Part shown: positions 1 to 64,000 of the stretch, one piece after another
Layout of the letters: each line of letters starts with the position of its first letter
How positions within the stretch are numbered: position 1 is the first letter of the stretch
Assembly: GCF_014203735.1 (NCBI RefSeq)
Contig: NZ_JACHJQ010000001.1
Location: 855,269-919,268 of the forward strand
Reading direction: 5' to 3'
Length of the DNA stretch: 64,000 nucleotides
Origin: Actinophytocola algeriensis
Lineage (GTDB): Bacteria; Actinomycetota; Actinomycetes; Mycobacteriales; Pseudonocardiaceae
Notes under the pieces: generated by a model
What the model saw: only the letters and a program-made list of their open reading frames with translations
The model's database searches: none
Told to the model about the DNA's origin: nothing
Program-made: the position numbers and the translations under genes

Positions 1-281
1 TACTCGGGCCGAATGATCAGGCTCGTGTTCCCGAGGTGCGCGACCGGCATCGAGATGTCGAGGACTTCGTCGAACCGCGCCGCACTGCGGTAACGAAGCG
101 TCGCCTCGGCCACGACGACGTCGAACCCACGCCCCACCATCTCCTGGTACGGCGAGATCCGGTCCCGCCACAGCTCGGTGAGCGCGTTGTCGTAGTAGAA
201 GAGGTAGTGCCCGTTGAAGACAACCCCTTGCTGATCACACTCGCTGTACCGAACCCGAAGCCGATGAACGAAGACGCTCAC
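1..281 (-). CDS. acyl-CoA thioesterase, 4HBT hot-dog fold (partial, runs off window start)
   Basis: Reading the minus strand from a GTG at 281 gives a protein starting M-S-V-F-V-H-R-L and then RVRYSECDQQGVVFNGHY, the signature of the YbgC/FadM-type hot-dog thioesterases; the Asp of the SECDQQG stretch is the usual catalytic residue. The frame stays open to base 3, so about 93 residues are visible and the rest lies outside the window. The GTG overlaps the TGA of the upstream SDR gene (GTGA, 278-281), so the two are very likely co-translated. The family hydrolyses acyl-CoA thioesters in the cytoplasm; the chain-length preference cannot be read from the sequence. Confidence 0.88.
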   Translation of the reverse strand, partial: MSVFVHRLRVRYSECDQQGVVFNGHYLFYYDNALTELWRDRISPYQEMVGRGFDVVVAEATLRYRSAARFDEVLDISMPVAHLGNTSLIIRPE

Positions 282-1033
282 CGCTCACCCACAGCGTCAC
301 TGCCGGCGAACCGGCTGAGCCGAGCAGCGGCCTGGGGGGCCAGCTGCCCGAAGACAACCCCGGCCCGCCGGACAGGATCGGCGACATCCACTTCGGCCCG
401 ATCATGCCGGACCGCCCGAACCACAGCAGCGGCAACATCGTCAGGCGACTTGGCCTGAAACCCAGCCGGAAGAGCAACCCCGTCGGGTGCTGCCGCGTCG
501 GAGACCGCCCCGACGTTCACCAGGGACACCCCGACCCCCAGCGGCCCCCAGTCCTGCCGAAGCGCGAGAGCGAACCCCCGGACCCCGAACCACGCGGCAC
601 TGTGCAACGAGGACGCGGGCCCGACCGTCTTCCCTCCCAGGGAGGAAACGAAGACGATGTGCCCGGACCCGCGGGCAACCATCCGCTCCCCGACAAGCCG
701 GGCGAGTGTCAGCGGAACCCGCAGGTTGACGTCAAGCACCCGGTCAACCTCATCAAGCGAGTGATCGGTGAGCAACCCACCCCCGTCGACCCCGGCCGCG
801 AGCACGAGCAGGTCGACGTCCCCAGCGAAGTCGACCACCCGCACCAGCTCATCCCGGTCCGCGAGATCGGCGACAACCCCCCGCCCGTCAACCTCAGCGG
901 CGACGGCCTCGACCAGCTCCCCCCGCAACCCGGTGACGGTGAGCGAACACCCTTCCCCCCGCAACCGCCGGGCAACAGCCCGCCCCAGCCCCCCAGTGGC
1001 CCCGGTAACAAGAGCGGCCCCACGAATCTCCAT
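278..1033 (-). CDS. SDR-family protein with degenerate active site
   Basis: A 251-residue Rossmann protein of the short-chain dehydrogenase/reductase superfamily. The N-terminus has the nucleotide-binding TGATGGLG (TGxxxGxG) and a later LVLAAG (NNAG-like) strand, and the strand ending in VFVSSLGG carries the usual Ser. Where a classical SDR has YxxxK, this protein reads H-S-A-A-W, so both the catalytic Tyr and Lys are missing although the flanking residues are conserved. The ATG at 1033 starts directly before the first strand; the open frame reaches 1099 but adds residues that do not fit the fold. It overlaps the downstream thioesterase by four bases. It may bind NAD(P) without classical catalysis. 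Confidence 0.85.
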   Translation of the reverse strand: MEIRGAALVTGATGGLGRAVARRLRGEGCSLTVTGLRGELVEAVAAEVDGRGVVADLADRDELVRVVDFAGDVDLLVLAAGVDGGGLLTDHSLDEVDRVLDVNLRVPLTLARLVGERMVARGSGHIVFVSSLGGKTVGPASSLHSAAWFGVRGFALALRQDWGPLGVGVSLVNVGAVSDAAAPDGVALPAGFQAKSPDDVAAAVVRAVRHDRAEVDVADPVRRAGVVFGQLAPQAAARLSRFAGSDAVGER

Positions 1034-1404
1034 GGCGGGATGGTAATCGCCCAGGCAGAACCCCCACGCCCCACAGCCCGCGTCCAACCGCGCCAACAAG
1101 CACTAGGACACCCACGAGGAACAGGCGCGACCGAGAGCGGCGCGAGGAGATCCCGAAGGACGAGGGCAGAGAGAGAACTGAGCAGAGAGAGAACCGGGCA
1201 GAGAGAGAACCGGGCAGCGGAACGAGACATTGCCCCCAGAGGAGAACCCAAGGCAACCCCGCGAAGCTCAAGCAACAGGCACGAAACCGGCGAAGGGGGT
1301 CCGGGGGCGAAGCCCGCCGGGCGGGACGCGGGGGTTGCACCCCCACAAGAAATGGCGAGTGAGCAGGGCGAGCGCTCTCCGCGAGCAGGGGTGCCCCACG
1401 AACG
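1034..1404. other. intergenic region with low-complexity repeats
   Basis: No convincing gene is present between the SDR start and tRNA-Gly. The stretch holds a purine-rich tandem repeat (1166-1213) and a G/C-rich part (about 1288-1355) containing short self-complementary runs such as GGGGGTTGCACCCCC at 1332-1346. The open frames here are compositional and show no protein family features. Confidence 0.6.
1166..1213. repeat. three tandem copies of a 16-bp repeat
   Basis: The unit GCAGAGAGAGAACCGG occurs at 1182-1197 and 1198-1213, with a two-base variant (ending CTGA) at 1166-1181. The copies abut exactly. The array is short, has no spacers and lies outside any supported gene, so it looks like simple slippage-prone DNA. 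Confidence 0.85.
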
Positions 1405-1475
1405 AGCGGGTGACGGGAATCGAACCCGCATGACCAGCTTGGAAGGCTGGGGCTCTGCCATTGAGCTACACCCGC
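1405..1475 (-). tRNA. tRNA-Gly (anticodon TCC)
   Basis: The minus strand folds as a 71-nt cloverleaf. The acceptor GCGGGTG (1475-1469) pairs with CACCCGC (1412-1406), the T-loop is GGTTCGATTCC, and the anticodon stem CCAGC/GCTGG holds the loop CTTCCAA, giving anticodon TCC, which reads GGA. The discriminator is T and the 3' CCA is not encoded. Confidence 0.97.
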
Positions 1476-1554
1476 GTGCGCCGCTACCGGGCGGCGCGAG
1501 GACAGCCTAGCGTGCCGCGTTAAGCTGTGGCGGGTGTCCCTGGTGAGGGACCGC

Positions 1555-1628
1555 CGGGATGTGGCGCAGCTTGGTAGCGCATTCGCTTTGGGAGCGAAGG
1601 GTCGCAGGTTCAAATCCTGTCATCCCGA
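1555..1628 (+). tRNA. tRNA-Pro (anticodon TGG)
   Basis: A 74-nt cloverleaf. The acceptor CGGGATG (1555-1561) pairs with CATCCCG (1621-1627), the anticodon stem TTCGC/GCGAA holds loop TTTGGGA with anticodon TGG, and the T arm is GCAGGTTCAAATCCTGT. The CCA is not encoded. It lies head to head with tRNA-Gly and just upstream of tig, the usual actinobacterial place for a tRNA-Pro. Confidence 0.97.
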
Positions 1629-1648
1629 CTCGACTCTGGGAGGAGTCT

Positions 1649-1666
1649 GTCCGCGCGGGCGCGGAC
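1649..1666 (+). terminator. hairpin after tRNA-Pro
   Basis: GTCCGCG (1649-1655) and CGCGGAC (1660-1666) form a perfect 7-bp stem around a CGGG loop, 20 bases past the tRNA 3' end. No U-run follows, as is common for actinobacterial terminators. Confidence 0.5.
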
Positions 1667-1834
1667 CAGTGTCGTCTCGTTGTCTCGTCATGGGGTCAAG
1701 CCCCCAAGCCCCTATGACTGGGCGGGCGCAGGCGGCGAGAACGCCAGGTCGGCACCCGCCCGCCTCGCCTGACCGTGAGTTCCATACACTCGCGAGAGCC
1801 CAAACCGGTCAACCCAGCTACCCAGGAGATCACG

Positions 1835-3214
1835 TTGAAGAGCACCGTCGAGCACCTGAGCCCGACGCGGGTCCGGATCAACGTCGAGGTGCCGTTCGAC
1901 GAGCTCAAGCCGAACTTCGACCGCGCGTACAAGAAACTCGCCGCACAGGTCCGCATCCCCGGCTTCCGCCCCGGCAAGGCACCCGCCCGGGTCATCGAGT
2001 CCCGCATCGGCCGCGCGCCGATCCTCGACGAGGTCGTCAACGAGGCCATTCCGGCCAAGTACATGGAGGCGATCACGGAGGGCGAGGTCCGGACGCTGGG
2101 CCAGCCCAACATCGAGGTCACGAAGCTGGAGGACGGCGACCACATCGCGTTCACGGCCGAGGTGGACATCCGGCCGGACATCACGATCCCGGCGTTCGGC
2201 GAGCTGTCGGTCACGGTGGACGACCTGGAGCTGGCCGACGACGAGGTGAACGAGCAGCTGGACGAGCTGCGCGCCCGGTTCGGCACGTTGACCGGGGTGG
2301 AGCGCGCCGCGGAGAACGGTGACTTCGTCTCGATCGACCTGGCCGCGACGGTGGACGGCCAGGAGGTCGAGGAGGCCAAGACCAGCGGCCTGTCCTACGA
2401 GGTCGGCTCGGGCGAGATGATCGAGGGCATCGACGAGGCCATCACCGGCACGTCGGCAGGCGAGTCGGCGACGTTCACGACGAAGCTGGTCGCGGGCGAG
2501 TTCGCCGGGCAGGACGCCGAGGTCACCGTGACGGTGAACTCGGTCAAGGTCCGTGAGCTACCGGAGCCGGACGACGAGTTCGCCCAGCTGGCGTCGGAGT
2601 TCGACACGATCGACGAGCTGAAGAGCGACCTGCGCGAGCGCCTGACCCGCGTCAAGAAGATGCAGCAGGGCGTCCAGGCGCGCGACAAGGTCCTCGAGGC
2701 GCTGCTCGAGGTCACCGAGGTGCCGCTGCCGGAGAAGGTCGTCGAGTCCGAGGTCGAGGTCCGCAAGCACGACGCGGTCCACACGTTCGACCACGACGAG
2801 GCGAAGTTCGAGGAGTTCCTCACGTCCCAGGGGCAGACCCTGGAGCAGTTCAACACCGACGTGCAGGAAGAGGCCGAGAAGGCCGTCAAGACGCAGCTGG
2901 TCCTGGACTCGATCGCCGACGCCGAGAACGTGAACGTCGACGACAACGAGCTGACCGAGCGGATCATCTACCAGGCGCAGCGGTTCGGCATCAGCCCTGA
3001 CGAGTACGTGCAGCGCGCGCAGCAGTCGGGCCAGCTCGGCGCGATCTTCGCGGACGTGCGCCGCGGCAAGGCGCTGGCCTCGGTCGTCCGCCTGGCGACG
3101 GTGACCGACGCGAGCGGCAACGCGGTCGACCTGGAGGAGCTGTTCGGTCCTCGTGAGGCCGCCCAGGAAGAGCCGGCCGCTAATGCGCCGGTAGAGGATG
3201 CCGAGAGTAAGTGA
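1835..3214 (+). CDS. tig: trigger factor (ribosome-associated chaperone, peptidyl-prolyl isomerase)
   Basis: Trigger factor binds the ribosomal exit tunnel and shelters nascent chains. The 459-residue product has the ribosome-binding N-terminal domain with GFRPGKAP at residues 43-50, an FKBP-type isomerase domain at roughly 150-240, and the helical C-terminal chaperone arms, ending in an acidic tail. The chosen start is TTG at 1835: it follows AGGAG at 1823-1827 and gives the usual start (M/L)-K-S-T-V-E; the frame is open from 1775 but the extra 20 residues do not match the family. It heads the proteostasis block tig-clpP1-clpP2-clpX, with a hairpin before clpP1. Confidence 0.97.
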   Translation: MKSTVEHLSPTRVRINVEVPFDELKPNFDRAYKKLAAQVRIPGFRPGKAPARVIESRIGRAPILDEVVNEAIPAKYMEAITEGEVRTLGQPNIEVTKLEDGDHIAFTAEVDIRPDITIPAFGELSVTVDDLELADDEVNEQLDELRARFGTLTGVERAAENGDFVSIDLAATVDGQEVEEAKTSGLSYEVGSGEMIEGIDEAITGTSAGESATFTTKLVAGEFAGQDAEVTVTVNSVKVRELPEPDDEFAQLASEFDTIDELKSDLRERLTRVKKMQQGVQARDKVLEALLEVTEVPLPEKVVESEVEVRKHDAVHTFDHDEAKFEEFLTSQGQTLEQFNTDVQEEAEKAVKTQLVLDSIADAENVNVDDNELTERIIYQAQRFGISPDEYVQRAQQSGQLGAIFADVRRGKALASVVRLATVTDASGNAVDLEELFGPREAAQEEPAANAPVEDAESK

Positions 3215-3229
3215 CGCTCTGAGCGAACT

Positions 3230-3259
3230 CGGGCGGTGTCGGGCATTCGATGCCGCCCG
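3230..3259 (+). terminator. hairpin between tig and clpP1
   Basis: CGGGCGG (3230-3236) and CCGCCCG (3253-3259) form a 7-bp stem 16 bases after the tig stop, with a 16-base loop that could pair only partly. It may terminate or attenuate tig transcription before the clp genes. Confidence 0.5.
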
Positions 3260-3324
3260 CCTTCGTTAATGTCGGACGTGACACCAGATCAACCTCGCAA
3301 CCAGAGCGGAGAAGGCAGGCGAAC

Positions 3325-3942
3325 GTGACGCATCCACGGCAGACGCCCGACATGCGGTCGGGCACCGCGGGACTCACCCTGAACGACTCGGTGTACGAGC
3401 GGCTGCTCCGTGAGCGCATCGTGTTCCTCGGTTCCGAGGTCGACGACGAGATCGCGAACCGGATCACGGCGCAGCTGCTGCTGCTCGCCGCTGAAGACGC
3501 CGAGAAGGACATCGTCTTCTACATCAACTCGCCAGGCGGTTCCGTCTCGGCGGGCATGGCGATCTACGACACGATGATGCTCATCGAGCCGGACGTCCAG
3601 ACGTGGGCGATGGGCATGGCGGCCTCCATGGGCCAGTTCCTGCTCAGCGCCGGCCAGCCCGGCAAGCGCTACGCCCTGCCGCACGCGCGGATCATGATGC
3701 ACCAGCCGTCCGGTGGTGTCGGTGGCACGGCCTCCGACATCGCGATCCGGGCCGAGGTGCTGAACAAGTGGAAGCGTGAGATGGCGGAGCTGACCGCCGA
3801 GCAGACTGGGCAGACCGTCGAGCAGATCACCCAGGACGCCGACCGCGACCGCTGGTTCACCGCCCCGGAAGCCCTCACCTACGGCTTCATCGACCAGGTG
3901 GTCAACCGCGCGAGCCAGACCCCCAACGGCAGCGGCAGCTGA
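3325..3942 (+). CDS. clpP1: ATP-dependent Clp protease proteolytic subunit ClpP1
   Basis: A serine peptidase subunit that in actinobacteria forms a mixed ClpP1-ClpP2 tetradecamer fed by ClpX or ClpC. The 205-residue product has the catalytic triad Ser101 (in GMAASM), His126 (in MMHQP) and Asp175 (in DADRDRW). It matches the ClpP1 type by its start, T-D/P-D-M-R-S-G, and the block GSEVDDEIANR. The GTG at 3325 was preferred over the open-frame start at 3250 because it gives the family's short propeptide and lies behind the purine-rich GGAGAAGG. clpP2 follows after 31 bases, so the pair is an operon. No clear ClgR site was found upstream. Confidence 0.97.
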   Translation: MTHPRQTPDMRSGTAGLTLNDSVYERLLRERIVFLGSEVDDEIANRITAQLLLLAAEDAEKDIVFYINSPGGSVSAGMAIYDTMMLIEPDVQTWAMGMAASMGQFLLSAGQPGKRYALPHARIMMHQPSGGVGGTASDIAIRAEVLNKWKREMAELTAEQTGQTVEQITQDADRDRWFTAPEALTYGFIDQVVNRASQTPNGSGS

Positions 3943-3973
3943 CGCGGGTCACGAGACCTGAGGAGAACACATC

Positions 3974-4606
3974 GTGAGTAACCCTTACTCTCCGCAGTCC
4001 CGGTACGTGCTGCCGTCCTTCGTCGAGCGCACGAGCTACGGGGTCAAGGAGTCCAACCCGTACAACAAGCTGTTCGAAGAGCGGATCATCTTCGTCGGCG
4101 TGCAGATCGACGACGCGTCGGCCAACGACGTGATGGCGCAGCTGCTGTACCTGGAGTCGGTCGACCCCGACCGCGACATCACCATGTACATCAACTCGCC
4201 CGGTGGGTCGTTCACGTCGCTGATGGCGATCTACGACACCATGCAGTTCGCGCGGCCCGACGTGCAGACCTTCTGCCTCGGCCAGGCCGCTTCCGCGGCC
4301 GCGGTGCTGCTGGCGGCGGGCACCCCCGGCAAGCGTTTCGCGCTGCCGAACGCCCGTGTGCTGATCCACCAGCCCGCCATGGAGGGCGTCTACGGGCAGG
4401 TCTCGGACCTGGAGATCCAGGCCAACGAGATCCAGCGCGTGCGCCGTCTCATGGAGGAGACGCTGGCTCGGCACACCAACCGGGACGCCGAGCAGATCCG
4501 CAAGGACATCGAGCGCGACAAGATTCTGACGGCCGACGAGGCCAAGGCGTACGGCATCGTCGACGACGTGCTTCCCTACCGGAAGCTGTCGGCGAACCGG
4601 CCCTGA
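3974..4606 (+). CDS. clpP2: ATP-dependent Clp protease proteolytic subunit ClpP2
   Basis: The second subunit of the actinobacterial ClpP1P2 peptidase. The 210 residues contain the nucleophile Ser107 in GQAASAAA and His132 in LIHQP, plus the ClpP2-typical [20 protein letters not shown] start and the YGIVDDVL end. The GTG at 3974 has a strong AGGAG about ten bases upstream. In mycobacteria ClpP2 is the subunit whose face docks ClpX/ClpC1, and here too the next gene is clpX. Confidence 0.97.
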
Positions 4607-4616
4607 TCCGGCTGGC

Positions 4617-4651
4617 AGGTGGCTCCGGACCGTAGTTTTCCGGGGCCACCT
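4617..4651 (+). terminator. hairpin after clpP2
   Basis: AGGTGGCTCCGG (4617-4628) pairs with CCGGGGCCACCT (4640-4651) as a 12-bp stem with one G-U pair and an 11-base loop, ten bases past the clpP2 stop. No U-run follows. It separates clpP1-clpP2 from clpX, so clpX probably has its own promoter in 4652-4843. Confidence 0.75.
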
Positions 4652-4843
4652 GATCGGCCGAATCCGACAACTCGGCGGTCAGGTTCTCCCATTGAGTGGG
4701 GGTTGGCAGGTACCGTCGAAGGCAACAGGCACGACCGGGCCTGGAGTGGAGTGCGCGACACTCGTACTCGAAGGGCCCGTACAAGGCCACAGATCCAGGC
4801 TTGCTCACTCAGGGCACGCCGGAGGGGACAGAGGTCAGCGGTC

Positions 4844-6148
4844 ATGGCGCGTATCGGCGACGGCGGAGACCTGCTGAAGTGCTCTTTCTGCGGGAAGAGC
4901 CAAAAGCAGGTGAAGAAACTCATCGCCGGCCCCGGCGTGTACATCTGCGACGAATGCATCGACCTCTGCAACGAGATCATCGAGGAAGAGCTGGCCGAGG
5001 CCGGTGACGTCAAGCTCGACGAGCTGCCCAAGCCCGCCGAGATCGACGAGTTCCTCGACCAGTACGTGATCGGCCAGGACGAGGCCAAGCGCACGCTGGC
5101 CGTGGCCGTCTACAACCACTACAAGCGCATCCAGGCCGGTGACCGCGCCCGGCCGGAGACGCGTGAGGGCGGTCGCGAGTCCCGCGAGGAGACCGTCGAG
5201 CTCACCAAGTCGAACATCCTGCTGCTCGGCCCGACGGGCTGCGGCAAGACGTACCTGGCGCAGACGCTCGCGAAGCTGCTGAACGTTCCGTTCGCCATCG
5301 CGGACGCGACCGCGCTGACCGAGGCGGGCTACGTCGGTGAGGACGTCGAGAACATCCTCCTGAAGCTGATCCAGGCCGCCGACTACGACGTGAAGCGCGC
5401 CGAGACCGGCATCATCTACATCGACGAGGTCGACAAGATCGCCCGCAAGTCCGAGAACCCGTCCATCACCAGGGACGTCTCCGGCGAGGGCGTGCAGCAG
5501 GCGCTGCTGAAGATCCTTGAGGGCACCACCGCGTCAGTGCCGCCGCAGGGTGGTCGCAAGCACCCGCACCAGGAGTTCATCCAGATCGACACCACCAACG
5601 TGCTGTTCATCGTGGCCGGCGCGTTCGCGGGCCTCGAGAAGATCATCCAGGACCGCGTCGGCAAGCGCGGCCTCGGCTTCGGCGCCGAGATCCGGTCGAA
5701 GGCGGACATCGACAACGCCGACTTCTTCGCCGACACCATGCCGGAGGACCTGATCAAGTTCGGTCTGATCCCCGAGTTCATCGGGCGTCTGCCGGTCGTG
5801 GCCTCCGTGACCAACCTCGACAAGACGTCGCTGGTGCAGATCCTCACGGCGCCGCGCAACGCGCTGGTGAAGCAGTACCAGAAGCTGTTCGAGATGGACG
5901 GCGTGGAGCTGGAGTTCACCGACGCGGCGCTCGAGGCCATCGCCGACCAGGCGATTCTCCGTGGGACCGGTGCTCGTGGGCTCCGGGCCATCATGGAGGA
6001 GGTGCTGCAGACCGTCATGTACGACATTCCTTCGCGGTCTGACGTCGCCAAGGTGGTCATCACCGAGCAGACGGTCCGGGAGAACGTGAACCCGACGATC
6101 GTGGCTCGTCAGCCTTCGCGTCGGGAGCGTCGCGAGAAGTCCGCCTGA
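4844..6148 (+). CDS. clpX: ATP-dependent Clp protease ATP-binding subunit ClpX
   Basis: A hexameric AAA+ unfoldase that recognises substrates and feeds them to ClpP1P2. The 434-residue product starts with the four-cysteine zinc domain (CSFC at 13-16, CDEC further on), then Walker A GPTGCGKT near residue 130, Walker [11 protein letters not shown] near 190, and the arginine-bearing sensor region [10 protein letters not shown]. The ATG at 4844 is placed directly before the zinc domain; the frame is open from 4619 but the extra 75 residues are low-complexity. The 190 bases between the clpP2 hairpin and this ATG hold no gene and are the likely clpX promoter region. Confidence 0.97.
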
Positions 6149-6158
6149 GTTTTCGGGG

Positions 6159-6187
6159 ACGGGGCCCGGGATTGTTCCGGGCCCCGT
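6159..6187 (+). terminator. terminator after clpX
   Basis: ACGGGGCCCGG (6159-6169) pairs perfectly with CCGGGCCCCGT (6177-6187) around a 7-base loop, eleven bases downstream of the clpX stop. An 11-bp G+C-rich stem in this place is a convincing terminator even without a U-run. Confidence 0.85.
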
Positions 6188-6328
6188 CGTCGCGTCCTGG
6201 GCGCCTGCGCCAGGAGTTCGTGCGGGTTCCCTGGTGGAGAAACGCTCGAGTACGCCGCGACGGTCGACCACGGTGTGTGATCGGCCTTCGCGTGGTCTTG
6301 CTCCTTCTCGGTCCACGCGGCACAGGAC

Positions 6329-6397
6329 TCAGGCACTGCCCTCGCCTGCCTCGTCGTAGTGGAGCCTTGTTCCGTCCGTGGCAAGGAAAGTGAGCAC
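6329..6397 (-). pseudogene. possible 5' remnant of an alpha/beta hydrolase gene
   Basis: On the minus strand a GTG at 6397 opens a 22-codon frame reading LTFLATDGTRLHYDEAGEGS before a stop. This resembles the first strand and turn of small alpha/beta hydrolases (T-x-F-x-T-x-D-G-x-x-L-x-Y-x-x-x-G-E-G), where the next residues should be the hydrophobic strand and HG motif. Nothing recognisable continues in any frame towards the clpX terminator. It may be a decayed gene or chance; the stretch 6188-6427 otherwise contains no gene. Confidence 0.3.
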
Positions 6398-6427
6398 CTC
6401 CCACCCCAACGGTGCGAGGATGACCGC

Positions 6428-7018
6428 ATGCCGTACGTCTTGCTGCTCCACGGGCACATGGGAGCTCCGCCCCCGCACTGGCAGAGCTGGCTCGCGCACG
6501 AGCTCGCCGACACCGGGTACGTGGTCGAGGTTCCCCAGCTGTCCGAGCCCGACCGGCCGCAGGTGGACGTCTGGCTCGGCGAGCTGCGGCACCACCTCGA
6601 GGCCGCGCCCGCCGACGACGAGCGGATCGTGCTCGCGCACTCCTGTGGCGCGGCGCTGTGGCTGCATCACGCGGCCCAGCTCGTCGACACCGAGCACCAC
6701 CAGTTGCGGTTCGACCGGGCACTGCTCGTGTCGCCGCCCGGGCCGCGGTGGCAGCACCCCGACGTGCACGGGTTCGCGCCCGCCCCGCTCGACCCGGCCG
6801 GGGTGCGGCGCGCGGCAGGCTGGACGCAGCTCGTGGTCGGGGACGACGACGTCGCGTGCTCCGTCGACGAAGCCGTCGACATGGCGTCCGCGCTGAAGAT
6901 CGACCTCGACATCATCCCCGGCGGCGCGCACCTCGACGGATCCGCCGGCTACGGGCCGTGGCCCGCGGTCCGGGACTGGGTCGCCGACCGGCACACCCGG
7001 ATGGTCACGAACCGGTGA
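6428..7018 (+). CDS. RBBP9/YdeN-type alpha/beta serine hydrolase
   Basis: A 196-residue cytoplasmic hydrolase. It starts with [12 protein letters not shown], has W-x-x-W-L early, the nucleophile elbow AHSCGA (Ser in G/H-x-S-x-G context), the acid region [10 protein letters not shown] and the C-terminal His in [16 protein letters not shown]; this order and the GxGPWP-like ending are typical of the RBBP9/YdeN family. The ATG at 6428 is preceded by GAGGA; the frame is open from 6359. It converges on fdhD and the two reading frames overlap by 14 bases at their 3' ends. The substrate is unknown. Confidence 0.85.
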
Positions 7019-7835
7019 TGCGCTCCGCGTGCGTGTAGACGTTCATACTTGTGCCGCGCAGGAAGCCGACCAGCGTGATGCCCTGCTCGTCCGCCAGCTC
7101 CACCGCCAGCGACGACGGTGCCGACACGGCCGCCAGGACCGGGATGCCCGCCATCGCGGCCTTCTGCACCAGCTCGAAGCTCGCCCGGCCCGACACCACC
7201 AGCACCGTGCCGCCCAGCGGCACCCGGCCGTTCAGCACCGCCCAGCCGGTCGCCTTGTCGACCGCGTTGTGCCGGCCCACGTCCTCGCGCACCACGAGCG
7301 GCTCGCCGCCGTCCGCGGTGAAGATGCCCGCCGCGTGCAGGCCACCCGTGGAGTCGAACACCCGCTGCTGCTCGCGCAGCCGGCCGGGGAAGGTCACCAG
7401 CGTCTCCGGTGAGACCCGGCAGGCGTCCTCGGCAGGGGAGAAGCGGGTCTTCAGCTTCACCGCGTCCAGCGCCGCCTTGCCGCACACACCGCACGACGAG
7501 GTCGTGTAGAAGGTGCGCTCCAGACTGGTGTCCGGTGGCTCGACACCCGGCGCCAGCGCCAGGTCCAGCACGTTGTACGTGTTGCGGCCCTGGGCGTCCA
7601 CGCCGTCGCAGTAGCGGGCGGTGGTGATGTCCTCCGCCGCCCCGATCACGCCTTCGGTCAGCAGGAATCCGTGCGCCAGCTCCACGTCGTGGCCGGGGGT
7701 GCGCATCGTCACCGACAGCGCCTTGCCGCTGATCCGCAACTCCAGCGGTTCCTCGGCGGCGAGCGTGTCCTGACGCCGACTGCTGCCGCCCTCGGTGAGC
7801 CGCAGGACCGGGCGCCGCACGGTGACTCGTCCCAT
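7005..7835 (-). CDS. fdhD: formate dehydrogenase accessory sulfurtransferase FdhD
   Basis: FdhD carries sulfur from a cysteine desulfurase to the molybdenum cofactor of formate dehydrogenase. The 276-residue product has the redox/persulfide pair C115-x-x-C118 in SSCGVCGKA, the conserved block [11 protein letters not shown], and the GR-A-S-F/E-L region after it. ATG at 7835. No formate dehydrogenase gene is visible nearby, so its target lies elsewhere. The gene diverges from the winged-helix regulator at 7919 across an 83-bp region packed with palindromic sites, so it may be under that regulator's control. Confidence 0.95.
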
Positions 7836-7865
7836 GTAGGCAGCCTACACCGCTATAACAAGAAG

Positions 7866-7912
7866 TCTTTAGAAAGAACCCTTGCTCAAGGAGTCTTTAG
7901 CAAGATATCTTG
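7866..7912. promoter_or_regulatory. cluster of palindromic operator-like sites
   Basis: Four related inverted repeats lie between fdhD and the regulator gene: TCTTTAGAAAGA (7866-7877), CTTGCTCAAG (7881-7890), TCTTTAGCAAGA (7894-7905) and the perfect palindrome CAAGATATCTTG (7901-7912). AGTCTTTAG occurs twice as a direct repeat 28 bp apart. The region is strikingly A+T-rich for this genome. The overlap of the last site with the regulator's start suggests autoregulation. Confidence 0.6.
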
Positions 7913-7918
7913 ATATGC

Positions 7919-8491
7919 ATGGTCGACGAGCAGAACAACATCACCGATCCGAAGGAACTCCGGGCGCTCGCACACCCGCTGCGGTGGCAACTCCTCGAGA
8001 TCCTGACCCGTGAGGGCAGCGCCACCGCCACGCTGTGCGCGCGGGAGACCGGTGAGAGCGTCGCCAGCTGCTCGTACCACCTGAACATGCTCGCCAAGTA
8101 CGACTTCGTGGTGCAGGCCGACGGCGGGAAGGGCCGGGAGAAGCCGTGGCGGCTCGCCAGGGAGACCACCCGGTGGACCGATGTCGGGCTGGACACCGAG
8201 GGAGCGGTCGCCGCGCAGGCCGCGACCAGCGCCTTCCTCGACTACACGCTGAACCAGATCAGGGAACGGCACCTCGCCCTGGCCGCCGAGCCGGAGGAGT
8301 GGCGGGACGCGGCCGGGATGGACAACTCCACCCCGTTCCTCACCGCCGACGAGGTACTCGAGTTCCGGACGGACGTCCGCAAAATGCTGGACCGCTACCG
8401 CGACCGCCGGGACAAGCCCGAGACGCGACCCGATGGCGCTCGCTCGGTGAACCTCTTCTTCTCCGCCACGGTCCTGCCGCGGCAGGACTGA
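7919..8491 (+). CDS. ArsR-like winged-helix transcriptional regulator
   Basis: A 190-residue DNA-binding protein. Residues about 10-90 form a winged helix-turn-helix of the ArsR/HTH_20 type: DPKELRALAHPLRWQLLEIL is the first helix, and ETGESVASCSYHLNMLAKYDFV is the recognition region with the S-x-S-Y-H-L motif. The C-terminal half is a helical dimerisation or ligand region with no metal-binding cysteine pair. ATG at 7919 is used; a TTG at 7910 is in frame and lies nearer the AAGGAG at 7888-7893. Palindromes overlapping its promoter suggest it represses itself and perhaps fdhD. A 57-residue ORF follows directly. Confidence 0.8.
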   Translation: MVDEQNNITDPKELRALAHPLRWQLLEILTREGSATATLCARETGESVASCSYHLNMLAKYDFVVQADGGKGREKPWRLARETTRWTDVGLDTEGAVAAQAATSAFLDYTLNQIRERHLALAAEPEEWRDAAGMDNSTPFLTADEVLEFRTDVRKMLDRYRDRRDKPETRPDGARSVNLFFSATVLPRQD

Positions 8492-8557
8492 CAACCCACT
8501 GAACCAGCCGTCGTGCGACGACGGCTCTCTTCGACCTGCCCAGAAAAGGAGATCGTC

Positions 8558-8731
8558 ATGGATGTCTTCAGCGCCAGCGCGATCGTCGCCGCCCGCCACG
8601 CAGACCTGGTCAGAGAGGCCGACGAGTCCCGGCTCGCCCGGGCTGCCCGTGAATCCCGGGACGAGCCGAAGCCGGCGCCGAAGCCCGGGCCGCGGGCGGT
8701 TCGGGCCCGCAGGCTGGGTGTTGCCCGGTAG
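8558..8731 (+). CDS. small unknown protein (57 aa), probable
   Basis: An ATG at 8558 is preceded by AAAAGGAG with ideal spacing. The product begins M-D-V-F-S-A-S-A-I-V-A-A-R-H-A-D-L, an amphipathic helix, continues with an Arg/Glu-rich helix and ends in a Pro/Arg-rich basic tail. It has no signal peptide or membrane segment. It lies 66 bases after the winged-helix regulator on the same strand and ends 10 bases before the flavoprotein ATG, so it is probably in the same transcript. I do not recognise the family; the strong ribosome-binding site is the main evidence that it is real. Confidence 0.6.
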   Translation: MDVFSASAIVAARHADLVREADESRLARAARESRDEPKPAPKPGPRAVRARRLGVAR

Positions 8732-8741
8732 CGTGACCGGG

Positions 8742-10280
8742 ATGACCGAACGCTACGACGTGGTGGTGGTCGGCGGTGGCCACAACGGACTGGTCGCCGC
8801 CGCTTATCTGGCCCGTGCCGGGAAGTCCGTGCTCGTCCTCGAACGGCTCGGCCGCGTGGGCGGCGCCGCCGTGAGCGCCACCCCGTTCCCCGGAGTGGGC
8901 GCGCGACTGTCCCGGTACTCGTACCTCGTGAGCCTGCTGCCCACCGCGATCGTCCGCGACCTCGGGCTGCGGATCGCGTTGCGGTCGCGTGCCGTGTCGT
9001 CGTACACGCCGGTCGAACGGCACGGTCGCCCGACCGGGCTGCTGGTCGAGCGCGACCCGGGGGAGGCCACCGCCGCCTCGTTCCGCGAACTCACCGGCTC
9101 GGACGACGAGTTCACCCGGTGGATGTCGTGGTACTCGTCGCTCTCCGCGATGGCGCAGGCCGTCGCGCCCACCATGCTCGGACCGGTCCCGTCGCGTGCC
9201 GCGTTCCGGTCGCTCGTGGCGGGGGCCGCCGGGGATCGGTTGTGGGAACAGGTTTTCGAGCAGCCGATCGGCACGGCGATCGAGGAGACGTTCGCCGACG
9301 ACGTCGTCCGCGGCGTGGTCGCGACCGACGCGTTGATCGGCACCCACACCTCACTGCGGTCACCGTCACTGCTCGGCAACCGCTGTTTCCTCTATCACCT
9401 GATCGGTGATGGCACGGGTGAGTGGCGCGTGCCGGTCGGCGGCATGGGCGCGGTGACCGGGGAACTGGCCAGGGTCGCGCTGCAGGCGGGCGCCGTGCTG
9501 CGGACCTCGGCGACCGTGTCGCGCGTGGACGCCGACGGCGCCGTGGCCGAGGTGTCCTACGTCGCGGACGACACCGAGCGCACGGTGACGACTTCGTACG
9601 TGCTGTCCGGGGTGGCGCCCGCGGTACTGGACGGACTGCGCGGCCGTGTCGCCACGCCGCCCGCCGGTTCCCAGCTGAAGATCAACATGCTGCTGTCGCG
9701 CCTGCCGCGCCTGCGTTCCGGGGTCGACCCGAGGCAGGCGTTCGCGGGCACACTCCACCTCGACGAGTCCTACGCGGAACTCGAAAGTGCTTACCAGTCA
9801 AGTGTTTCCGGTGTGGTACCCGACCCCATGCCCGGTGAGATGTACTGCCACACGCTGACCGACGATTCCATTGTGGACGGCGAGCTGCACACGCTGACCC
9901 TGTTCGGCCTGCACGCCCCGGCCTCGCTCTTCGCGGGCGACAACGCGGGCAGGCGAGCGGACCTGTGCGCCCGGTACCTGGCCGGCCTGAACCGCCACCT
10001 GGCCGAACCGATCGAGGACTGCCTGGCGACCGACGAGGACGGCCGCCACTGCATCGAGGCAAGGACTCCACTCGATCTCCAGGACGAGCTCGCCATGCCC
10101 GGCGGCCACATCTTCCACGGCGACCTGGACTGGCCGTTCAGCGACGAGGGCGGCGGCTGGGGCGTCGAGACCGACGTGCCGAACCTGTTCCTGTGCGGCA
10201 GCGGCGCCCGCCGCGCGGGCGGGGTCAGCGGCATCGGCGGCCACAACGCGGCACAGGCGGTACTGGCCGCGACGACCTGA
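8742..10280 (+). CDS. phytoene-desaturase-like FAD/NAD(P)-dependent oxidoreductase
   Basis: A 512-residue flavoprotein. The N-terminal dinucleotide-binding motif reads VVVVGGGHNGLVAAAYLARAG followed by the E-R-L-G-R-V-G-G-A-A continuation typical of the phytoene desaturase/PYROXD2 group, and the C-terminal FAD motif is in LFLCGSGARRAGGVSGIGGHNAA. ATG at 8742 was chosen; the frame is open from 8562, but that extension overlaps the 57-residue ORF. No carotenoid genes accompany it, so a carotenoid role is not supported; PYROXD2-like oxidoreductases of unknown substrate fit better. A hairpin over its stop separates it from the converging mycoredoxin gene. Confidence 0.85.
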   Translation: MTERYDVVVVGGGHNGLVAAAYLARAGKSVLVLERLGRVGGAAVSATPFPGVGARLSRYSYLVSLLPTAIVRDLGLRIALRSRAVSSYTPVERHGRPTGLLVERDPGEATAASFRELTGSDDEFTRWMSWYSSLSAMAQAVAPTMLGPVPSRAAFRSLVAGAAGDRLWEQVFEQPIGTAIEETFADDVVRGVVATDALIGTHTSLRSPSLLGNRCFLYHLIGDGTGEWRVPVGGMGAVTGELARVALQAGAVLRTSATVSRVDADGAVAEVSYVADDTERTVTTSYVLSGVAPAVLDGLRGRVATPPAGSQLKINMLLSRLPRLRSGVDPRQAFAGTLHLDESYAELESAYQSSVSGVVPDPMPGEMYCHTLTDDSIVDGELHTLTLFGLHAPASLFAGDNAGRRADLCARYLAGLNRHLAEPIEDCLATDEDGRHCIEARTPLDLQDELAMPGGHIFHGDLDWPFSDEGGGWGVETDVPNLFLCGSGARRAGGVSGIGGHNAAQAVLAATT

Positions 10281-10308
10281 GGGGCACGCCGCACAGCGCA
10301 CCCCTCAG
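10277..10308. terminator. bidirectional hairpin between convergent genes
   Basis: CTGAGGGG (10277-10284) and CCCCTCAG (10301-10308) form a perfect 8-bp stem that includes the stop codon of the flavoprotein and lies just before the end of the mycoredoxin gene on the other strand. Confidence 0.6.
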
Positions 10309-10318
10309 TGCCCGGCGG

Positions 10319-10567
10319 TCAGTTCAGTTCGGCCTTGACCTGCGCCAACGTGGGGTTCGTCAGTGCCTTGCCGTTCGGGAAGTGGAGTGTGGGGACGGTC
10401 TGGTTGCCGCCGTTGACGCTCATCACGAAGTCGGCCGCGCCCGGCGTCCGCTCGATGTCGACCTCTGCGTACTCGATGCCGTCGCGGTCCATCTGCGACT
10501 TCAGGCGCCTGCAGTAACCGCACCAGGTGGTCGAGTACATCGTCACTTTCGCGGGGGCCTCGGTCAT
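10319..10567 (-). CDS. mycoredoxin (glutaredoxin-like, CGYC active site)
   Basis: An 82-residue thioredoxin-fold protein. The active site C16-G-Y-C19 sits in TTWCGYCRRLK, the cis-proline is in QTVPTL, and FPNGKALTNP follows, matching mycoredoxin-1, which reduces mycothiol-protein mixed disulfides in actinobacteria. ATG at 10567 follows AGGAG by five bases; two GTG codons just upstream are in frame but badly spaced. It implies that the organism makes mycothiol. Confidence 0.9.
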   Translation of the reverse strand: MTEAPAKVTMYSTTWCGYCRRLKSQMDRDGIEYAEVDIERTPGAADFVMSVNGGNQTVPTLHFPNGKALTNPTLAQVKAELN

Positions 10568-10633
10568 CACCACTCCTGTCGGGAAGGACTGTCCACCCCC
10601 ATTAACGCGCGACAGCCTCGAAACATGCCCGAG

Positions 10634-11599
10634 TCAGGCGTGACAGCCGCCCGCGGCAGGCAGTGGAGCGGTGGGGTCGAAGAACTCGTTCGGCTCGCGG
10701 CCGCCCCCGGGCGCGGTCACGGAGGGTTCGGCGGCCACCGGGGCGAGGAACCCCTTCCGGTAGGCATCGCACCCGATCGAGTAGCCGAAGCCGGACGCGT
10801 CGCCGTACCACAGGCCGCGGCTGCTCGGCGTCCACCGTTCGCCGTGGCGCAGCACGTAGTCCACGTCCGCCCGCACCACGACGATCACGTTCATCGCGTC
10901 CACGAGCTTCGTCGGCCCCTGCGGCCGGAACGCGTACGCGAACACGTAGTTGGTGTGCACGACCAGCTCGTCGGGGTCGCCCGCCCGAACCGACATCGAC
11001 CCGGTCACCTTCGGCGCCACCGGCAGCAGCTCGGCCCCTGCGGCCACCAGGCTCACGAGCGACTGCACCTCGGCCTCGTGGCCGTCGGCGAACAGCGGCT
11101 CGAGCTGCCGCTTCGCGTCCGGTGCGAGCAGTCCCAGGTAGCCGGCCGGGTCGTGCTCGGCCAGCATCCGCGTGTCGATCCGGCTCGCGACCAGCGCGTC
11201 CCGCACCAGGGCGGTGGTCTCCGCCACCTGCTCCGCGCTGAAGCCGCCCACGGCCCGCGCTTCGGGGAGCGTGATGCCGCCGGCCCCGTTCGCCCAGTCC
11301 GCGGCGGGCGTCGACGCGAACGGCCGCGCCGGGTCCAGCTGCGCGACCGACCGGACCGGCCGCGTGTCATCCGCCACGGGGTCCCCGGCCACGGGCGCGA
11401 ACAGGCTGCTCCTGATGAGCAGGGTCGCGACCGCGCCGACCGCGAGCACCACGAGCCCACCCGCGAGCCAGCGACCGCGGCGGCGCCGGGTTTCGGCACG
11501 CAGCAGTTCCCGCACGTCCTCCGTGGCCGCACGTTCGACGGTGACCGCCCAGTCGACCTCAGGGGCCTCCCATTCCTGGGCGTGCTGCCGAGACTTCAC
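10634..11599 (-). CDS. membrane-anchored extracytoplasmic protein of unknown function
   Basis: A 321-residue protein with a charged cytoplasmic start, an Arg-rich stretch R-R-R-R-G-R-W, one membrane segment ([18 protein letters not shown], about residues 45-62) and a long outer domain of about 250 residues. The outer domain contains two late cysteines (in SIGCDAY and at the end, GGCHA) that could form a disulfide. GTG at 11599 follows AGGGGAGCAG; the frame is open a little further to 11623. It diverges from valS. The domain resembles nothing I can name; secreted or anchored proteins of this size next to valS are seen in related actinomycetes. Confidence 0.75.
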
Positions 11600-11744
11600 C
11601 TGCTCCCCTACCCTGACCCACAACCAGGCAAAACACGAACCTTCCGGTGCTCAGGTCATCGATCGGACCGACCCGCGCGTTAACAATGTGTGCGCTGCGG
11701 AACTCGAATGCGGGCGCCCGGTGGCGGTTCGTAGACTTTTGGGC

Positions 11745-14372
11745 GTGACTGACACCGCATCTCAGCAGCCCACAGACCTCCCCCCGGCCTGGGAGCCGGC
11801 CACGGTAGAGGCGGAGCTGTACGAGCGGTGGGTAGACGCGGGCTACTTCGCCCCGGACCCGGACAGTGACGCACCGCCGTTCTGCATCGTCCTGCCGCCA
11901 CCGAACGTGACCGGCAGCCTCCACATGGGGCACGCCCTCGACCACACCCTGATGGACGCGCTGACCAGGCGCCGCCGCATGCAGGGGTACGCCACGCTGT
12001 GGCAGCCCGGCATGGACCACGCGGGCATCGCGACCCAGAACGTCGTCGAGCGGGAGCTGTCCCGGGAGGGCAAGACCCGCCACGACCTGGGCCGCGAGGC
12101 GTTCGTCGAGCGTGTCTGGGAGTGGAAGGGCGAGTACGGCGGCAGGATCCTCGGCCAGATGCGCCGCCTCGGCGACGGCGTCGACTGGTCGCGTGACCGG
12201 TTCACGATGGACGAGGGACTGTCCAAGGCGGTCCAGACGATCTTCAAGCGCCTCTACGAGGACGGCCTGATCTACCGGGCCGAACGGATCATCAACTGGT
12301 GCCCGCGCTGCCTGACCGCGCTGTCCGACATCGAGGTCGAGTACGCCGACGACGAGGGCGAGCTGGTCTCCATCCGCTACGGAGAGGGTGACAACTCGAT
12401 CGTCGTGGCCACCACCCGGGCCGAGACGATGCTGGGTGACACCGCGGTCGCCGTCCACCCGGACGACGAGCGGTACAAGCACCTGGTCGGCACCGAGGTC
12501 GAGCTGCCGCTCACCGGCCGGAGGATCCCGATCGTCGCCGACGAGCACGTCGACCCCGAGTTCGGCACCGGCGCGGTCAAGGTCACCCCCGCGCACGACC
12601 CGAACGACTTCGAGATCGGCCGCCGCCACGACCTGCCCAACATCACGGTCATGGACGAGCGGGCGAACATCACCGCCCACGGTCCCTTCGAGGGGCTGGA
12701 CCGGTTCGAGGCGCGGCCCGCGATCGTCGCCGCGTTGCGCGAGCAGGGCCGGATCGTCGCGGAGAAGCGCCCGTACGTGCACTCGGTCGGCCACTGCTCG
12801 CGCTGCGACACCGTGGTCGAGCCGAGGCTGTCGCTGCAGTGGTTCGTCAAGGTCGAGCCGCTCGCCCGCGAGGCGGGTAACGCGGTCCGCGACGGCCGCA
12901 CCACGATCCACCCGGCCGACCTGTCCAAGCGGTACTTCGACTGGGTCGACAACATGCACGACTGGTGCATCTCGCGCCAGCTGTGGTGGGGCCACCGGAT
13001 CCCGGTCTGGTACGGCCCGAACGACAAGGTCATCTGCGTCGGCCCGGACGAGGAGCCGCCGTCGGGTGAGGAGTGGACGCAGGACCCCGACGTCCTCGAC
13101 ACGTGGTTCTCGTCCGCGCTGTGGCCGTTCTCCACGCTCGGCTGGCCGGACGAGACCGCACACCTGGACAAGTTCTATCCGAACAGCGTCCTCGTCACCG
13201 GCTACGACATCCTGTTCTTCTGGGTCGTGCGGATGATGATGTTCGGCCTGTACGCGATGGACGGCAAGCAGCCGTTCGACAACGTGTACCTGCACGGGCT
13301 CATCCGCGACGCGGCGGGCAAGAAGATGTCGAAGTCGCGCGGCAACGTCATCGACCCGCTCGAGTGGCTCGACCGCTTCGGCGCCGACGCGGTCCGGTTC
13401 ACCCTCGCGCGGGGCGCGAACCCGGGCAGCGACATGGCGCTCGCCGAGGAGTGGGCGGCCGGGTCCCGCAACTTCGGCAACAAGCTGTGGAACGCCACCA
13501 GGTTCGCGCTGATGAACGGTGCCACCGTGGCGAGCGTGGTGCCGCCGCGCGACCAGCTCACCGACGCCGACCGCTGGATCCTCGACCTCACCGACGCCGT
13601 CGTGTCCGAAGTGGACGGACTGTTCGACGACTACCAGTTCGCGAAGCTCTCCGACGCGCTGTACCACTTCACGTGGGACGAGCTGTGTGACTGGTACCTG
13701 GAGATCGCGAAGGTCCAGATCGGTGAGGGCGGGGCGCGTGCCGACGCGACGCGGGCGGTCCTCGGGCACGTCTTCGACGTCGTGCTGCGGCTGCTGCACC
13801 CGCTGGTCCCGTTCGTCACCGAGCGCCTGTGGACCACGCTGACCGGGGACGAGTCCCTGGTTGTCGCCGAGTGGCCGAAGCCGACCGGTGCGGCCGCCGA
13901 CGCCGACGCGGCCCAGCGGATCGCGGGTGTCCAGAAGCTCGTCACCGAGGTCCGGCGGTTCCGGTCCGACCAGGGCGTCAAGCCGGGGCAGCGGGTGAAG
14001 GCCAAGCTGGTCGGGGTCGAGGACGCCGGCCTTGGGTCGCTCGCGACCGCGGTCTCGTCGCTGGCCCGCCTGGAGGCGCCGGGCGACTCGTTCACGCCGA
14101 GCGCGTCGATCGAGGTGTCGCTCCCCGGCGGGCACGTCCACGTCGAGCTGGACCTGTCCGGCACGGTCGACCTCGCGGCCGAGCGCAAGCGGCTCGAGAA
14201 GGACCTCGCCGTGGCGGAGAAGGAGCTGAAGGGCTGCGACGCGAAGCTGAACAACCCGAACTTCACCGACAAGGCCCCCACCGAGGTGGTCGCGAAGATC
14301 AAGGGTCGTCGTGAGGTGGCGGTCGCCGACATCGCCAGGATCACGGCGCGGCTGGAGATCTTCGGTGGCTGA
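11745..14372 (+). CDS. valS: valyl-tRNA synthetase
   Basis: The class I synthetase that charges tRNA-Val. The 875-residue product has the ATP-binding HMGH (residues 60-63, within [15 protein letters not shown]), an editing (CP1) domain beginning near [20 protein letters not shown], the KMSKS loop (KKMSKSRGN, near residue 527), an anticodon-binding domain, and the C-terminal coiled coil from about residue 805 ([18 protein letters not shown]). The GTG at 11745 gives the family's usual length; the frame is open far upstream (from 11172), antisense to the preceding gene. The TGA lies five bases after the GTG start of folC, so the two overlap and are translationally coupled. Confidence 0.97.
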
Positions 14373-15720
14373 CGAGTCCACATTGGATGATCTCCGCCAG
14401 GTCGAGTCGGAGCTCAACACCCGTTGGCCGGAAACGAAGATCGAGCCGACGCTGGCACGGATCCGGCTGCTCGTCGACCTGCTCGGCGACCCGCACAAGG
14501 CCTACCCGGTCCTGCACGTGGCGGGCACCAACGGGAAGACCTCGGTCACCCGCATGATCGATGCGCTGCTGACGCGCATCGGTCTGCGGACCGGCCGGTA
14601 CACCAGCCCGCACCTGCAGCTGGTGACCGAGCGGATCGCGGTGGACAACGCCCCGATCTCGCCGGAGCGGTATGTCGAGGTGTACCGGGACATCGAGCCC
14701 TACCTCGCGATGATCGACCGCGGCTCGGATGTGCCGATGAGCAAGTTCGAGGTGCTCACCGGCATGGCGTTCGCCGCGTTCGCCGACGCGCCCGTCGACG
14801 CCGCGGTGCTGGAGGTCGGACTCGGTGGCACCTGGGACGCCACGAACGTCGCCGACGCCAAGATCGCGATCGTGACGCCGATCAACATCGACCACGTCGA
14901 GTACCTCGGCAGCGAGCTCACCGGCATCGCGGCCGAGAAGGCGGGGATCATCAAGCAGGGCTCGATCGCGCTCCTCGCCGAGCAGACGCCCGAGGTGGCG
15001 GAGGTGTTGCTGCGCAAGGCCGTCGAGGTCGACGCGACGGTGGCGCGCGCGGGCCTGGAGTTCGGTGTGCTGCGCCGGGACGTGGCCGTCGGCGGGCAGA
15101 TGCTGAAGCTGCAGGGCCTCGGCGGCGCGTACGACGAGATCTTCCTTCCGCTGCACGGTCCGCACCAGGCGAACAACGCGGCACTGGCACTCGCTGCGGT
15201 GGAGGCGTTCTTCGGCGCTGGCGCGCAACGGATGCTCGACCAGGACGCGATCCGCGAGGGCTTCGCGTCGCTGGTCGTCCCCGGCAGGCTGGAGCGAGTC
15301 CGTTCCGCGCCAAGCGTTTTCGTCGACGCCGCGCACAACCCCCACGGTGCGCGGGCGCTCGCGGATGCGCTCGACGCGGACTTCGGCTTCCGCAACCTCG
15401 TCGGTGTCGTCGGCGTGATGCAGGACAAGGACGTGCGCGGCATCCTGTCCGCGCTGGAGCCGGTGCTCCACGAGCTCGTGGTGACGACCAACTCCTCCGA
15501 GCGCGCGATGCCCGCGGAGGAGCTCGGCGACATCGCGACGGAGATCTTCGGTCCCGACCGCGTCGAGGTCCGGCCGCGACTCGATGACGCGATCGACGCC
15601 GCCCTCGCCCTGGCGGAGGCCGACGCGGACGAGCTGCTGTCCGGTATCGGCGTCGTGGTGACGGGCTCGGTGGTCACCGCGGGCGAGGCACGGGCGCTGC
15701 TGGGCAAGGAACCGGCATGA
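14365..15720 (+). CDS. folC: folylpolyglutamate synthase / dihydrofolate synthase
   Basis: A Mur-ligase-family enzyme that adds glutamate to dihydropteroate and folates. The 451-residue product carries the ATP-binding [11 protein letters not shown] near residue 53, the folate-loop region [12 protein letters not shown], the metal-binding [10 protein letters not shown], and the C-terminal [16 protein letters not shown] at 14365 lies inside the 3' end of valS. The stop overlaps the next gene's ATG (ATGA at 15717-15720). valS-folC-DUF4233-ndk is the normal actinobacterial order. Confidence 0.96.
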
Positions 15721-16103
15721 GTGCCAAACCGGTCGACCCCATGCGGTCCTTCGTCGGCGTCATGTCCGCGACGCTCGTCCTCGAGGTGATCGTCGTCCTG
15801 CTGGCGCTGCCGGTGGTCGCGAAGCTCGGCGACGGCCTCGGGACGTGGCAGGGCGTGCTGGTCGGCGCGCTGGCGCTGGCACTGCTCGTGACCTGCGCGT
15901 TCCTGCGCCGCCCGTGGGGCAGGTGGGTCGCGGCGGGCCTCCAGGTCGTGATGATCGCGTGCTGGTTCGCGGTCGTCGCGCTCGGCGTTCTGGGCCTGGT
16001 GTTCGGGCTCGTGTGGGCGGTGCTGCTGTGGATGCGCCACGACGTGGCCCGCCGCATGGCGGAGGGGCGTCTGCCGAGCCAGCAGACGACCCCGTCGGAG
16101 TAG
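15717..16103 (+). CDS. DUF4233 family small membrane protein
   Basis: A 128-residue integral membrane protein with four hydrophobic segments (about residues 11-34, 43-61, 68-88 and 90-110), short loops, and an Arg-rich cytoplasmic end. It starts four bases inside folC with ATGA and is followed after 61 bases by ndk. DUF4233 proteins are found in this exact place in actinobacteria; their function is unknown. Confidence 0.88.
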
Positions 16104-16164
16104 CGAAACCCGCCAGCTAGGCTTCGCGCGCAGTAAGTTCCCCCATGAAGGAGTACCCACAGTC

Positions 16165-16572
16165 GTGAGCGAGCGCACCCTGGTCCTGGTCAAGCCGGAC
16201 GGCGTCAGCCGTGGCCTGGTCGGTGAGGTCATCTCCCGCATCGAGCGCAAGGGCCTGAAGCTGGCCGCGCTGGAGCTGCGCAACGTCGAGCGGAGTGTTG
16301 CCGAGCAGCACTACGCCGAGCACTCGAGCAAGCCGTTCTTCGAGTCGCTGCTGGAGTTCATCACGTCCGGCCCGGTCGCGGCCCTGGTCGTCGAGGGCGA
16401 CAACGCCATCGCCGCGTTCCGCCAGCTGGCGGGCGCCACCAACCCGGTGCAGGCGGCGAACGGCAGCATCCGAGGCGACTTCGCCATCGAGGTCCAGTAC
16501 AACATCGTCCACGGTTCCGACTCCCCGGAGTCCGCGAAGCGCGAGATCGACCTCTGGTTCCCGGGCGTCTGA
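16165..16572 (+). CDS. ndk: nucleoside diphosphate kinase
   Basis: Transfers the gamma phosphate of ATP to nucleoside diphosphates through a phosphohistidine. The 135-residue product has the catalytic His116 in NIVHGSDS, the N-terminal [17 protein letters not shown] and the Kpn-loop region, and ends with the usual [11 protein letters not shown] at 16165 follows AAGGAG. A strong hairpin ends the transcript. Confidence 0.97.
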
Positions 16573-16580
16573 GCCTGTGA

Positions 16581-16608
16581 CGGGGCTCGGCCTGCCGGCC
16601 GAGCCCCG
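16581..16608 (+). terminator. terminator after ndk
   Basis: CGGGGCTCGGC (16581-16591) pairs with GCCGAGCCCCG (16598-16608), a perfect 11-bp stem with a 6-base loop, eight bases past the ndk stop. Confidence 0.85.
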
Positions 16609-16677
16609 CGATTCGCCCCTCGTCACCGCAGGTGGGCCGCTAGTGTGAGCGGCGCCGTTCGACGTGGGGGAGTACAG

Positions 16678-17979
16678 ATGCCAGACATCGGTGGGTTCGG
16701 TCGCGGGCTGCTCAAGGGCGCCCTGTCGGCGACTGAGAAGGCGGCCGAGAAGGTCAAGGACGCCGCGGAATCCGCGTCCCGCCGCATGACCGACGACGAT
16801 GACCCCGACGCGACCCAGATCGTCAGGAGCGGGGACACCGACGCCACGCAGGTCGTGCCGGACGACGACCCTGACATCACCCAGGTCATCCCGGGCTCGC
16901 AGACAACCGGCTCCGCCGCTCCTCAGAGCCCCCGCCCCGCCCCGGCTGGTCTCGCCCGGCACGGCAGCCCTGCCAGGCCCCGGCCCGGCCCGCTGACGCC
17001 GCAGGGCGGCTTCCCCGGCTCACCGCCCGGTGCGCCGCTGGGATCCGCACCAGGAGTGCCCCGCGCCTTCCCATCCGCCCCCGGTCCGCAGGCCCCGGCC
17101 GCCGGTCTGGCCACCCCGCCCGGCGGTGCCTTCCCGGCTGGGCCGCAGGGTGGTCCGCCTCCTCAGCGGTTCGCCGGACCCGCCACGCCGCAGGCAGGCG
17201 TCCCGCAGGCCGCACCGCCGAACCAAGCCCCGGCCGCTTCCCGTGGCGATGAGCCGAGCCTCGCCGACGAGCCCGAGGACCACGCGGACGCGGCCGAGGT
17301 GCAGGAGCTGGTCGAGATGTTCCAGCAGCTCCTCGCCAGGCGCAGGCCGCCGTCCGGTCCCATCCCCGGCGACTGGTCCATCGGCGTCGGTGACCTGCTC
17401 GCCGAGCACCCGAAGGTGCCCAAGCGCGTCCGCGGCCTCGTCGTCAAGCTGAACCGCTTCGGTGGCATCGCCTACTCGCCGCAGGAGGTCGCCTTCGACG
17501 GGGACGACGTCCCGTGGGAGAAGGTCACCGAGGTGCGGACCCGGCACGTCGTCGACTACCTCGTCGGCGACGCCGTCCAGCAGCAGGTCGAGAACCTGCC
17601 CATGCCGTGGTTCCCCGGCCGCAAGCGCCTGCTCGACGCGCTCGGCCAGGCCCTCCTCACCGTCACCATCGCCACCGCCAAGGACCAGCTCGAGAAGTTC
17701 GAGCTCGACCTGCGCGTGCCGGCCGAGGTCGTCTACAAGGCGTCCTTCGGGCGGAGCAAGGAGCTCAACGCGGGCGTGGTGTCCGCGCTGGTCCTCGCCG
17801 ACCCGGCCGTCAACCAGTCGCTCATCGCCACCGCGCGGGCCCACGGCATCACCGTCACCAGTGGCGACGACGAGCTGCTTGCCAACGCGGACGAGCGGGC
17901 CGACAAGATCCGCGAGAAGGTGAAGGCCCTCGAGGCGGAGCTCGACCGCTTCACCGCGCGGTTCGGCCGCTCGGGTTAA
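16678..17979 (+). CDS. unknown protein with acidic TQ repeats and Pro/Gly-rich linker
   Basis: A 433-residue soluble protein with three parts. Residues 1-40 form an Ala/Lys-rich amphipathic helix. Residues 40-75 are acidic and contain three spaced copies of D-(A/I)-T-Q-(I/V)-(V/I). A Pro/Gly/Ala-rich linker to about 190 leads to a folded C-terminal half with LVEMFQQLLARRRPPSGP, P-K-R-V-R-G-L-V-V-K-L-N-R, a conserved PWFPGRKRLLDALG block and a final coiled coil. ATG at 16678 follows GGGGGAG. The TQ repeats look like Ser/Thr-kinase or FHA-domain target sites; this is inference. The next gene, an ABC ATPase, starts 41 bases later and may share the transcript. Confidence 0.75.
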   Translation: MPDIGGFGRGLLKGALSATEKAAEKVKDAAESASRRMTDDDDPDATQIVRSGDTDATQVVPDDDPDITQVIPGSQTTGSAAPQSPRPAPAGLARHGSPARPRPGPLTPQGGFPGSPPGAPLGSAPGVPRAFPSAPGPQAPAAGLATPPGGAFPAGPQGGPPPQRFAGPATPQAGVPQAAPPNQAPAASRGDEPSLADEPEDHADAAEVQELVEMFQQLLARRRPPSGPIPGDWSIGVGDLLAEHPKVPKRVRGLVVKLNRFGGIAYSPQEVAFDGDDVPWEKVTEVRTRHVVDYLVGDAVQQQVENLPMPWFPGRKRLLDALGQALLTVTIATAKDQLEKFELDLRVPAEVVYKASFGRSKELNAGVVSALVLADPAVNQSLIATARAHGITVTSGDDELLANADERADKIREKVKALEAELDRFTARFGRSG

Positions 17980-18020
17980 ACGGACAGGTCCCGTCCAGGG
18001 CCGCGCTTTACGCTCCGACA

Positions 18021-18950
18021 GTGGGAGACGAACTGGTCGTGGCGCGGGACCTCGTCAAGAGGTTCGGGCGCCTGACGGCGGTGGACGGCATCGACGTCGA
18101 GGTCCGGCGCGGGGAGGCGTTCGGCTTCCTCGGCCCGAACGGCGCAGGCAAGTCGTCCACCATGCGCATGATCGGCTGCGTGTCCCCGCGTTCGGGGGGT
18201 GACCTGCGGGTCCTCGGCATGGATCCGGATCACCAGGGCCCGCACGTCCGCGCGCGGCTCGGTGTCGTGCCGCAGCAGGACAACCTCGACACCGAGCTGA
18301 CGGTTCGCCAGAACCTGCACGTCTACGGCCGCTACTTCGGCCTCTCGAAGGCGCACGTGCGCGCGAAGGCCGCCGAGCTGCTGACGTTCGCCCAGCTCAC
18401 CGAACGCGCCGACGACGAGGTCGAGTCGCTGTCCGGCGGCATGAAACGGCGGCTCACCATCGCCCGCTCGCTGATCAACGACCCCGAGCTGCTGCTGCTC
18501 GACGAGCCGACCACCGGCCTCGACCCCCAGGCCCGCCACCTGCTGTGGGACCGGCTGTTCCGGCTCAAGCAGAACGGCGTCACCCTCATCATCACCACGC
18601 ACTACATGGACGAGGCCGAGCAGCTGTGCGACCGGCTCGTCGTGATGGACCGCGGGCGGATCGCCGCCGAGGGCAGCCCGACGGCGCTGATCGGCCGCTA
18701 CGCCACGAAGGAGGTGGTGGAGCTGCGTTTTCCTCCCGGCGAGGACCCGGTTGACGTGGAGGCGCGGCTCACCGGTCTCGCCGACCGCGTCGAGGCCCTG
18801 CCCGACCGGGTGCTGCTGTACGCCGCCGACGGCGAGGCCGTGCTCGGCGCGGTACACCAGCGCGGCGTCGACCCGGTGTCCAGCCTGGTGCGGCGCAGCT
18901 CCCTCGAGGACGTGTTCCTACGTCTCACCGGCCGCACACTCGTCGACTGA
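18021..18950 (+). CDS. ABC transporter ATP-binding protein (DrrA/NodI-like)
   Basis: A 309-residue ATPase of the drug-resistance/export type. Walker A is GPNGAGKSS, the Q-loop VPQQDN, the signature LSGGMKRRL, Walker B LLLLDEPTTGLD and the switch His in TTHYMDEAEQ. The extended C-terminal domain after residue 220 is typical of DrrA/NodI ATPases. GTG at 18021 is used. Its natural partners are the two ABC-2 permeases at 19964-21576, although an opposing TetR-like gene now lies between. It probably energises export of a hydrophobic compound or a lipid. Confidence 0.88.
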   Translation: MGDELVVARDLVKRFGRLTAVDGIDVEVRRGEAFGFLGPNGAGKSSTMRMIGCVSPRSGGDLRVLGMDPDHQGPHVRARLGVVPQQDNLDTELTVRQNLHVYGRYFGLSKAHVRAKAAELLTFAQLTERADDEVESLSGGMKRRLTIARSLINDPELLLLDEPTTGLDPQARHLLWDRLFRLKQNGVTLIITTHYMDEAEQLCDRLVVMDRGRIAAEGSPTALIGRYATKEVVELRFPPGEDPVDVEARLTGLADRVEALPDRVLLYAADGEAVLGAVHQRGVDPVSSLVRRSSLEDVFLRLTGRTLVD

Positions 18951-19013
18951 CCAACCGTCCACAGTGGATTCCCGGAGCCGTCCCGGCCGGTGATTTGACG
19001 GTGTGCTCGGAAA

Positions 19014-19793
19014 TCAGGCGCGCCAGGCCGGGTGCGGCGTGGTCAGCCCGTCGAGCGCGGCCCGTCCGGAGATCCCGGTCAGATCCCAGTCGATCGCGCC
19101 GAGCAGCAACGCGATCACCGCGTCCGTCAGCATGTTCGCGTCCTGCCAGCCCTGGCGCGTGTGCTGTTGCGGACGGACCCGGTGGCGCAGCACGAAACCG
19201 TCCAGCATGGCTTGGAGTACCGACGACAGCCGCTGATACGTCCACTCGGGACGCATCACGATGTCGAGGCCGTCCGCGAGCCTGCGGTAGATGTCGGTCC
19301 ACGCCCGCCTCGCCGTCCGTGAACTGGGCGCGAACGCCGCCGCGAGGTGCGGATGTCGCGGCAGCAGCGGGGCGAGGTGCAGCACGAGATAGCTCCTCGG
19401 GTGCTGCACGAGGTTCGACAGCAGGTCGTCGGTGACGTCCGCGATGTAGCGGGAAACCGGCACGTCCGGGTTGTGCCGGGGGCCCGGGATCACAGGCTGT
19501 TCCCGCAACAGCGCGTACACCACGGCATCCGCCAGGAAGTCGCCGCGCGTGGCCCACCTGCTGAAGAACGCGCGCCGGCGTGCCGCCTCACCGGACCACG
19601 ACGGCGCGAGCCGGATCACGTCGTCGGTGCGCAACCAGTCCAGCGCGGTCGGGAAGCTGATGTGCCCGAGGCGTTGTGACTGGCTGTCGCCCACCGGCTC
19701 CGCCTGCAGGAAGGCGTCCATGAGGTCCGCCGCCACGGAAAGGAAATGGATCGCCGTCGTGTCGTGGCGTGAGGGACGTGCGTGCAGGGCCAC
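19014..19793 (-). CDS. TetR-like transcriptional regulator with atypical DNA-binding region
   Basis: A 259-residue all-helical protein. The stretch ISFPTALDWLRTDDV then AFFSRWATRGDFLADAVVYAL resembles the helix-turn-helix of TetR proteins (compare Y-x-x-F/W-x-x-K-x-x-L), but the first helices are unusually long and the N-terminal 35 residues do not fit the standard fold. The C-terminal part has the ligand-domain helices. GTG at 19793 follows GGAGGAAA by eight bases. It diverges from the ABC permeases and points against the ABC ATPase gene, so it is the likely regulator of this export system. Confidence 0.65.
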   Translation of the reverse strand: MALHARPSRHDTTAIHFLSVAADLMDAFLQAEPVGDSQSQRLGHISFPTALDWLRTDDVIRLAPSWSGEAARRRAFFSRWATRGDFLADAVVYALLREQPVIPGPRHNPDVPVSRYIADVTDDLLSNLVQHPRSYLVLHLAPLLPRHPHLAAAFAPSSRTARRAWTDIYRRLADGLDIVMRPEWTYQRLSSVLQAMLDGFVLRHRVRPQQHTRQGWQDANMLTDAVIALLLGAIDWDLTGISGRAALDGLTTPHPAWRA

Positions 19794-19963
19794 AGGCGGT
19801 TTTCCTCCAAGGCAAGGGAACCACCAGAAAGTGTGGCCCGGCAGGCCGTTCGAGAGCAGCCCGCGAAAGGGTGAAGCTTCAAATACGGAATGTGGTTCAT
19901 CATCCGGATGGTCCTTCCGCCCTCCCCCGATTGGCGGTGATGATGGGCGAGGAGGACGAGCAA
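19794..19963. promoter_or_regulatory. divergent promoter region of TetR-like gene and ABC permeases
   Basis: No gene is seen in this 170-bp stretch. It holds two perfect 10-bp palindromes, TGAAGCTTCA (19872-19881) and CATCCGGATG (19901-19910), spaced 29 bp centre to centre. They could be operators for the neighbouring TetR-like protein, although palindromes of this size also occur by chance. Confidence 0.35.
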
Positions 19964-20764
19964 ATGGTGCAGGGAGACGGCCGGGTCGTCGGGTCGGCGC
20001 ACGCGGCGTTCATCGTCGTCGAGGGGATGTGGACCTGGTACCGGCGCAACTGGCGCGCCACCGTGGTGTCCAGCGTCGGCCAGCCCGTGCTCTTCCTGCT
20101 CGCGCTCGGGTTCGGCCTCGGGTCGCAGATCGAGCCCACCGCCGCGACCGGCGGCCTCGAGTACGTGGTGTACTTGGCACCCGCGCTCCTCGCGGCGACC
20201 TCCGTGCAGATCGCCGCGTTCGAGTCGACCTACCCGATCCTGTCGGCGTTCAAGTGGCAGCAGACCTATCTCGGCATCGCCGCGTCGCCCATCACCCCGG
20301 CCCAGATCTTCGCCGGGCACCTGACGTGGGTGGGCCTGCGTCTCGGCGTCTCGGGTGCCGCCTACCTGGTCGTGGCGGCCGCGCTGGGCGCGCTCACCGG
20401 GTTCGGCGTGCTGGGTTCGCTGGCGGTGTCGATCCTCACCGGGCTCGCGCTCTCCGCGCCGATCGCCGCGTACTCCGCGACCCTGCAGACAGAAGGACAG
20501 CAGTTCAGCGCCCTGTTCCGGTTCGTGGTGATGCCGATGACCCTGTTCGCGGGCACGTTCTTCCCGGTCGAGCAACTACCCGGGTGGGTGCGGCCGTTCG
20601 CGTGGATCACGCCGCTGTGGCACGGCACGGAACTGAGCCGCGGCGCCGCCTTCGGTGACCTGTCACTGCTCGCCGCCGCCGGCCACGTCGCGTACCTGCT
20701 GGCATTGCTGGCGGTCGGCACCTGGTTCGGCGTCCGCACGTTCACCAGAAGGCTGGCCGCGTGA
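19964..20764 (+). CDS. ABC-2 type transporter permease, first
   Basis: A 266-residue polytopic protein with six hydrophobic segments and the ABC-2 hallmark motif region MPMTLFAGTFFPVEQLP before the last segments. ATG at 19964 was selected because GAGGAGG lies nine bases upstream; the frame is open to 19769 with earlier ATGs at 19940 and 19943. The second permease starts inside its stop codon (GTGA), so both subunits are made in equal amounts. It pairs with the ATPase at 18021. Confidence 0.88.
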   Translation: MVQGDGRVVGSAHAAFIVVEGMWTWYRRNWRATVVSSVGQPVLFLLALGFGLGSQIEPTAATGGLEYVVYLAPALLAATSVQIAAFESTYPILSAFKWQQTYLGIAASPITPAQIFAGHLTWVGLRLGVSGAAYLVVAAALGALTGFGVLGSLAVSILTGLALSAPIAAYSATLQTEGQQFSALFRFVVMPMTLFAGTFFPVEQLPGWVRPFAWITPLWHGTELSRGAAFGDLSLLAAAGHVAYLLALLAVGTWFGVRTFTRRLAA

Positions 20765-21576
20765 TGACGGCAGGGGACGGGTTGCTGCTGCGGGTGCTGC
20801 CGACGGGCATGTACGCGGGTCGCGCCCGCGTGCTCGTGGAGCGGTCGCTGCTGGTGAACCGGCGGGCCTGGCTCGCGGTCGTGTCCGGGTTCTGCGAGCC
20901 GCTGTTCTACCTGTTCGCCATGGGCATCGGTTTCGGCGCGCTGGTCGGTGACGTGGCCGGGCCTGGCGGCGAACCCGTCAGCTACGTCACGTTCGTGGCG
21001 CCCGCCCTGCTCGCCGCGTCCGCGATGAACGGCGCCGTGTACGACGCGACGTTCAACATCTTCTTCAAGTTCAAGTACGCCAAGCTGTACGACGCGATGC
21101 TGGCGACCCCGCTGGGTCCGGTCGACGTCGCCATCGGCGAGATCGCGTGGGCACTGCTGCGTGGCGGCCTGTACGCGGGCGGGTTCCTGACCGTCATGGC
21201 GGCGATGGGACTGCTGACGTCGGCGTGGGCGCTGCTCGCGTTGCCCGCCGCGCTGCTGGTGGCGTTCTCCTTCGCCGCGGTGGGCATGGCCTGCACGACG
21301 TTCATGCGGTCCTGGCAGGACTTCGACCTCATCCAGCTGGCCCTGATGCCGATGTTCCTGTTCTCCACGACGTTCTTCCCGCTGGACGTCTACCCCGCGT
21401 TCGTCCGCGTGGTGGTGCAGTGCCTTCCGCTGTACCACGCGATCGAGCTGATGCGGGCACTGTGTGCCGGGGTGGTCGAGGTCGGCCTGCTGTGGCACGT
21501 CGCGTACTTCGTGGCGATGGTCGCCCTGGGGGTGGTCGTCGCGGCACGCAGGCTGGGCGCCCTGCTGCTGCGCTGA
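20761..21576 (+). CDS. ABC-2 type transporter permease, second
   Basis: A 271-residue membrane protein with six hydrophobic segments and the ABC-2 motif region MPMFLFSTTFFPLDVYP, closely parallel to the first permease, so the two probably form the heterodimeric channel of a DrrB/NodJ-type exporter. GTG at 20761 overlaps the preceding stop; an ATG directly follows at 20764 and is an alternative start. A long hairpin spans its own stop codon. Confidence 0.88.
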   Translation: MMTAGDGLLLRVLPTGMYAGRARVLVERSLLVNRRAWLAVVSGFCEPLFYLFAMGIGFGALVGDVAGPGGEPVSYVTFVAPALLAASAMNGAVYDATFNIFFKFKYAKLYDAMLATPLGPVDVAIGEIAWALLRGGLYAGGFLTVMAAMGLLTSAWALLALPAALLVAFSFAAVGMACTTFMRSWQDFDLIQLALMPMFLFSTTFFPLDVYPAFVRVVVQCLPLYHAIELMRALCAGVVEVGLLWHVAYFVAMVALGVVVAARRLGALLLR

Positions 21577-21596
21577 CGCCGCGGCAGCAGGGCGCC
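21556..21596. terminator. bidirectional terminator between ABC permease and DoxX gene
   Basis: GGCGCCCTGCTGCTGCG (21556-21572) pairs with CGCGGCAGCAGGGCGCC (21580-21596): 17 bp with one G-U pair and a 7-base loop. The permease stop codon is in the loop and the opposing doxX-like gene ends six bases beyond, so the same structure can end both transcripts. Confidence 0.85.
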
Positions 21597-21602
21597 GCAG
21601 TG

Positions 21603-22013
21603 TCAGAACAGCGGACCGGTGATCGTGATGCCGAGCTCGCTGCCGTAGCCCGCGTACAGCGCGAGGATCAGCAGCGCGGCGCCGGCGAGCGCGATGTCCT
21701 TCTGGAACGCGATCATCTCATTCTGTTTGGCCATCGCGTCGGTCTCCTTCCAGAACGGGTGCATCAGGACCGCCGTCGGGATCAGGAAGATCACGAGCAG
21801 GAGGGCGCCGAGGTCGATCCAGATCCCGAGCAGCACCAGCAGTGCGCCGACGAGCATCAGCACGCCGCTGCCGAGCACGGCGAGCTTGGGCTGTGGCAGT
21901 CCGCGGGACGCGGCGTACCCGGCCATGGCGTCGGCCTTGGCGAGGTGGCCGAAGGCCGATCCGAGGAACAGGAGCGCGAACAGAATCCGGCCTATGAGAG
22001 CGACGACGTCCAT
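21603..22013 (-). CDS. DoxX-family membrane protein
   Basis: A 136-residue protein with four membrane segments. The first, VALIGRILFALLFLGSAFGHL, and the later GGVLLLLG-like and LLLVIFLIPTAVLMHPFW segments match the DoxX/TQO-small family, whose members bind electron-transfer partners or act in sulfur or oxidative-stress metabolism. ATG at 22013 follows GGAGGT; the frame extends to 22049 without a better site. Confidence 0.85.
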   Translation of the reverse strand: MDVVALIGRILFALLFLGSAFGHLAKADAMAGYAASRGLPQPKLAVLGSGVLMLVGALLVLLGIWIDLGALLLVIFLIPTAVLMHPFWKETDAMAKQNEMIAFQKDIALAGAALLILALYAGYGSELGITITGPLF

Positions 22014-22180
22014 ACCGACCTCCGTCGAAGGGGATGGTTCAGGGCTCAACTATCCGCCTGCGCGATCACGTTCGCAACACACGTCGCCACGTCGCGTGGC
22101 CATTCCGCGACCCAGCCCCGCCGAGGCCCGAGGAGCCGCCACCCGACGCCGCCGACCAGGCGGGTTACTCTTGGGCCACT

Positions 22181-24103
22181 ATGAGTGCCGAGTCCGTCTT
22201 TCCCCGTCTGGAGCCGTTGCTGCCCAGGGTGTCCAAGCCGGTCCAGTACGTCGGTGGGGAGCTGAACTCCACCGTCAAGGACTGGGACGCCACCACCGTG
22301 CGGTGGGCGTTGATGTACCCGGACGCGTACGAGGTCGGGCTGCCCAACCAGGGCGTCATGATCCTGTACGAGGTGCTCAACGAACTCCCCGACGTGCTGG
22401 CCGAGCGCACGTATGCCGTGTGGCCGGACCTCGAGGCCCTCATGCGGGAGCACGGCGTCCCGCAGTTCACCGTGGACGCCCACCGCCCGCTCGGTGCCTT
22501 CGACCTCCTCGGCGTCAGCTTCTCGACCGAGCTGGGCTACACCAACCTCCTGACCGCGCTCGACCTCGGCGGCATCCCACTGCACGCGGTGGACCGCACC
22601 GACGAGCACCCAATCGTGATCGCGGGCGGCCACGCCGCGTTCAACCCGGAGCCGATCGCCGACTTCGTCGACGCGGCGGTGCTCGGCGACGGCGAGGAAG
22701 CGGTCCTCGAGATCACCGACCTGGTCCGGACCTGGAAGCAGGAGGGCCGCCCGGGCGGCCGCGACGAGCTGCTGACCCGGCTCGCCGAGACCGGCGGCGT
22801 GTACGTCCCCAAGTTCTACGACGTCACCTTCGACGACGCCGGCGCGCTGAACCCGGTCACGCCCAACCGGGACCGGGTGCCCGCGACGGTGGCCAAGCGC
22901 ACGACGATGGACCTCGACGCGTGGCCGTACCCGAAGCAGCCGCTGGTCCCGCTCGCCGAGAGCGTGCACGAGCGGATGAGCGTCGAGATCTTCCGCGGCT
23001 GCACCCGCGGCTGCCGGTTCTGCCAGGCCGGCATGATCACCCGTCCGGTGCGCGAGCGGTCGATCCAGGGCATCGGCGAGATGGTCCACAGGGGTCTGGA
23101 GGCGAGCGGCTTCGAGGAGGTCGGTCTCCTCTCGCTGTCCAGTGCGGACCACTCGGAGATCGCCGAGGTCACCAAGGGTCTCGCGGACCGGTACGAGGGC
23201 ACCAACACAGGTCTGTCGCTGCCGTCCACCCGGGTCGACGCGTTCAACATCGACCTCGCGAACGAACTGTCCCGCAACGGCCGCCGCTCAGGGCTGACCT
23301 TCGCGCCAGAAGGTGGCAGCGAGCGGATTCGCCGCGTCATCAACAAGACGGTGTCCGAAGCCGACCTGATCCGCACGGTCAGCGCCGCGTACGCCAACGG
23401 CTGGCGGCAGGTCAAGCTGTACTTCATGTGCGGTCTGCCGACCGAGACCGACGACGACGTCCTGCAGATCGCCGCGATGGCCCAGGAGGTCATCCGCGCG
23501 GGCCGGAAAGCCAGCGGCCGCAAGGACATCCGCTGCACGATCTCGATCGGCGGGTTCGTCCCCAAGCCGCACACGCCGTTCCAGTGGGCCCCGCAGTGCG
23601 ACCCGGACACGGTCGACTCCCGTCTGCGCAAGCTGCGGGAGGCCGTGAACTCCGACCGCGGCCTCGGCCGCAACATCGGCATGCGGTACCACGACGGCAA
23701 GCCCAGCCTCATCGAAGGACTGCTGTCCCGCGGGGACCGTCGCGTTGGCCGCGTCATCGAGCGCGTCTGGCGTGAAGGCGGCCGTTTCGACGGCTGGAGC
23801 GAGCACTTCTCCTACGAGCGCTGGACCACCGCCGCCGCGGCCGAGCTCGAGCCGCTGGGCGTCAACATCGGCTGGTTCACCACGCGGGAGCGCACCGAGG
23901 ACGAGGTCCTGCCGTGGGACCACCTCGACTCGGGCCTCGACAAGGGCTGGCTGTGGGACGACTGGCAGGACGCGCTGTCCGAGCAGGAGCTGGACGACTG
24001 CCGCTGGACCCCGTGCTTCGACTGCGGTGTCTGCCCGGCCATGGGTACCGACATCGAGATCGGCCCCACCGGGCGGAAGCTGCTGCCGCTGACGCCCGTG
24101 TAG
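22181..24103 (+). CDS. TIGR03960-family radical SAM protein
   Basis: A 640-residue B12-binding-like radical SAM enzyme. The radical SAM cluster cysteines are in CTRGCRFCQAG, preceded by a cobalamin-binding-like Rossmann region that starts the protein (YPDAYEVGLPNQGV). The C-terminal part ends with cysteines in CFDCGVC. These proteins normally precede a TIGR03936 (DUF2344) partner and rne-rplU-rpmA, as they do here apart from one inserted gene. The reaction is not established; a link to tRNA or RNA modification is only suggested by the neighbourhood. ATG at 22181. Confidence 0.92.
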   Translation: MSAESVFPRLEPLLPRVSKPVQYVGGELNSTVKDWDATTVRWALMYPDAYEVGLPNQGVMILYEVLNELPDVLAERTYAVWPDLEALMREHGVPQFTVDAHRPLGAFDLLGVSFSTELGYTNLLTALDLGGIPLHAVDRTDEHPIVIAGGHAAFNPEPIADFVDAAVLGDGEEAVLEITDLVRTWKQEGRPGGRDELLTRLAETGGVYVPKFYDVTFDDAGALNPVTPNRDRVPATVAKRTTMDLDAWPYPKQPLVPLAESVHERMSVEIFRGCTRGCRFCQAGMITRPVRERSIQGIGEMVHRGLEASGFEEVGLLSLSSADHSEIAEVTKGLADRYEGTNTGLSLPSTRVDAFNIDLANELSRNGRRSGLTFAPEGGSERIRRVINKTVSEADLIRTVSAAYANGWRQVKLYFMCGLPTETDDDVLQIAAMAQEVIRAGRKASGRKDIRCTISIGGFVPKPHTPFQWAPQCDPDTVDSRLRKLREAVNSDRGLGRNIGMRYHDGKPSLIEGLLSRGDRRVGRVIERVWREGGRFDGWSEHFSYERWTTAAAAELEPLGVNIGWFTTRERTEDEVLPWDHLDSGLDKGWLWDDWQDALSEQELDDCRWTPCFDCGVCPAMGTDIEIGPTGRKLLPLTPV

Positions 24104-24106
24104 TCG

Positions 24107-25597
24107 TCAGCGGCCGGTGACCGCTGCCAACGCGTCGACCAGACCGTGGCCGTAGAACCCGTTGTACGGCTTGTAGCCCGTGCAATAGGCGTCCTGCGCC
24201 CCGGTGTCGTCCAGGTCGTAGTCGGCCGGGCAGGGCAGCGGCTCCGCTTCCTCGGTCAGCATCTTCGTGATCGTCTGCGACGTCGCTTCCGGGTTCTCCG
24301 ACGCGATGAGCGCGGCGACACCGGCGACGTGCGGGGCGGCCATCGACGTGCCGCAGAACCGGTCGTAGCCGCCCGGCACCGTGGACAGCACGCAGTCGTT
24401 CTCCTGCTGCTTGGCACCCGACGGGTCGTACGCCTTCGGTTTCGTCTCGCCGCCGGGCGCGGTCACGTCGACCACGCCGAGCCCGTAGGAGCTGTAACTG
24501 GACTTCAGCTCGTTGCGGCCCACCGCCGACACGGCCACCACGCCGCGCAGCCCCGCAGGCAGCACCTTGCAGCTGCCGTCCAGCGTGCGCCGTTCCGCCT
24601 TGCCGGAGGCGGCCGGGTTGTCGGTGGTCCGTCCACTCGGGTCGGCCAGGTCGGCGCCCTCGTTCGTGGCCGCCGCGACGGTCAGCACGCCGTGCTGCGT
24701 CGCGTAGTCCACCGCACGCCGGACCGACTCGAACACGACGTGCTCACTGTCCCGGTCGCACGTCATCAGCCAGGGGTCGACGAAGTAGCTGTTGTTGGTG
24801 ACCTTCATCTTGTTGGTGGTGGCCCACATCAGCCCGCACACCGCGTACTCCGGGAGGATGTAGCCCTGGTCGTCGACCACCTTCACCGACGCGATCCGCA
24901 CGCCGGGCGCGACACCCGTGGTGCCGCGGCCGTCGTCGGCGGCCGCGATCGTGCCCGCGACGTGTGTCCCGTGTGGCGAGGTCGTCGGCTCCCACGCGGT
25001 GGGTGCCGGGTCGGCCTTTCCGGACAGGCAGCCCGCCGACACCGAGCGATCCAGTGCCGCGCTCAGGTCGGGGTGGTTCGGGTCGACTCCCGAGTCGAGT
25101 ACGCCCACCACGACGTCTTTGCTGCCCGGGTTGATCCGGCGCGCCCGGTCCGCGCCGATCATCGTCATGTCCCACTGCTCGCCGGTGCGGTCCGTTTCGT
25201 CCACTTCGGTCGGGTTGGAGGACGTGGTCGCCATCGCGGCGGTCTCGTCCTTGCGGGGGCCTTGCTGCGCCGCCAGGGCCTCTTCGGCGCTGAACGCCCG
25301 ATCGGTGCCCATCCGCTCGGCGAAGTCGTCGTCGGACGAGCTGGCCACCGCTACGGCGATCTGTGGGTAGTAGACGGTGAGCGCACCGCATGCCGCCGCG
25401 ATCTCGTTCACGGCCTCCGGCTGGGCGGTGCCGGGCTCGAGCAGGACCAGGTACCGGAGCTCGGCGTTGCCTGTAGAGCACGCGTCGGGCGGTGGGGTCA
25501 CCGCCTGGGCGCTCGCGCTCACACCGGTCGTCACCAGGGACGTCGCGAACACCGCGGCACTGACCGCTGCCGCCGGTAGACGGCGCAGCAGAGGCAC
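24107..25597 (-). CDS. secreted S8-family subtilisin-like serine protease
   Basis: A 496-residue secreted protease. The signal peptide is clear (basic start, AAAVSAAVFATSLVTTGVSASA). A prodomain-like region is followed by the catalytic domain with Asp168 (VLDSGVDPNHPDL), His209 (SPHGTHVAGT), oxyanion Asn in VTNNSYF, and Ser418 (CGTSMAAPHVAG). Eight or more cysteines suggest disulfides. GTG at 25597 follows GGAGGT by six bases. The gene is on the opposite strand between two genes that are usually adjacent, with only three bases separating it from the upstream radical SAM stop, so it looks like an insertion into a conserved operon. Confidence 0.93.
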   Translation of the reverse strand: MPLLRRLPAAAVSAAVFATSLVTTGVSASAQAVTPPPDACSTGNAELRYLVLLEPGTAQPEAVNEIAAACGALTVYYPQIAVAVASSSDDDFAERMGTDRAFSAEEALAAQQGPRKDETAAMATTSSNPTEVDETDRTGEQWDMTMIGADRARRINPGSKDVVVGVLDSGVDPNHPDLSAALDRSVSAGCLSGKADPAPTAWEPTTSPHGTHVAGTIAAADDGRGTTGVAPGVRIASVKVVDDQGYILPEYAVCGLMWATTNKMKVTNNSYFVDPWLMTCDRDSEHVVFESVRRAVDYATQHGVLTVAAATNEGADLADPSGRTTDNPAASGKAERRTLDGSCKVLPAGLRGVVAVSAVGRNELKSSYSSYGLGVVDVTAPGGETKPKAYDPSGAKQQENDCVLSTVPGGYDRFCGTSMAAPHVAGVAALIASENPEATSQTITKMLTEEAEPLPCPADYDLDDTGAQDAYCTGYKPYNGFYGHGLVDALAAVTGR

Positions 25598-25714
25598 GGG
25601 TGACCTCCATTAGTTGGGGCGGCCGGTTCGGGGGCCGGCACTCCAATGCCCGGACGGTAGCCAGATTGCCGCTCGACAGACAAGCTCGCCGCCCGAATTG
25701 GACCTGGGGGTACG

Positions 25715-26563
25715 GTGCCAGCATTCCCGAGGGAACACCACCGGACCAGCCGGATACCACCAGAAGGAGTAGCGCTGACCCGCGACGACCGTCCGAACCC
25801 CTCCGCCTCGGCGGTACAGAAGCTGCGGCTCCGGTACGCCAAGCGCGGCCCGCTGAGGTTCACCTCACACCGGGACGTCGCACGCGCGTTCGAGCGCGCG
25901 TTGCGCCGGGCACGGGTGCCGATGGCGTACTCCCAGGGCTTCAACCCGCATCCGAAGGTCTCCTGGATCGGTGCCTCGCCGACGGGGGTCGCGAGTGAGG
26001 CCGAGTACGTCGAGATACAGCTGGTCGAGGTGCTCGAACCGGACGAGCTGGTCCGCGTCCTGGACGCGGCGATGCCACCCGGGCTGGACCTGCTGGAGGC
26101 CGTCGGTGTGCCGGTCGGCACCGGTGGAGAGGCGCTCGCGGACCGCATGGAGGCCAGCCGGTGGCGGATCGAAATTCCCGGCGTGGCGTCCGACACGCTC
26201 AAAGCGGCGTGGGAGGGACTCGTCGCGGCGGAGGTTGTCGAGGTCGAGCGCCTGACCAAGCACGGAATGCGCACGATCGACGCACGCTCCGCGATCGTCA
26301 CCGGATGGGTCGAAGATGACCCGGTCGTGTCTCCTTCAACCACTCAACCCGGACCATGTGGGATACTCGTCGTGGTTGTCCGGCAGCTGACACCTGCTGT
26401 TCGACCGGACGACGTGTTGAGTGCGCTTCGCGTCGTCGCTGCTCTGGAACCGCCGGTGCCCGCGAAGGCGACCCGGATGGCCCAGGGACGGCTCGACGAC
26501 AGCGGAGGTCTGTCCGACCCGTTGGCCCCAGACCGGGCCGCGCGGGCTTCGGCGTGCGGGTGA
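25715..26563 (+). CDS. TIGR03936-family (DUF2344) radical SAM-associated protein
   Basis: The 282-residue product contains the family's opening RYAKRGPLRFTSHRDVARAFE and the block YSQGFNPHPKVSWIGASPTGVASEAEY. It has no cysteine cluster of its own and is thought to assist the TIGR03960 radical SAM protein encoded upstream. The start is uncertain: GTG at 25715 opens the frame, but AAGGAG at 25763-25768 is ideally placed for a CTG at 25775, which would give a start closer to homologues. The protein ends in a Pro/Ala/Arg tail, 225 bases before rne. Confidence 0.88.
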   Translation: MPAFPREHHRTSRIPPEGVALTRDDRPNPSASAVQKLRLRYAKRGPLRFTSHRDVARAFERALRRARVPMAYSQGFNPHPKVSWIGASPTGVASEAEYVEIQLVEVLEPDELVRVLDAAMPPGLDLLEAVGVPVGTGGEALADRMEASRWRIEIPGVASDTLKAAWEGLVAAEVVEVERLTKHGMRTIDARSAIVTGWVEDDPVVSPSTTQPGPCGILVVVVRQLTPAVRPDDVLSALRVVAALEPPVPAKATRMAQGRLDDSGGLSDPLAPDRAARASACG

Positions 26564-26788
26564 CGCTCAACGCGACGTTGTGACTGACCTGCCGTGCTCG
26601 CCGGGAAGGCCCGGTGCACACGGCGAGAGGCGAGGATTCCCGCCGCACAGCGGCGGAAAAGACAGCACGCTTCACCGGGAGGAGCACGGTGAGGCGAGGA
26701 CAACGAGGCCCCTGTGTGGCCGCGTCCGAGAGTGCTGGTGCCTGACGGCGCCGGCGCTGATGGACGCGCCCGGGGGTGAAGGAGCTAC
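26564..26788 (+). promoter_or_regulatory. structured leader upstream of the RNase E/G gene
   Basis: This 225-bp stretch has no gene but several hairpins: CTCGCCG/CGGCGAG (26597-26603 with 26621-26627), CCGCCG/CGGCGG (26640-26645 with 26651-26656) and TCACCG/CGGTGA (26672-26677 with 26687-26692, with GGAGGA in its loop). RNase E genes in other bacteria autoregulate through structured 5' leaders, so this may be such a leader; that is inference. Confidence 0.4.
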
Positions 26789-29700
26789 ATGTCGGATATG
26801 TCGACGCCTGCCGGAAACACCGGCGGGGACACCACCACACCCACCACACCAATCGCCGCCGCGCTCGCGGACCTGCCAGCCAGGCTCCGCGTGCACGCGC
26901 TCGCCAAACTGCTGGGTCGCAGCAGCCGCGAGGTGCTCGCCGCCGTCACCGCGCTCGGTGCCGACGGCCGCAGCGTCCAGTCGAGCATCGACCGGGAGCT
27001 GGCACTTCGAGTGGCCGAGTCGCTGGGCGTGACGGCGGCCGACCCGGCCGACGCCGAGCAGGCGGCCACTGAACAAGCCGCGACCGAGCAGGCCGCGCGG
27101 GTCGCGCCGCAGACGACGACTCCGGCCGCCGGGGCTCAGGGCTCGCCCCACGTCGCGGGCACGCCGGGCTTCAGCGAGCCCCCGGCCCCACGTGCCCAGG
27201 TCGCCGAGTCGCAGTCGACCAGGACCACGCCGCCGACGCCGGTGTTCGCGTCGGCGTCGCCGCTGTTCCTCCCGCCAGAGCCGCCCGCCGCGCCTCCCCG
27301 CGTGGCTGTCCGCCCCAAGGACGAGCCGGAGCCCGAGCCGGAGCCAGTCGAGGACGAGGTCGACGATTCCGAGGACGCCGACGATTCCGACGAAGGCAGG
27401 CCGCGTCGCCGCCGCGGGCGCCGTGGGCGTGGCCGTGGCAAGGGTGGCCAGGACGACGTCGCTGGTGACGAGGCCGACGAGGTCGAGCAGAAGCCTGCCG
27501 CCAAGCAGGTCGAAAAGGTCGACAAAACGGACAAGCCGAGCAGGCGCAAGGCCAAAGAAGAGCCCGAGGCCGACGACACCGACGAGGACGCGGCGGAGGG
27601 CGAGGACGCGGCCACCCGCCGCCGTCGCCGCAGGCGCCGCCGCCGCGGTGGCGCGGACGACGAGGCCGGCAACCCGACCGAGGACGACCCGCCGAACACG
27701 GTCGTGCATGTCCGCGAGGCTCGCGAGGACAAGGACAAGAGCGAGTCCGACGGCCGCGACGAGGTGCGCAGCGTCCGCGGCTCGACCCGCCTGGAAGCCA
27801 AGCGCCAGCGCCGCCGCGACGGCCGCGAGGCCGGCCGCCGTCGTGCCCCGATCCTCTCCGAGGCCGAGTTCCTCGCCCGCCGTGAGGCCGTCGACCGCGC
27901 CATGGTCGTGCGCGAGCGCGGCGACCGGATCCAGATCGGCGTGCTCGAGGACGGCGTGCTCGTCGAGCACTTCGTCACCTCGTCGGGCACCGGGTCCCTG
28001 GTCGGCAACGTCTACCTGGGCCGTGTCCAGAACGTGCTGCCCTCGATGGAGGCCGCGTTCGTCGACATCGGCCGCGGCCGCAACGCCGTGCTCTACGCCG
28101 GTGAGGTCGACTGGGACGCCGCCGGTCTCGAGGGCAAGGCCCGCAAGATCGAGCAGGCCCTTTCGACGGGTGACAGCGTCCTCGTCCAGGTCACCAAGGA
28201 CCCGGTCGGCCACAAGGGTGCGCGCCTGACCACCCAGATCAGCCTCCCCGGCCGCTTCCTCGTGTACGTGCCGGGTGGTGGCGCCACCGGCATCTCCAGG
28301 AAGCTGCCGGAGAACGAGCGCCGCCGCCTCAAGGACGTGCTCAAGCGCGTCGTCCCCGAGGACGCCGGCGTGATCATCCGCACCGCCTCCGAGGGCATCA
28401 GCGAGGAGGAGCTGGCGCGCGACGTCCGCAGGCTTCAGGCCCAGTGGCAGGTCATCAAGGACAAGACCGAGGGCACCAACGGCGTCCGCAAGGTCGGCGC
28501 GCCTTCGCTCGTCTACGAGGAGCCGGACCTGCTGGTGAAGGTCGTCCGCGACCTGTTCACCGAGGACTTCTCCGCGCTCGTGGTCCAGGGCGGCATCGCC
28601 TGGGAGACCGTCGACGCGTACGTCCGCCACGTCGCCCCCGAACTCGCCGACCGCGTCCGCAAGCACGTCGGCAACGCCGACGTCTTCGCCGAGTACCGCA
28701 TCGAGGAGCAGTTGCTCAAGGCCCTGGACCGCAAGGTCTGGCTGCCCTCCGGCGGCTACCTCGTCATCGACCGCACCGAGGCGATGACCGTCATCGACGT
28801 CAACACCGGCAAGTTCACCGGCTCCGGCGGCAACCTCGAGGAGACGGTGACCAGGAACAACCTGGAGTCCGCCGAGGAGATCGTCCGCCAGCTCCGGCTG
28901 CGCGACATCGGCGGCATCATCGTCATCGACTTCATCGACATGGTGCTGGAGTCCAACCGCGACCTGGTCCTCCGCAGGCTGACGGAGTGCCTCGGCCGTG
29001 ACCGCACCCGGCACCAGGTGGCCGAGGTCACATCTCTGGGCCTGGTGCAGATGACCCGCAAGCGGGTCGGCACCGGTCTGCTCGAGGCGTTCGGCACCAC
29101 CTGCGAGCACTGCAAGGGCCGAGGCGTCCTGATCTCGACCGACCCGGTCACCAAGCCCGGCGGGTCGAATGGCCACACGCACCCCGAGCCGTCCCGGGGC
29201 AGCACCCGCCGCTCCCGAGGCCGCGGCGACGAGGGCAAGGACAAGGACAAGGCGCCGAACAAGGACGCCGCGAAGGAAGCCGCTGCCCTGGCCGCCAAGG
29301 AGGCCGTCCGCGACATCGCGAAGGCCACCACCACGAAGGGCCCCGGGAACGAGTCGGCGGAGCCCGAGACCGCCGAACCGGAAGCCCAGCCGGAAGCCCA
29401 GCCGGAAGCGCAGTCGGACGTCCAGCCGGAGCCGAAGGCCGAAACCCGCTCGGAAGCGCCCACGCGCGAACGCAGCCGTCACCGCAGCCGGAACCGCTCG
29501 GAGTCACGGACCGCGAGCAACGCAAACGGCACGGAGGCGGCCGCGAGCCGCGCCGAGACCAACGGCGTCCCCGCCGGCCCGGCTCCGACGGCCGACGAGC
29601 CGGCCGCCGAGGTACCGGCCCCGTCGGAGACGACGGACGAGACCGTGGCCGACGGTCAAGTCCCCAACCGTCCCGCGACGGATGAGCCCGCCCACAGCGA

Positions 29701-29968
29701 GCCCGCCGTCGCCGAGGCGGACCCGGCCTCAGCCCAGACCGCCGAGGATCGCGCTGAGCCGGTCATTGGCCGCTCGGATGCCGACCAGGTGGACTCGGAG
29801 CCGTCCGAGCCTGTTCAGCGTCCGTACGAGGGCACCAACGGTGCTGCTGATCACGCAGAGCCGGTCGAGCCTTCCGTGCCCGCTCCGTCCACCCCGCCGC
29901 GCAGGCAGCCGCGTCGTGCGGCGTCACGCCCGGCAGGGCCTCCGGTCTCGGCGCAGCGCGATGGCTGA
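26789..29968 (+). CDS. rne: ribonuclease E/G
   Basis: The main endoribonuclease for mRNA decay and rRNA processing. The 1059-residue product has an acidic/basic low-complexity N-terminal extension to about residue 370, then the S1 RNA-binding domain (NVYLGRVQNVLPSMEAAFVD), the 5'-sensor region, the DNase I-like catalytic domain with the metal-binding Asp in VIDVNTGKFTG (near 670), and the zinc-link CEHCKGRG (near 771). After that comes a disordered Glu/Pro/Ala-rich tail with the tandem pentads E-A-Q-P. The catalytic core in the middle with unstructured arms on both sides is the actinobacterial arrangement. ATG at 26789 follows AAGGAG. Confidence 0.96.
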   Translation: MSDMSTPAGNTGGDTTTPTTPIAAALADLPARLRVHALAKLLGRSSREVLAAVTALGADGRSVQSSIDRELALRVAESLGVTAADPADAEQAATEQAATEQAARVAPQTTTPAAGAQGSPHVAGTPGFSEPPAPRAQVAESQSTRTTPPTPVFASASPLFLPPEPPAAPPRVAVRPKDEPEPEPEPVEDEVDDSEDADDSDEGRPRRRRGRRGRGRGKGGQDDVAGDEADEVEQKPAAKQVEKVDKTDKPSRRKAKEEPEADDTDEDAAEGEDAATRRRRRRRRRRGGADDEAGNPTEDDPPNTVVHVREAREDKDKSESDGRDEVRSVRGSTRLEAKRQRRRDGREAGRRRAPILSEAEFLARREAVDRAMVVRERGDRIQIGVLEDGVLVEHFVTSSGTGSLVGNVYLGRVQNVLPSMEAAFVDIGRGRNAVLYAGEVDWDAAGLEGKARKIEQALSTGDSVLVQVTKDPVGHKGARLTTQISLPGRFLVYVPGGGATGISRKLPENERRRLKDVLKRVVPEDAGVIIRTASEGISEEELARDVRRLQAQWQVIKDKTEGTNGVRKVGAPSLVYEEPDLLVKVVRDLFTEDFSALVVQGGIAWETVDAYVRHVAPELADRVRKHVGNADVFAEYRIEEQLLKALDRKVWLPSGGYLVIDRTEAMTVIDVNTGKFTGSGGNLEETVTRNNLESAEEIVRQLRLRDIGGIIVIDFIDMVLESNRDLVLRRLTECLGRDRTRHQVAEVTSLGLVQMTRKRVGTGLLEAFGTTCEHCKGRGVLISTDPVTKPGGSNGHTHPEPSRGSTRRSRGRGDEGKDKDKAPNKDAAKEAAALAAKEAVRDIAKATTTKGPGNESAEPETAEPEAQPEAQPEAQSDVQPEPKAETRSEAPTRERSRHRSRNRSESRTASNANGTEAAASRAETNGVPAGPAPTADEPAAEVPAPSETTDETVADGQVPNRPATDEPAHSEPAVAEADPASAQTAEDRAEPVIGRSDADQVDSEPSEPVQRPYEGTNGAADHAEPVEPSVPAPSTPPRRQPRRAASRPAGPPVSAQRDG

Positions 29969-29985
29969 CCCCGGTTTGGTCCCCG

Positions 29986-30036
29986 TTCAGGCAGGCACGT
30001 ATCCTGAAGGTCGGCCCGCCGCGTTGGTGGGCCGAC
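29986..30036 (+). promoter_or_regulatory. two hairpins between rne and rplU
   Basis: TTCAGG/CCTGAA (29986-29991 with 30003-30008) and GTCGGCCCGCC/GGTGGGCCGAC (30010-30020 with 30026-30036, 11 bp with one G-U) lie in the 156-bp gap. They could end the rne transcript, mark a processing point, or form a leader of the ribosomal protein operon. Confidence 0.5.
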
Positions 30037-30124
30037 TCGTGCGCGAGCCCGGTGTCATCTCGCCCGGTCGCCGCGTAGCCCCAAGGTTTTCCGAAGCAGT
30101 CGAGTAGCAGGAGAGTTGCGTCCG

Positions 30125-30436
30125 ATGTACGCGATCGTCAAGACCGGCGGCAAGCAGTACAAGGTCGCCGTCGGCGACATCGTCGAGGTCGAGAAGCTCG
30201 ACGGTGAGCCGGGCGCCGAGCTCACGTTCCCCGCACTGCTCGTCGTCGACGGGGACCAGGTCACCACGGACTCCGACGCCCTGGCGAAGGTGGCCGTGAA
30301 CGGTGTCGTCGTGTCCCAGACCAAGGGCCCGAAGATCCGCATCCACAAGTTCAAGAACAAGACTGGCTACCACAAGCGGCAGGGGCACCGGCAGAAGCTG
30401 ACCCGTGTCGAGGTCACCGGCATCAAGACCAAGTAG
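30125..30436 (+). CDS. rplU: 50S ribosomal protein L21
   Basis: A 103-residue ribosomal protein beginning [14 protein letters not shown] and ending [13 protein letters not shown], the L21 signature. ATG at 30125 was chosen over the frame-opening TTG at 30116 because it gives the exact family start. It is followed after 13 bases by rpmA; L21 and L27 together are always encoded side by side near obg. Confidence 0.98.
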
Positions 30437-30449
30437 GAGCTGAACAGCC

Positions 30450-30707
30450 ATGGCACACAAGAAGGGTGCGTCCAGCTCCCGCAACGGACGCGACTCCAAC
30501 GCCCAGCGCCTCGGCGTGAAGCGCTTCGGCGGCCAGGAGGTCAACGCAGGCGAGATCCTGATCCGCCAGCGTGGCACCAAGTTCCACCCGGGCGTCAACG
30601 TCGGCCGAGGCAAGGACGACACGCTGTTCGCCCTGGCCGCGGGCGCGGTCCAGTTCGGCGAGAAGCGCGGTCGCAAGACCGTGAACATCGTCCCGGTCGA
30701 GGGCTGA
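30450..30707 (+). CDS. rpmA: 50S ribosomal protein L27
   Basis: An 85-residue protein starting [19 protein letters not shown], whose N-terminus reaches the peptidyl transferase centre. There is no cleavable N-terminal extension of the Firmicutes type. A rho-independent terminator follows. Confidence 0.98.
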
Positions 30708-30732
30708 GCCCGCGATCGAAGCAAGACCCCAC

Positions 30733-30771
30733 GAGGGGCGGGCCGGCGAGTAATCGGCCCGTCCCTCTTTT
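30733..30771 (+). terminator. intrinsic terminator between rpmA and obg
   Basis: GAGGGGCGGGCCG (30733-30745) pairs with CGGCCCGTCCCTC (30755-30767): 13 bp with one G-U, followed at once by TTTT. It is the most classical rho-independent terminator in the window, and may act as an attenuator because obg starts only 24 bases later. Confidence 0.9.
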
Positions 30772-30794
30772 GCGTTCTCAGGAAGGTTTTCGCA

Positions 30795-32273
30795 GTGTCC
30801 CGATTCGTTGATCGCGTGGTCATCCACGCCGCCGCGGGCGACGGCGGCAACGGCTGCGCCTCGGTGCACCGCGAGAAGTTCAAGCCCCTCGGCGGCCCGG
30901 ACGGCGGCAACGGCGGCAACGGCGGCGACATCGTCCTCGTCGTCGACTCCGGGGTGCACACCCTGCTCGACTTCCACTTCCGCCCGCACGCCCGCGGTAC
31001 CAACGGCAAGCAGGGGCAAGGCAGCAACCGCGACGGCGCGGCGGGCGAGTCCCTCGAACTGAAGGTGCCCGACGGCACCGTCGTGCTCACCGAGGACGGT
31101 GAAGTGCTCGCCGACCTCATCGGCAACGGCACCCGCTTCGTCGCGGCCAGGGGTGGCCGAGGCGGCCTCGGCAACGCCGCCCTCGCCTCCAAGGCCCGCA
31201 GGGCCCCCGGCTTCGCACTCCTCGGCGAGCCCGGCGAGGCCGCGGACCTCGTGCTCGAGCTGCGTTCCGTCGCCGACGTCGGTCTCGTCGGTTTCCCGTC
31301 GGCGGGCAAGTCGTCCCTGATCTCCGTGCTGTCCTCGGCACGCCCGAAGATCGCCGAGTACCCGTTCACGACGCTCGTGCCCAACCTCGGCGTCGTCACG
31401 GCGGGCGCCGCCACCTTCACCGTCGCCGACGTACCGGGTCTCATCCCCGGCGCGAGCCAGGGCAAGGGCCTCGGTCTCGACTTCCTCCGCCACATCGAGC
31501 GCTGCTCCGTGCTCGTGCACGTCATCGACTGCGCGACCTACGAGCCCGACCGCGACCCGGTGTCCGACCTGGACGCGCTCGAGGAGGAGCTGGCCCGCTA
31601 CACGCCCGGCCTCGGTGGCAGCCTCGCCGAGCGCCCCCGGGTGGTGGTGCTGAACAAGATCGACGTGCCGGACGCCCGGGACCTCGCGGAGATGGTCCGC
31701 CCCGACTTCGAGGCCCGAGGCCTCCAGGTCTTCGCGGTGTCCACGGCCAGCCACGAAGGCCTCCGCGAGCTGTCCTTTGCCCTCGCAAAGGTCGTCGAGG
31801 AGGACCGCGCGTCCCGTCCGTCGCTCGAAGCGAGCCGCATCGTCCTGCGCCCGACCGCCGTCGACGACGCGGGCTTCACCGTCGTCGACGACCCCGAGCA
31901 AGAGGGCGGCTTCATCATCCTGGGCGAGCGCCCCGAGCGCTGGGTTCGCCAGACCGCGTTCGACAACGACGAGGCAGTCGGCTACCTCGCCGACCGCCTG
32001 AACCGGCTCGGCGTCGAGAAGGTGCTCGCGGACCGTGGTGCCAAGCCGGGCTGCCCGGTCACCATCGGCGGCGTGACCTTCGACTGGGAGCCCACCACTC
32101 CCGCCGGTATCGACGTGCTCATGCACAACCGCGGCAGCGACCCCCGCCTCGAGCGCAACGACCGGATCGGTGCGGCCGAACGCAAGGCGGCCAAGATCGC
32201 CCGCCGCACCCCGTCGAGCCTGGAGACGGCCGACCTCAAGACCGACGAGCAGGAAGACGACGAGTTGTCGTGA
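30795..32273 (+). CDS. obg: Obg/CgtA GTPase
   Basis: An essential ribosome-associated GTPase of the stress and growth control network. The 492-residue product has the glycine-rich Obg domain (residues 1-158, with [11 protein letters not shown]-type turns), the G domain with G1 GFPSAGKSS, switch TTLVPNLG, G3 DVPGLIPGA and G4 NKID, a C-terminal OCT domain near 345-425 and an acidic tail. GTG at 30795 follows AGGA. Its stop overlaps the proB start (GTGA). Confidence 0.97.
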
Positions 32274-33391
32274 CCGGAGTGCTGTCCGCGACCAGGTCGA
32301 AGGTGGCGGCCGCCAGACGGATCGTGGTGAAGGTCGGGTCGTCCTCCCTCACCACCGCGGAGGGCGGCCTGGACCCGGCCCGCCTCGACGCCCTTGTCGA
32401 CGCCCTGGCTGCCCGCCGCACCGCGGGCAGCCAGGTGGTGCTGGTGTCCTCCGGCGCCATCGCCTCCGGTCTCGCACCGCTCGGCATCAGCAAACGACCC
32501 CGCGACCTCGCCACCCAGCAGGCCTCCGCCAGCGTCGGCCAGCTGGTGCTCGGCCATGCCTACGTGTCGTCGTTCGCCCGGTACGGCCTCCGCGTCGGCC
32601 AGGTCCTGCTCACGTCGGACGACGTCGTCCGACGCTCCCACTACCGCAACGCCCAGCGCACCCTGTCCCGCCTGCTGGCGCTGGGTGTGGTGCCGGTCGT
32701 CAACGAGAACGACACCGTCGCCACCGAGGAGATCCGCTTCGGCGACAACGACCGCCTCGCCGCGCTCGTCGCCTACCTCGTCGGCGCTGACGCACTGGTC
32801 CTTCTCTCCGACGTCGACGCCCTCTACGACGGCAACCCCAGCCGCCCCGGCGCGCAACGCATCACCGAGGTACTGGACCACTCCGACGTGGCTCACGTGC
32901 AGGCCGACGCCGGGGGCTCGGACATCGGCACCGGCGGCATGACCACCAAACTCGCCTCGGCCCGGCTGGCCTCGGCAGCGGGTGTCCCGGTGCTTCTCGC
33001 CGCGGCCACCGATGCCGCCAGCGCACTCGGCCCCGCCGACGTCGGCACCGCCTTCGCGACCGGCGGTCGCCGACTCACCCCCCGCCGCTTCTGGCTTGCC
33101 TACGCCGCCGACCCCCGAGGAAAGCTCCAGCTGGACGACGGCGCCGTCAAGGCCGTCGTCGACCGCCGCCGCTCCCTGCTGGCCGCGGGCATCACCTCGG
33201 TGACCGGCGAGTTCGAGGCAGGCGACGTGGTCGAACTGACCAACCTCCAAGGTGACGTCGTGGCCAGGGGAGTCGTCGCCTTCGACGCCACCGAGCTGCC
33301 CATGCTGATCGGCCACTCGAGCCCCGACCTCGCACCCGAACACCGCCGCGAGGTCGTCCACGCCGACGACCTGGTCCCGCTCCGGCACTGA
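32270..33391 (+). CDS. proB: glutamate 5-kinase
   Basis: First enzyme of proline synthesis. The 373-residue product has the amino-acid-kinase fold ([38 protein letters not shown]) and a C-terminal PUA domain (about residues 280-365). GTG at 32270 overlaps the obg stop by four bases. The usual partner proA does not follow; instead a gene-poor gap begins. Confidence 0.97.
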
Positions 33392-33976
33392 CGGGACGTC
33401 CAGCCGCAGTCGAGCGGCGTCGTGCTCGATGCGGCATGGCCAGTCAGTTCCGCGTGGGAATCACGGCCCGCGGCCCATTTCGACAATGCCACCAGTTACC
33501 TCATGTGGGCCGACGCCGCTGCCCAGGGCGAGGTCTGGCCCTGCCGCCGGTGCGCACCGCCGAGCAGTCGACCTCGAACAACTGGCTGGGTCGCTCGATG
33601 TCCGAGATCGCGCTGCGGGTGTTCGCGCTCGCGTCTCCGTTGAGGCGCAAGGCATTCGCCGACGTGGGCGCTGACTGAGACTATCCACTGTGTAGTTCTC
33701 AATGAACGAGCCGCGTTCCCAGCGGCAGTGGCGGTCGCCATCTGGCTCAGCACCCGGGGCCGGGGCGGCCGTGTTGCCGGCCTGGGTGCCGTCACCTCCG
33801 TCGTGCCGGCCGCGGAACGACACGTCAAGCGCACCCTCCGGACGCTTGCCGTGCCGGGAGTTTCCGCGTTCGCGCACCACCCATCGCCGGAGGGCGTCTC
33901 GACTCCGGAGATTCGGGTTCACGTGGCCAGCGCTGACCCGTGGGCGGTACGCGTACCGGAGGTGGTCTGTGGGCGT
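33392..33976. other. 585-bp gene-poor gap with rRNA-spacer-like element
   Basis: No protein family is recognisable on either strand; short overlapping frames at 33422-33678 lack ribosome-binding sites and look compositional. The notable element is at 33681-33705 (see separate entry). The absence of proA after proB and the lack of coding signal suggest genes were lost here. Confidence 0.5.
33676..33705 (-). other. orphan rRNA-operon-spacer-like motif with inverted repeat
   Basis: Read on the minus strand the DNA says TTGAGAACTACACAGTGGA, then TAGTCTCA. The string TTGAGAACT-(A/G)CACAGTGGA is a familiar conserved part of actinobacterial rRNA leaders and 16S-23S spacers. The outer parts TGAGA...TCTCA with CTA/TAG inside form an imperfect inverted repeat. 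No 16S, 23S or 5S sequence lies nearby. Confidence 0.4.
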
Positions 33977-36079
33977 TCAGGTGGTGGTTGCCAGCACGAA
34001 CGGCAGGACCGCGGGCACACCTGCCTCTCGCACCAGCTTGGTCGCGACCGTCATCGTCCAGCCCGTGTCGAGACGATCGTCGACCAGCAGCACCGGCCCG
34101 TCCACCGTGAACAGCCGTTCCGCCAGGTGTGCGTCGACGGTCAGCTTCGGCCACACCTGAGCCAGGCGCAACGCGCTGTTGGCCCGGTGCTCGCCGGACG
34201 GTTCCGAGCCGATCTCGCCGAGGAGGGTCAGCCGGCCGATTGTCGCGAGTCGCTCACCAAGGCTGGACACCAGCTTCGGCCTGCTCTGCGAGCCGATCGT
34301 CACCACACCCACCGGACGTTCCGCCCAGTCCCAGGACGCCAGAACCTGCACGCAGGCGTTCACCATGTCGCCCGGTACCGGCCCGTCCTCGGTGGTCGCC
34401 GAGAACAGGTCGCGCAAACGGTTGCCCCACCCGACATCCGTCAACCGACCGAGCGCCCTACCAGGCGCCGCGATCACCTCGGTGCCGATCCGACCGGACA
34501 GAGGCACGTCGAGCTTGGCCATACCGCTTGGCCATTGACGACGCGGATCGACCTCGACGCCGGGACGGCGTAAACGCTCGTCGGCCTCCTGAACCCGGTC
34601 CAACGAGACCTCGGTGCTCCACCTGGGGCCGGAACAGTTGTCGCACCGTCCACACGGCGTGGCGTGCGGATCATCCAGCTGCCGCAACAGGAACTCCATG
34701 CGGCAGCTGCTCGTCGACTGGTAGTCGAGCATCGTCTGCTGCTCGGCTGCCCTCGCCTCGGCGATGCCGCGGTAGCGCTCCCCGTCGTACTGCCAATCCC
34801 CACCGGTGGCGACCCAGCCGCCCTTGACCCGCCGTACCGCCCCGTCGACGTCCAGTACCTTCAGGACCATCTCGAGCCGCGATCGGGACAGGTCGCACTG
34901 CGGTTCGAGTGCCACTGTGGACAGTGGCCGGCCGGACGCGGACAGTGCGTCGACCACCTGCCGCACAGCGGGTTCCGGCGGGAACGCCAACGAGGCGAAG
35001 TACTTCCAGATCGCCCGGTCCTCCGTGCCGGGCAACAGCAGGACCTCCGCCCGGTCGACGCCACGCCCCGCTCGGCCGATCTGCTGGTAGTACGCGATCG
35101 GCGACGCAGGCGAGCCGAGATGGATCACGAATCCCAGGTCCGGCTTGTCGAAACCCATGCCCAGTGCCGAAGTCGCCGCAACGGCCTTGATCCGGTTGGC
35201 CAGCAGGTCCTGCTCGATCCGCTCCCGCTCGGCCGTATCGGTCTTGCCGGAGTAGGCGGCGGCCTCGAACCCGTTGTCCCGCAGGAACGACGCCACCTCG
35301 TGCGCCGACGCGACCGTCAGCGTGTAGATGATGCCGGATCCGGGCAGCTCGCCGAGGTGCTCGGCCAACCACGCCATCCGTGCCTGCGGCGTCGGCAGAT
35401 CCAGCACACCCAGGTGCAGGCTCGCGCGGTCCAGCTCACCGCGCAGCACCAGCGTGTCTTTCCTGCCCAGGTCGAGCTGGTCGGCGACGTCGCGAACCAC
35501 GCGGTCGTTGGCGGTCGCCGTTGTCGCCAGCACGGGCACACCTGCTGGCAGCTCGGTGAGCAACGTGCGCAACCTGCGGTAGTCCGGCCGGAAGTCGTGC
35601 CCCCAGTCGGAGATGCAGTGCGCCTCGTCGACCACCAGCATGCCTGCCGACGCGGTCAGCTCCGGCAGCACCGTGTCCCGGAAGTCGGGGTTGTTCAGCC
35701 GCTCCGGGCTGACCAGCAACACGTCGATGCGGCCTGCCAGGACGTCGGCCTGGACGTCCTGCCACTGGTCGAGGTTCGCCGAGTTGATGGTCGCCGCGTG
35801 CACACCCGCCCGCGCCGCCGCGTCGATCTGGTTGCGCATCAGGGCGAGCAGCGGCGAGACGATCACCGTCGGCCCGTTGCCCAGTTCCCTTAACAGCGCC
35901 GTGGCGAGGAAGTACACGGCCGATTTGCCCCACCCGGTGCGTTGTACGACGAGCGCCCGCCTGCGGTCGACGACCAGCGCCTTGATGGCTGTCCACTGGT
36001 CCTCCCGCAGCGTCGCGCCGTCGCCCGCGAGGGCACGGAGCCGGTTCTCTGCTGAATTGCGAAGTGCTTGCTCGTCCAC
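33977..36079 (-). CDS. recQ: RecQ-family DNA helicase with phosphoribosyltransferase-like C-terminus
   Basis: A 700-residue superfamily 2 helicase, 3'-5' type. Walker A is RTGWGKS (K52), the DEAH box is DEAHCISDWG (151-154), followed by ATTATA-like motif III, the QIGRAGRG motif VI, and a zinc site with Cys in SCRMEF and CGRCDNC. Instead of an HRDC domain the C-terminal part ends with VLLVDDRLDTGWTMT (from about 663), which closely resembles the PRPP-binding loop of phosphoribosyltransferases. GTG at 36079 is used; the frame is open to 36355 and no start has a strong ribosome-binding site. It diverges from nadD. Confidence 0.9.
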   Translation of the reverse strand: MDEQALRNSAENRLRALAGDGATLREDQWTAIKALVVDRRRALVVQRTGWGKSAVYFLATALLRELGNGPTVIVSPLLALMRNQIDAAARAGVHAATINSANLDQWQDVQADVLAGRIDVLLVSPERLNNPDFRDTVLPELTASAGMLVVDEAHCISDWGHDFRPDYRRLRTLLTELPAGVPVLATTATANDRVVRDVADQLDLGRKDTLVLRGELDRASLHLGVLDLPTPQARMAWLAEHLGELPGSGIIYTLTVASAHEVASFLRDNGFEAAAYSGKTDTAERERIEQDLLANRIKAVAATSALGMGFDKPDLGFVIHLGSPASPIAYYQQIGRAGRGVDRAEVLLLPGTEDRAIWKYFASLAFPPEPAVRQVVDALSASGRPLSTVALEPQCDLSRSRLEMVLKVLDVDGAVRRVKGGWVATGGDWQYDGERYRGIAEARAAEQQTMLDYQSTSSCRMEFLLRQLDDPHATPCGRCDNCSGPRWSTEVSLDRVQEADERLRRPGVEVDPRRQWPSGMAKLDVPLSGRIGTEVIAAPGRALGRLTDVGWGNRLRDLFSATTEDGPVPGDMVNACVQVLASWDWAERPVGVVTIGSQSRPKLVSSLGERLATIGRLTLLGEIGSEPSGEHRANSALRLAQVWPKLTVDAHLAERLFTVDGPVLLVDDRLDTGWTMTVATKLVREAGVPAVLPFVLATTT

Positions 36080-36203
36080 GGGACCCACGATGGCGCATCG
36101 GGCGCGAGTGGGCCAGGAGAAGGCCGTGCGAATGGGACTTTCGCTCGGACAAGTGGTGGGTGACACATTCCGGCCGACCCGGCTGCACGTACGCTGACCA
36201 GCT

Positions 36204-36794
36204 ATGACAGGTCGTCGGATCGGAATCATGGGCGGCACCTTCGATCCCGTGCACCACGGGCACCTGGTCGCCGCGAGCGAGGTCCAGGCCAGCTTCGACC
36301 TCGACGAGGTGATCTTCGTGCCGACGGGACAGCCGTGGCAGAAGAGCCACCGCAAGGTCAGCGCCGCGGAGGACCGCTACCTCATGACGGTGATCGCCAC
36401 CGCCTCCAACCCGCGCTTCTCCGTGAGCAGGGTGGACGTCGAGCGCGGCGGCACCACCTACACGATCGACACACTCCGCGACCTGCGCGAGATCCACCCG
36501 GACGCGGAACTGTTCTTCATCACCGGCGCGGACGCGCTCGAACAGATCCTGTCCTGGCGGCAGGCCGAAGAGTTGTTCTCCCTGGCCCATTTCGTGGGCG
36601 TGACCAGGCCCGGCTACCGGCTCGACAGCAGACATCTGCCCGCCGGATCGGTGAGCCTCATCGACGTGCCCGCGATGGCGATATCCTCGACGGCGTGCCG
36701 TGAACGGGTCGCGTCCGGCCTCCCGGTCTGGTATCTGGTTCCGGACGGCGTCGTCCAGTACATCAGCAAGAGAGATCTCTATCGGGAGGCGTGA
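36204..36794 (+). CDS. nadD: nicotinate-nucleotide adenylyltransferase
   Basis: Makes deamido-NAD from nicotinate mononucleotide and ATP. The 196-residue product has the nucleotidyltransferase signature [12 protein letters not shown] at the start, the substrate loop [10 protein letters not shown] and the C-terminal [13 protein letters not shown] at 36204. It begins the conserved actinobacterial run nadD-rsfS-gpgP-octT. Confidence 0.97.
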
Positions 36795-36871
36795 CCCGGA
36801 CTGCCTCGGCACGGGTACTCTCTCAGGGTTGAACTGCCGCCGCCGGCAGTACGAATCGAACGAGGAGTGAC

Positions 36872-37273
36872 GTGGCCGCAACGCACGACGCACGGGAGTT
36901 GGCGCTGGTCGCCGCCAATGCGGCAGCCGACAAGAAGGCCAGTGACGTGATCGTGCTCGACGTGTCGGACCAGCTGGTCATCACGGACTGCTTCGTGATC
37001 GCCTCCGCACCGAACGAGCGGCAGGTCGGCGCCATCGTCGACAACGTCGAGGAGAAGATGCGCGACAGGGGCACCAAGCCGGTGCGCCGCGAGGGCGCGC
37101 GCGAGGGCCGCTGGGTGCTGCTCGACTTCGTCGACGTGGTGGTGCACGTCCAGCACGCCGAGGAGCGTGCCTTCTACGGCCTGGAGCGGCTGTGGAAGGA
37201 CTGCCCACGCATCGACTTCGAGCCGGATGGCCCGCCCGACCAGCCGAACGGCGCTGAGGGCGGGCCGACGTGA
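36872..37273 (+). CDS. rsfS: ribosomal silencing factor RsfS
   Basis: Binds L14 and blocks subunit joining under starvation. The 133-residue product contains the family blocks KASDVIVLDVSDQLVITDCFVI and GREGARE(G)RWVLLDFVDVVVHV. GTG at 36872 follows CGAGGAGTGAC. Its 3' end overlaps gpgP by four bases (GTGA). Confidence 0.95.
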   Translation: MAATHDARELALVAANAAADKKASDVIVLDVSDQLVITDCFVIASAPNERQVGAIVDNVEEKMRDRGTKPVRREGAREGRWVLLDFVDVVVHVQHAEERAFYGLERLWKDCPRIDFEPDGPPDQPNGAEGGPT

Positions 37274-37884
37274 CCCTGCGCCGGCTCGTCCTGTGGCGAC
37301 ATGGCGAGACCGACTACAACGCCTCCAGCCGGATGCAGGGCCAGCTGGACTCCGTGCTCACGGACGTGGGGCGTAACCAGGCCAAGTTCGCGGTACCCGC
37401 CCTGGCCAGGTTCTCGCCGGACGTCGTCGTCGCGTCGGACCTGAAGCGGGCCACCGACACCGCGACGATCTTCACCGAGACCACCGGCGTGCCGCTGCGG
37501 TTCGACAAGCGGTTGCGCGAAACGCACCTCGGGCTCTGGCAGGGCATGACCGGCCCCGAGGTGGACGAGCAGTGGCCGGGTGCCCGGCAGATCTGGCAGA
37601 CCGACTCGACGTGGACCCCACCCGGCGGTGAGGCGCGGGTCGAGGTCGCCGCGCGTGCCTCCGAGGTGGTCGCCGACCTTGACCAGTCCACTGAGGACAC
37701 CGCGGTGCTGTGCGCGCACGGCGGCCTGATCACCGCGCTGACCGGGTACCTCCTGGAGCTGCCGGTCACCACCTGGGCGAAGCTGGGTGGCATCGGGAAC
37801 TGCCACTGGGTCGTGCTTGCGCGGCGAGCGACCAGCGGCCTGTCCTGGCGGCTGATCGCGTACAACGCGGGCATCACCGGTTGA
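37270..37884 (+). CDS. gpgP: histidine phosphatase, probable glucosyl-3-phosphoglycerate phosphatase
   Basis: A 204-residue phosphoglycerate-mutase-fold phosphatase. The phosphohistidine motif is LWRHGETD (His11), and the second catalytic His is in VLCAHGGL. The family alone only says histidine phosphatase; the assignment to GpgP rests on its place between rsfS and octT, as in mycobacteria, where it makes glucosylglycerate for methylglucose lipopolysaccharides. Start and stop overlap both neighbours by four bases, so three genes are coupled. Confidence 0.85.
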   Translation: MTLRRLVLWRHGETDYNASSRMQGQLDSVLTDVGRNQAKFAVPALARFSPDVVVASDLKRATDTATIFTETTGVPLRFDKRLRETHLGLWQGMTGPEVDEQWPGARQIWQTDSTWTPPGGEARVEVAARASEVVADLDQSTEDTAVLCAHGGLITALTGYLLELPVTTWAKLGGIGNCHWVVLARRATSGLSWRLIAYNAGITG

Positions 37885-38600
37885 CCACCCTTCTGGTGTT
37901 CGGGGACTCGCTGAGTTTCCACGGACCGGATGGCCCCTACCCGGCCGACGACGAGCGGTTGTGGCCCAATCGCGCCGCCGCGGCGCTGGGCGGGCGGGCT
38001 GAGCTGTTCGCGAGGGCGGGCTGGACCGCCCGCGACGCGTTCTGGGCTCTCACGAGTGACCCTGGGGTGTGGGCGCAGCTGCCGAAGGCGGACGTGCTGG
38101 TGCTGGGAGTCGGCGGCATGGACACCCTGCCCTCGCCGCTGCCCACCTTCCTGCGTGAAGGGCTGCGCTACTTGCGGCCCGACCCGCTGCGCCGCTGGGT
38201 GCGCGACCGCTATGTGGCCGCGCAGCCATGGCTGGCCAGGGCTCTGCGGGGCCGCCCTGTCGCGCTGCCGCCCGCATTGACCGTTCGCTACCTGGACCGG
38301 GTGCTCGAGTCCATCCGCGCGTTGCGGCCGGACCTGCCGGCGGTCGCGGTCCTGCCGCCGGTGCACCGGTCCAGCTCCTATGGCTTCGTCCACACAGGTC
38401 GACTCCTCGGGACCGCCGCGATCCGCGAATGGGGCGAGCGGTCCGGTGTGCCGCTGCTGGACCTGGCTTCGCTGGTCGGGAAGCACGTACTGGGCGGCCG
38501 GGGCAACCCGGACGGCATTCACTGGGGCTGGGAGGCGCACGAGCTGGTGGGCAAGGCCCTGGCCGATGAGGCAGGAGCTCTGCTCGACCGGCCGCGATGA
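37881..38600 (+). CDS. octT: SGNH hydrolase, probable diglucosylglycerate octanoyltransferase
   Basis: A 239-residue SGNH/GDSL protein. Block I is GDSLSFHG (Ser10), with a Gly in LGVGGMD and the catalytic pair in DGIHWGWEAH at the C-terminus. It starts with TTG at 37881 inside the gpgP stop codon. In mycobacteria this gene position encodes OctT, which adds octanoate to diglucosylglycerate in methylglucose lipopolysaccharide synthesis; the pairing with gpgP supports the same role here, but the substrate is inferred. Confidence 0.8.
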   Translation: MTTLLVFGDSLSFHGPDGPYPADDERLWPNRAAAALGGRAELFARAGWTARDAFWALTSDPGVWAQLPKADVLVLGVGGMDTLPSPLPTFLREGLRYLRPDPLRRWVRDRYVAAQPWLARALRGRPVALPPALTVRYLDRVLESIRALRPDLPAVAVLPPVHRSSSYGFVHTGRLLGTAAIREWGERSGVPLLDLASLVGKHVLGGRGNPDGIHWGWEAHELVGKALADEAGALLDRPR

Positions 38601-38637
38601 CGCTCATTTCGCCACCGACCACGTAGGCTCTCCGACC

Positions 38638-39495
38638 GTGCCGGTCGCAGTGGTCACCGATTCGAGTGCGTACCTGCCGGATGGCTTCGCCAACCGGCAT
38701 GCGGTGCACGTCGTGCCGCTGCACGTGCTGATCGACGACCAGTCCGGGATGGACGGGGTCGACATCGGCCCGGTCGACGTGGCGGCCGCGCTGACCGGCA
38801 AACGCACGGTGACGACCTCGCGACCGAACCCGGACGAGTTCGAGCAGACCTACCGGCGGCTGCTCGACGAGGGCGCGGACGGTGTCGTGTCGGTGCACCT
38901 GTCCCGGGAGCTGTCCGGGACCTGGGAGTCGGCGCGGCTGGCGGCGCAGGAGGTCGGCGTCGACCGGGTCCGCGTCGTCGACTCGCGGACCACGGTCATG
39001 GGGCTCGGCTTCGCCGTGCTGCGCGCCGCCACGGTGGCGGCGGCAGGCGGCTCGGGGGAAGCGGTCGAGGAGGCAGCGGTGGTGGCGGCAGCGCGGACCA
39101 CCACGTTCTTCATGGTCGAGACCCTCGAGTACCTGCGCAGAGGTGGGCGGATCGGGTCGGCGGCCGCGTTCTTCGGCACGGCACTCGCGGTCAAGCCGGT
39201 ACTGCACGTGAAGGACGGCCACATCGTGCCGTTGGAGAAGGTGCGCACCACACACCGGGCGGTGTCCCGGCTCGTCGACCTGGCGGAACAGGCCACGGTG
39301 GCCAGCGGGGCGGACGGCGTCGAACTCGCCGTGCATCACCTCGCCGCCCATGAACGGGCGGTGGAGCTGGCGACCCGGTTGGACGAGCGGGTCGCGCCGT
39401 TGTCCGGGTGCCTCGTGTCGGAGCTCGGCGCGGCGATCGGTGCGCACACCGGTCCGGGCATGCTCGCCGTGGTGGTCTGTCCGGCCGACCGGTAA
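38638..39495 (+). CDS. DegV-family fatty-acid-binding protein
   Basis: A 285-residue DegV protein. It starts VAVVTDSSAYLP, has the TSRPNPDEF loop, the S-x-x-L-S-G-T-W (SRELSGTWESA) fatty-acid head-group contact, and the LRRGGRIG block. DegV proteins bind a fatty acid and, in Firmicutes, present it to a fatty-acid kinase. GTG at 38638. The 140-bp gap after it has two DnaA boxes. Confidence 0.93.
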   Translation: MPVAVVTDSSAYLPDGFANRHAVHVVPLHVLIDDQSGMDGVDIGPVDVAAALTGKRTVTTSRPNPDEFEQTYRRLLDEGADGVVSVHLSRELSGTWESARLAAQEVGVDRVRVVDSRTTVMGLGFAVLRAATVAAAGGSGEAVEEAAVVAAARTTTFFMVETLEYLRRGGRIGSAAAFFGTALAVKPVLHVKDGHIVPLEKVRTTHRAVSRLVDLAEQATVASGADGVELAVHHLAAHERAVELATRLDERVAPLSGCLVSELGAAIGAHTGPGMLAVVVCPADR

Positions 39496-39555
39496 CCCGC
39501 CACCGTCTCACAGCACACCGACAATTCCGCGCCCGAAACCGCCCGCCACGGGCAG

Positions 39556-39583
39556 TTGTCCACAGCCCACCGAGTTGTCCACA
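39556..39583 (+). promoter_or_regulatory. pair of perfect DnaA boxes upstream of comEA
   Basis: TTGTCCACA occurs at 39556-39564 and again at 39575-39583, same orientation, 19 bp apart, each within GTTGTCCACAG. This is the preferred DnaA box of high-GC actinobacteria. They lie in the non-coding gap between the degV-type gene and comEA, 53 bases before the comEA GTG. Confidence 0.7.
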
Positions 39584-39635
39584 GCGGACGTCCACCGACC
39601 CTTCCGCCCACCCGTTCCCGCATATCGTCGAACCC

Positions 39636-40454
39636 GTGATCGAAACGACTGCACGGCGCGAACGGAGAACCGAAGCGACCCGGGACCGTCTCGCCGGCCT
39701 GATGGGCCAGGCGCGGGCGGAACCGCGAGAGGAGACCGCCGACCTGCCACCCGACCAGGGATGGGAGGACGTGTCGGTGGATCCGCCCGAGCCACCGCCG
39801 CGCGAGCCGTGGTGGCGGCGTGGCCTGGCGGGCAGGCTGATGGCCGAATGGACCCCGGAGACGGCCGGTGGAGGCAGGCGGAAGCTGGCCGTCGCGGTCG
39901 TCGGTGGGCTCGTGCTCACTGTCATGGTCGCCGTCGGCGTCGCCGTGTCGTCGGGTGGGACCGAGCACGAGGCACCGCCCGTGCTGCCGGTAGCCGCCGC
40001 GAGCGAGTCGGTGCCGCCGCCGGAGACGTCCATGGTGGTGAGCGTGGTGGGCCGGGTCTCGCGACCGGGGCTGGTCACGTTGCCGGAAGGTGCGCGGGTC
40101 GCCGACGCCCTGCGGGAGTCCGGCGGACCGATGCCGGGAGCTGATCTCGGTCCGCTCAATCTGGCTCGCAAGCTGGCCGACGGCGAACAGATCTACGTCG
40201 GTGTGCCACCGCCGCCCGGAACCGAGCCGGTTGCGGGTGCGACGGCGCCGGGGGAGCCCGAGAAGATCGACCTGAACGCGGCGACGCTGACGGATCTCGA
40301 CACGTTGCCCGGGGTGGGACCGGTGACCGCGCAGAGCATCGTCGACTGGCGCGCCGAGCACGGCCGGTTCGACAGCGTCGACCAGCTGCGGGAGATCGAC
40401 GGCATCGGGCCGAGCCGCTTCGAAAAGCTGCGGGACCTGGTAGTGACGCGATGA
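39636..40454 (+). CDS. comEA: ComEA-family DNA-binding protein
   Basis: A 272-residue anchored protein. A cytoplasmic N-terminus rich in Arg/Glu and Pro leads to one membrane segment (about residues 83-106), an SLBB domain (VVSVVGRVSRPGLVTLPEGARV...) and a C-terminal helix-hairpin-helix DNA-binding domain (KIDLNAATLTDLDTLPGVG and IDGIGPSRFEKL). In naturally competent bacteria ComEA captures DNA outside the membrane. GTG at 39636. The stop overlaps the comEC ATG (ATGA). Confidence 0.93.
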   Translation: MIETTARRERRTEATRDRLAGLMGQARAEPREETADLPPDQGWEDVSVDPPEPPPREPWWRRGLAGRLMAEWTPETAGGGRRKLAVAVVGGLVLTVMVAVGVAVSSGGTEHEAPPVLPVAAASESVPPPETSMVVSVVGRVSRPGLVTLPEGARVADALRESGGPMPGADLGPLNLARKLADGEQIYVGVPPPPGTEPVAGATAPGEPEKIDLNAATLTDLDTLPGVGPVTAQSIVDWRAEHGRFDSVDQLREIDGIGPSRFEKLRDLVVTR

Positions 40455-42859
40455 TCAGCGGGTTGGGGCTCGACGTCGGTGGCAGGCAGGACTGGCGACT
40501 GGTGCCCGCGGCTCTTGTGGTGTGGTTCGCGACGATGGCGGGCCTGCTGCTCGGCTGGTGGTGGACCGCGGTCGGCGGGCTCGTCGGGGTCGCGGTGGGT
40601 GTCGCCGTGGTGGCCCGGTCCCGTGGGCGGTCGGCGGTCGCCAGGTGGTGGCGATTGGGCATGGCCTGGTCGTTGCTCGTGTGCGGCCTGCTGGTGGGGC
40701 TGGTCGGGACGCTGAGACTGCGGGCGGCCGCGGAGGACCCGCTGCGGGTGCTCGCGGGTGCCGGGGCGTCGGCGGTCGTCCGGGTCGAGGTCACTGAGCG
40801 GCCTAAGCCGGTGTTCTCCGCCGGGTTCGGTGGCCAGCAGGGCGGCGTGTGGACCGTGGTGGTGCCGGCTCGGGTGGTGAGTGCGGTGGTCGCTGGTCGT
40901 CCTGTGCGGTCGGCAGGGGCGGTCGTGGTGATCGCACCGGCCGAGCGGTGGCGTGCGCTGCTCCCGGGGCAGCAGGTGACCGCGACGGCGGCGATGGCGT
41001 CGGCTCAGCCGGGCGAGCTGACCGTGGCCGTCCTGAGGGTGCGTGGACCGCCGGAGGCCGTGAGTGAGGCAGCGGCGTGGCAGCGGATCGCGCACACCCT
41101 GCGGGCAGGACTGCGAGATGCGGCGGCTGTGCTGGACGCGGAGCCGCGCGGACTGTTGCCCGCGTTGGTCGTCGGCGACACCGATGAACTGCCTCCGCAG
41201 GTGGTGGACGAGTTCCAGGCGGCAGGGCTCGCCCATCTGCTCGCTGTGAGTGGCAGCAACCTGGCGATCGTCTGCGTGGCGGTGCTGTTGCTCTTGCGGA
41301 CGTTGCGGTGTGGGCCGAGGACCGCGGCTGCCGGAGCCGTGCTCGCGCTGGTCGGGTTCGTGGTGCTGGCGGGGCCCGAACCGAGCGTGCTGCGAGCGGG
41401 CGTGATGGGTGCGGTCGGGCTGCTGGCTCTCGCGGTGGGGCGGCAGCGGGCGGCGTTGCCTGCGCTGGCCGTCGCGGTGATCGGGTTGGTGCTGTGGGAC
41501 CCGGCCATGGCGGTGAGCATCGGGTTCGCGCTGTCGGTGCTCGCGACCGGCGGGCTCGTGCTGATCGCGCCGAGGTGGGCGGACCGGCTCGCGGGGCGGG
41601 GAGTGCCGCGAGGGTTGGCCGAGGCGCTGGCGGTGCCCGCGGCCGCACACCTGGTCACGGCGCCGGTGGTGGCTGGGTTCGCGGGTGAGGTCAGTCTTGT
41701 CGCGATCGGCGCGAACCTGCTGGTGGCGCCAGTGGTCGCGCCGGCGACCGTGCTGGGAGTGCTGGCGGCGGTGGCCGCGCCGGTGTCGCCGTGGCTCGCC
41801 GAGGTGCTGGTGCGGTTGGCGGGTCCGGAGGCGGACTGGCTGATCCTCGTCGCACACCACGCCGCAGGTGTGCCGGGAGCGGTGATCTCCTGGCCGGCGG
41901 GGTGGCTCGGCGGGGTACTGCTCGCCGGGTGCGTGGTGTTGCTGGTGGCGGTGTTGCGCAGACGGCGGCTGCGGGTGCTCATCGCCCTACTGCTGACCGG
42001 GCTGCTGGTCGTCGTGGTGCCGTTGCGGGTGATCGCGCCTGGTTGGCCGCCGGACGGATGGGCCGTGGTGGCGTGTGACGTCGGGCAGGGCGACGCGTTG
42101 GTGCTCGCGACGGGCGACGCGGGCCGAGCGGTCGTGGTCGACACCGGGCCGGAGGCGGCGCCGCTCGCCGGGTGTCTGGACCGGCTGGACGTGTCGCGTG
42201 TGCCGTTGGTGGTGCTGAGCCACCTGCACGCGGACCACGTCGGTGGACTGGAGGCGGTGCTGTCGGACCGGGCTGTGGGGGCTGTGGGCCTCAGCCGGGC
42301 CCGGGAACCGCGTTGGGCTTGGGAGGAGGTGCGACGGCAGGCGCGGGACGCCGGGGTGCCGGTGGTGCAGTTGACCGCCGGGCAGCGGCTGAGCTGGCCG
42401 GGGTTGGTGATCGAGGTGTTGGCGCCGGACGAGGAGGAGGTGATGCCGGCGGCGGAGTCGGACGGTACGGAGATCAACAACGCGTCGTTGGTGTTGCGGG
42501 CGAGCACGCCGGCTGGGCGGGTGTTGCTGAGCGGGGACGTGGAGTTGTCCGCACAGGCACGGTTGCTCGACGGACGGGCGGACCTGTCCGCGGAGGTGAT
42601 CAAGGTGCCGCATCACGGTTCGCGGTACACGTCGCCGGAGTTGTTCTCGGCGACGCGGGCGCGGATCGCGCTGGTGAGTGTCGGGGCCGGGAACCGCTAC
42701 GGGCATCCCAGTCCGTTCATAATGCGACTGCTCGCACGGGCCGGGGTGCTGGTGTTGCGGACCGACACGAGCGGGGACACCGCGATCGTGGCGACGGATG
42801 CCGGGCCTCGGGCGGTCACCCGGGGTGCGTCGCGGGGACCACCTGGTGGCTCTCCGTGA
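40451..42859 (+). CDS. comEC: ComEC/Rec2-family DNA-uptake channel
   Basis: An 802-residue polytopic protein with an N-terminal membrane and OB-like region, the central Competence domain (GLAHLLAVSGSNLAIV then eight or so membrane segments) and a C-terminal metallo-beta-lactamase domain with the metal motif SHLHADHVGG. This is the full-length form that transports and may degrade one DNA strand. ATG at 40451 overlaps comEA by four bases. It ends about 50 bases before an unknown gene. No other competence genes are in the window, so active transformation is not implied. Confidence 0.95.
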   Translation: MISGLGLDVGGRQDWRLVPAALVVWFATMAGLLLGWWWTAVGGLVGVAVGVAVVARSRGRSAVARWWRLGMAWSLLVCGLLVGLVGTLRLRAAAEDPLRVLAGAGASAVVRVEVTERPKPVFSAGFGGQQGGVWTVVVPARVVSAVVAGRPVRSAGAVVVIAPAERWRALLPGQQVTATAAMASAQPGELTVAVLRVRGPPEAVSEAAAWQRIAHTLRAGLRDAAAVLDAEPRGLLPALVVGDTDELPPQVVDEFQAAGLAHLLAVSGSNLAIVCVAVLLLLRTLRCGPRTAAAGAVLALVGFVVLAGPEPSVLRAGVMGAVGLLALAVGRQRAALPALAVAVIGLVLWDPAMAVSIGFALSVLATGGLVLIAPRWADRLAGRGVPRGLAEALAVPAAAHLVTAPVVAGFAGEVSLVAIGANLLVAPVVAPATVLGVLAAVAAPVSPWLAEVLVRLAGPEADWLILVAHHAAGVPGAVISWPAGWLGGVLLAGCVVLLVAVLRRRRLRVLIALLLTGLLVVVVPLRVIAPGWPPDGWAVVACDVGQGDALVLATGDAGRAVVVDTGPEAAPLAGCLDRLDVSRVPLVVLSHLHADHVGGLEAVLSDRAVGAVGLSRAREPRWAWEEVRRQARDAGVPVVQLTAGQRLSWPGLVIEVLAPDEEEVMPAAESDGTEINNASLVLRASTPAGRVLLSGDVELSAQARLLDGRADLSAEVIKVPHHGSRYTSPELFSATRARIALVSVGAGNRYGHPSPFIMRLLARAGVLVLRTDTSGDTAIVATDAGPRAVTRGASRGPPGGSP

Positions 42860-42909
42860 GTCCTGTGCCGCGGACGGAGGGGTTGGTGCGGATCGGCTAG
42901 CTTTGCCTG

Positions 42910-43476
42910 GTGTTCGACAAGCTGCGGAAAGCCGTTGTCGGTGGAGATGTGCCGACTGAGCCGGTGGTGGTGCGGATCCAGGACTCCGGGTTCGGCACGT
43001 TCATCGTGACCGGTGAGTGGGATCCACGAGTCGTGACGGTGACCGGGCCGTGGCAGGCGACGGTGAGGCTCAGCGCGCCGTTGCAGGTGCCCGACGTGTT
43101 GAAGCGACATGTCGTGTTGCTGATCCGGCCGCCGCGCATCGTGCCCACCGACCGGCACGCGGTCACGTTGACCATCGACGGGCAACCCGCGCCGCTGGAC
43201 TGCGGGCGGCGTGCGCTGCGCCGGGCGACGTTCAACGTCCGTGCCAGCGCGGCGGGCCGGGAGTACCTGCTGCGTCACGAAGGTCGGTGGCGGGCTCGGT
43301 TGGAGCGCAACGGGCAGCAGGTGTCGCGGTTGTCCACATCGGATCGTGGGGCGACATTGCACGCCACGTACCAGCCGGGCGCGGACGTCGTGGACGCCAC
43401 GGTGGGTGTGGCGCTGGGTTTGGTGCTCGGCGTTGGGGCGCCTGGGTTTCTGCGGAACCTTCTCGCCGTGCTCTGA
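42910..43476 (+). CDS. conserved protein of unknown function (188 aa)
   Basis: A 188-residue protein beginning VFDKLRKAVVGGDVP. It is mostly beta-strand, with regular alternation such as RIQDSGFGTFIVTGEW, and a final hydrophobic helix (VGVALGLVLGVGAPGFLRNLLAVL) that could anchor it in the membrane. No catalytic motif is visible. GTG at 42910. It contains one TTGTCCACA inside the coding region (43330-43338). A hairpin over its stop separates it from converging thrC. I do not recognise the family. Confidence 0.7.
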   Translation: MFDKLRKAVVGGDVPTEPVVVRIQDSGFGTFIVTGEWDPRVVTVTGPWQATVRLSAPLQVPDVLKRHVVLLIRPPRIVPTDRHAVTLTIDGQPAPLDCGRRALRRATFNVRASAAGREYLLRHEGRWRARLERNGQQVSRLSTSDRGATLHATYQPGADVVDATVGVALGLVLGVGAPGFLRNLLAVL

Positions 43477-43502
43477 CCGTTGTCCGGACAGAGCACGGCG
43501 AG
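43462..43502. terminator. bidirectional terminator between convergent genes
   Basis: CTCGCCGTGCTCTG (43462-43475) pairs perfectly with CAGAGCACGGCGAG (43489-43502), a 14-bp stem that includes most of the stop codon of the preceding gene and ends eight bases before the thrC stop on the other strand. Confidence 0.88.
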
Positions 43503-43510
43503 GGTGGGAC

Positions 43511-44770
43511 TCAGTCGGCCAGTGCTCGGCGGACGGCATCCGCGGACGGGGGCACCGTTGCGCGCGGGCCCACCTTGTCCTCCACGGCGTCCAGGGTCTT
43601 GAGGCCGTCGCCGGTGATGAGGAGGACCGTCTCGGCCTCCGGGTCGAGCTGGCCGGTCTCGATGAGCTTCTTGGCCGTGGCCACGGTGACGCCACCCGCG
43701 GTCTCGGCGAAGATGCCTTCGGTCCTGGCCAGCAGGCGAATGCCTTCGACGACCTCCTCGTCGGAGACGTTCTCGACCGCGCCGCCGGTGCGGCGGACGA
43801 CGTCGAGCACGTACGGGCCGTCGGCGGGCGCGCCGATCGCGAGAGAGCGGGCGATGGTGTCGGGCTTCACCGGCGTCACGACGTCGTGGCCCGCCTTGTA
43901 GGCGGCCGCGACCGGGGAGCAGCCCGTGGCCTGCGCGCCGAACACGCGGTAGGGCTTGCCGTCGACGAGGCCGAGGTCGGTCAGCTCGCGGAACCCCTTG
44001 TCCACCTTGGTGAGCTGGGAACCGGACGCGACCGGCACGACGATCTGGTCGGGCAGGCGCCAGCCCAGCTGCTCGGCGACCTCGTAGCCGAGGGTCTTCG
44101 AGCCCTCCGCGTAGTACGGCCGGACGTTGACGTTCACGAACGCCCAGTCCTCGTGCTCCGCGGCCAGTTCGGTGGCGAGGCGGTTGACGTCGTCGTAGTT
44201 GCCGTCGACGGCGATCAGTGCGCCGTCGTACACGGCCGTGGTCAGGACCTTCGCCCGCTCGAGGGACGACGGGATGAGTACCACCGACTCCCAGCCCGCG
44301 CGGGCGGCGGCGGCCGCGACCGCGTTCGCGAGGTTGCCGGTGGACGGGCACGCGAGCACCCGGAACCCGAGCTGGCGTGCGGCGGCGAGTGCGACGCCGA
44401 CGACGCGGTCCTTGAAGGAGTGCGTCGGGTTGCCGGTGTCGTCCTTGACCCACAAGGACTTCACGCCGAGAGCGGCCGCCAGGCGGTCGGCCTTCACGAG
44501 CCGGGTGAGGCCGGGGTCGGTGTTGGGGTATGCGTCCACATCGGACGGTACGGGCAGCAGCTTGCGGTAGCGCCAGATCGACTTGGGTCCCGCCTCGATC
44601 TCCGCTCGGGTGATGTCACCGAACTCGTAGGAGACCTCGAGCGGGCCGAAACACTCGGCACACGCGAATTCCGGGGCGAGCGGGATCTGGTTGCCGCACT
44701 CCCGGCAGGTCAGGGCGCGTGCGGGCCCGAGGTTGAGCGTGGTGTGGCCGGGGTCGGCGGTGATCGTCAT
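43511..44770 (-). CDS. thrC: threonine synthase
   Basis: A fold-type II PLP enzyme converting O-phosphohomoserine to threonine. The 419-residue product starts with a rubredoxin-like zinc ribbon (CRECGNQ, CAECFG), then has the PLP lysine in HSFKDR, the phosphate loop STGNLANA and the C-terminal block around VLLITGDGLKT. ATG at 44770 follows GAGGAGATACC. It stands alone, not with hom or thrB, and lies behind a SAM-I riboswitch. A related PLP activity cannot be ruled out, since SAM control is unexpected for threonine synthesis. Confidence 0.92.
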   Translation of the reverse strand: MTITADPGHTTLNLGPARALTCRECGNQIPLAPEFACAECFGPLEVSYEFGDITRAEIEAGPKSIWRYRKLLPVPSDVDAYPNTDPGLTRLVKADRLAAALGVKSLWVKDDTGNPTHSFKDRVVGVALAAARQLGFRVLACPSTGNLANAVAAAAARAGWESVVLIPSSLERAKVLTTAVYDGALIAVDGNYDDVNRLATELAAEHEDWAFVNVNVRPYYAEGSKTLGYEVAEQLGWRLPDQIVVPVASGSQLTKVDKGFRELTDLGLVDGKPYRVFGAQATGCSPVAAAYKAGHDVVTPVKPDTIARSLAIGAPADGPYVLDVVRRTGGAVENVSDEEVVEGIRLLARTEGIFAETAGGVTVATAKKLIETGQLDPEAETVLLITGDGLKTLDAVEDKVGPRATVPPSADAVRRALAD

Positions 44771-44783
44771 CGCGAGGTATCTC

Positions 44784-44910
44784 CTCATCTGTCCCGCGTG
44801 CGGGTCGGAATTGGCACCGTGATCGTCGCCGTTATCGCGGTCGCGAATGACGTGGCTGACGCCGGTTGCCGGGGCTTCGTCGGGCCGATCCCTCTGCCCC
44901 TCTGGATGAG
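44784..44910 (-). ncRNA. SAM-I riboswitch upstream of thrC
   Basis: On the minus strand, starting at 44910: CTCATCCAGAGGGGCAGAGG, then GGATCGGCCCGACGAAGCCC and CGGCAACC, the S-box core; after a variable arm, ACGGTGCCAATTCCGACC and the closing GATGAG at 44789-44784. CTCATC and GATGAG form P1. The ribosome-binding GAGGAG of thrC begins within the last bases of P1, and the ATG is 14 bases further on, so SAM-stabilised P1 probably hides the site and lowers translation. No terminator stem is visible between the aptamer and the gene. Confidence 0.93.
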
Positions 44911-45060
44911 CGGTATTCAGTTGTCTGCCGGACACGTTACGGCACACCCCCGTCACCCGGCCAATGTGAGGTCCATCATTCGAGACCCGCTTCAGCGGTT
45001 CTCCACAGCGGCGGGCGTGCCTGTCGATCCGGCCTCGACGGGTGATGCGAGGATGGCGGG

Positions 45061-46038
45061 GTGAAGGCGCCCGCCGTGACACCGCCCGCACTGCAGCTGG
45101 TGCTGGGCGACGAGGAACTGCTGGTCGAACGGGCTGTCCAGGCCGCGGTTGAGTCGTCGCGGCTCGCTGACCCGACGGCCGAGACGACCCGTGTGAAGGT
45201 GACCGATCTGACCGGCCCGGAGCTCGCGGAGCTCGTCAGCCCGTCGCTGTTCGCCGAGCGCCGCGTGATCGTGCTGGAGGGCGCCCAGGAGGCGGGCAAG
45301 GACATCGCCGCGTCGATCACCGCCTACGTGAAGGAGCCCGCGGACAGCGTCCAGCTGGTCGTGCTGCACAACGGCGGTGGCCGCAAGCCGGGCAAGGATC
45401 TGGTCACCGCGATGAAGTCGGCCGGCGCGCAGGTCGTCGACTGCCCGAAGATCACCAAACCGGGTGACCGCGAGTCGTTCGTCCGCAACGAGATCCGCCA
45501 GGCAGGCGGCAAGACGGACATGGAGGCGGTCCGCGAGCTGATCGAGTCCGTCGGTTCCGATCTGCGGGAGCTCGCCGCGGCATCCGCGCAGCTGGTCGCG
45601 GACACCAACGGCCAGGTGACGGTCGAGGCGATCCGCCGCTACCACCGAGGGCGCGCGGACGTGACGGGCTTCGCGGTGGCGGAGAAGGCCGTCACCGGCG
45701 ACGTGACCGGGGCGCTGGAGATGCTGCGCTGGGCGATGCAGCTCGGGGTGCCGCACGTGCTCGTGGCCGACGCGCTGGCGGACGCGGTGCGCACGGTGGC
45801 GAAGGTGTCGGGCGCGGGCCGCGCCGACCCGTTCCGGCTGTCGAGCGAGCTGGGCATGCCCGCGTGGAAGGTCCGGAAGGCGCTGGCCCAGTCGCGCGGC
45901 TGGCACCCGGCGGGCCTGGTGATGGCGATGCAGGTGGTGGCGGACGTCAACGCGGACGTGAAGGGCGTCGCGGTGGACGCGGGCTATGCGCTGGAGCGAG
46001 CGGTGCTGAAGCTGGCGGAGGCACGGCGCCGGGCTTGA
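45061..46038 (+). CDS. holA: DNA polymerase III subunit delta
   Basis: The clamp-loader subunit that opens the beta clamp. The 325-residue product has the family start LVLGDEELLVERAV, the hydrophobic strand FAERRVIVLEGA, LVVLHNGGGRKPGK and the C-terminal helical collar. GTG at 45061 is used. The 290-bp region before it holds the thrC riboswitch on the other strand, and the rpsT gene converges on it through a strong hairpin. Confidence 0.93.
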   Translation: MKAPAVTPPALQLVLGDEELLVERAVQAAVESSRLADPTAETTRVKVTDLTGPELAELVSPSLFAERRVIVLEGAQEAGKDIAASITAYVKEPADSVQLVVLHNGGGRKPGKDLVTAMKSAGAQVVDCPKITKPGDRESFVRNEIRQAGGKTDMEAVRELIESVGSDLRELAAASAQLVADTNGQVTVEAIRRYHRGRADVTGFAVAEKAVTGDVTGALEMLRWAMQLGVPHVLVADALADAVRTVAKVSGAGRADPFRLSSELGMPAWKVRKALAQSRGWHPAGLVMAMQVVADVNADVKGVAVDAGYALERAVLKLAEARRRA

Positions 46039-46125
46039 CCGCACCCGGGAGCGGGCGGCTGACGCCGGCGCTGCCGAGCTCGGACTGGGCTCGTGAGCTG
46101 CGCTGATGCTGTCCTGGAAACGACA

Positions 46126-46157
46126 GAGGGCGCGTCGGCTGGTGCCGACGCGCCCTC
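46126..46157. terminator. terminator between holA and rpsT
   Basis: GAGGGCGCGTCGGC (46126-46139) pairs perfectly with GCCGACGCGCCCTC (46144-46157) around a TGGT tetraloop: 14 bp, almost all G-C. It lies between the convergent ends of holA and rpsT and can serve both. Confidence 0.92.
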
Positions 46158-46170
46158 CGGATGCTCTGGG

Positions 46171-46431
46171 TCAGAGCTGGTTCGCGCGGTTCGCCATGGC
46201 GGACTTCTTGTTCGCCGCCTGGTTGGCGTGGATCACGCCCTTGCTGGCCGCCTTGTCGAGCTTGCGGCTGGCGTCCTGCAGCAGCTCCGTGGCCTTCGCC
46301 TTGTCGCCGGCGTCGGCTGCTTCGCGGAACTTGCGGATCGCGGTCTTCACCGAGGACTTGACGGACTTGTTGCGCAGGCGCGCCTTCTCGTTCGTCTTGA
46401 TCCGCTTGATCTGCGACTTGATGTTGGCCAT
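46171..46431 (-). CDS. rpsT: 30S ribosomal protein S20
   Basis: An 86-residue basic helical protein beginning [20 protein letters not shown] and containing [11 protein letters not shown] and [15 protein letters not shown], the S20 pattern. ATG at 46431 follows a GAGGAGTA. Monocistronic between the AAA operon and the convergent holA. Confidence 0.98.
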
Positions 46432-46558
46432 GGGGGACTACTCCTCGATGTCGATCACGGTGGTCGTGGCCGCATTTCGGGTGGCCCCTCCGGAACGGTG
46501 GGTTTCCTCCTGGGCGGAATGCCACACGGGCACGACCCGGTGAGACTACCAGGGGCCC

Positions 46559-47932
46559 TCAGCGGCCTCCCAGGATGCTCCTGGTCAGGGCCTGCCGCTG
46601 GTCCATCAGCTCTGCCAGGGCCTTGTCCAGCGTGGCCTCGGTCATCTGGGCGGCGCCCTCCTCCACCTGCTGGAGGACTGCCCGTCGCACGAGTTCCTTG
46701 ATGAAGCTCGCCGTCACGCCCTGCGTCGCCTCGACCACGTCGTCCGCCTTGGGCAGGTCCAGGGTTGTCTTCCTGGCGTAGAGGCGGAGCAGGCGTTCCC
46801 GGCACTCGGCGTCCGGTTTCGGGACCTCGACCGCCAGGTCTATCCGGCCTGGCCGCTCCGTCAGCGCTTCTTCCATCGTGTCGACGCGGTTCGTGGTCAG
46901 GACGAAGGTCACGTCCGCCTCGGAACCGATGCCGTCCATCTCGTTCAGCAGCTCGAACAGGACCGGGTTGCCGTCCATGGACCTGGAGCGGTCCTGGGCG
47001 ATCAGGTCCACGTCCTCGACCACCACGACTGACGGCGCCAGTCGCCTGGCCAGGGCTGTGGTGGAGCGCAGGAAGCGGATCATCGCGACGCCGCTCAGCA
47101 CGAAGACCGTGCACTCCGGGGTCCTGCTCAGCAGGTACCGCACGGTGTGGGTCTTGCCAGTGCCCGGTGGGCCGTAGAGGAGCAGACCGCGTTTCAGGTG
47201 CTGGCCGTGGGTCTTCAGGGCCTCGGTCTGCTCCTCGCTGCGGACCACGTGGCGCTCTATCGAGGTGAGCACGCCGTCGGGGAGCACCACGTCCTCTGCC
47301 CGCAGTGCCGGTCTCGGCAGGAACGTCAGCAGCTGGTTGTGCCGGTGCTCGTTCCTGCCGAACGACAGGACCTGGCCGCGGAACACGTCGTGCTCCCGCA
47401 TCAGCCGCTCGATTTCCTCGCGAACCGTGGCCGCAGTGGCGCGGTCCGCGGCCAGGAGTTGCAGGTGGCAGCGGTCTTCGCCGCGATCCTCCTGCGCGCC
47501 CTGGACCGCCAGGACCAGCGGTGTGCCGTCCGGTGCCGCTGTGCAGACCAGGCCCAGCTGGACCGCCTCCGTCGAGGCGTCCGGGCCGGTCGCGACCGTC
47601 GTGTAGTCGACCGCGCCCAGCTGGTAGGAGCGGTTGGTCGCCGCCTCGGCCAGCATGTCGATCACCGTGTTGAAGTGTCTGTTGCCCGCGATCCCGAACC
47701 ACACCGCGTCCGGGCTGCGGGCCGCCAGGTAGGCGTCGACCCCGCGCTGCAGGTTCACGTGCTCGAACGCCGGCAGGTGCAGCGCGACGTTCGGGATCTC
47801 GGTCAGCGGGCAACCGAGGTGGTCGGTGATCCGGTTGATCAGCGGCGAGTCGTCAGCACCGTGGAGAGCGTGCTGTGCGGACTCGAACACCGCCTTCACG
47901 GCCTGGGCCAGTTCGCGGGCGTCGGTGACGTT
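46559..47932 (-). CDS. FtsH/Cdc48-like AAA ATPase without protease domain
   Basis: The start codon is the GTG at 47935-47933, giving 458 residues; the stop is at 46561-46559. Residues 1-230 form an unrecognised alpha/beta N-domain. The AAA module follows: Walker A GPPGTGKT (about 254-261), Walker [11 protein letters not shown] (about 305), sensor and second region of homology [21 protein letters not shown] with the arginine fingers, and the helical lid. There is no zinc protease domain and no membrane segment. GTG overlaps the stop of the upstream RHH gene, so it is the third gene of the SPFH-RHH-AAA operon. Likely a protein-remodelling ATPase acting on or with the SPFH scaffold; this role is inferred. 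Confidence 0.88.
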
Positions 47933-48195
47933 CACATCTCCACAGTGCCCTGGTCGGCGCCCTCCGCGCCTCCGGGATCTCCACCATTTTCCCCCGAGGG
48001 ATCTTCCTTGGGAGGCCGCCCCCGCCGGGGGAGCTTCCCCACGTTGTCCGGCAGCCGTCCCGCCTGCGACAGCGCCCGGCGGAGCAGGAACTCGATCTGC
48101 GCGTTGGTGCTGCGCAGCTCGTCACCTGCCCAGCGCGCCACCGCGTCGTGGACCACCGGATCCAGACGGAGGAGGACTTTCTTGCGCTCCGGCAC
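47932..48195 (-). CDS. ribbon-helix-helix DNA-binding protein with AT-hook-like tail
   Basis: An 87-residue protein. Residues 1-45 form the Arc/MetJ-type fold: strand KKVLLRLDP, helix [13 protein letters not shown], turn RSTN, helix [11 protein letters not shown]. The tail is rich in Arg, Pro, Gly and acidic residues and contains RRGRPPK, an AT-hook core. GTG at 48195 starts four bases after the SPFH stop, and the TGA at 47934-47932 overlaps the AAA start. It is probably the autoregulator of the operon; the perfect palindrome at 49170-49185 is the obvious candidate site. No toxin gene accompanies it. Confidence 0.85.
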
Positions 48196-48199
48196 GGAA

Positions 48200-49141
48200 T
48201 CAGTGGTACAGCGAGCCGGTGTTGACCACGGGCTGGGTCTCGCGGTCCGAGCACAGCACCACGAGCAGGTTGCTGACCATCGTCGCCTTGCGCTCCTCAT
48301 CCAGGTCGACCACCTCCTGCTCGGCGAGCTCCCGCAGCGCGAGCTGCACCATGCCGACCGCGCCCTCGACGATGCGCTGCCGTGCCGCGACCACCGCGCC
48401 CGCCTGCTGGCGGCGCAGCATCGCGCCCGCGATCTCCGACGCGTACGCCAGGTGCGTGATGCGCGACTCGATCACCTCGACGCCGGCGGCCTCCACCCGC
48501 GCCGCGATCTCCGCCGACAGCTTCTCGGTGATCTCCGAGGCGTTCTCCCGCAGCGACAGCTGCTCGACACCGTGCGCGTCGTACGGGTAGCTCGTCGCGA
48601 TGTGCCGGACCGCGGTTTCGGTCTGGATGTTCACGAACTCGTCGTAGTCGTCGACCTCGAACACCGCGCGGGCCGTGTCGGTGATCCGCCAGACCACCAC
48701 GGCGGCGATCTCGATCGGGTTGCCGTCGGCGTCGTTGACCTTGGTCACCGCGGTCTCGTGGTTGCGGATCCTGGTCGAGATGCGCCGCCGGTAGGTGAAC
48801 GGGTTGACGAACCGCAGCCCGTCCATCCGCACCGTGCCGACGTAGCGGCCGAGGAACTGCAGCACGCGGGCCTCGCCGGGCGCCACCATGATCAGGCCGA
48901 CGTTGAGGATCAAGCCGCCTGCCAGCAGCACGCCCGCCAGCACCATCAGCACGACGCCCGACGTGCGGGGATCGTCGCCGCCCAGTCTCAGGAGACCGAC
49001 GAGCAGCAGGACGATGCCGCCGAGGTAGGCCAGCACCACGAGGCCGAGCACCGGCAGCCCCGAGCTGCCGAAGGCCACGCGCTCACGTACGTGCGGCGCC
49101 GGCATCTTCGGTGTGTCGACGGCGAGTTCGGTCGCGTTCAT
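48200..49141 (-). CDS. SPFH/Band 7 (prohibitin-like) membrane protein
   Basis: A 313-residue protein with two membrane segments (about residues 30-52 and 62-86), then an SPFH domain ([18 protein letters not shown], the [20 protein letters not shown] block and [19 protein letters not shown]) and a C-terminal coiled-coil region ([14 protein letters not shown]... [14 protein letters not shown]). SPFH proteins form large membrane rings or microdomains and, in HflK/C, enclose the AAA protease FtsH. ATG at 49141 follows GAGGGGAACGTC. First gene of the operon with an RHH protein and an AAA ATPase. Confidence 0.93.
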
Positions 49142-49169
49142 GACGTTCCCCTCAGAGGTTTCATCTAGC

Positions 49170-49185
49170 AAAGTGATATCACTTT
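49170..49185. promoter_or_regulatory. perfect 16-bp palindromic operator between two divergent units
   Basis: AAAGTGATATCACTTT is perfectly self-complementary. It lies 28 bases before the SPFH ATG and 17 bases before the ABC ATG. TAACGT at 49185-49190 resembles a -10 element for the ABC gene and would place that transcript's start very near its ATG, so a bound protein could block both promoters at once. Confidence 0.7.
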
Positions 49186-49202
49186 AACGTAGTGTCAAGT
49201 CC

Positions 49203-49958
49203 ATGAGCGAGGCACTGCGCCTGACCCGGCTGTACAAGACGTTCGGCACGACCATCGCGGTCGACCACATCGACCTCGCCGTACCCGCAGGCTCGTTCTT
49301 CGGCCTGGTCGGACCCAACGGCGCGGGCAAGACGACGTCCCTGTCGATGGCCGTCGGGCTGCTGCGTCCCGACGCGGGCACGGCGACGGTCTTCGACATC
49401 GACGTGTGGGCGGACCCGTTGCGCGCCAAGACGTTGATCGGCGTGCTGCCCGACGGCATGTCGATGCCGGAACGCCTCACCGGCCGCGAACTGCTCACCT
49501 ACATGGGCCTGCTGCGCGGGCTGCCCGCCGGCACGGTCGCCGAGCGGGCCGACGAACTGCTCGCGGTGCTGGAGCTGGCCGATGCGCAGCACCGGCTCGT
49601 CATCGACTACTCCGCCGGCATGCGCAAGAAGATCGGCCTCGCCGTGGCACTGCTGCACGCGCCGCGGCTGCTGGTGCTCGACGAGCCGTTCGAGGCCGTC
49701 GATCCGGTGTCGGCGTCCACGATCCGCACGATCCTGCAGCGGTTCGTGGCCTCCGGCGGCGCGGTCGTGTTGTCCAGCCACGTGATGGCGCTGGTCGAGC
49801 AGCTGTGCAGCCACGTCGCGGTGATCACGCGAGGCCGCGTCGTCGCGGCAGGGCCGGTCGACCTGGTGCGTGGCGCGACGAGCCTCGAGGAGGCGTTCGT
49901 GCACATCGTGGGCGGGCGGACCGGCGGCGGGGAAGGACTGTCGTGGTTGGCGTCCTGA
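49203..49958 (+). CDS. ABC transporter ATP-binding protein
   Basis: A 251-residue ATPase. Walker A GPNGAGKTT, Walker B LLVLDEPFEAVD, switch His in SSHVMALVEQ. The signature motif is unusual: YSAGMRKKI in place of LSGGQ. ATG at 49203 has no ribosome-binding site, consistent with a leaderless transcript from the promoter overlapping the palindrome. The partner permease gene starts at 49943, inside this gene. Substrate unknown; the ATPase type is that of exporters. Confidence 0.88.
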   Translation: MSEALRLTRLYKTFGTTIAVDHIDLAVPAGSFFGLVGPNGAGKTTSLSMAVGLLRPDAGTATVFDIDVWADPLRAKTLIGVLPDGMSMPERLTGRELLTYMGLLRGLPAGTVAERADELLAVLELADAQHRLVIDYSAGMRKKIGLAVALLHAPRLLVLDEPFEAVDPVSASTIRTILQRFVASGGAVVLSSHVMALVEQLCSHVAVITRGRVVAAGPVDLVRGATSLEEAFVHIVGGRTGGGEGLSWLAS

Positions 49959-51478
49959 TCCGGATGCGGTGGCGGGTGCTGCGGCACTCGCTGCACGGCA
50001 AGCAGGCCGTGCTGACGGTGCTCGGGTTCGTGGCCGGGCTGGTCGCGGCGACCGTGACGCTCCTGGTGGCCGCGGCACCGTTCGACGACGCCCGCGTGGC
50101 AGCGGACGTGCTCGCCGCCGTCTATCTCGTGTGGACGGTCGGCTGGCTGTTCGCGCCGGTGCTGTCCGGTGGCGGCGACGAGACGTTGCGGCCGGAGCAC
50201 TTCGCCTTGCTGCCGCTGACCCCCCGGCAGCTGGCGGCGGGACTGCTGGGCGCCGCGTTCGTGGGGGTGCCCGCGATGGTGACCGCGGTGGCGTTCTGCG
50301 GGTTGCTGGTGCACGCGTCCGGGGCGCGGGTGCTGGTCGCGGTGGTCGCGGCACCGCTGCAGCTGGTGTTCGTGATCCTGCTGTCGCGCGTGATGATGGC
50401 GGCGCTTGGCGCGGTGCTGCGGTCCCGTCGCGGCCGTGACCTGGGGATCCTGCTGACCGCGGCGGTCGGCATGTCCGGGTTCGGAGTGCAGGCGCTGGTG
50501 CGATCGCTCGGGCCGGGGCTCGTCGAGGGCGAGTCGCCGGTGCTGTCGGCGGTGCTGCGGTGGTCGCCGTCCGGGTGGGGCACGGTCGCGGTGACGTCGT
50601 CGTGGCCGGTGGCGCTCGCGTGCGTGGCGGGGCTGCTCGTGGTGAACGCGGCGCTGCTCGCGGTGTGGGGCGTGCTGCTGGTGCGGCGGACGACGCGGGT
50701 CGCGGCCACGGCGAGCGCGGTGCGGCAGCGGAGGTTCGGCGGCGTGCTGCCCGCGACGCCGGTGGGCGCGGTGGTCGGCAAGGAGCTGCGGACGTGGGCG
50801 CGGGACGCCCGGCGGCGGGTGGCCATGCTGTCGACCGTCCTCGTCGGCGTGGTGATCTCGGTGGGACCGCTGCTGTCCGGGGATGGCGGTCCGGCGCCGT
50901 TCGGCGGGCTCGCGCTGGTGGCGTTCGGGTGTCTGATGGCCGGGAACCTGTACGGGATGGACGGCAGCGCGCTGTGGCACACGGTGGTCGCGCCGGGGGT
51001 GTCGCGGGCGGACGTGCGCGGGCGGCAGATCGCGTGGCTGCTGGTGATCGGGCCGGTGGCGCTGGCGCTCGCGGTGGTGCTGCCCGCGGTGTCGGATCCC
51101 GGGACGTACCCGTGGGTGCTGGGGTTGGCGCCCGCGTTGCTGGGTGGGGGCGCGGGGCTGGTCGTGCTGCTGTCGGTCTACGCGGGGTATCCGATGCCGG
51201 ATCAGCGGGCGAGCCCGTTCGCGTCCGGTGGGAGTTCCGGGCTGTTGCGGACGTTGCTGCAGCTGGGGATCGGCCTGTTGCTGGCGGTGGTGTCGTTGCC
51301 GGTGGTGGCGGTCGTCCTCGTGGGGGAGGTCGCCGGGATGCCCGTGGTGTCGTGGCTCGGGGTACCGGTCGGGATCGGGCTGGGCGTGCTGACGTTCTGG
51401 TGGTGGGGCGCGCTCGCGGCCCGGCGGCTCGCGGACCGTGGGCCGGAGTTGCTCGGACAGGTGTCGAAGAGGGTCTGA
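49943..51478 (+). CDS. ABC transporter permease (large, export type)
   Basis: A 511-residue membrane protein with about twelve hydrophobic segments in two halves, joined by a cytoplasmic linker near residue 265. The first half carries LRPEHFALLPLTPRQLAAGL, typical of large ABC exporter permeases in actinobacteria. GTG at 49943 follows GGAAGGA by five bases and overlaps the ATPase gene by 16 bases, so the pair is coupled. Substrate unknown. Confidence 0.85.
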   Translation: MVGVLIRMRWRVLRHSLHGKQAVLTVLGFVAGLVAATVTLLVAAAPFDDARVAADVLAAVYLVWTVGWLFAPVLSGGGDETLRPEHFALLPLTPRQLAAGLLGAAFVGVPAMVTAVAFCGLLVHASGARVLVAVVAAPLQLVFVILLSRVMMAALGAVLRSRRGRDLGILLTAAVGMSGFGVQALVRSLGPGLVEGESPVLSAVLRWSPSGWGTVAVTSSWPVALACVAGLLVVNAALLAVWGVLLVRRTTRVAATASAVRQRRFGGVLPATPVGAVVGKELRTWARDARRRVAMLSTVLVGVVISVGPLLSGDGGPAPFGGLALVAFGCLMAGNLYGMDGSALWHTVVAPGVSRADVRGRQIAWLLVIGPVALALAVVLPAVSDPGTYPWVLGLAPALLGGGAGLVVLLSVYAGYPMPDQRASPFASGGSSGLLRTLLQLGIGLLLAVVSLPVVAVVLVGEVAGMPVVSWLGVPVGIGLGVLTFWWWGALAARRLADRGPELLGQVSKRV

Positions 51479-51490
51479 CAGGGTGGTGAG

Positions 51491-52327
51491 GTGCACCCGG
51501 TCGCGGTTCTGCTTGTGCTCAGCGCTGCTTTCGCGCATGCCGGGTGGAACATCTTCGCCAAGCGGGTGCCCGACGGGGGTGCGCTCTTCGTCTGGCTCGC
51601 TGCCGTGTGGGGTGTGGTCTTCCAGTTGCCGCTCGCCATCGTGATGGTGGCGCGGGACGGTATGGCCGCGTCCTGGTGGCTCGCCTTCGGTGTCAGTGGG
51701 GTCATCCACCTCGGTTACTTCGTCCTGTTGCAGCGGGGTTACCGGGTCGGGGATCTGTCCGTCGTGTACCCGCTCGCCCGCGGCACCGGTCCGCTGCTGA
51801 CCGTGGTGGCGGCGGTGTGGTTCCTCGGGGAGCGGCCCGGTGCCGTCGCGCTCGTCGGTGCCGTCGGGGTGGTGGCCGGAGTCTTCGTCATCGGTGGGCT
51901 CGGGACCGGGGCCGGGATGGGTTATGGGCTCGCCACCGGCGCGCTGATCGCCTCCTACACGCTCTGGGACGCCCACGCCGTCACCGCGCTCGCGGTGCCA
52001 CCGGTGATCCTCATGTGTGGTTCGGCGCTCGTGGAGTCGGTGCTGCTCGCGCCCTACGCCCTCGCCCGCCGGGAGGCCGTCGGGCGGATCTGGCGGGACC
52101 ACAAGGCCGCCGTGCTCGCTGTCGCCGTGCTCTCCCCGCTCGCCTACGTCCTGGTGCTGTTCGCCATGCGGCTCGCACCCGTCAGCCTGGTGGCACCGGC
52201 GCGTGAGCTGTCCATCGTGGTCGGAAGTCTCGGGGCCTGGTTGTTGCTCGGTGAGCCGAACCCGCTGCGGCGGCTCACCGGGGCGGTGATCGTGCTCGCG
52301 GGAGTGGCGGCGATCGCGGTCAGCTGA
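51491..52327 (+). CDS. EamA/DMT-family transporter
   Basis: A 278-residue protein with ten membrane segments in two EamA repeats; the repeat hallmark is visible in VYPLARGTGPLLTVVAAVWFLGERP (first) and APARELSIVVGSLGAWLLLGEP (second). GTG at 51491 lies 12 bases after the ABC permease stop, so it may be co-transcribed with the exporter. Drug/metabolite transporters of this group export amino acids or small metabolites. Confidence 0.9.
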   Translation: MHPVAVLLVLSAAFAHAGWNIFAKRVPDGGALFVWLAAVWGVVFQLPLAIVMVARDGMAASWWLAFGVSGVIHLGYFVLLQRGYRVGDLSVVYPLARGTGPLLTVVAAVWFLGERPGAVALVGAVGVVAGVFVIGGLGTGAGMGYGLATGALIASYTLWDAHAVTALAVPPVILMCGSALVESVLLAPYALARREAVGRIWRDHKAAVLAVAVLSPLAYVLVLFAMRLAPVSLVAPARELSIVVGSLGAWLLLGEPNPLRRLTGAVIVLAGVAAIAVS

Positions 52328-52434
52328 GTACTCCCGGCGGAGTAGACGGCCGGTGGGTTCTACCGCTCTGCGCGTAGTGCGGATCGGCCCGTGGGACCGA
52401 CGCTTTTCCGAGCCGTGCCACCGACCATGGAGGC

Positions 52435-52974
52435 ATGACTGAGAGCGAGAACCGGCGGTATCTGTTGCGGGCGGGAGCGGCGATCGCGGTCGTCGGGGCG
52501 GTGAGCATCGGCGCGATCGGCATCGCGGCCGCGTCGAGCGGCGAGACGACCGCGGCGGCACAGCCGACCTCCGCACCGGCACCGGACGACGACGAGCACT
52601 GGCGCGGTCCGTGGGGTGGTCCGTGGCGCGGCGGCTTCGGCGGTGGTTCCGGTGGCTTCGGCGATGTCCTCGGTGCCGATGTCGACGGCATCCTGCACGG
52701 CGAGGTCGTGCTGTCGAAGGAAGGCGGCGGCACGCAGACCGTGCTGGTGCAGAAGGGTGCGGTGACCGCGGTCAGCGCGACCGAGGTGACCGTGAAGAGC
52801 ACGGACGGGTTCACGACCGCGTACTCGGTGAACGACGACACGAAGGTCAGGGCGGACGAGGACAGGATCGGGTCGGTGGCGAAGGACGAGGAGGTGCTCG
52901 TCGTGGCGCCGAAGTCGGGTGACAAGCACACGGCGACCGTGCTCATCGACCTCACGGACGTGGGCTGGAAGTAG
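52435..52974 (+). CDS. secreted or anchored protein with DUF5666-like domain
   Basis: A 179-residue protein. Residues 1-35 hold a positively charged start and a hydrophobic segment (LLRAGAAIAVVGAVSIGAIGIAAAS) that serves as signal or anchor. A Pro/Asp/Trp/Gly-rich linker with WRGPWGGPWRGGFGGGSGG leads to a beta-rich domain (GEVVLSKEGGGTQTVLVQKGAVTAVSATEVTVKS is the region, about 85-130) that resembles DUF5666. ATG at 52435. Function unknown; its end is nine bases from the converging TAXI gene. Confidence 0.8.
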   Translation: MTESENRRYLLRAGAAIAVVGAVSIGAIGIAAASSGETTAAAQPTSAPAPDDDEHWRGPWGGPWRGGFGGGSGGFGDVLGADVDGILHGEVVLSKEGGGTQTVLVQKGAVTAVSATEVTVKSTDGFTTAYSVNDDTKVRADEDRIGSVAKDEEVLVVAPKSGDKHTATVLIDLTDVGWK

Positions 52975-52983
52975 TACCCCGCG

Positions 52984-54063
52984 TCAGCCGCGCAGGTCGC
53001 GGTAGGCGGTCGCGGCGCCCGGGTGCATCGGCAGCGGCGCGGTCGCGATGAGCGAGCGCTGGTCCAGGTACTGGGTGCCAAGCGCTTGCGGCGGCACCAG
53101 CCGCGACGCGCGGGTGACCAGCACGCGGGCGACCGCGCCTGCGACGTCCTCAGGCAGGTCGCGGCGGGTGACCAGCAGGTTCGGCACGCCGATGGTGTCG
53201 ACCGGGTGGCCGTAGCCGCCGTCGGGGACCGCGACCTGTTCGTACACCGGTCCGTGCGTGGCCTGCAGGGCGGCGAGCTGGTCGGTGAGGTCGAGCAGGC
53301 GGATCGGGCGGATGCGGTGCAGCTCCGTGAGCGCGGGGGTGGGTACACCGCCGGACCACAGGAGCGCGTCGACGCTGCCCATGGCCAGTTCCGCGACGGC
53401 CTCGGCGAGCGGGTGGTGGTCGACGGTGGCGGTGATCCCGCTCTCGGTGATCATCCGGTCGCCGAACAGGGCGGCGCCGGAACCTTTGGCGCCCAAAGAG
53501 ATCCGCTGCCCGGCGAGGTCGGTGACGGACCGCGCCGGGCTGTCGGCGGGGACGACGAGCTGCATGTAGTTCTCGTAGACGCGGCCGATCGCGCGCAGTG
53601 GCAGGGGGATGGTGAAGGGGGTGCGGCCCGCGTAGGCGGCGGCCGCGGCGTCGGCGAGGGTGAGGGCGAGGTCGGCGCCGCCGTCGCGGACGAGGCCGAG
53701 GTTGTCGACGGAGCCGGTGGTGCTGAGGACTGTCGCGGGCATCTCGCCTGCCAGCAGCTCGGCGAACTCCTTGTAGAAACCGCCGGGTTCGCCCGCCGCG
53801 ATGCGGAGTGTCTCCTGTGGACTGCCGGTGCAGGCGGTGGCGATGAGGGCGGCGCTCAGCGTGAGGAACGCGCGGCGGGTTGGCCTCCGGCCCCCGGGTT
53901 CAACGCTACCGGAGGGGGCCGACAGTTTCGGTGGCGTCGGGGTGGGTTGTCCACAGGGCGTTGCGGGGGTGGTCATTGCGTGAGTTGTCATTGCGGGGGG
54001 CGTCATTGCAGGGGTCGTCATTGTGCGGGTTGTCGCTGTGTGGGTTGTCGCCGCGTTGGTCAT
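52984..54063 (-). CDS. TAXI-family TRAP solute-binding lipoprotein with repetitive N-terminus
   Basis: A 359-residue solute-binding protein. The mature part starts LRIAAGEPGGFYKEFAELLA and contains the TAXI blocks AGQRISLGAKGSGAA and VDTIGVPNLLVTR. The export signal RRPTRRAFLTLSAALIATAC has a twin-arginine and a lipobox (A-T-A-C). Unusually, the ATG at 54063 lies about 55 codons before this signal, and the first 30 codons are a 15-bp tandem repeat. The ATG overlaps the histidine kinase stop (ATGA). No TRAP membrane subunits are nearby, so the protein may present a ligand to the kinase rather than serve transport; this is inference. Confidence 0.88.
   Translation of the reverse strand: MTNAATTHTATTRTMTTPAMTPPAMTTHAMTTPATPCGQPTPTPPKLSAPSGSVEPGGRRPTRRAFLTLSAALIATACTGSPQETLRIAAGEPGGFYKEFAELLAGEMPATVLSTTGSVDNLGLVRDGGADLALTLADAAAAAYAGRTPFTIPLPLRAIGRVYENYMQLVVPADSPARSVTDLAGQRISLGAKGSGAALFGDRMITESGITATVDHHPLAEAVAELAMGSVDALLWSGGVPTPALTELHRIRPIRLLDLTDQLAALQATHGPVYEQVAVPDGGYGHPVDTIGVPNLLVTRRDLPEDVAGAVARVLVTRASRLVPPQALGTQYLDQRSLIATAPLPMHPGAATAYRDLRG
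53972..54061. repeat. six tandem 15-bp units encoding Thr/Met-rich pentapeptides
   Basis: Units begin at 53972, 53987, 54002, 54017, 54032 and 54047, each close to GTCATTGCGGGGGTT and divergent mainly in the second half. Because 15 is a multiple of three, the repeat stays in frame on the minus strand and encodes T-x-A-M-T-type pentads (TNAAT, THTAT, TRTMT, TPAMT, PPAMT, THAMT) directly after the start codon of the TAXI protein. Confidence 0.88.
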
Positions 54064-55406
54064 CGTGCCGTCCGCAGGGTGATGGTCACGGCCAGGCCGC
54101 CGCGGTCGCCGTTGCCGACGGTGAACCGGCCGCCGTGGGCGGTGGTCAGGCGTTCCGCGATCGCGAGGCCGAGGCCGGAGCCGGGGGTCGCGGTGGTCGC
54201 GCGCCAGAAGCGTTCCGTCAGGCGTGCCAGGTGTTCTTCGGGCACGCCGGGGCCGTCGTCGTCGATGGTCAGTGTGGTTTCCGCCGGGGTGGTGTGGCTG
54301 GTCCAACGGATCGTCGCGTCCGCGCCCGCGTACTTGATCGCGTTGTCCAGCACGACATCCAGCACCTGTGCGAGCTCCGGTTCGGCGCAGCGCACCGGGA
54401 GCGTCACCGGGATCTCGCCGGCCAGGTGCACACCCGCCGCGTCCGCCGCCCGCCCCCACGCCTCGACCCGGTCGGCGAGCACGGTCGCCGCGTCGCAGCG
54501 CGCGGCCGCGGCCGACGCGGCCAGGTCGGTCGCCGTGCTGTCCGCCGACGCGAGCGTCAGCATGCCGGCCAGCAGGGCCTCGAGGCGGTCCAGTTCGCTG
54601 ACCACGGGGTCGTAGGCGGGGTCGGTCGCCGCGAGCGTGTCGATGCGCAACCGCAGTGCCGCCAACGGGTTGCGGAGCTGGTGGGACGCGTCGGCGACGA
54701 GTTGCCGTTGCCTGCCAGCGGATTCGGCGAGCGCGTCGGACATCTGGTTGAACTGCTCCGCCAGGCCGCGCAGCTCGGGCGGGCCGGTGCTGACGTCGAC
54801 GTGGGTGCGTTCGCGTCCGGCGGCCACCGCGTGCACGCCGTCCGCCAGCTGCGCCACGGGCCGCAGCAGCCAGCGCGCGATCCGCAGCACCAGCAGCACA
54901 CACGCGGCCGCCGCGACGAGTGCCGCGAGTAGCACCACCGCCCAGCGGAACCGGATGTCCGCCACCGCGGCCGCCACCGACGACCGCAGCACCACCGCAC
55001 CCGACACACTCGTGCCGGTGCCGACGGCCTGCGTGAACAGCACGGTGCCGCCCGACCACGGCCGCAGCTCGGCGAGTGCCTGCCTCGGCTGGTTGCGCAG
55101 CGCGGCGTCGATGGCGGCCGCCACGTCCGGGTCGGTCGCCCGCATCCCGGCCTCGACCACGACGCGGCGGCGGGCGTCCACGACCACCACGTCATCGCCG
55201 TACAGGGTGGTGTGCGCGCGGACCTCGGTGACGAGGTGGGTGCGGTTCTCCTGTGCCAGCACGGCGAACCGGGCCGCGTCGGTGGTGCGGGACGACACGA
55301 ACTGCTGGGTGCGGTTGGCCGCGGTCGACAGCAGCAGCGGCACCGCGAACCCGGCGACCGCGACCACCGCGAACGCCAGCAACACCGCCAACAGCCTGCG
55401 CCGCAA
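54060..55406 (-). CDS. sensor histidine kinase
   Basis: A 448-residue two-component kinase. Two membrane segments (about residues 5-27 and 155-178) enclose an extracytoplasmic sensor of about 125 residues. A HAMP region follows, then the DHp helix with the phosphoaccepting His in DASHQLRNPL, and the ATP domain with DNAIKYA (N box), DDDGPGVP (G1) and GSGLGLAI (G2). TTG at 55406 is chosen: GGAGGAG lies within the end of the regulator gene and the TTG is four bases past its stop; the open frame to 55478 would overlap the regulator by 68 bases. Cognate partner of the regulator just upstream. Confidence 0.93.
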   Translation of the reverse strand: MRRRLLAVLLAFAVVAVAGFAVPLLLSTAANRTQQFVSSRTTDAARFAVLAQENRTHLVTEVRAHTTLYGDDVVVVDARRRVVVEAGMRATDPDVAAAIDAALRNQPRQALAELRPWSGGTVLFTQAVGTGTSVSGAVVLRSSVAAAVADIRFRWAVVLLAALVAAAACVLLVLRIARWLLRPVAQLADGVHAVAAGRERTHVDVSTGPPELRGLAEQFNQMSDALAESAGRQRQLVADASHQLRNPLAALRLRIDTLAATDPAYDPVVSELDRLEALLAGMLTLASADSTATDLAASAAAARCDAATVLADRVEAWGRAADAAGVHLAGEIPVTLPVRCAEPELAQVLDVVLDNAIKYAGADATIRWTSHTTPAETTLTIDDDGPGVPEEHLARLTERFWRATTATPGSGLGLAIAERLTTAHGGRFTVGNGDRGGLAVTITLRTAR

Positions 55407-55410
55407 GGAG

Positions 55411-56064
55411 CTACTCCTCCAACCGGAACCCGAAGCCGCGGATCGTCGCCACCAGACCCGGGCGGCCGAGCTTGGCACGCAGGCCGGTCAGGTGCACGTC
55501 CAGCGACCGGGACACCGCCAGGTACGCGTCGCCCCACACCTCGTCCAGCAGCCGCTGCCTGCTCACCGCCACCCCCTGGTTGCGCGCCAGCACCGCGAGG
55601 ATGTCGAACTCCTTGGCCGTCAGCTCGATCTCGCCGCCGTCCGTGCTGACGCGCCGCGCGTCGAGGTCGATTTCCAGGTCCCGCACCCGGACGACCCTGG
55701 ACTCCCCGGCAGGTGCCGCCCGGCGGGTCACCGCGTGGATGCGGGCCAGCAGCTCCGCGAGCCGCACCGGCTTGACCAGGTAGTCGTCGGCGCCCAGGTG
55801 CAGGCCGCGGACCACGGAACGTTCGTCGCCGCGGGCGGTCAGCACGATCACCGGGGTGGTCGCCACGCGGCGCAGCTTCCGCAGCACCTCCAGACCGTCC
55901 ACATCGGGCAGTCCGAGGTCCAGCAGCACCAGGTCGGCGTCGTGGTGGCGGGTCAGCGCGTCCTCGCCGCGGGTGAGCCGCTCGGTCAGGTGCCCGTGCG
56001 CGCCCAGCGCGCCGACGACCGCGTCCGCGACGCCGTCGTCGTCCTCGACGACCAGGACCTTCAC
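55411..56064 (-). CDS. OmpR/PhoB-family response regulator
   Basis: A 217-residue regulator. The receiver domain has the acidic pocket EDDDG, the phosphoacceptor in LVLLDLGLPDVDG, the conserved Thr/Ser in VIVLTARG and Lys in DYLVKPV. The C-terminal winged helix has IELTAKEFDILAVL and SRSLDVHLTGLRAKLG. GTG at 56064 follows AAAGAGGT; it starts VKVLVVEDD, the usual family start. First gene of the regulator-kinase-TAXI operon and divergent from the Nramp-like gene. Confidence 0.95.
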   Translation of the reverse strand: MKVLVVEDDDGVADAVVGALGAHGHLTERLTRGEDALTRHHDADLVLLDLGLPDVDGLEVLRKLRRVATTPVIVLTARGDERSVVRGLHLGADDYLVKPVRLAELLARIHAVTRRAAPAGESRVVRVRDLEIDLDARRVSTDGGEIELTAKEFDILAVLARNQGVAVSRQRLLDEVWGDAYLAVSRSLDVHLTGLRAKLGRPGLVATIRGFGFRLEE

Positions 56065-56078
56065 GTGCGACCTCTTTC

Positions 56079-56094
56079 CTAAGCGACCGTTAAG
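56079..56094. promoter_or_regulatory. direct repeat in divergent promoter, possible regulator site
   Basis: CTAAG at 56079-56083 and TTAAG at 56090-56094 are spaced 11 bp start to start, one helical turn, as in the tandem half-sites of OmpR-type regulators. They lie between the regulator gene and the Nramp-like gene, so the regulator may control both. Confidence 0.35.
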
Positions 56095-56134
56095 TCTGAC
56101 GGACCGGGGTGCCACCCGAGGTTACGGTCCCGGC

Positions 56135-57412
56135 ATGTCGAGTGAAGTGGACCACAACGTGGTGGCCGCGCCAGCGGACTGGCGTGCCCGGCTCAAGCAG
56201 ATCGGCCCCGGCATCATGGCCGCCGCCACCGGCGTCGGCGCGGGGGACCTGGTGGCGACGATGGTCGCCGGTTCCAAGTACGGCTACACGCTCCTGTGGG
56301 CGGTGATCATCGGCACCGCGTTCAAGCTGGCGCTCGGTGAGGCCGTCGGCCGCTGGCACCTCACGTCCGGGCAGACGATCCTGTCCGGCTGGCGCACGCT
56401 CGGTAAGTGGGCGCTGTGGTACTTCGGCGTGTACGCGGTGATCTGGGGCTTCGTGTACGGCGCCACCGCGATGTCCGCGTCCGGGCTGCCGCTGAACGCG
56501 CTGTTCCCGTTCCTGTCCGTGCGGTACTGGGCGATGCTCTGCGGGCTCGCCGGTTTCGCGCTCGTCTGGTACGGCCGGTACGCGATCCTCGAGAAGGTCA
56601 TGACGGCCTTCATCGGGATCATGTTCGTGACCGTGGTCGGCACCGCGTTCCTCGTGGCACCGAACCTCGGTGACGTCGCGTGGGGCCTCGTGCCGAGGCT
56701 GCCGGACGGCTCGCTGGTGTACGTCCTCGGCCTGATCGGCGGCGTCGGCGGCACGATCACCATGGCCGCCTACGGTTACTGGACGATCGCGAAGGGCTGG
56801 CGCGGCCCGTCCTGGCTGCCGATGATGCGCACCGACAACGCGGTCGGCTACCTCACGACCGGCGTGTTCGTGATCGCGATGCTCATCGTCGGCTCGGAGT
56901 TGCTGGCCGGCCACGAGGTCGTCACCGGCGACAAGGGTCTCCTGACCCTCGGCGACACCCTGGCCGCCGACTACGGCGAGTGGGCCAGGATCCCGTTCCT
57001 GGTCGGGTTCTTCGCGGTGGCGTTCACGTCGGTGATCGGCGTGTGGAACGGCGTGAGCCTGCTGTTCGCCGACTGGTGGCGCACGCTGCGCGCACCGTCG
57101 GACGAGGCGGGCGAGAAGGTGGAGCACCGGCAGCTGGAAGGCAGCCGTGCCTACCGCGGGTACATCCTGTGGCTGACGTTCCCGCCGATGGTCCTGCTGT
57201 TCCTCGACCAGCCGTTCCAGCTGACCGTCGCGTACGGCGCGCTCGGCGCGTTCTTCATGCCGTTCCTCGCCGGGACGCTGCTGGTGCTGCTGAACTCGCG
57301 GCGGGTGGGCGCGGACGGCCGGTCGGGCTGGATCTCGAACACGTTCCTGGTCGCGTGCGTGGCGTTGTTCGCCTACCTCGCGTACGACCAGCTCGTCGGC
57401 CTGTTCGAGTAG
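56135..57412 (+). CDS. Nramp-like transporter lacking the canonical metal motifs
   Basis: A 425-residue membrane protein with about eleven segments and the overall Nramp/LeuT layout (GPGIMAAATGVGAGDL at the first segment). In true Nramp manganese/iron transporters the first segment has DPGN and the sixth has MPH. Here the matching places read G-A-G-D and G-T-I-T-M-A-A-Y-G, so the usual metal-binding Asp/Asn and Met are not conserved. ATG at 56135. It is divergent from a two-component operon and may be its target. Substrate unknown; a different ion or small solute is possible. Confidence 0.85.
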   Translation: MSSEVDHNVVAAPADWRARLKQIGPGIMAAATGVGAGDLVATMVAGSKYGYTLLWAVIIGTAFKLALGEAVGRWHLTSGQTILSGWRTLGKWALWYFGVYAVIWGFVYGATAMSASGLPLNALFPFLSVRYWAMLCGLAGFALVWYGRYAILEKVMTAFIGIMFVTVVGTAFLVAPNLGDVAWGLVPRLPDGSLVYVLGLIGGVGGTITMAAYGYWTIAKGWRGPSWLPMMRTDNAVGYLTTGVFVIAMLIVGSELLAGHEVVTGDKGLLTLGDTLAADYGEWARIPFLVGFFAVAFTSVIGVWNGVSLLFADWWRTLRAPSDEAGEKVEHRQLEGSRAYRGYILWLTFPPMVLLFLDQPFQLTVAYGALGAFFMPFLAGTLLVLLNSRRVGADGRSGWISNTFLVACVALFAYLAYDQLVGLFE

Positions 57413-57501
57413 GACCGGGGGGTCGGTGGCTGGGCCCGGCCGGGCGATGACCAGGCCGGGTCCAGCGCCCGGATCTCCGCGTCGCGGACTACCGTCGAGC
57501 C

Positions 57502-58140
57502 ATGTCTGGCTGGGCGGGGAGCCGGTTGCCGGCGCGGGTGTACGACTTCGGGGTCGAGCGGGAGTGGCTCGCGCGGCCCGCGGGTGCGCTGCTGTGGGGC
57601 ACCGACACCCGCCTGATGTACGAGACGATCCGCACCATCGGGGCGCTGCCGCCCGGTGCCGCGGTGCTGGACGTGCCGTGCGGCGGTGGGCTCGCGTTGC
57701 GTGGGACGCGGCCGGGGCAGGACCTTCGTTACGTGGCGGCCGACATCTCGCCGGTGATGCTGGCGCGGACCCGCGCGCAGGCCACCAGACTGCGCCGCGA
57801 GGTGACGGTGATGACCGCCGACGTCACGCGGCTTCCCTTCCAGGACAACGGTTTCGACCTGTGCGTGTGCTTCAACGGCCTGCACTGCCTGCCCGATCCC
57901 GCGGCGGCCGTGCGGGAGATCACCCGCTGTCTCAAGGTCGGCGGCCGCCTCGTGGGGGACACGATCGTGCGCGGGGCGGGGCGGCGGCAGGACCTCGCGA
58001 TCGGTGCGTTCCACCGGTTCGGCCTGTTCGGCCCCGGGCGCACGGTCGACGAGGTCGAACGCTGGTTCACCGACGGCGGCCTGCGCGTGGACCGGCTGGA
58101 GCTGTCGGGCGCCGTGGCCCACTTCGCGGCGACCCGCTGA
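57502..58140 (+). CDS. class I SAM-dependent methyltransferase
   Basis: A 212-residue enzyme of the Methyltransf_11 type. Motif I is VLDVPCGGGLAL, the acidic loop YVAADISPVMLA, motif II DVTRLPFQDNGFDLCVCFNGLHCLPD and motif III LKVGGRLVGDT. ATG at 57502. It has no linked partner: an atypical transporter lies upstream and the broken heme locus downstream. The substrate cannot be told; the fold suits ubiquinone-type or small-molecule methylation. Confidence 0.88.
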   Translation: MSGWAGSRLPARVYDFGVEREWLARPAGALLWGTDTRLMYETIRTIGALPPGAAVLDVPCGGGLALRGTRPGQDLRYVAADISPVMLARTRAQATRLRREVTVMTADVTRLPFQDNGFDLCVCFNGLHCLPDPAAAVREITRCLKVGGRLVGDTIVRGAGRRQDLAIGAFHRFGLFGPGRTVDEVERWFTDGGLRVDRLELSGAVAHFAATR

Positions 58141-58162
58141 GCGCGGGCCGCCGCGAGAGTGC

Positions 58163-59093
58163 TCAGGCCCTGACCCGCCTGCGCGGCATCACGAGCGTGG
58201 CACCCGTGAGCACCATCGTCAGGCTGATGGCGACCAGCATGCTCACGTTCACCCCCGTGTCAGCCAGGTTCTGCGCGACCGGGGTCGTCGGCGTGTGCAC
58301 GGACCCGCCGCCGCCACCGCCCGCCGCCGGTGGCGGGAGGGTCGCGCCGTCGAGTGCGATCGTGACGGTCAACCGGGTCCAGTTCGGTACCCGCCGGGTA
58401 GAAGCCCGCGAAGCCCGACGCGCCCTGCTCGGTCAGCACCGCGGGCATCGCCGTGTACGTGTTGAGTCCGTTCCCGACGGTCGGGGTGCCCGGCGTCAGC
58501 GTGGCGAACACCGCGTCGTCCAGCTCGACGTACTCCTCCGGGTTCTCCAGCCCCTTGCTGCGCACGTCGAGGAGCAGTTCCGCGGCACCGTTCGCGAACC
58601 GCACCTGGGGCTGCGAGATCGTCAGGTCCAGCAGACCGTCGTGGCCGGTGAAGTGGACGCCGCCCGCGAACGTGACGAGCTCCTCCGTGCCCGAGGTCAG
58701 GTTCTCCCACGCGAACGGGCCGTCGCCGGTCACGTCGTCGAGCGTCCACGAGCCGTGGGCGATCGGACCGCGGATGTAGTCGCGGAACGACTCCTTCAGG
58801 CCCCACTCCAGCCGCGCGTCGGTCACCCCGGTGCCCGGGTCCACCGGCGGCGTCGTGGGGTCGGTAGGGCCGGTCGGGTCCGTGGCGAAGGTCAGGTCCG
58901 TGAACAGCTCGTGTGCCGCGTTCACCGCGCCGCCCGCGGCATACGTGATCACGCCACAGGTTTCCGGCGTGCACTCCTGGTCGGCCACGTCGAGCGTGCC
59001 GCTGAACGTGCCGTCCGGCTTCAGCTCCACGTAGTCCGGGTTCGTGCCGGCCGGGTCGAGGATCGCCCTGGACGCCGCGGGCAGCACCCACTC
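58163..59093 (-). pseudogene. htaA-like heme-binding cell-wall protein, 5'-truncated and frameshifted
   Basis: The minus strand encodes the C-terminal part of an HtaA domain (blocks LEWGLKESFRDYIRGPIAHG and VTFAGGVHFTGHDG are recognisable), which in Corynebacterium and relatives binds heme from hemoglobin. The frame starts abruptly at about 59093 without start codon, promoter or signal peptide. At 58371-58373 an extra T (CCGGTTGACC instead of CCGGTGACC) shifts the frame by one; after it, the second frame continues correctly through a Pro/Gly linker, the sortase-type sorting signal LADTG (LAxTG, class E), a hydrophobic segment and the RRRVRA tail. Two independent lesions make it non-functional unless one is an assembly error. 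Confidence 0.8.
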
Positions 59094-59639
59094 AACGCGT
59101 TCGCGTTCGGGGTGATCGCGTTCCTCACCTACGTCGCGGACCCGCAGGCGCGTGAGCAGATCGTGTTCTGGCAGCTCGGCAGTCTCAACGGGGCGACCGG
59201 ATCGGCGGTCGCCGCGGTGACACCGCTCGCGGTGGCGGGCCTGGTGATGGCGGCTCTGGTGGCGGGACGGCTCGACCTGCTCGCGCTCGGGGAGGGGCCC
59301 GCGCGGCACCTCGGCGTGCACGTGGAACGGCTGCGGCTGGTGGTGGTCGTCGCGGTGGCGCTGCTCGTCGGGGCGGGGACGGCGTTCGCGGGGATCGTCG
59401 GGTTCGTCGGGCTGGTGGTGCCGCACGTGATCCGGATGATCGCCGGGCCCGCGCACAAGCTGCTCGTGACGGCCAGCGCGGTGGGTGGCGCGCTGGTGAT
59501 GGTGAGCGCGGACCTGCTGGCGCGGACCGCGGTCGAGAACGCGGAGCTGCCGCTGGGCATGCTGACCTCGCTCGTCGGCGGGCCGTTCTTCTTCTGGCTC
59601 CTGCGGCGCACGCGGAGCAAGCAGGGCGGGTGGGCGTGA
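59091..59639 (+). pseudogene. hmuU: heme ABC permease (HmuU/FecCD) missing its 5' half
   Basis: The sequence from 59091 encodes LNAFAFGVIAFLTYVADPQA and continues through the C-terminal half of a FecCD-family permease, with the conserved WQLGSLNGATG, AFAGIVGFVGLVVPHVIRMI and the final membrane segments. About half of a usual 340-residue protein is absent; the upstream DNA is antisense to htaA. GTG at 59112 could start a 175-residue fragment but has no ribosome-binding site. Its 3' end overlaps hmuV normally. A functional transporter is not expected. Confidence 0.85.
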
Positions 59640-60403
59640 TGCTCGCCGCCCTGTCGGCGGTGTCGGTCGCCCGAGGCGGGCGGACCGTGCTGGACGACGT
59701 GTCGCTCACCTTGTCGGCCGGGGAGGTCGTCGCCGTCGTCGGGCCCAACGGGGCGGGCAAGTCGACGATGGTGGGCGTGCTCGCCGGGGACCTGTCACCG
59801 GTGTCCGGGACCGTCACCGTGGACGGGCGGCCGGTGGAGCGGTGGCGGCCGAGGGAGCTCGCCGTGCGGCGGTCGGTGCTGCCCCAGCACACCGCGGTCG
59901 CGTTCCCGTTCACCGTCGCGCAGGTCGTCGCCATGGGCCGGGCGCCGTGGGCGGGGATCGCGTCCGCCGACGAGGACGAGCGGGTGGTCGCCGAGGCCAT
60001 GGCCGTGACCGAGGTGACCGAGTTCGCCGGCCGCACGTTCAGCACGCTGTCCGGCGGCGAGCGGGCCAGGGTGGCACTCGCGCGCGTGCTGGCCCAGCGC
60101 ACGCCCGTCCTGCTGCTCGACGAGCCGACCGCGGCCCTCGACCTGCGGCACCAGGACCTCGTGCTGTCCGTGGCCGCCGCCCGCGCCGCCGCCGGGTGCG
60201 GCGTGCTGGCCGTGCTGCACGATCTGAACCTCGCGGCGGCGTACGCGGACCGGGTCGCGATCGTGGCCGGCGGGCGGCTGCGGGTGTGCGGGCCGCCGGG
60301 CGAGGTGCTGACCGGTGACCTGCTGACCGAGGTCTACCACCGCGAGGTCGAGGTCATGGCACACCCGCGTACCGGCAGTCCGCTGGTGCTGCCGGTGCGC
60401 TGA
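59639..60403 (+). CDS. hmuV: heme ABC transporter ATP-binding protein
   Basis: A 254-residue ATPase of the iron-siderophore/heme type. Walker A GPNGAGKST, Q-loop LPQHTA, signature LSGGERARVALA, Walker B VLLLDEPTAALDL and switch His in LHDLNLAAAY. ATG at 59639 overlaps the hmuU stop (TGATG). The gene itself is intact, but its permease and binding protein are broken or missing, so it can only work with a permease from elsewhere. It converges on the phospholipase D-like gene with a 10-base gap. Confidence 0.9.
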   Translation: MLAALSAVSVARGGRTVLDDVSLTLSAGEVVAVVGPNGAGKSTMVGVLAGDLSPVSGTVTVDGRPVERWRPRELAVRRSVLPQHTAVAFPFTVAQVVAMGRAPWAGIASADEDERVVAEAMAVTEVTEFAGRTFSTLSGGERARVALARVLAQRTPVLLLDEPTAALDLRHQDLVLSVAAARAAAGCGVLAVLHDLNLAAAYADRVAIVAGGRLRVCGPPGEVLTGDLLTEVYHREVEVMAHPRTGSPLVLPVR

Positions 60404-60413
60404 TCAGGCGTGC

Positions 60414-61886
60414 TCAGCCGTCCACGAGCAGGCCCCGCAGCGGGCCCTGCAGGCGTCCCGCCCGTTTGGACTGGCCGGGCAGGAACACGAGCCGGTGCGT
60501 GCGGGGCAGTCCCCGGCTCTCCAGCTCCGCCTGCTCCTCGGCGATCGGCCGCCACAGCCGGTCGACGACGTCGGCCGGCGTGCCGGACACCTCCTCGACC
60601 GGCAGTTGCAGGTGCTCGGACCACAGCCGCAGCCGGGTCGTGCGGATCAGTTCGTGGTCGTCGGTCGCGATGTTGACCTCGGTGTCGTTGAACAGCGAGT
60701 GCTCGTTGAGGTTCGCGGACCCGATCGTCATCCACGCGTCGTCCACGATGCCGACCTTCGCGTGCACGTACACCGGCGCCCACGTGTCGCCGTCATGCGT
60801 GGACAGCGTGGTCGCCACCAGCTGGCGGCCGGGGCTGTCCTCGTCGGCGTCGATGAGCCTGCCGAGCTGGCCGCGGGTGGTGTCCGCGCCGTTGCTCGGC
60901 TTGCGCGGCAGCAGCAGGACCACGCGGAAGTCGTCGGTCGGCGGGGCGCATAGCTTGTCCATCAGCACCTCGGCGATCTCCGGTGACCACAGGAACTGGT
61001 TCTCCAGGTAGACGAGGTGCCGTGCCGACCGCAGCGCGCGCAGGTAGGCGTCGAGGATCGTGAACTCGCCCTTCGGGGCGAAGTCGTAGGTCTTGTCGGG
61101 GACCGTGCGGAGGAACTGCACCTTCGTGCCGCCCGCCTTCGCGGGGATCTTCGGCTCCGGCAGGTCCTCGTCCGTGACCTCCTCCCAGCGCTGCCGGAAG
61201 TGCCGCGCCACATCGGCGACGATCGGGCCTTCGAGCCTGGTCATCAGGTCGTGCCAGCAGATCGGGCGGCTCGGCGGGTGCTGCACGCTGTCGTGCCGGT
61301 CCCCCTCCAGCGCGGTGAAGTCGATGCCGCCGACGAACGCGACCTCGTCGTCGACGATCACCAGCTTCTCGTGGTGGCAGTGCATGGTGCGTTCACGCGA
61401 GTCGAGCACGCACTTGACGTCGGTGTTCGCCGTGAACTTCTTCTGTTCGGCCCGCACCAGCCCCCGGGTCGGCTGGAAGGCGGGCAGGGGCGGGCCCGCC
61501 CACAGCAGCAGCCGCACGTCGACGCCGCGCTGCGCGGTCGCGGCCAGCAGGTCGCGCAGTGTGGGTGCGTCCGGTTCGCGGGTCAGCCGGAAGTCCGGGC
61601 TCGCGTGCCAGTTGGCGATGTGGACGTGCGACCTGGCGTTCCTGATGGCCCTCTCGATGGCAGGCAGCGCCTCCTCACCGTCGACCAGCACGTCGACCCG
61701 GTTGCCGTCGCGGATCGGCGCGCGGCCCCCGAAGCGGTCCTCGGTGCCGGTCGGCTCGAGGACCTCGCCCCAGCCGAGGTGTCTCAACCGGCGTTCGTGG
61801 TGAGCGCACAGGGCGTGCTCGAGGCCGTCGCCCAGCCGCTCGTCCACCTTGTCCAGGAGTGAGCGAAATGAGTTCACAGCTACCAT
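60414..61886 (-). CDS. phospholipase D-like protein with two HKD motifs
   Basis: A 490-residue member of the PLD/cardiolipin synthase superfamily. The first HKD motif is HCHHEKLVIVDDEVAFVGG and the second YVHAKVGIVDDAWMTIGSAN, as needed for the two-step phosphatidyl transfer. There is no signal peptide or membrane segment, unlike cardiolipin synthases, so a cytoplasmic or released hydrolase/transferase acting on phospholipid head groups or DNA is possible. ATG at 61886 is used; GTG at 61877 is an alternative, and neither has a strong ribosome-binding site. Divergent from lepA. Confidence 0.88.
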   Translation of the reverse strand: MVAVNSFRSLLDKVDERLGDGLEHALCAHHERRLRHLGWGEVLEPTGTEDRFGGRAPIRDGNRVDVLVDGEEALPAIERAIRNARSHVHIANWHASPDFRLTREPDAPTLRDLLAATAQRGVDVRLLLWAGPPLPAFQPTRGLVRAEQKKFTANTDVKCVLDSRERTMHCHHEKLVIVDDEVAFVGGIDFTALEGDRHDSVQHPPSRPICWHDLMTRLEGPIVADVARHFRQRWEEVTDEDLPEPKIPAKAGGTKVQFLRTVPDKTYDFAPKGEFTILDAYLRALRSARHLVYLENQFLWSPEIAEVLMDKLCAPPTDDFRVVLLLPRKPSNGADTTRGQLGRLIDADEDSPGRQLVATTLSTHDGDTWAPVYVHAKVGIVDDAWMTIGSANLNEHSLFNDTEVNIATDDHELIRTTRLRLWSEHLQLPVEEVSGTPADVVDRLWRPIAEEQAELESRGLPRTHRLVFLPGQSKRAGRLQGPLRGLLVDG

Positions 61887-61984
61887 GGCACTACAGCTCG
61901 ACGAGGTTCGCCGAACGAGCGCGCAGGCGGTCCCCGGGCACGTGGGACGATGTGACGTACCCGTAGACACCGCGAGGAACCTGA

Positions 61985-63829
<1,845 letters not shown>

Positions 63830-63835
63830 CCGCGG

Positions 63836-64000
63836 CTATTCCGGCACGAGCCACGCCACGTCCAGCGTCCACGAGGCCAGGCGTGGCTCCCTGCTGGTCA
63901 GCCGCAGCCCGGCGGCCATCGCGTCGGCGATGACGTCCGGCGGCACCGGGTCCACGCGGCGCAGCAACGCCGCCAGTGCGCCCAGCAGGTCCAGATCACC
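63836..64000 (-). CDS. 3' end of a small unknown protein gene (partial)
   Basis: The minus strand is open from the window edge to a TAG at 63838-63836, giving 54 residues. The visible part starts GDLDLLGALAALLRRVDPVP and continues PPDVIADAMAAG, ending DVAWLVPE. DxDLLxxLAxLLRRVDPVP occurs in small proteins next to sigma-factor or regulatory genes in actinobacteria, but no function is known to me. Convergent with lepA. Confidence 0.65.
   Translation of the reverse strand, partial: GDLDLLGALAALLRRVDPVPPDVIADAMAAGLRLTSREPRLASWTLDVAWLVPE

Follow-up and report, generated by a model that had tools for sequence, protein, structure and literature searches.

A heme-uptake locus of Actinophytocola algeriensis probably wrecked by a single deletion and a separate frame change

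The junction at 59091–59093 of the window (the whole stretch of 64,000 nucleotides analysed here) most probably marks the wreck of an HtaA-HmuTUV-HmuO heme-uptake locus, broken by one deletion of about 3.9 kb after the split from A. oryzae and by a separate frame change in htaA; we give this reading a probability of roughly 0.78. The features on which the description rests are listed below.

57426–59639, plus strand: 737-aa open frame that crosses the junction, taken as non-coding over htaA
57502–58140, plus strand: SAM-dependent methyltransferase gene, open, left flank (Pfam Methyltransf_11, E = 2.1e-21)
58372 to 58163, minus strand: 3′ tail of htaA, a 69-aa frame that differs from the frame of the main piece
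58260–59456, minus strand: 398-aa open frame, running first antisense to hmuU, next through htaA and finally out of frame
59090 to 58371, minus strand: main htaA remnant (Pfam HtaA, PF04213, E = 3.6e-40, residues 92–240 of 240)
59091–59093: deletion junction, htaA-like before and hmuU-like after; at most one base fits both
59094–59639, plus strand: hmuU remnant, the C-terminal 181 codons plus the stop, with no N-terminal half
59639–60403, plus strand: hmuV ATPase gene, open frame whose ATG overlaps the hmuU stop
61985–63829, plus strand: lepA, intact right flank, 95.8% identical to A. oryzae LepA over residues 1–615

Remnants of htaA and hmuU

The htaA and hmuU remnants meet head on at 59090–59094 and neither keeps its start, an arrangement put forward in the original prediction and now borne out by Pfam matches and by alignment to the A. 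oryzae proteins. The main htaA remnant comprises the end of the inter-domain part and one complete HtaA domain, the second of the two found in relatives; the start, the signal peptide and the first HtaA domain are missing. Against the A. oryzae HtaA (594 residues) the window matches residues 281–528 in one frame and 528–592 in another. The change of frame lies at about 58372, where three relatives have a single frame, and it went unmentioned in the original prediction. The tail beyond it carries an LADTG-like motif, a hydrophobic stretch and an RRR end, and is presumably wall-anchor-like. On the other side of the junction, 59094–59636 (plus strand) matches FecCD (PF01032) only at the C-terminal profile positions 141–311 of 311 (E = 8.3e-49), and the remnant corresponds to residues 162–343 of the 343 residues of A. 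oryzae HmuU. The next gene, hmuV, is open, as had been proposed, and 59639–60400 (plus strand) matches ABC_tran (E = 1.6e-32).

Six features were tested for a working heme-uptake system, and the HmuV ATPase is the only one present. A complete HmuU permease, a working two-domain HtaA with start and signal peptide and an iron-controlled promoter were not found in the window, nor HmuT and an HmuO-type heme oxygenase in the window genome. We infer that heme no longer enters through HtaA and HmuTUV and that hmuV has little or no expression.

The intact locus in related species

The whole heme-uptake locus is present in A. oryzae DSM 45499, A. gossypii S1-96, A. xinjiangensis CGMCC 4.4663 and Herbihabitans rhizosphaerae DSM 101727. 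The expectation that htaA and hmuTUV are neighbours in relatives is thereby confirmed, the locus being divergent in the three congeners and in Herbihabitans. In A. oryzae, read in the orientation of the window, the methyltransferase gene is followed by htaA and a surface-protein gene, both on the minus strand, and then, divergent from the htaA side, by hmuO, hmuT, hmuU, hmuV and lepA in that order. A. gossypii and A. xinjiangensis share this order and have two extra genes beside the methyltransferase gene, which we take to be thioredoxin-like and CcdA-like. In Herbihabitans htaA, the surface-protein gene, hmuO, hmuT, hmuU and hmuV are present on the stretch examined, which excludes lepA and the methyltransferase gene.

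The A. oryzae proteins match the Pfam families Heme_oxygenase (E = 2e-55), Peripla_BP_2 (E = 4.5e-38), FecCD (E = 1.6e-88) and HtaA (E = 7.9e-103, in two stretches), and the surface protein gives a borderline match to Neocarzinostatin (24.7 bits against a cut-off of 25). In NCBIfam, HmuV is assigned as a heme ABC transporter ATPase (309.5 against a cut-off of 261); HmuT and HmuU score above no NCBIfam cut-off. The small surface protein and the neighbouring htaA of A. oryzae (genes at 7388–8149 and 8207–9991) resemble each other in one respect, the surface protein matching the inter-domain stretch of HtaA (31%, HtaA residues 212–337, E = 2e-6). The middle of HtaA may hold a domain related to the small surface protein.

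HtaA, HmuTUV and HmuO serve heme use in Corynebacterium diphtheriae (PMC8977872), the Streptomyces coelicolor homologues are SCO2267 and SCO2270-2274 (PMC12161575), and HtaA-domain proteins with C-terminal membrane tails occur (PMC10924467). The gene kinds in the Corynebacterium and Streptomyces systems are those of the intact relatives, including a two-domain surface HtaA together with a binding protein, permease, ATPase and heme oxygenase, whereas the window has only the halves of htaA and hmuU and the open hmuV. Among the papers listed in the literature searches, taken by title and start of abstract, none concerned this locus in Actinophytocola.

The missing block

In blastn alignments to the three congeners the window lacks a single block, of 3853 bases relative to A. 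oryzae, 3985 relative to A. gossypii and about 3965 relative to A. xinjiangensis, and gene order is kept on both sides of it. The A. oryzae locus has the same flanks and the same order and orientation of the remaining genes, but it has the 3853 bases that are absent from the window and its htaA lies in one frame. The block holds the 5′ part of htaA, the surface-protein gene, the divergent promoter region, hmuO, hmuT and the 5′ half of hmuU. Deletion had been predicted as the cause, with loss of the 5′ part of htaA, the regulatory region, hmuT and half of hmuU; comparison with close relatives supports this, sets the lost segment at about 3.85–3.99 kb and adds the heme oxygenase and surface-protein genes, which had not been foreseen. 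With an intact orthologous locus in close relatives and one block missing from the window, the site has the features expected of a deletion pseudogene locus.

The missing block is also absent from the rest of the genome as far as this was searched. HmuT and heme oxygenase (A. oryzae proteins) had no match within the window at E = 1e-4. The window genome gave no match for a heme oxygenase of the HmuO type (as distinct from the HugZ type), either with the HmuO protein or with the PF01126 family, and no HmuT match at E = 0.001, with all 68 candidates scored. Nor did the first HtaA domain turn up at any other place in the assembly of 9.73 Mb; the genome has one HtaA domain against two in each of the three intact congeners. 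When the 3854 lost A. oryzae bases were compared with the window genome, only matches of 29–146 bases appeared among the 40 scored of 1121 first-look candidates; for the surface-protein gene and the lost 5′ portion of hmuU, the search was by DNA alone. The genome has eight other FecCD matches, which are 38–42% identical to the hmuU remnant.

Candidate iron boxes in the lost promoter region

The intact loci were scanned with a 19-base DtxR/IdeR consensus. In all four, the short stretch that separates hmuO from the surface-protein gene has two DtxR/IdeR-like sites that agree at 14 or 15 of 19 positions, with 15–20 bases between them. As a control, one 14 kb locus was shuffled by mononucleotides 200 times; its best site then scored 12.2 on average and 15 at most. 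A single site of 14–15 is therefore not conclusive, but the shared pair is. With the same consensus the best site in the 64 kb window reached 12 of 19, and another congener (G004) has one site of 13 of 19 before hmuO. The lost divergent promoter was likely iron-controlled.

Formation of the junction

For a comparison of repeats, 200 bases on either side of both breakpoints were taken in the three relatives. The best matches between the flanks were 15 bases in A. oryzae and 11 in A. xinjiangensis (both E = 0.053); in A. gossypii there were matches of 61 bases at 75% and 24 bases at 87.5% (both E = 0.001), and neither of these two coincides with a breakpoint. Since no long repeat lies at the breakpoints, recombination between homologous flanking repeats was discounted. 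So was insertion of a mobile element into the junction, no transposase-like frame being recognised among the frames of the window; the Pfam scan covered selected frames. Microhomology, for which the original prediction had proposed a search, amounts to at most one base common to both sides. Because so little is shared and the breakpoints lack long repeats, the sequence suggests that end joining or other illegitimate recombination made the join, and an end-joining type of repair is presumably what produced it.

The course of events would then have been as follows. Once this lineage had diverged from A. oryzae, a single deletion of some 3.9 kb, with ends sharing almost no sequence, would have taken the N-terminal halves of both htaA and hmuU and everything between them: the surface-protein gene, the promoter that was likely under iron control, hmuO and hmuT. 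The cut 3′ halves of htaA and hmuU would have been left head to head. The htaA remnant has a separate frame change besides. Such an event is of an ordinary kind, gene loss by deletion being well known in general.

The htaA frame change and the age of the loss

As a control on the frame change, A. oryzae frames over bases 1–139,500 of its 155,588-base contig were compared with the window, and the 58 with a match were kept (seven of these are 28–38% matches and probably not orthologues); the comparison detects only shifts that have enough matching sequence on either side. Five of the 58 were flagged. Of these, htaA was upheld and three were explained away. The frame at 46172 lies antisense to an 86-aa gene that is itself intact; that at 10322 belongs to an intact gene of 84 aa, and it is the A. 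oryzae frame that extends further upstream, with poor conservation; and that at 1290–1582 overlies two tRNA genes. The remaining one, 4772–6145, looks like an upstream extension. On this outcome indels seem infrequent in this part of the assembly, and the frame change in htaA, being a second lesion, speaks more for real decay than for a faulty assembly.

An assembly fault would mean that the strain has the whole locus and that the assembler dropped or misjoined some 3.9 kb. Although the genome is a 9.73 Mb draft in 23 contigs, we consider this unlikely, because htaA carries an independent frame change, the gene order on either side is that of A. oryzae and the breakpoints have no long repeat. 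Moreover, the junction is internal to a contig of 1,326,241 bases (1.33 Mb), and none of the other contigs has hmuO, hmuT or the first HtaA domain. We take the DNA of the strain to be probably as assembled.

The remnants show no excess of amino-acid change. The HmuU remnant is 88, 87 and 88% identical to the three congeners (85–89% among the congeners; A. oryzae against the other two, 85–86%), the HtaA remnant 72–74% (A. oryzae against the other two, 64–66%) and hmuV 73–77% along its length, or 74–77% in the comparison that gives 71–72% for A. oryzae against the other two. Long-standing decay is therefore not seen, the frame change is the sole sign of decay, and on the scale of amino-acid conservation the loss looks recent.

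Losses elsewhere in Actinophytocola

In a lepA tree of 12 genomes the window is the sister of A. oryzae (support 100/100), and the six Actinophytocola congeners form one supported group (100/100); a tree of the methyltransferase has weak supports (36–90 / 46–97). None of the five other congeners has a junction identical to that of the window; such a junction in relatives, with functional genes, was the observation that the original prediction had named as counting against it. Two of them likewise lack the uptake genes at this site. The site between the methyltransferase gene and lepA in G004 is like the window in having no working copies of htaA and hmuTUV, both of which are absent. Unlike the window, it keeps hmuO beside lepA and gives no match to an htaA, hmuT or hmuU remnant at E = 1e-8. 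On its locus (6872–11705) hmuO stands alone between a CcdA-like gene and lepA. At the corresponding site in G005 there are other genes only, with neither hmuO nor any of the heme-uptake genes. Neither G004 nor G005 has an HmuT match at E = 0.001.

Thus three of the six species, that of the window included, are without working uptake genes, and what is left over differs in each. The absences in G004 and G005 are probably losses, and not late gains in the others. The loss in the window is separate from those of the other congeners, because remnants are kept and the sister A. oryzae is intact. The heme-uptake system appears dispensable in this group, and the window documents one step of its loss in a soil actinomycete with the sister species as yardstick. 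Across the bacterial family, 62 of 390 genomes have an HtaA above the family cut-off.

The pattern in G004, with hmuO kept and the genes on both sides gone, fits more than one loss in the genus, and in the window, too, at least two nested deletions, the last giving the present junction, would leave exactly what is seen. We nevertheless hold such a stepwise loss to be improbable, to about the same degree as an assembly fault, for a single junction is all that can be seen and one event would account for it; a single deletion is the simplest reading and the one we infer. Shared siderophore ATPases power several transporters elsewhere. That the locus is a recurrent loss spot in Actinophytocola and that the orphaned hmuV has been kept to power other FecCD-type iron transporters is a still more doubtful proposal.

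Open frames across the junction

The original prediction noted a plus-strand open frame across the junction and attributed it to chance. The frame exists (737 aa) and has a specific explanation, being codon-on-codon antisense to htaA. With a GC3 of 0.95, the htaA remnant is free of TTA, CTA and TCA codons; a codon-on-codon antisense frame cannot meet a stop within it, and the intact relatives also have antisense frames over htaA, of 482, 598 and 624 aa. The 398-aa minus-strand frame that likewise crosses the junction had escaped mention. Although both frames run through without a stop, the antisense register, the codon composition of htaA and the comparable frames in relatives make it extremely improbable that the junction created a new chimeric protein expressed from one of them. 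Neither junction-crossing frame points to a new gene; both are explained by GC-rich codons read in antisense. For annotators this is a warning: long open frames cross the junction on either strand, yet nothing supports them as coding.

Flanking regions

The methyltransferase gene on the left is present at the matching site in all five other congeners. On the right, a PLD-like gene (60414–61970, minus strand; PLDc_2, E = 6e-19) separates hmuV from lepA in the window, over 60404–61934; in A. oryzae these two genes are adjacent at that place. About 4.6 kb to the left of the methyltransferase gene (52973–57537) is without a blastn counterpart at E = 1e-30 in bases 1–139,500 of the A. oryzae contig, where the matches flanking this stretch lie almost adjacent to each other. 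Its frames resemble, as we take it, a sensor kinase, a response regulator, a TAXI-type binding protein and a transporter. Further to the left, a SAM riboswitch (RF00162) lies at 44782–44912 on the minus strand; its score of 75.9 bits is well above the gathering score, 44.4.
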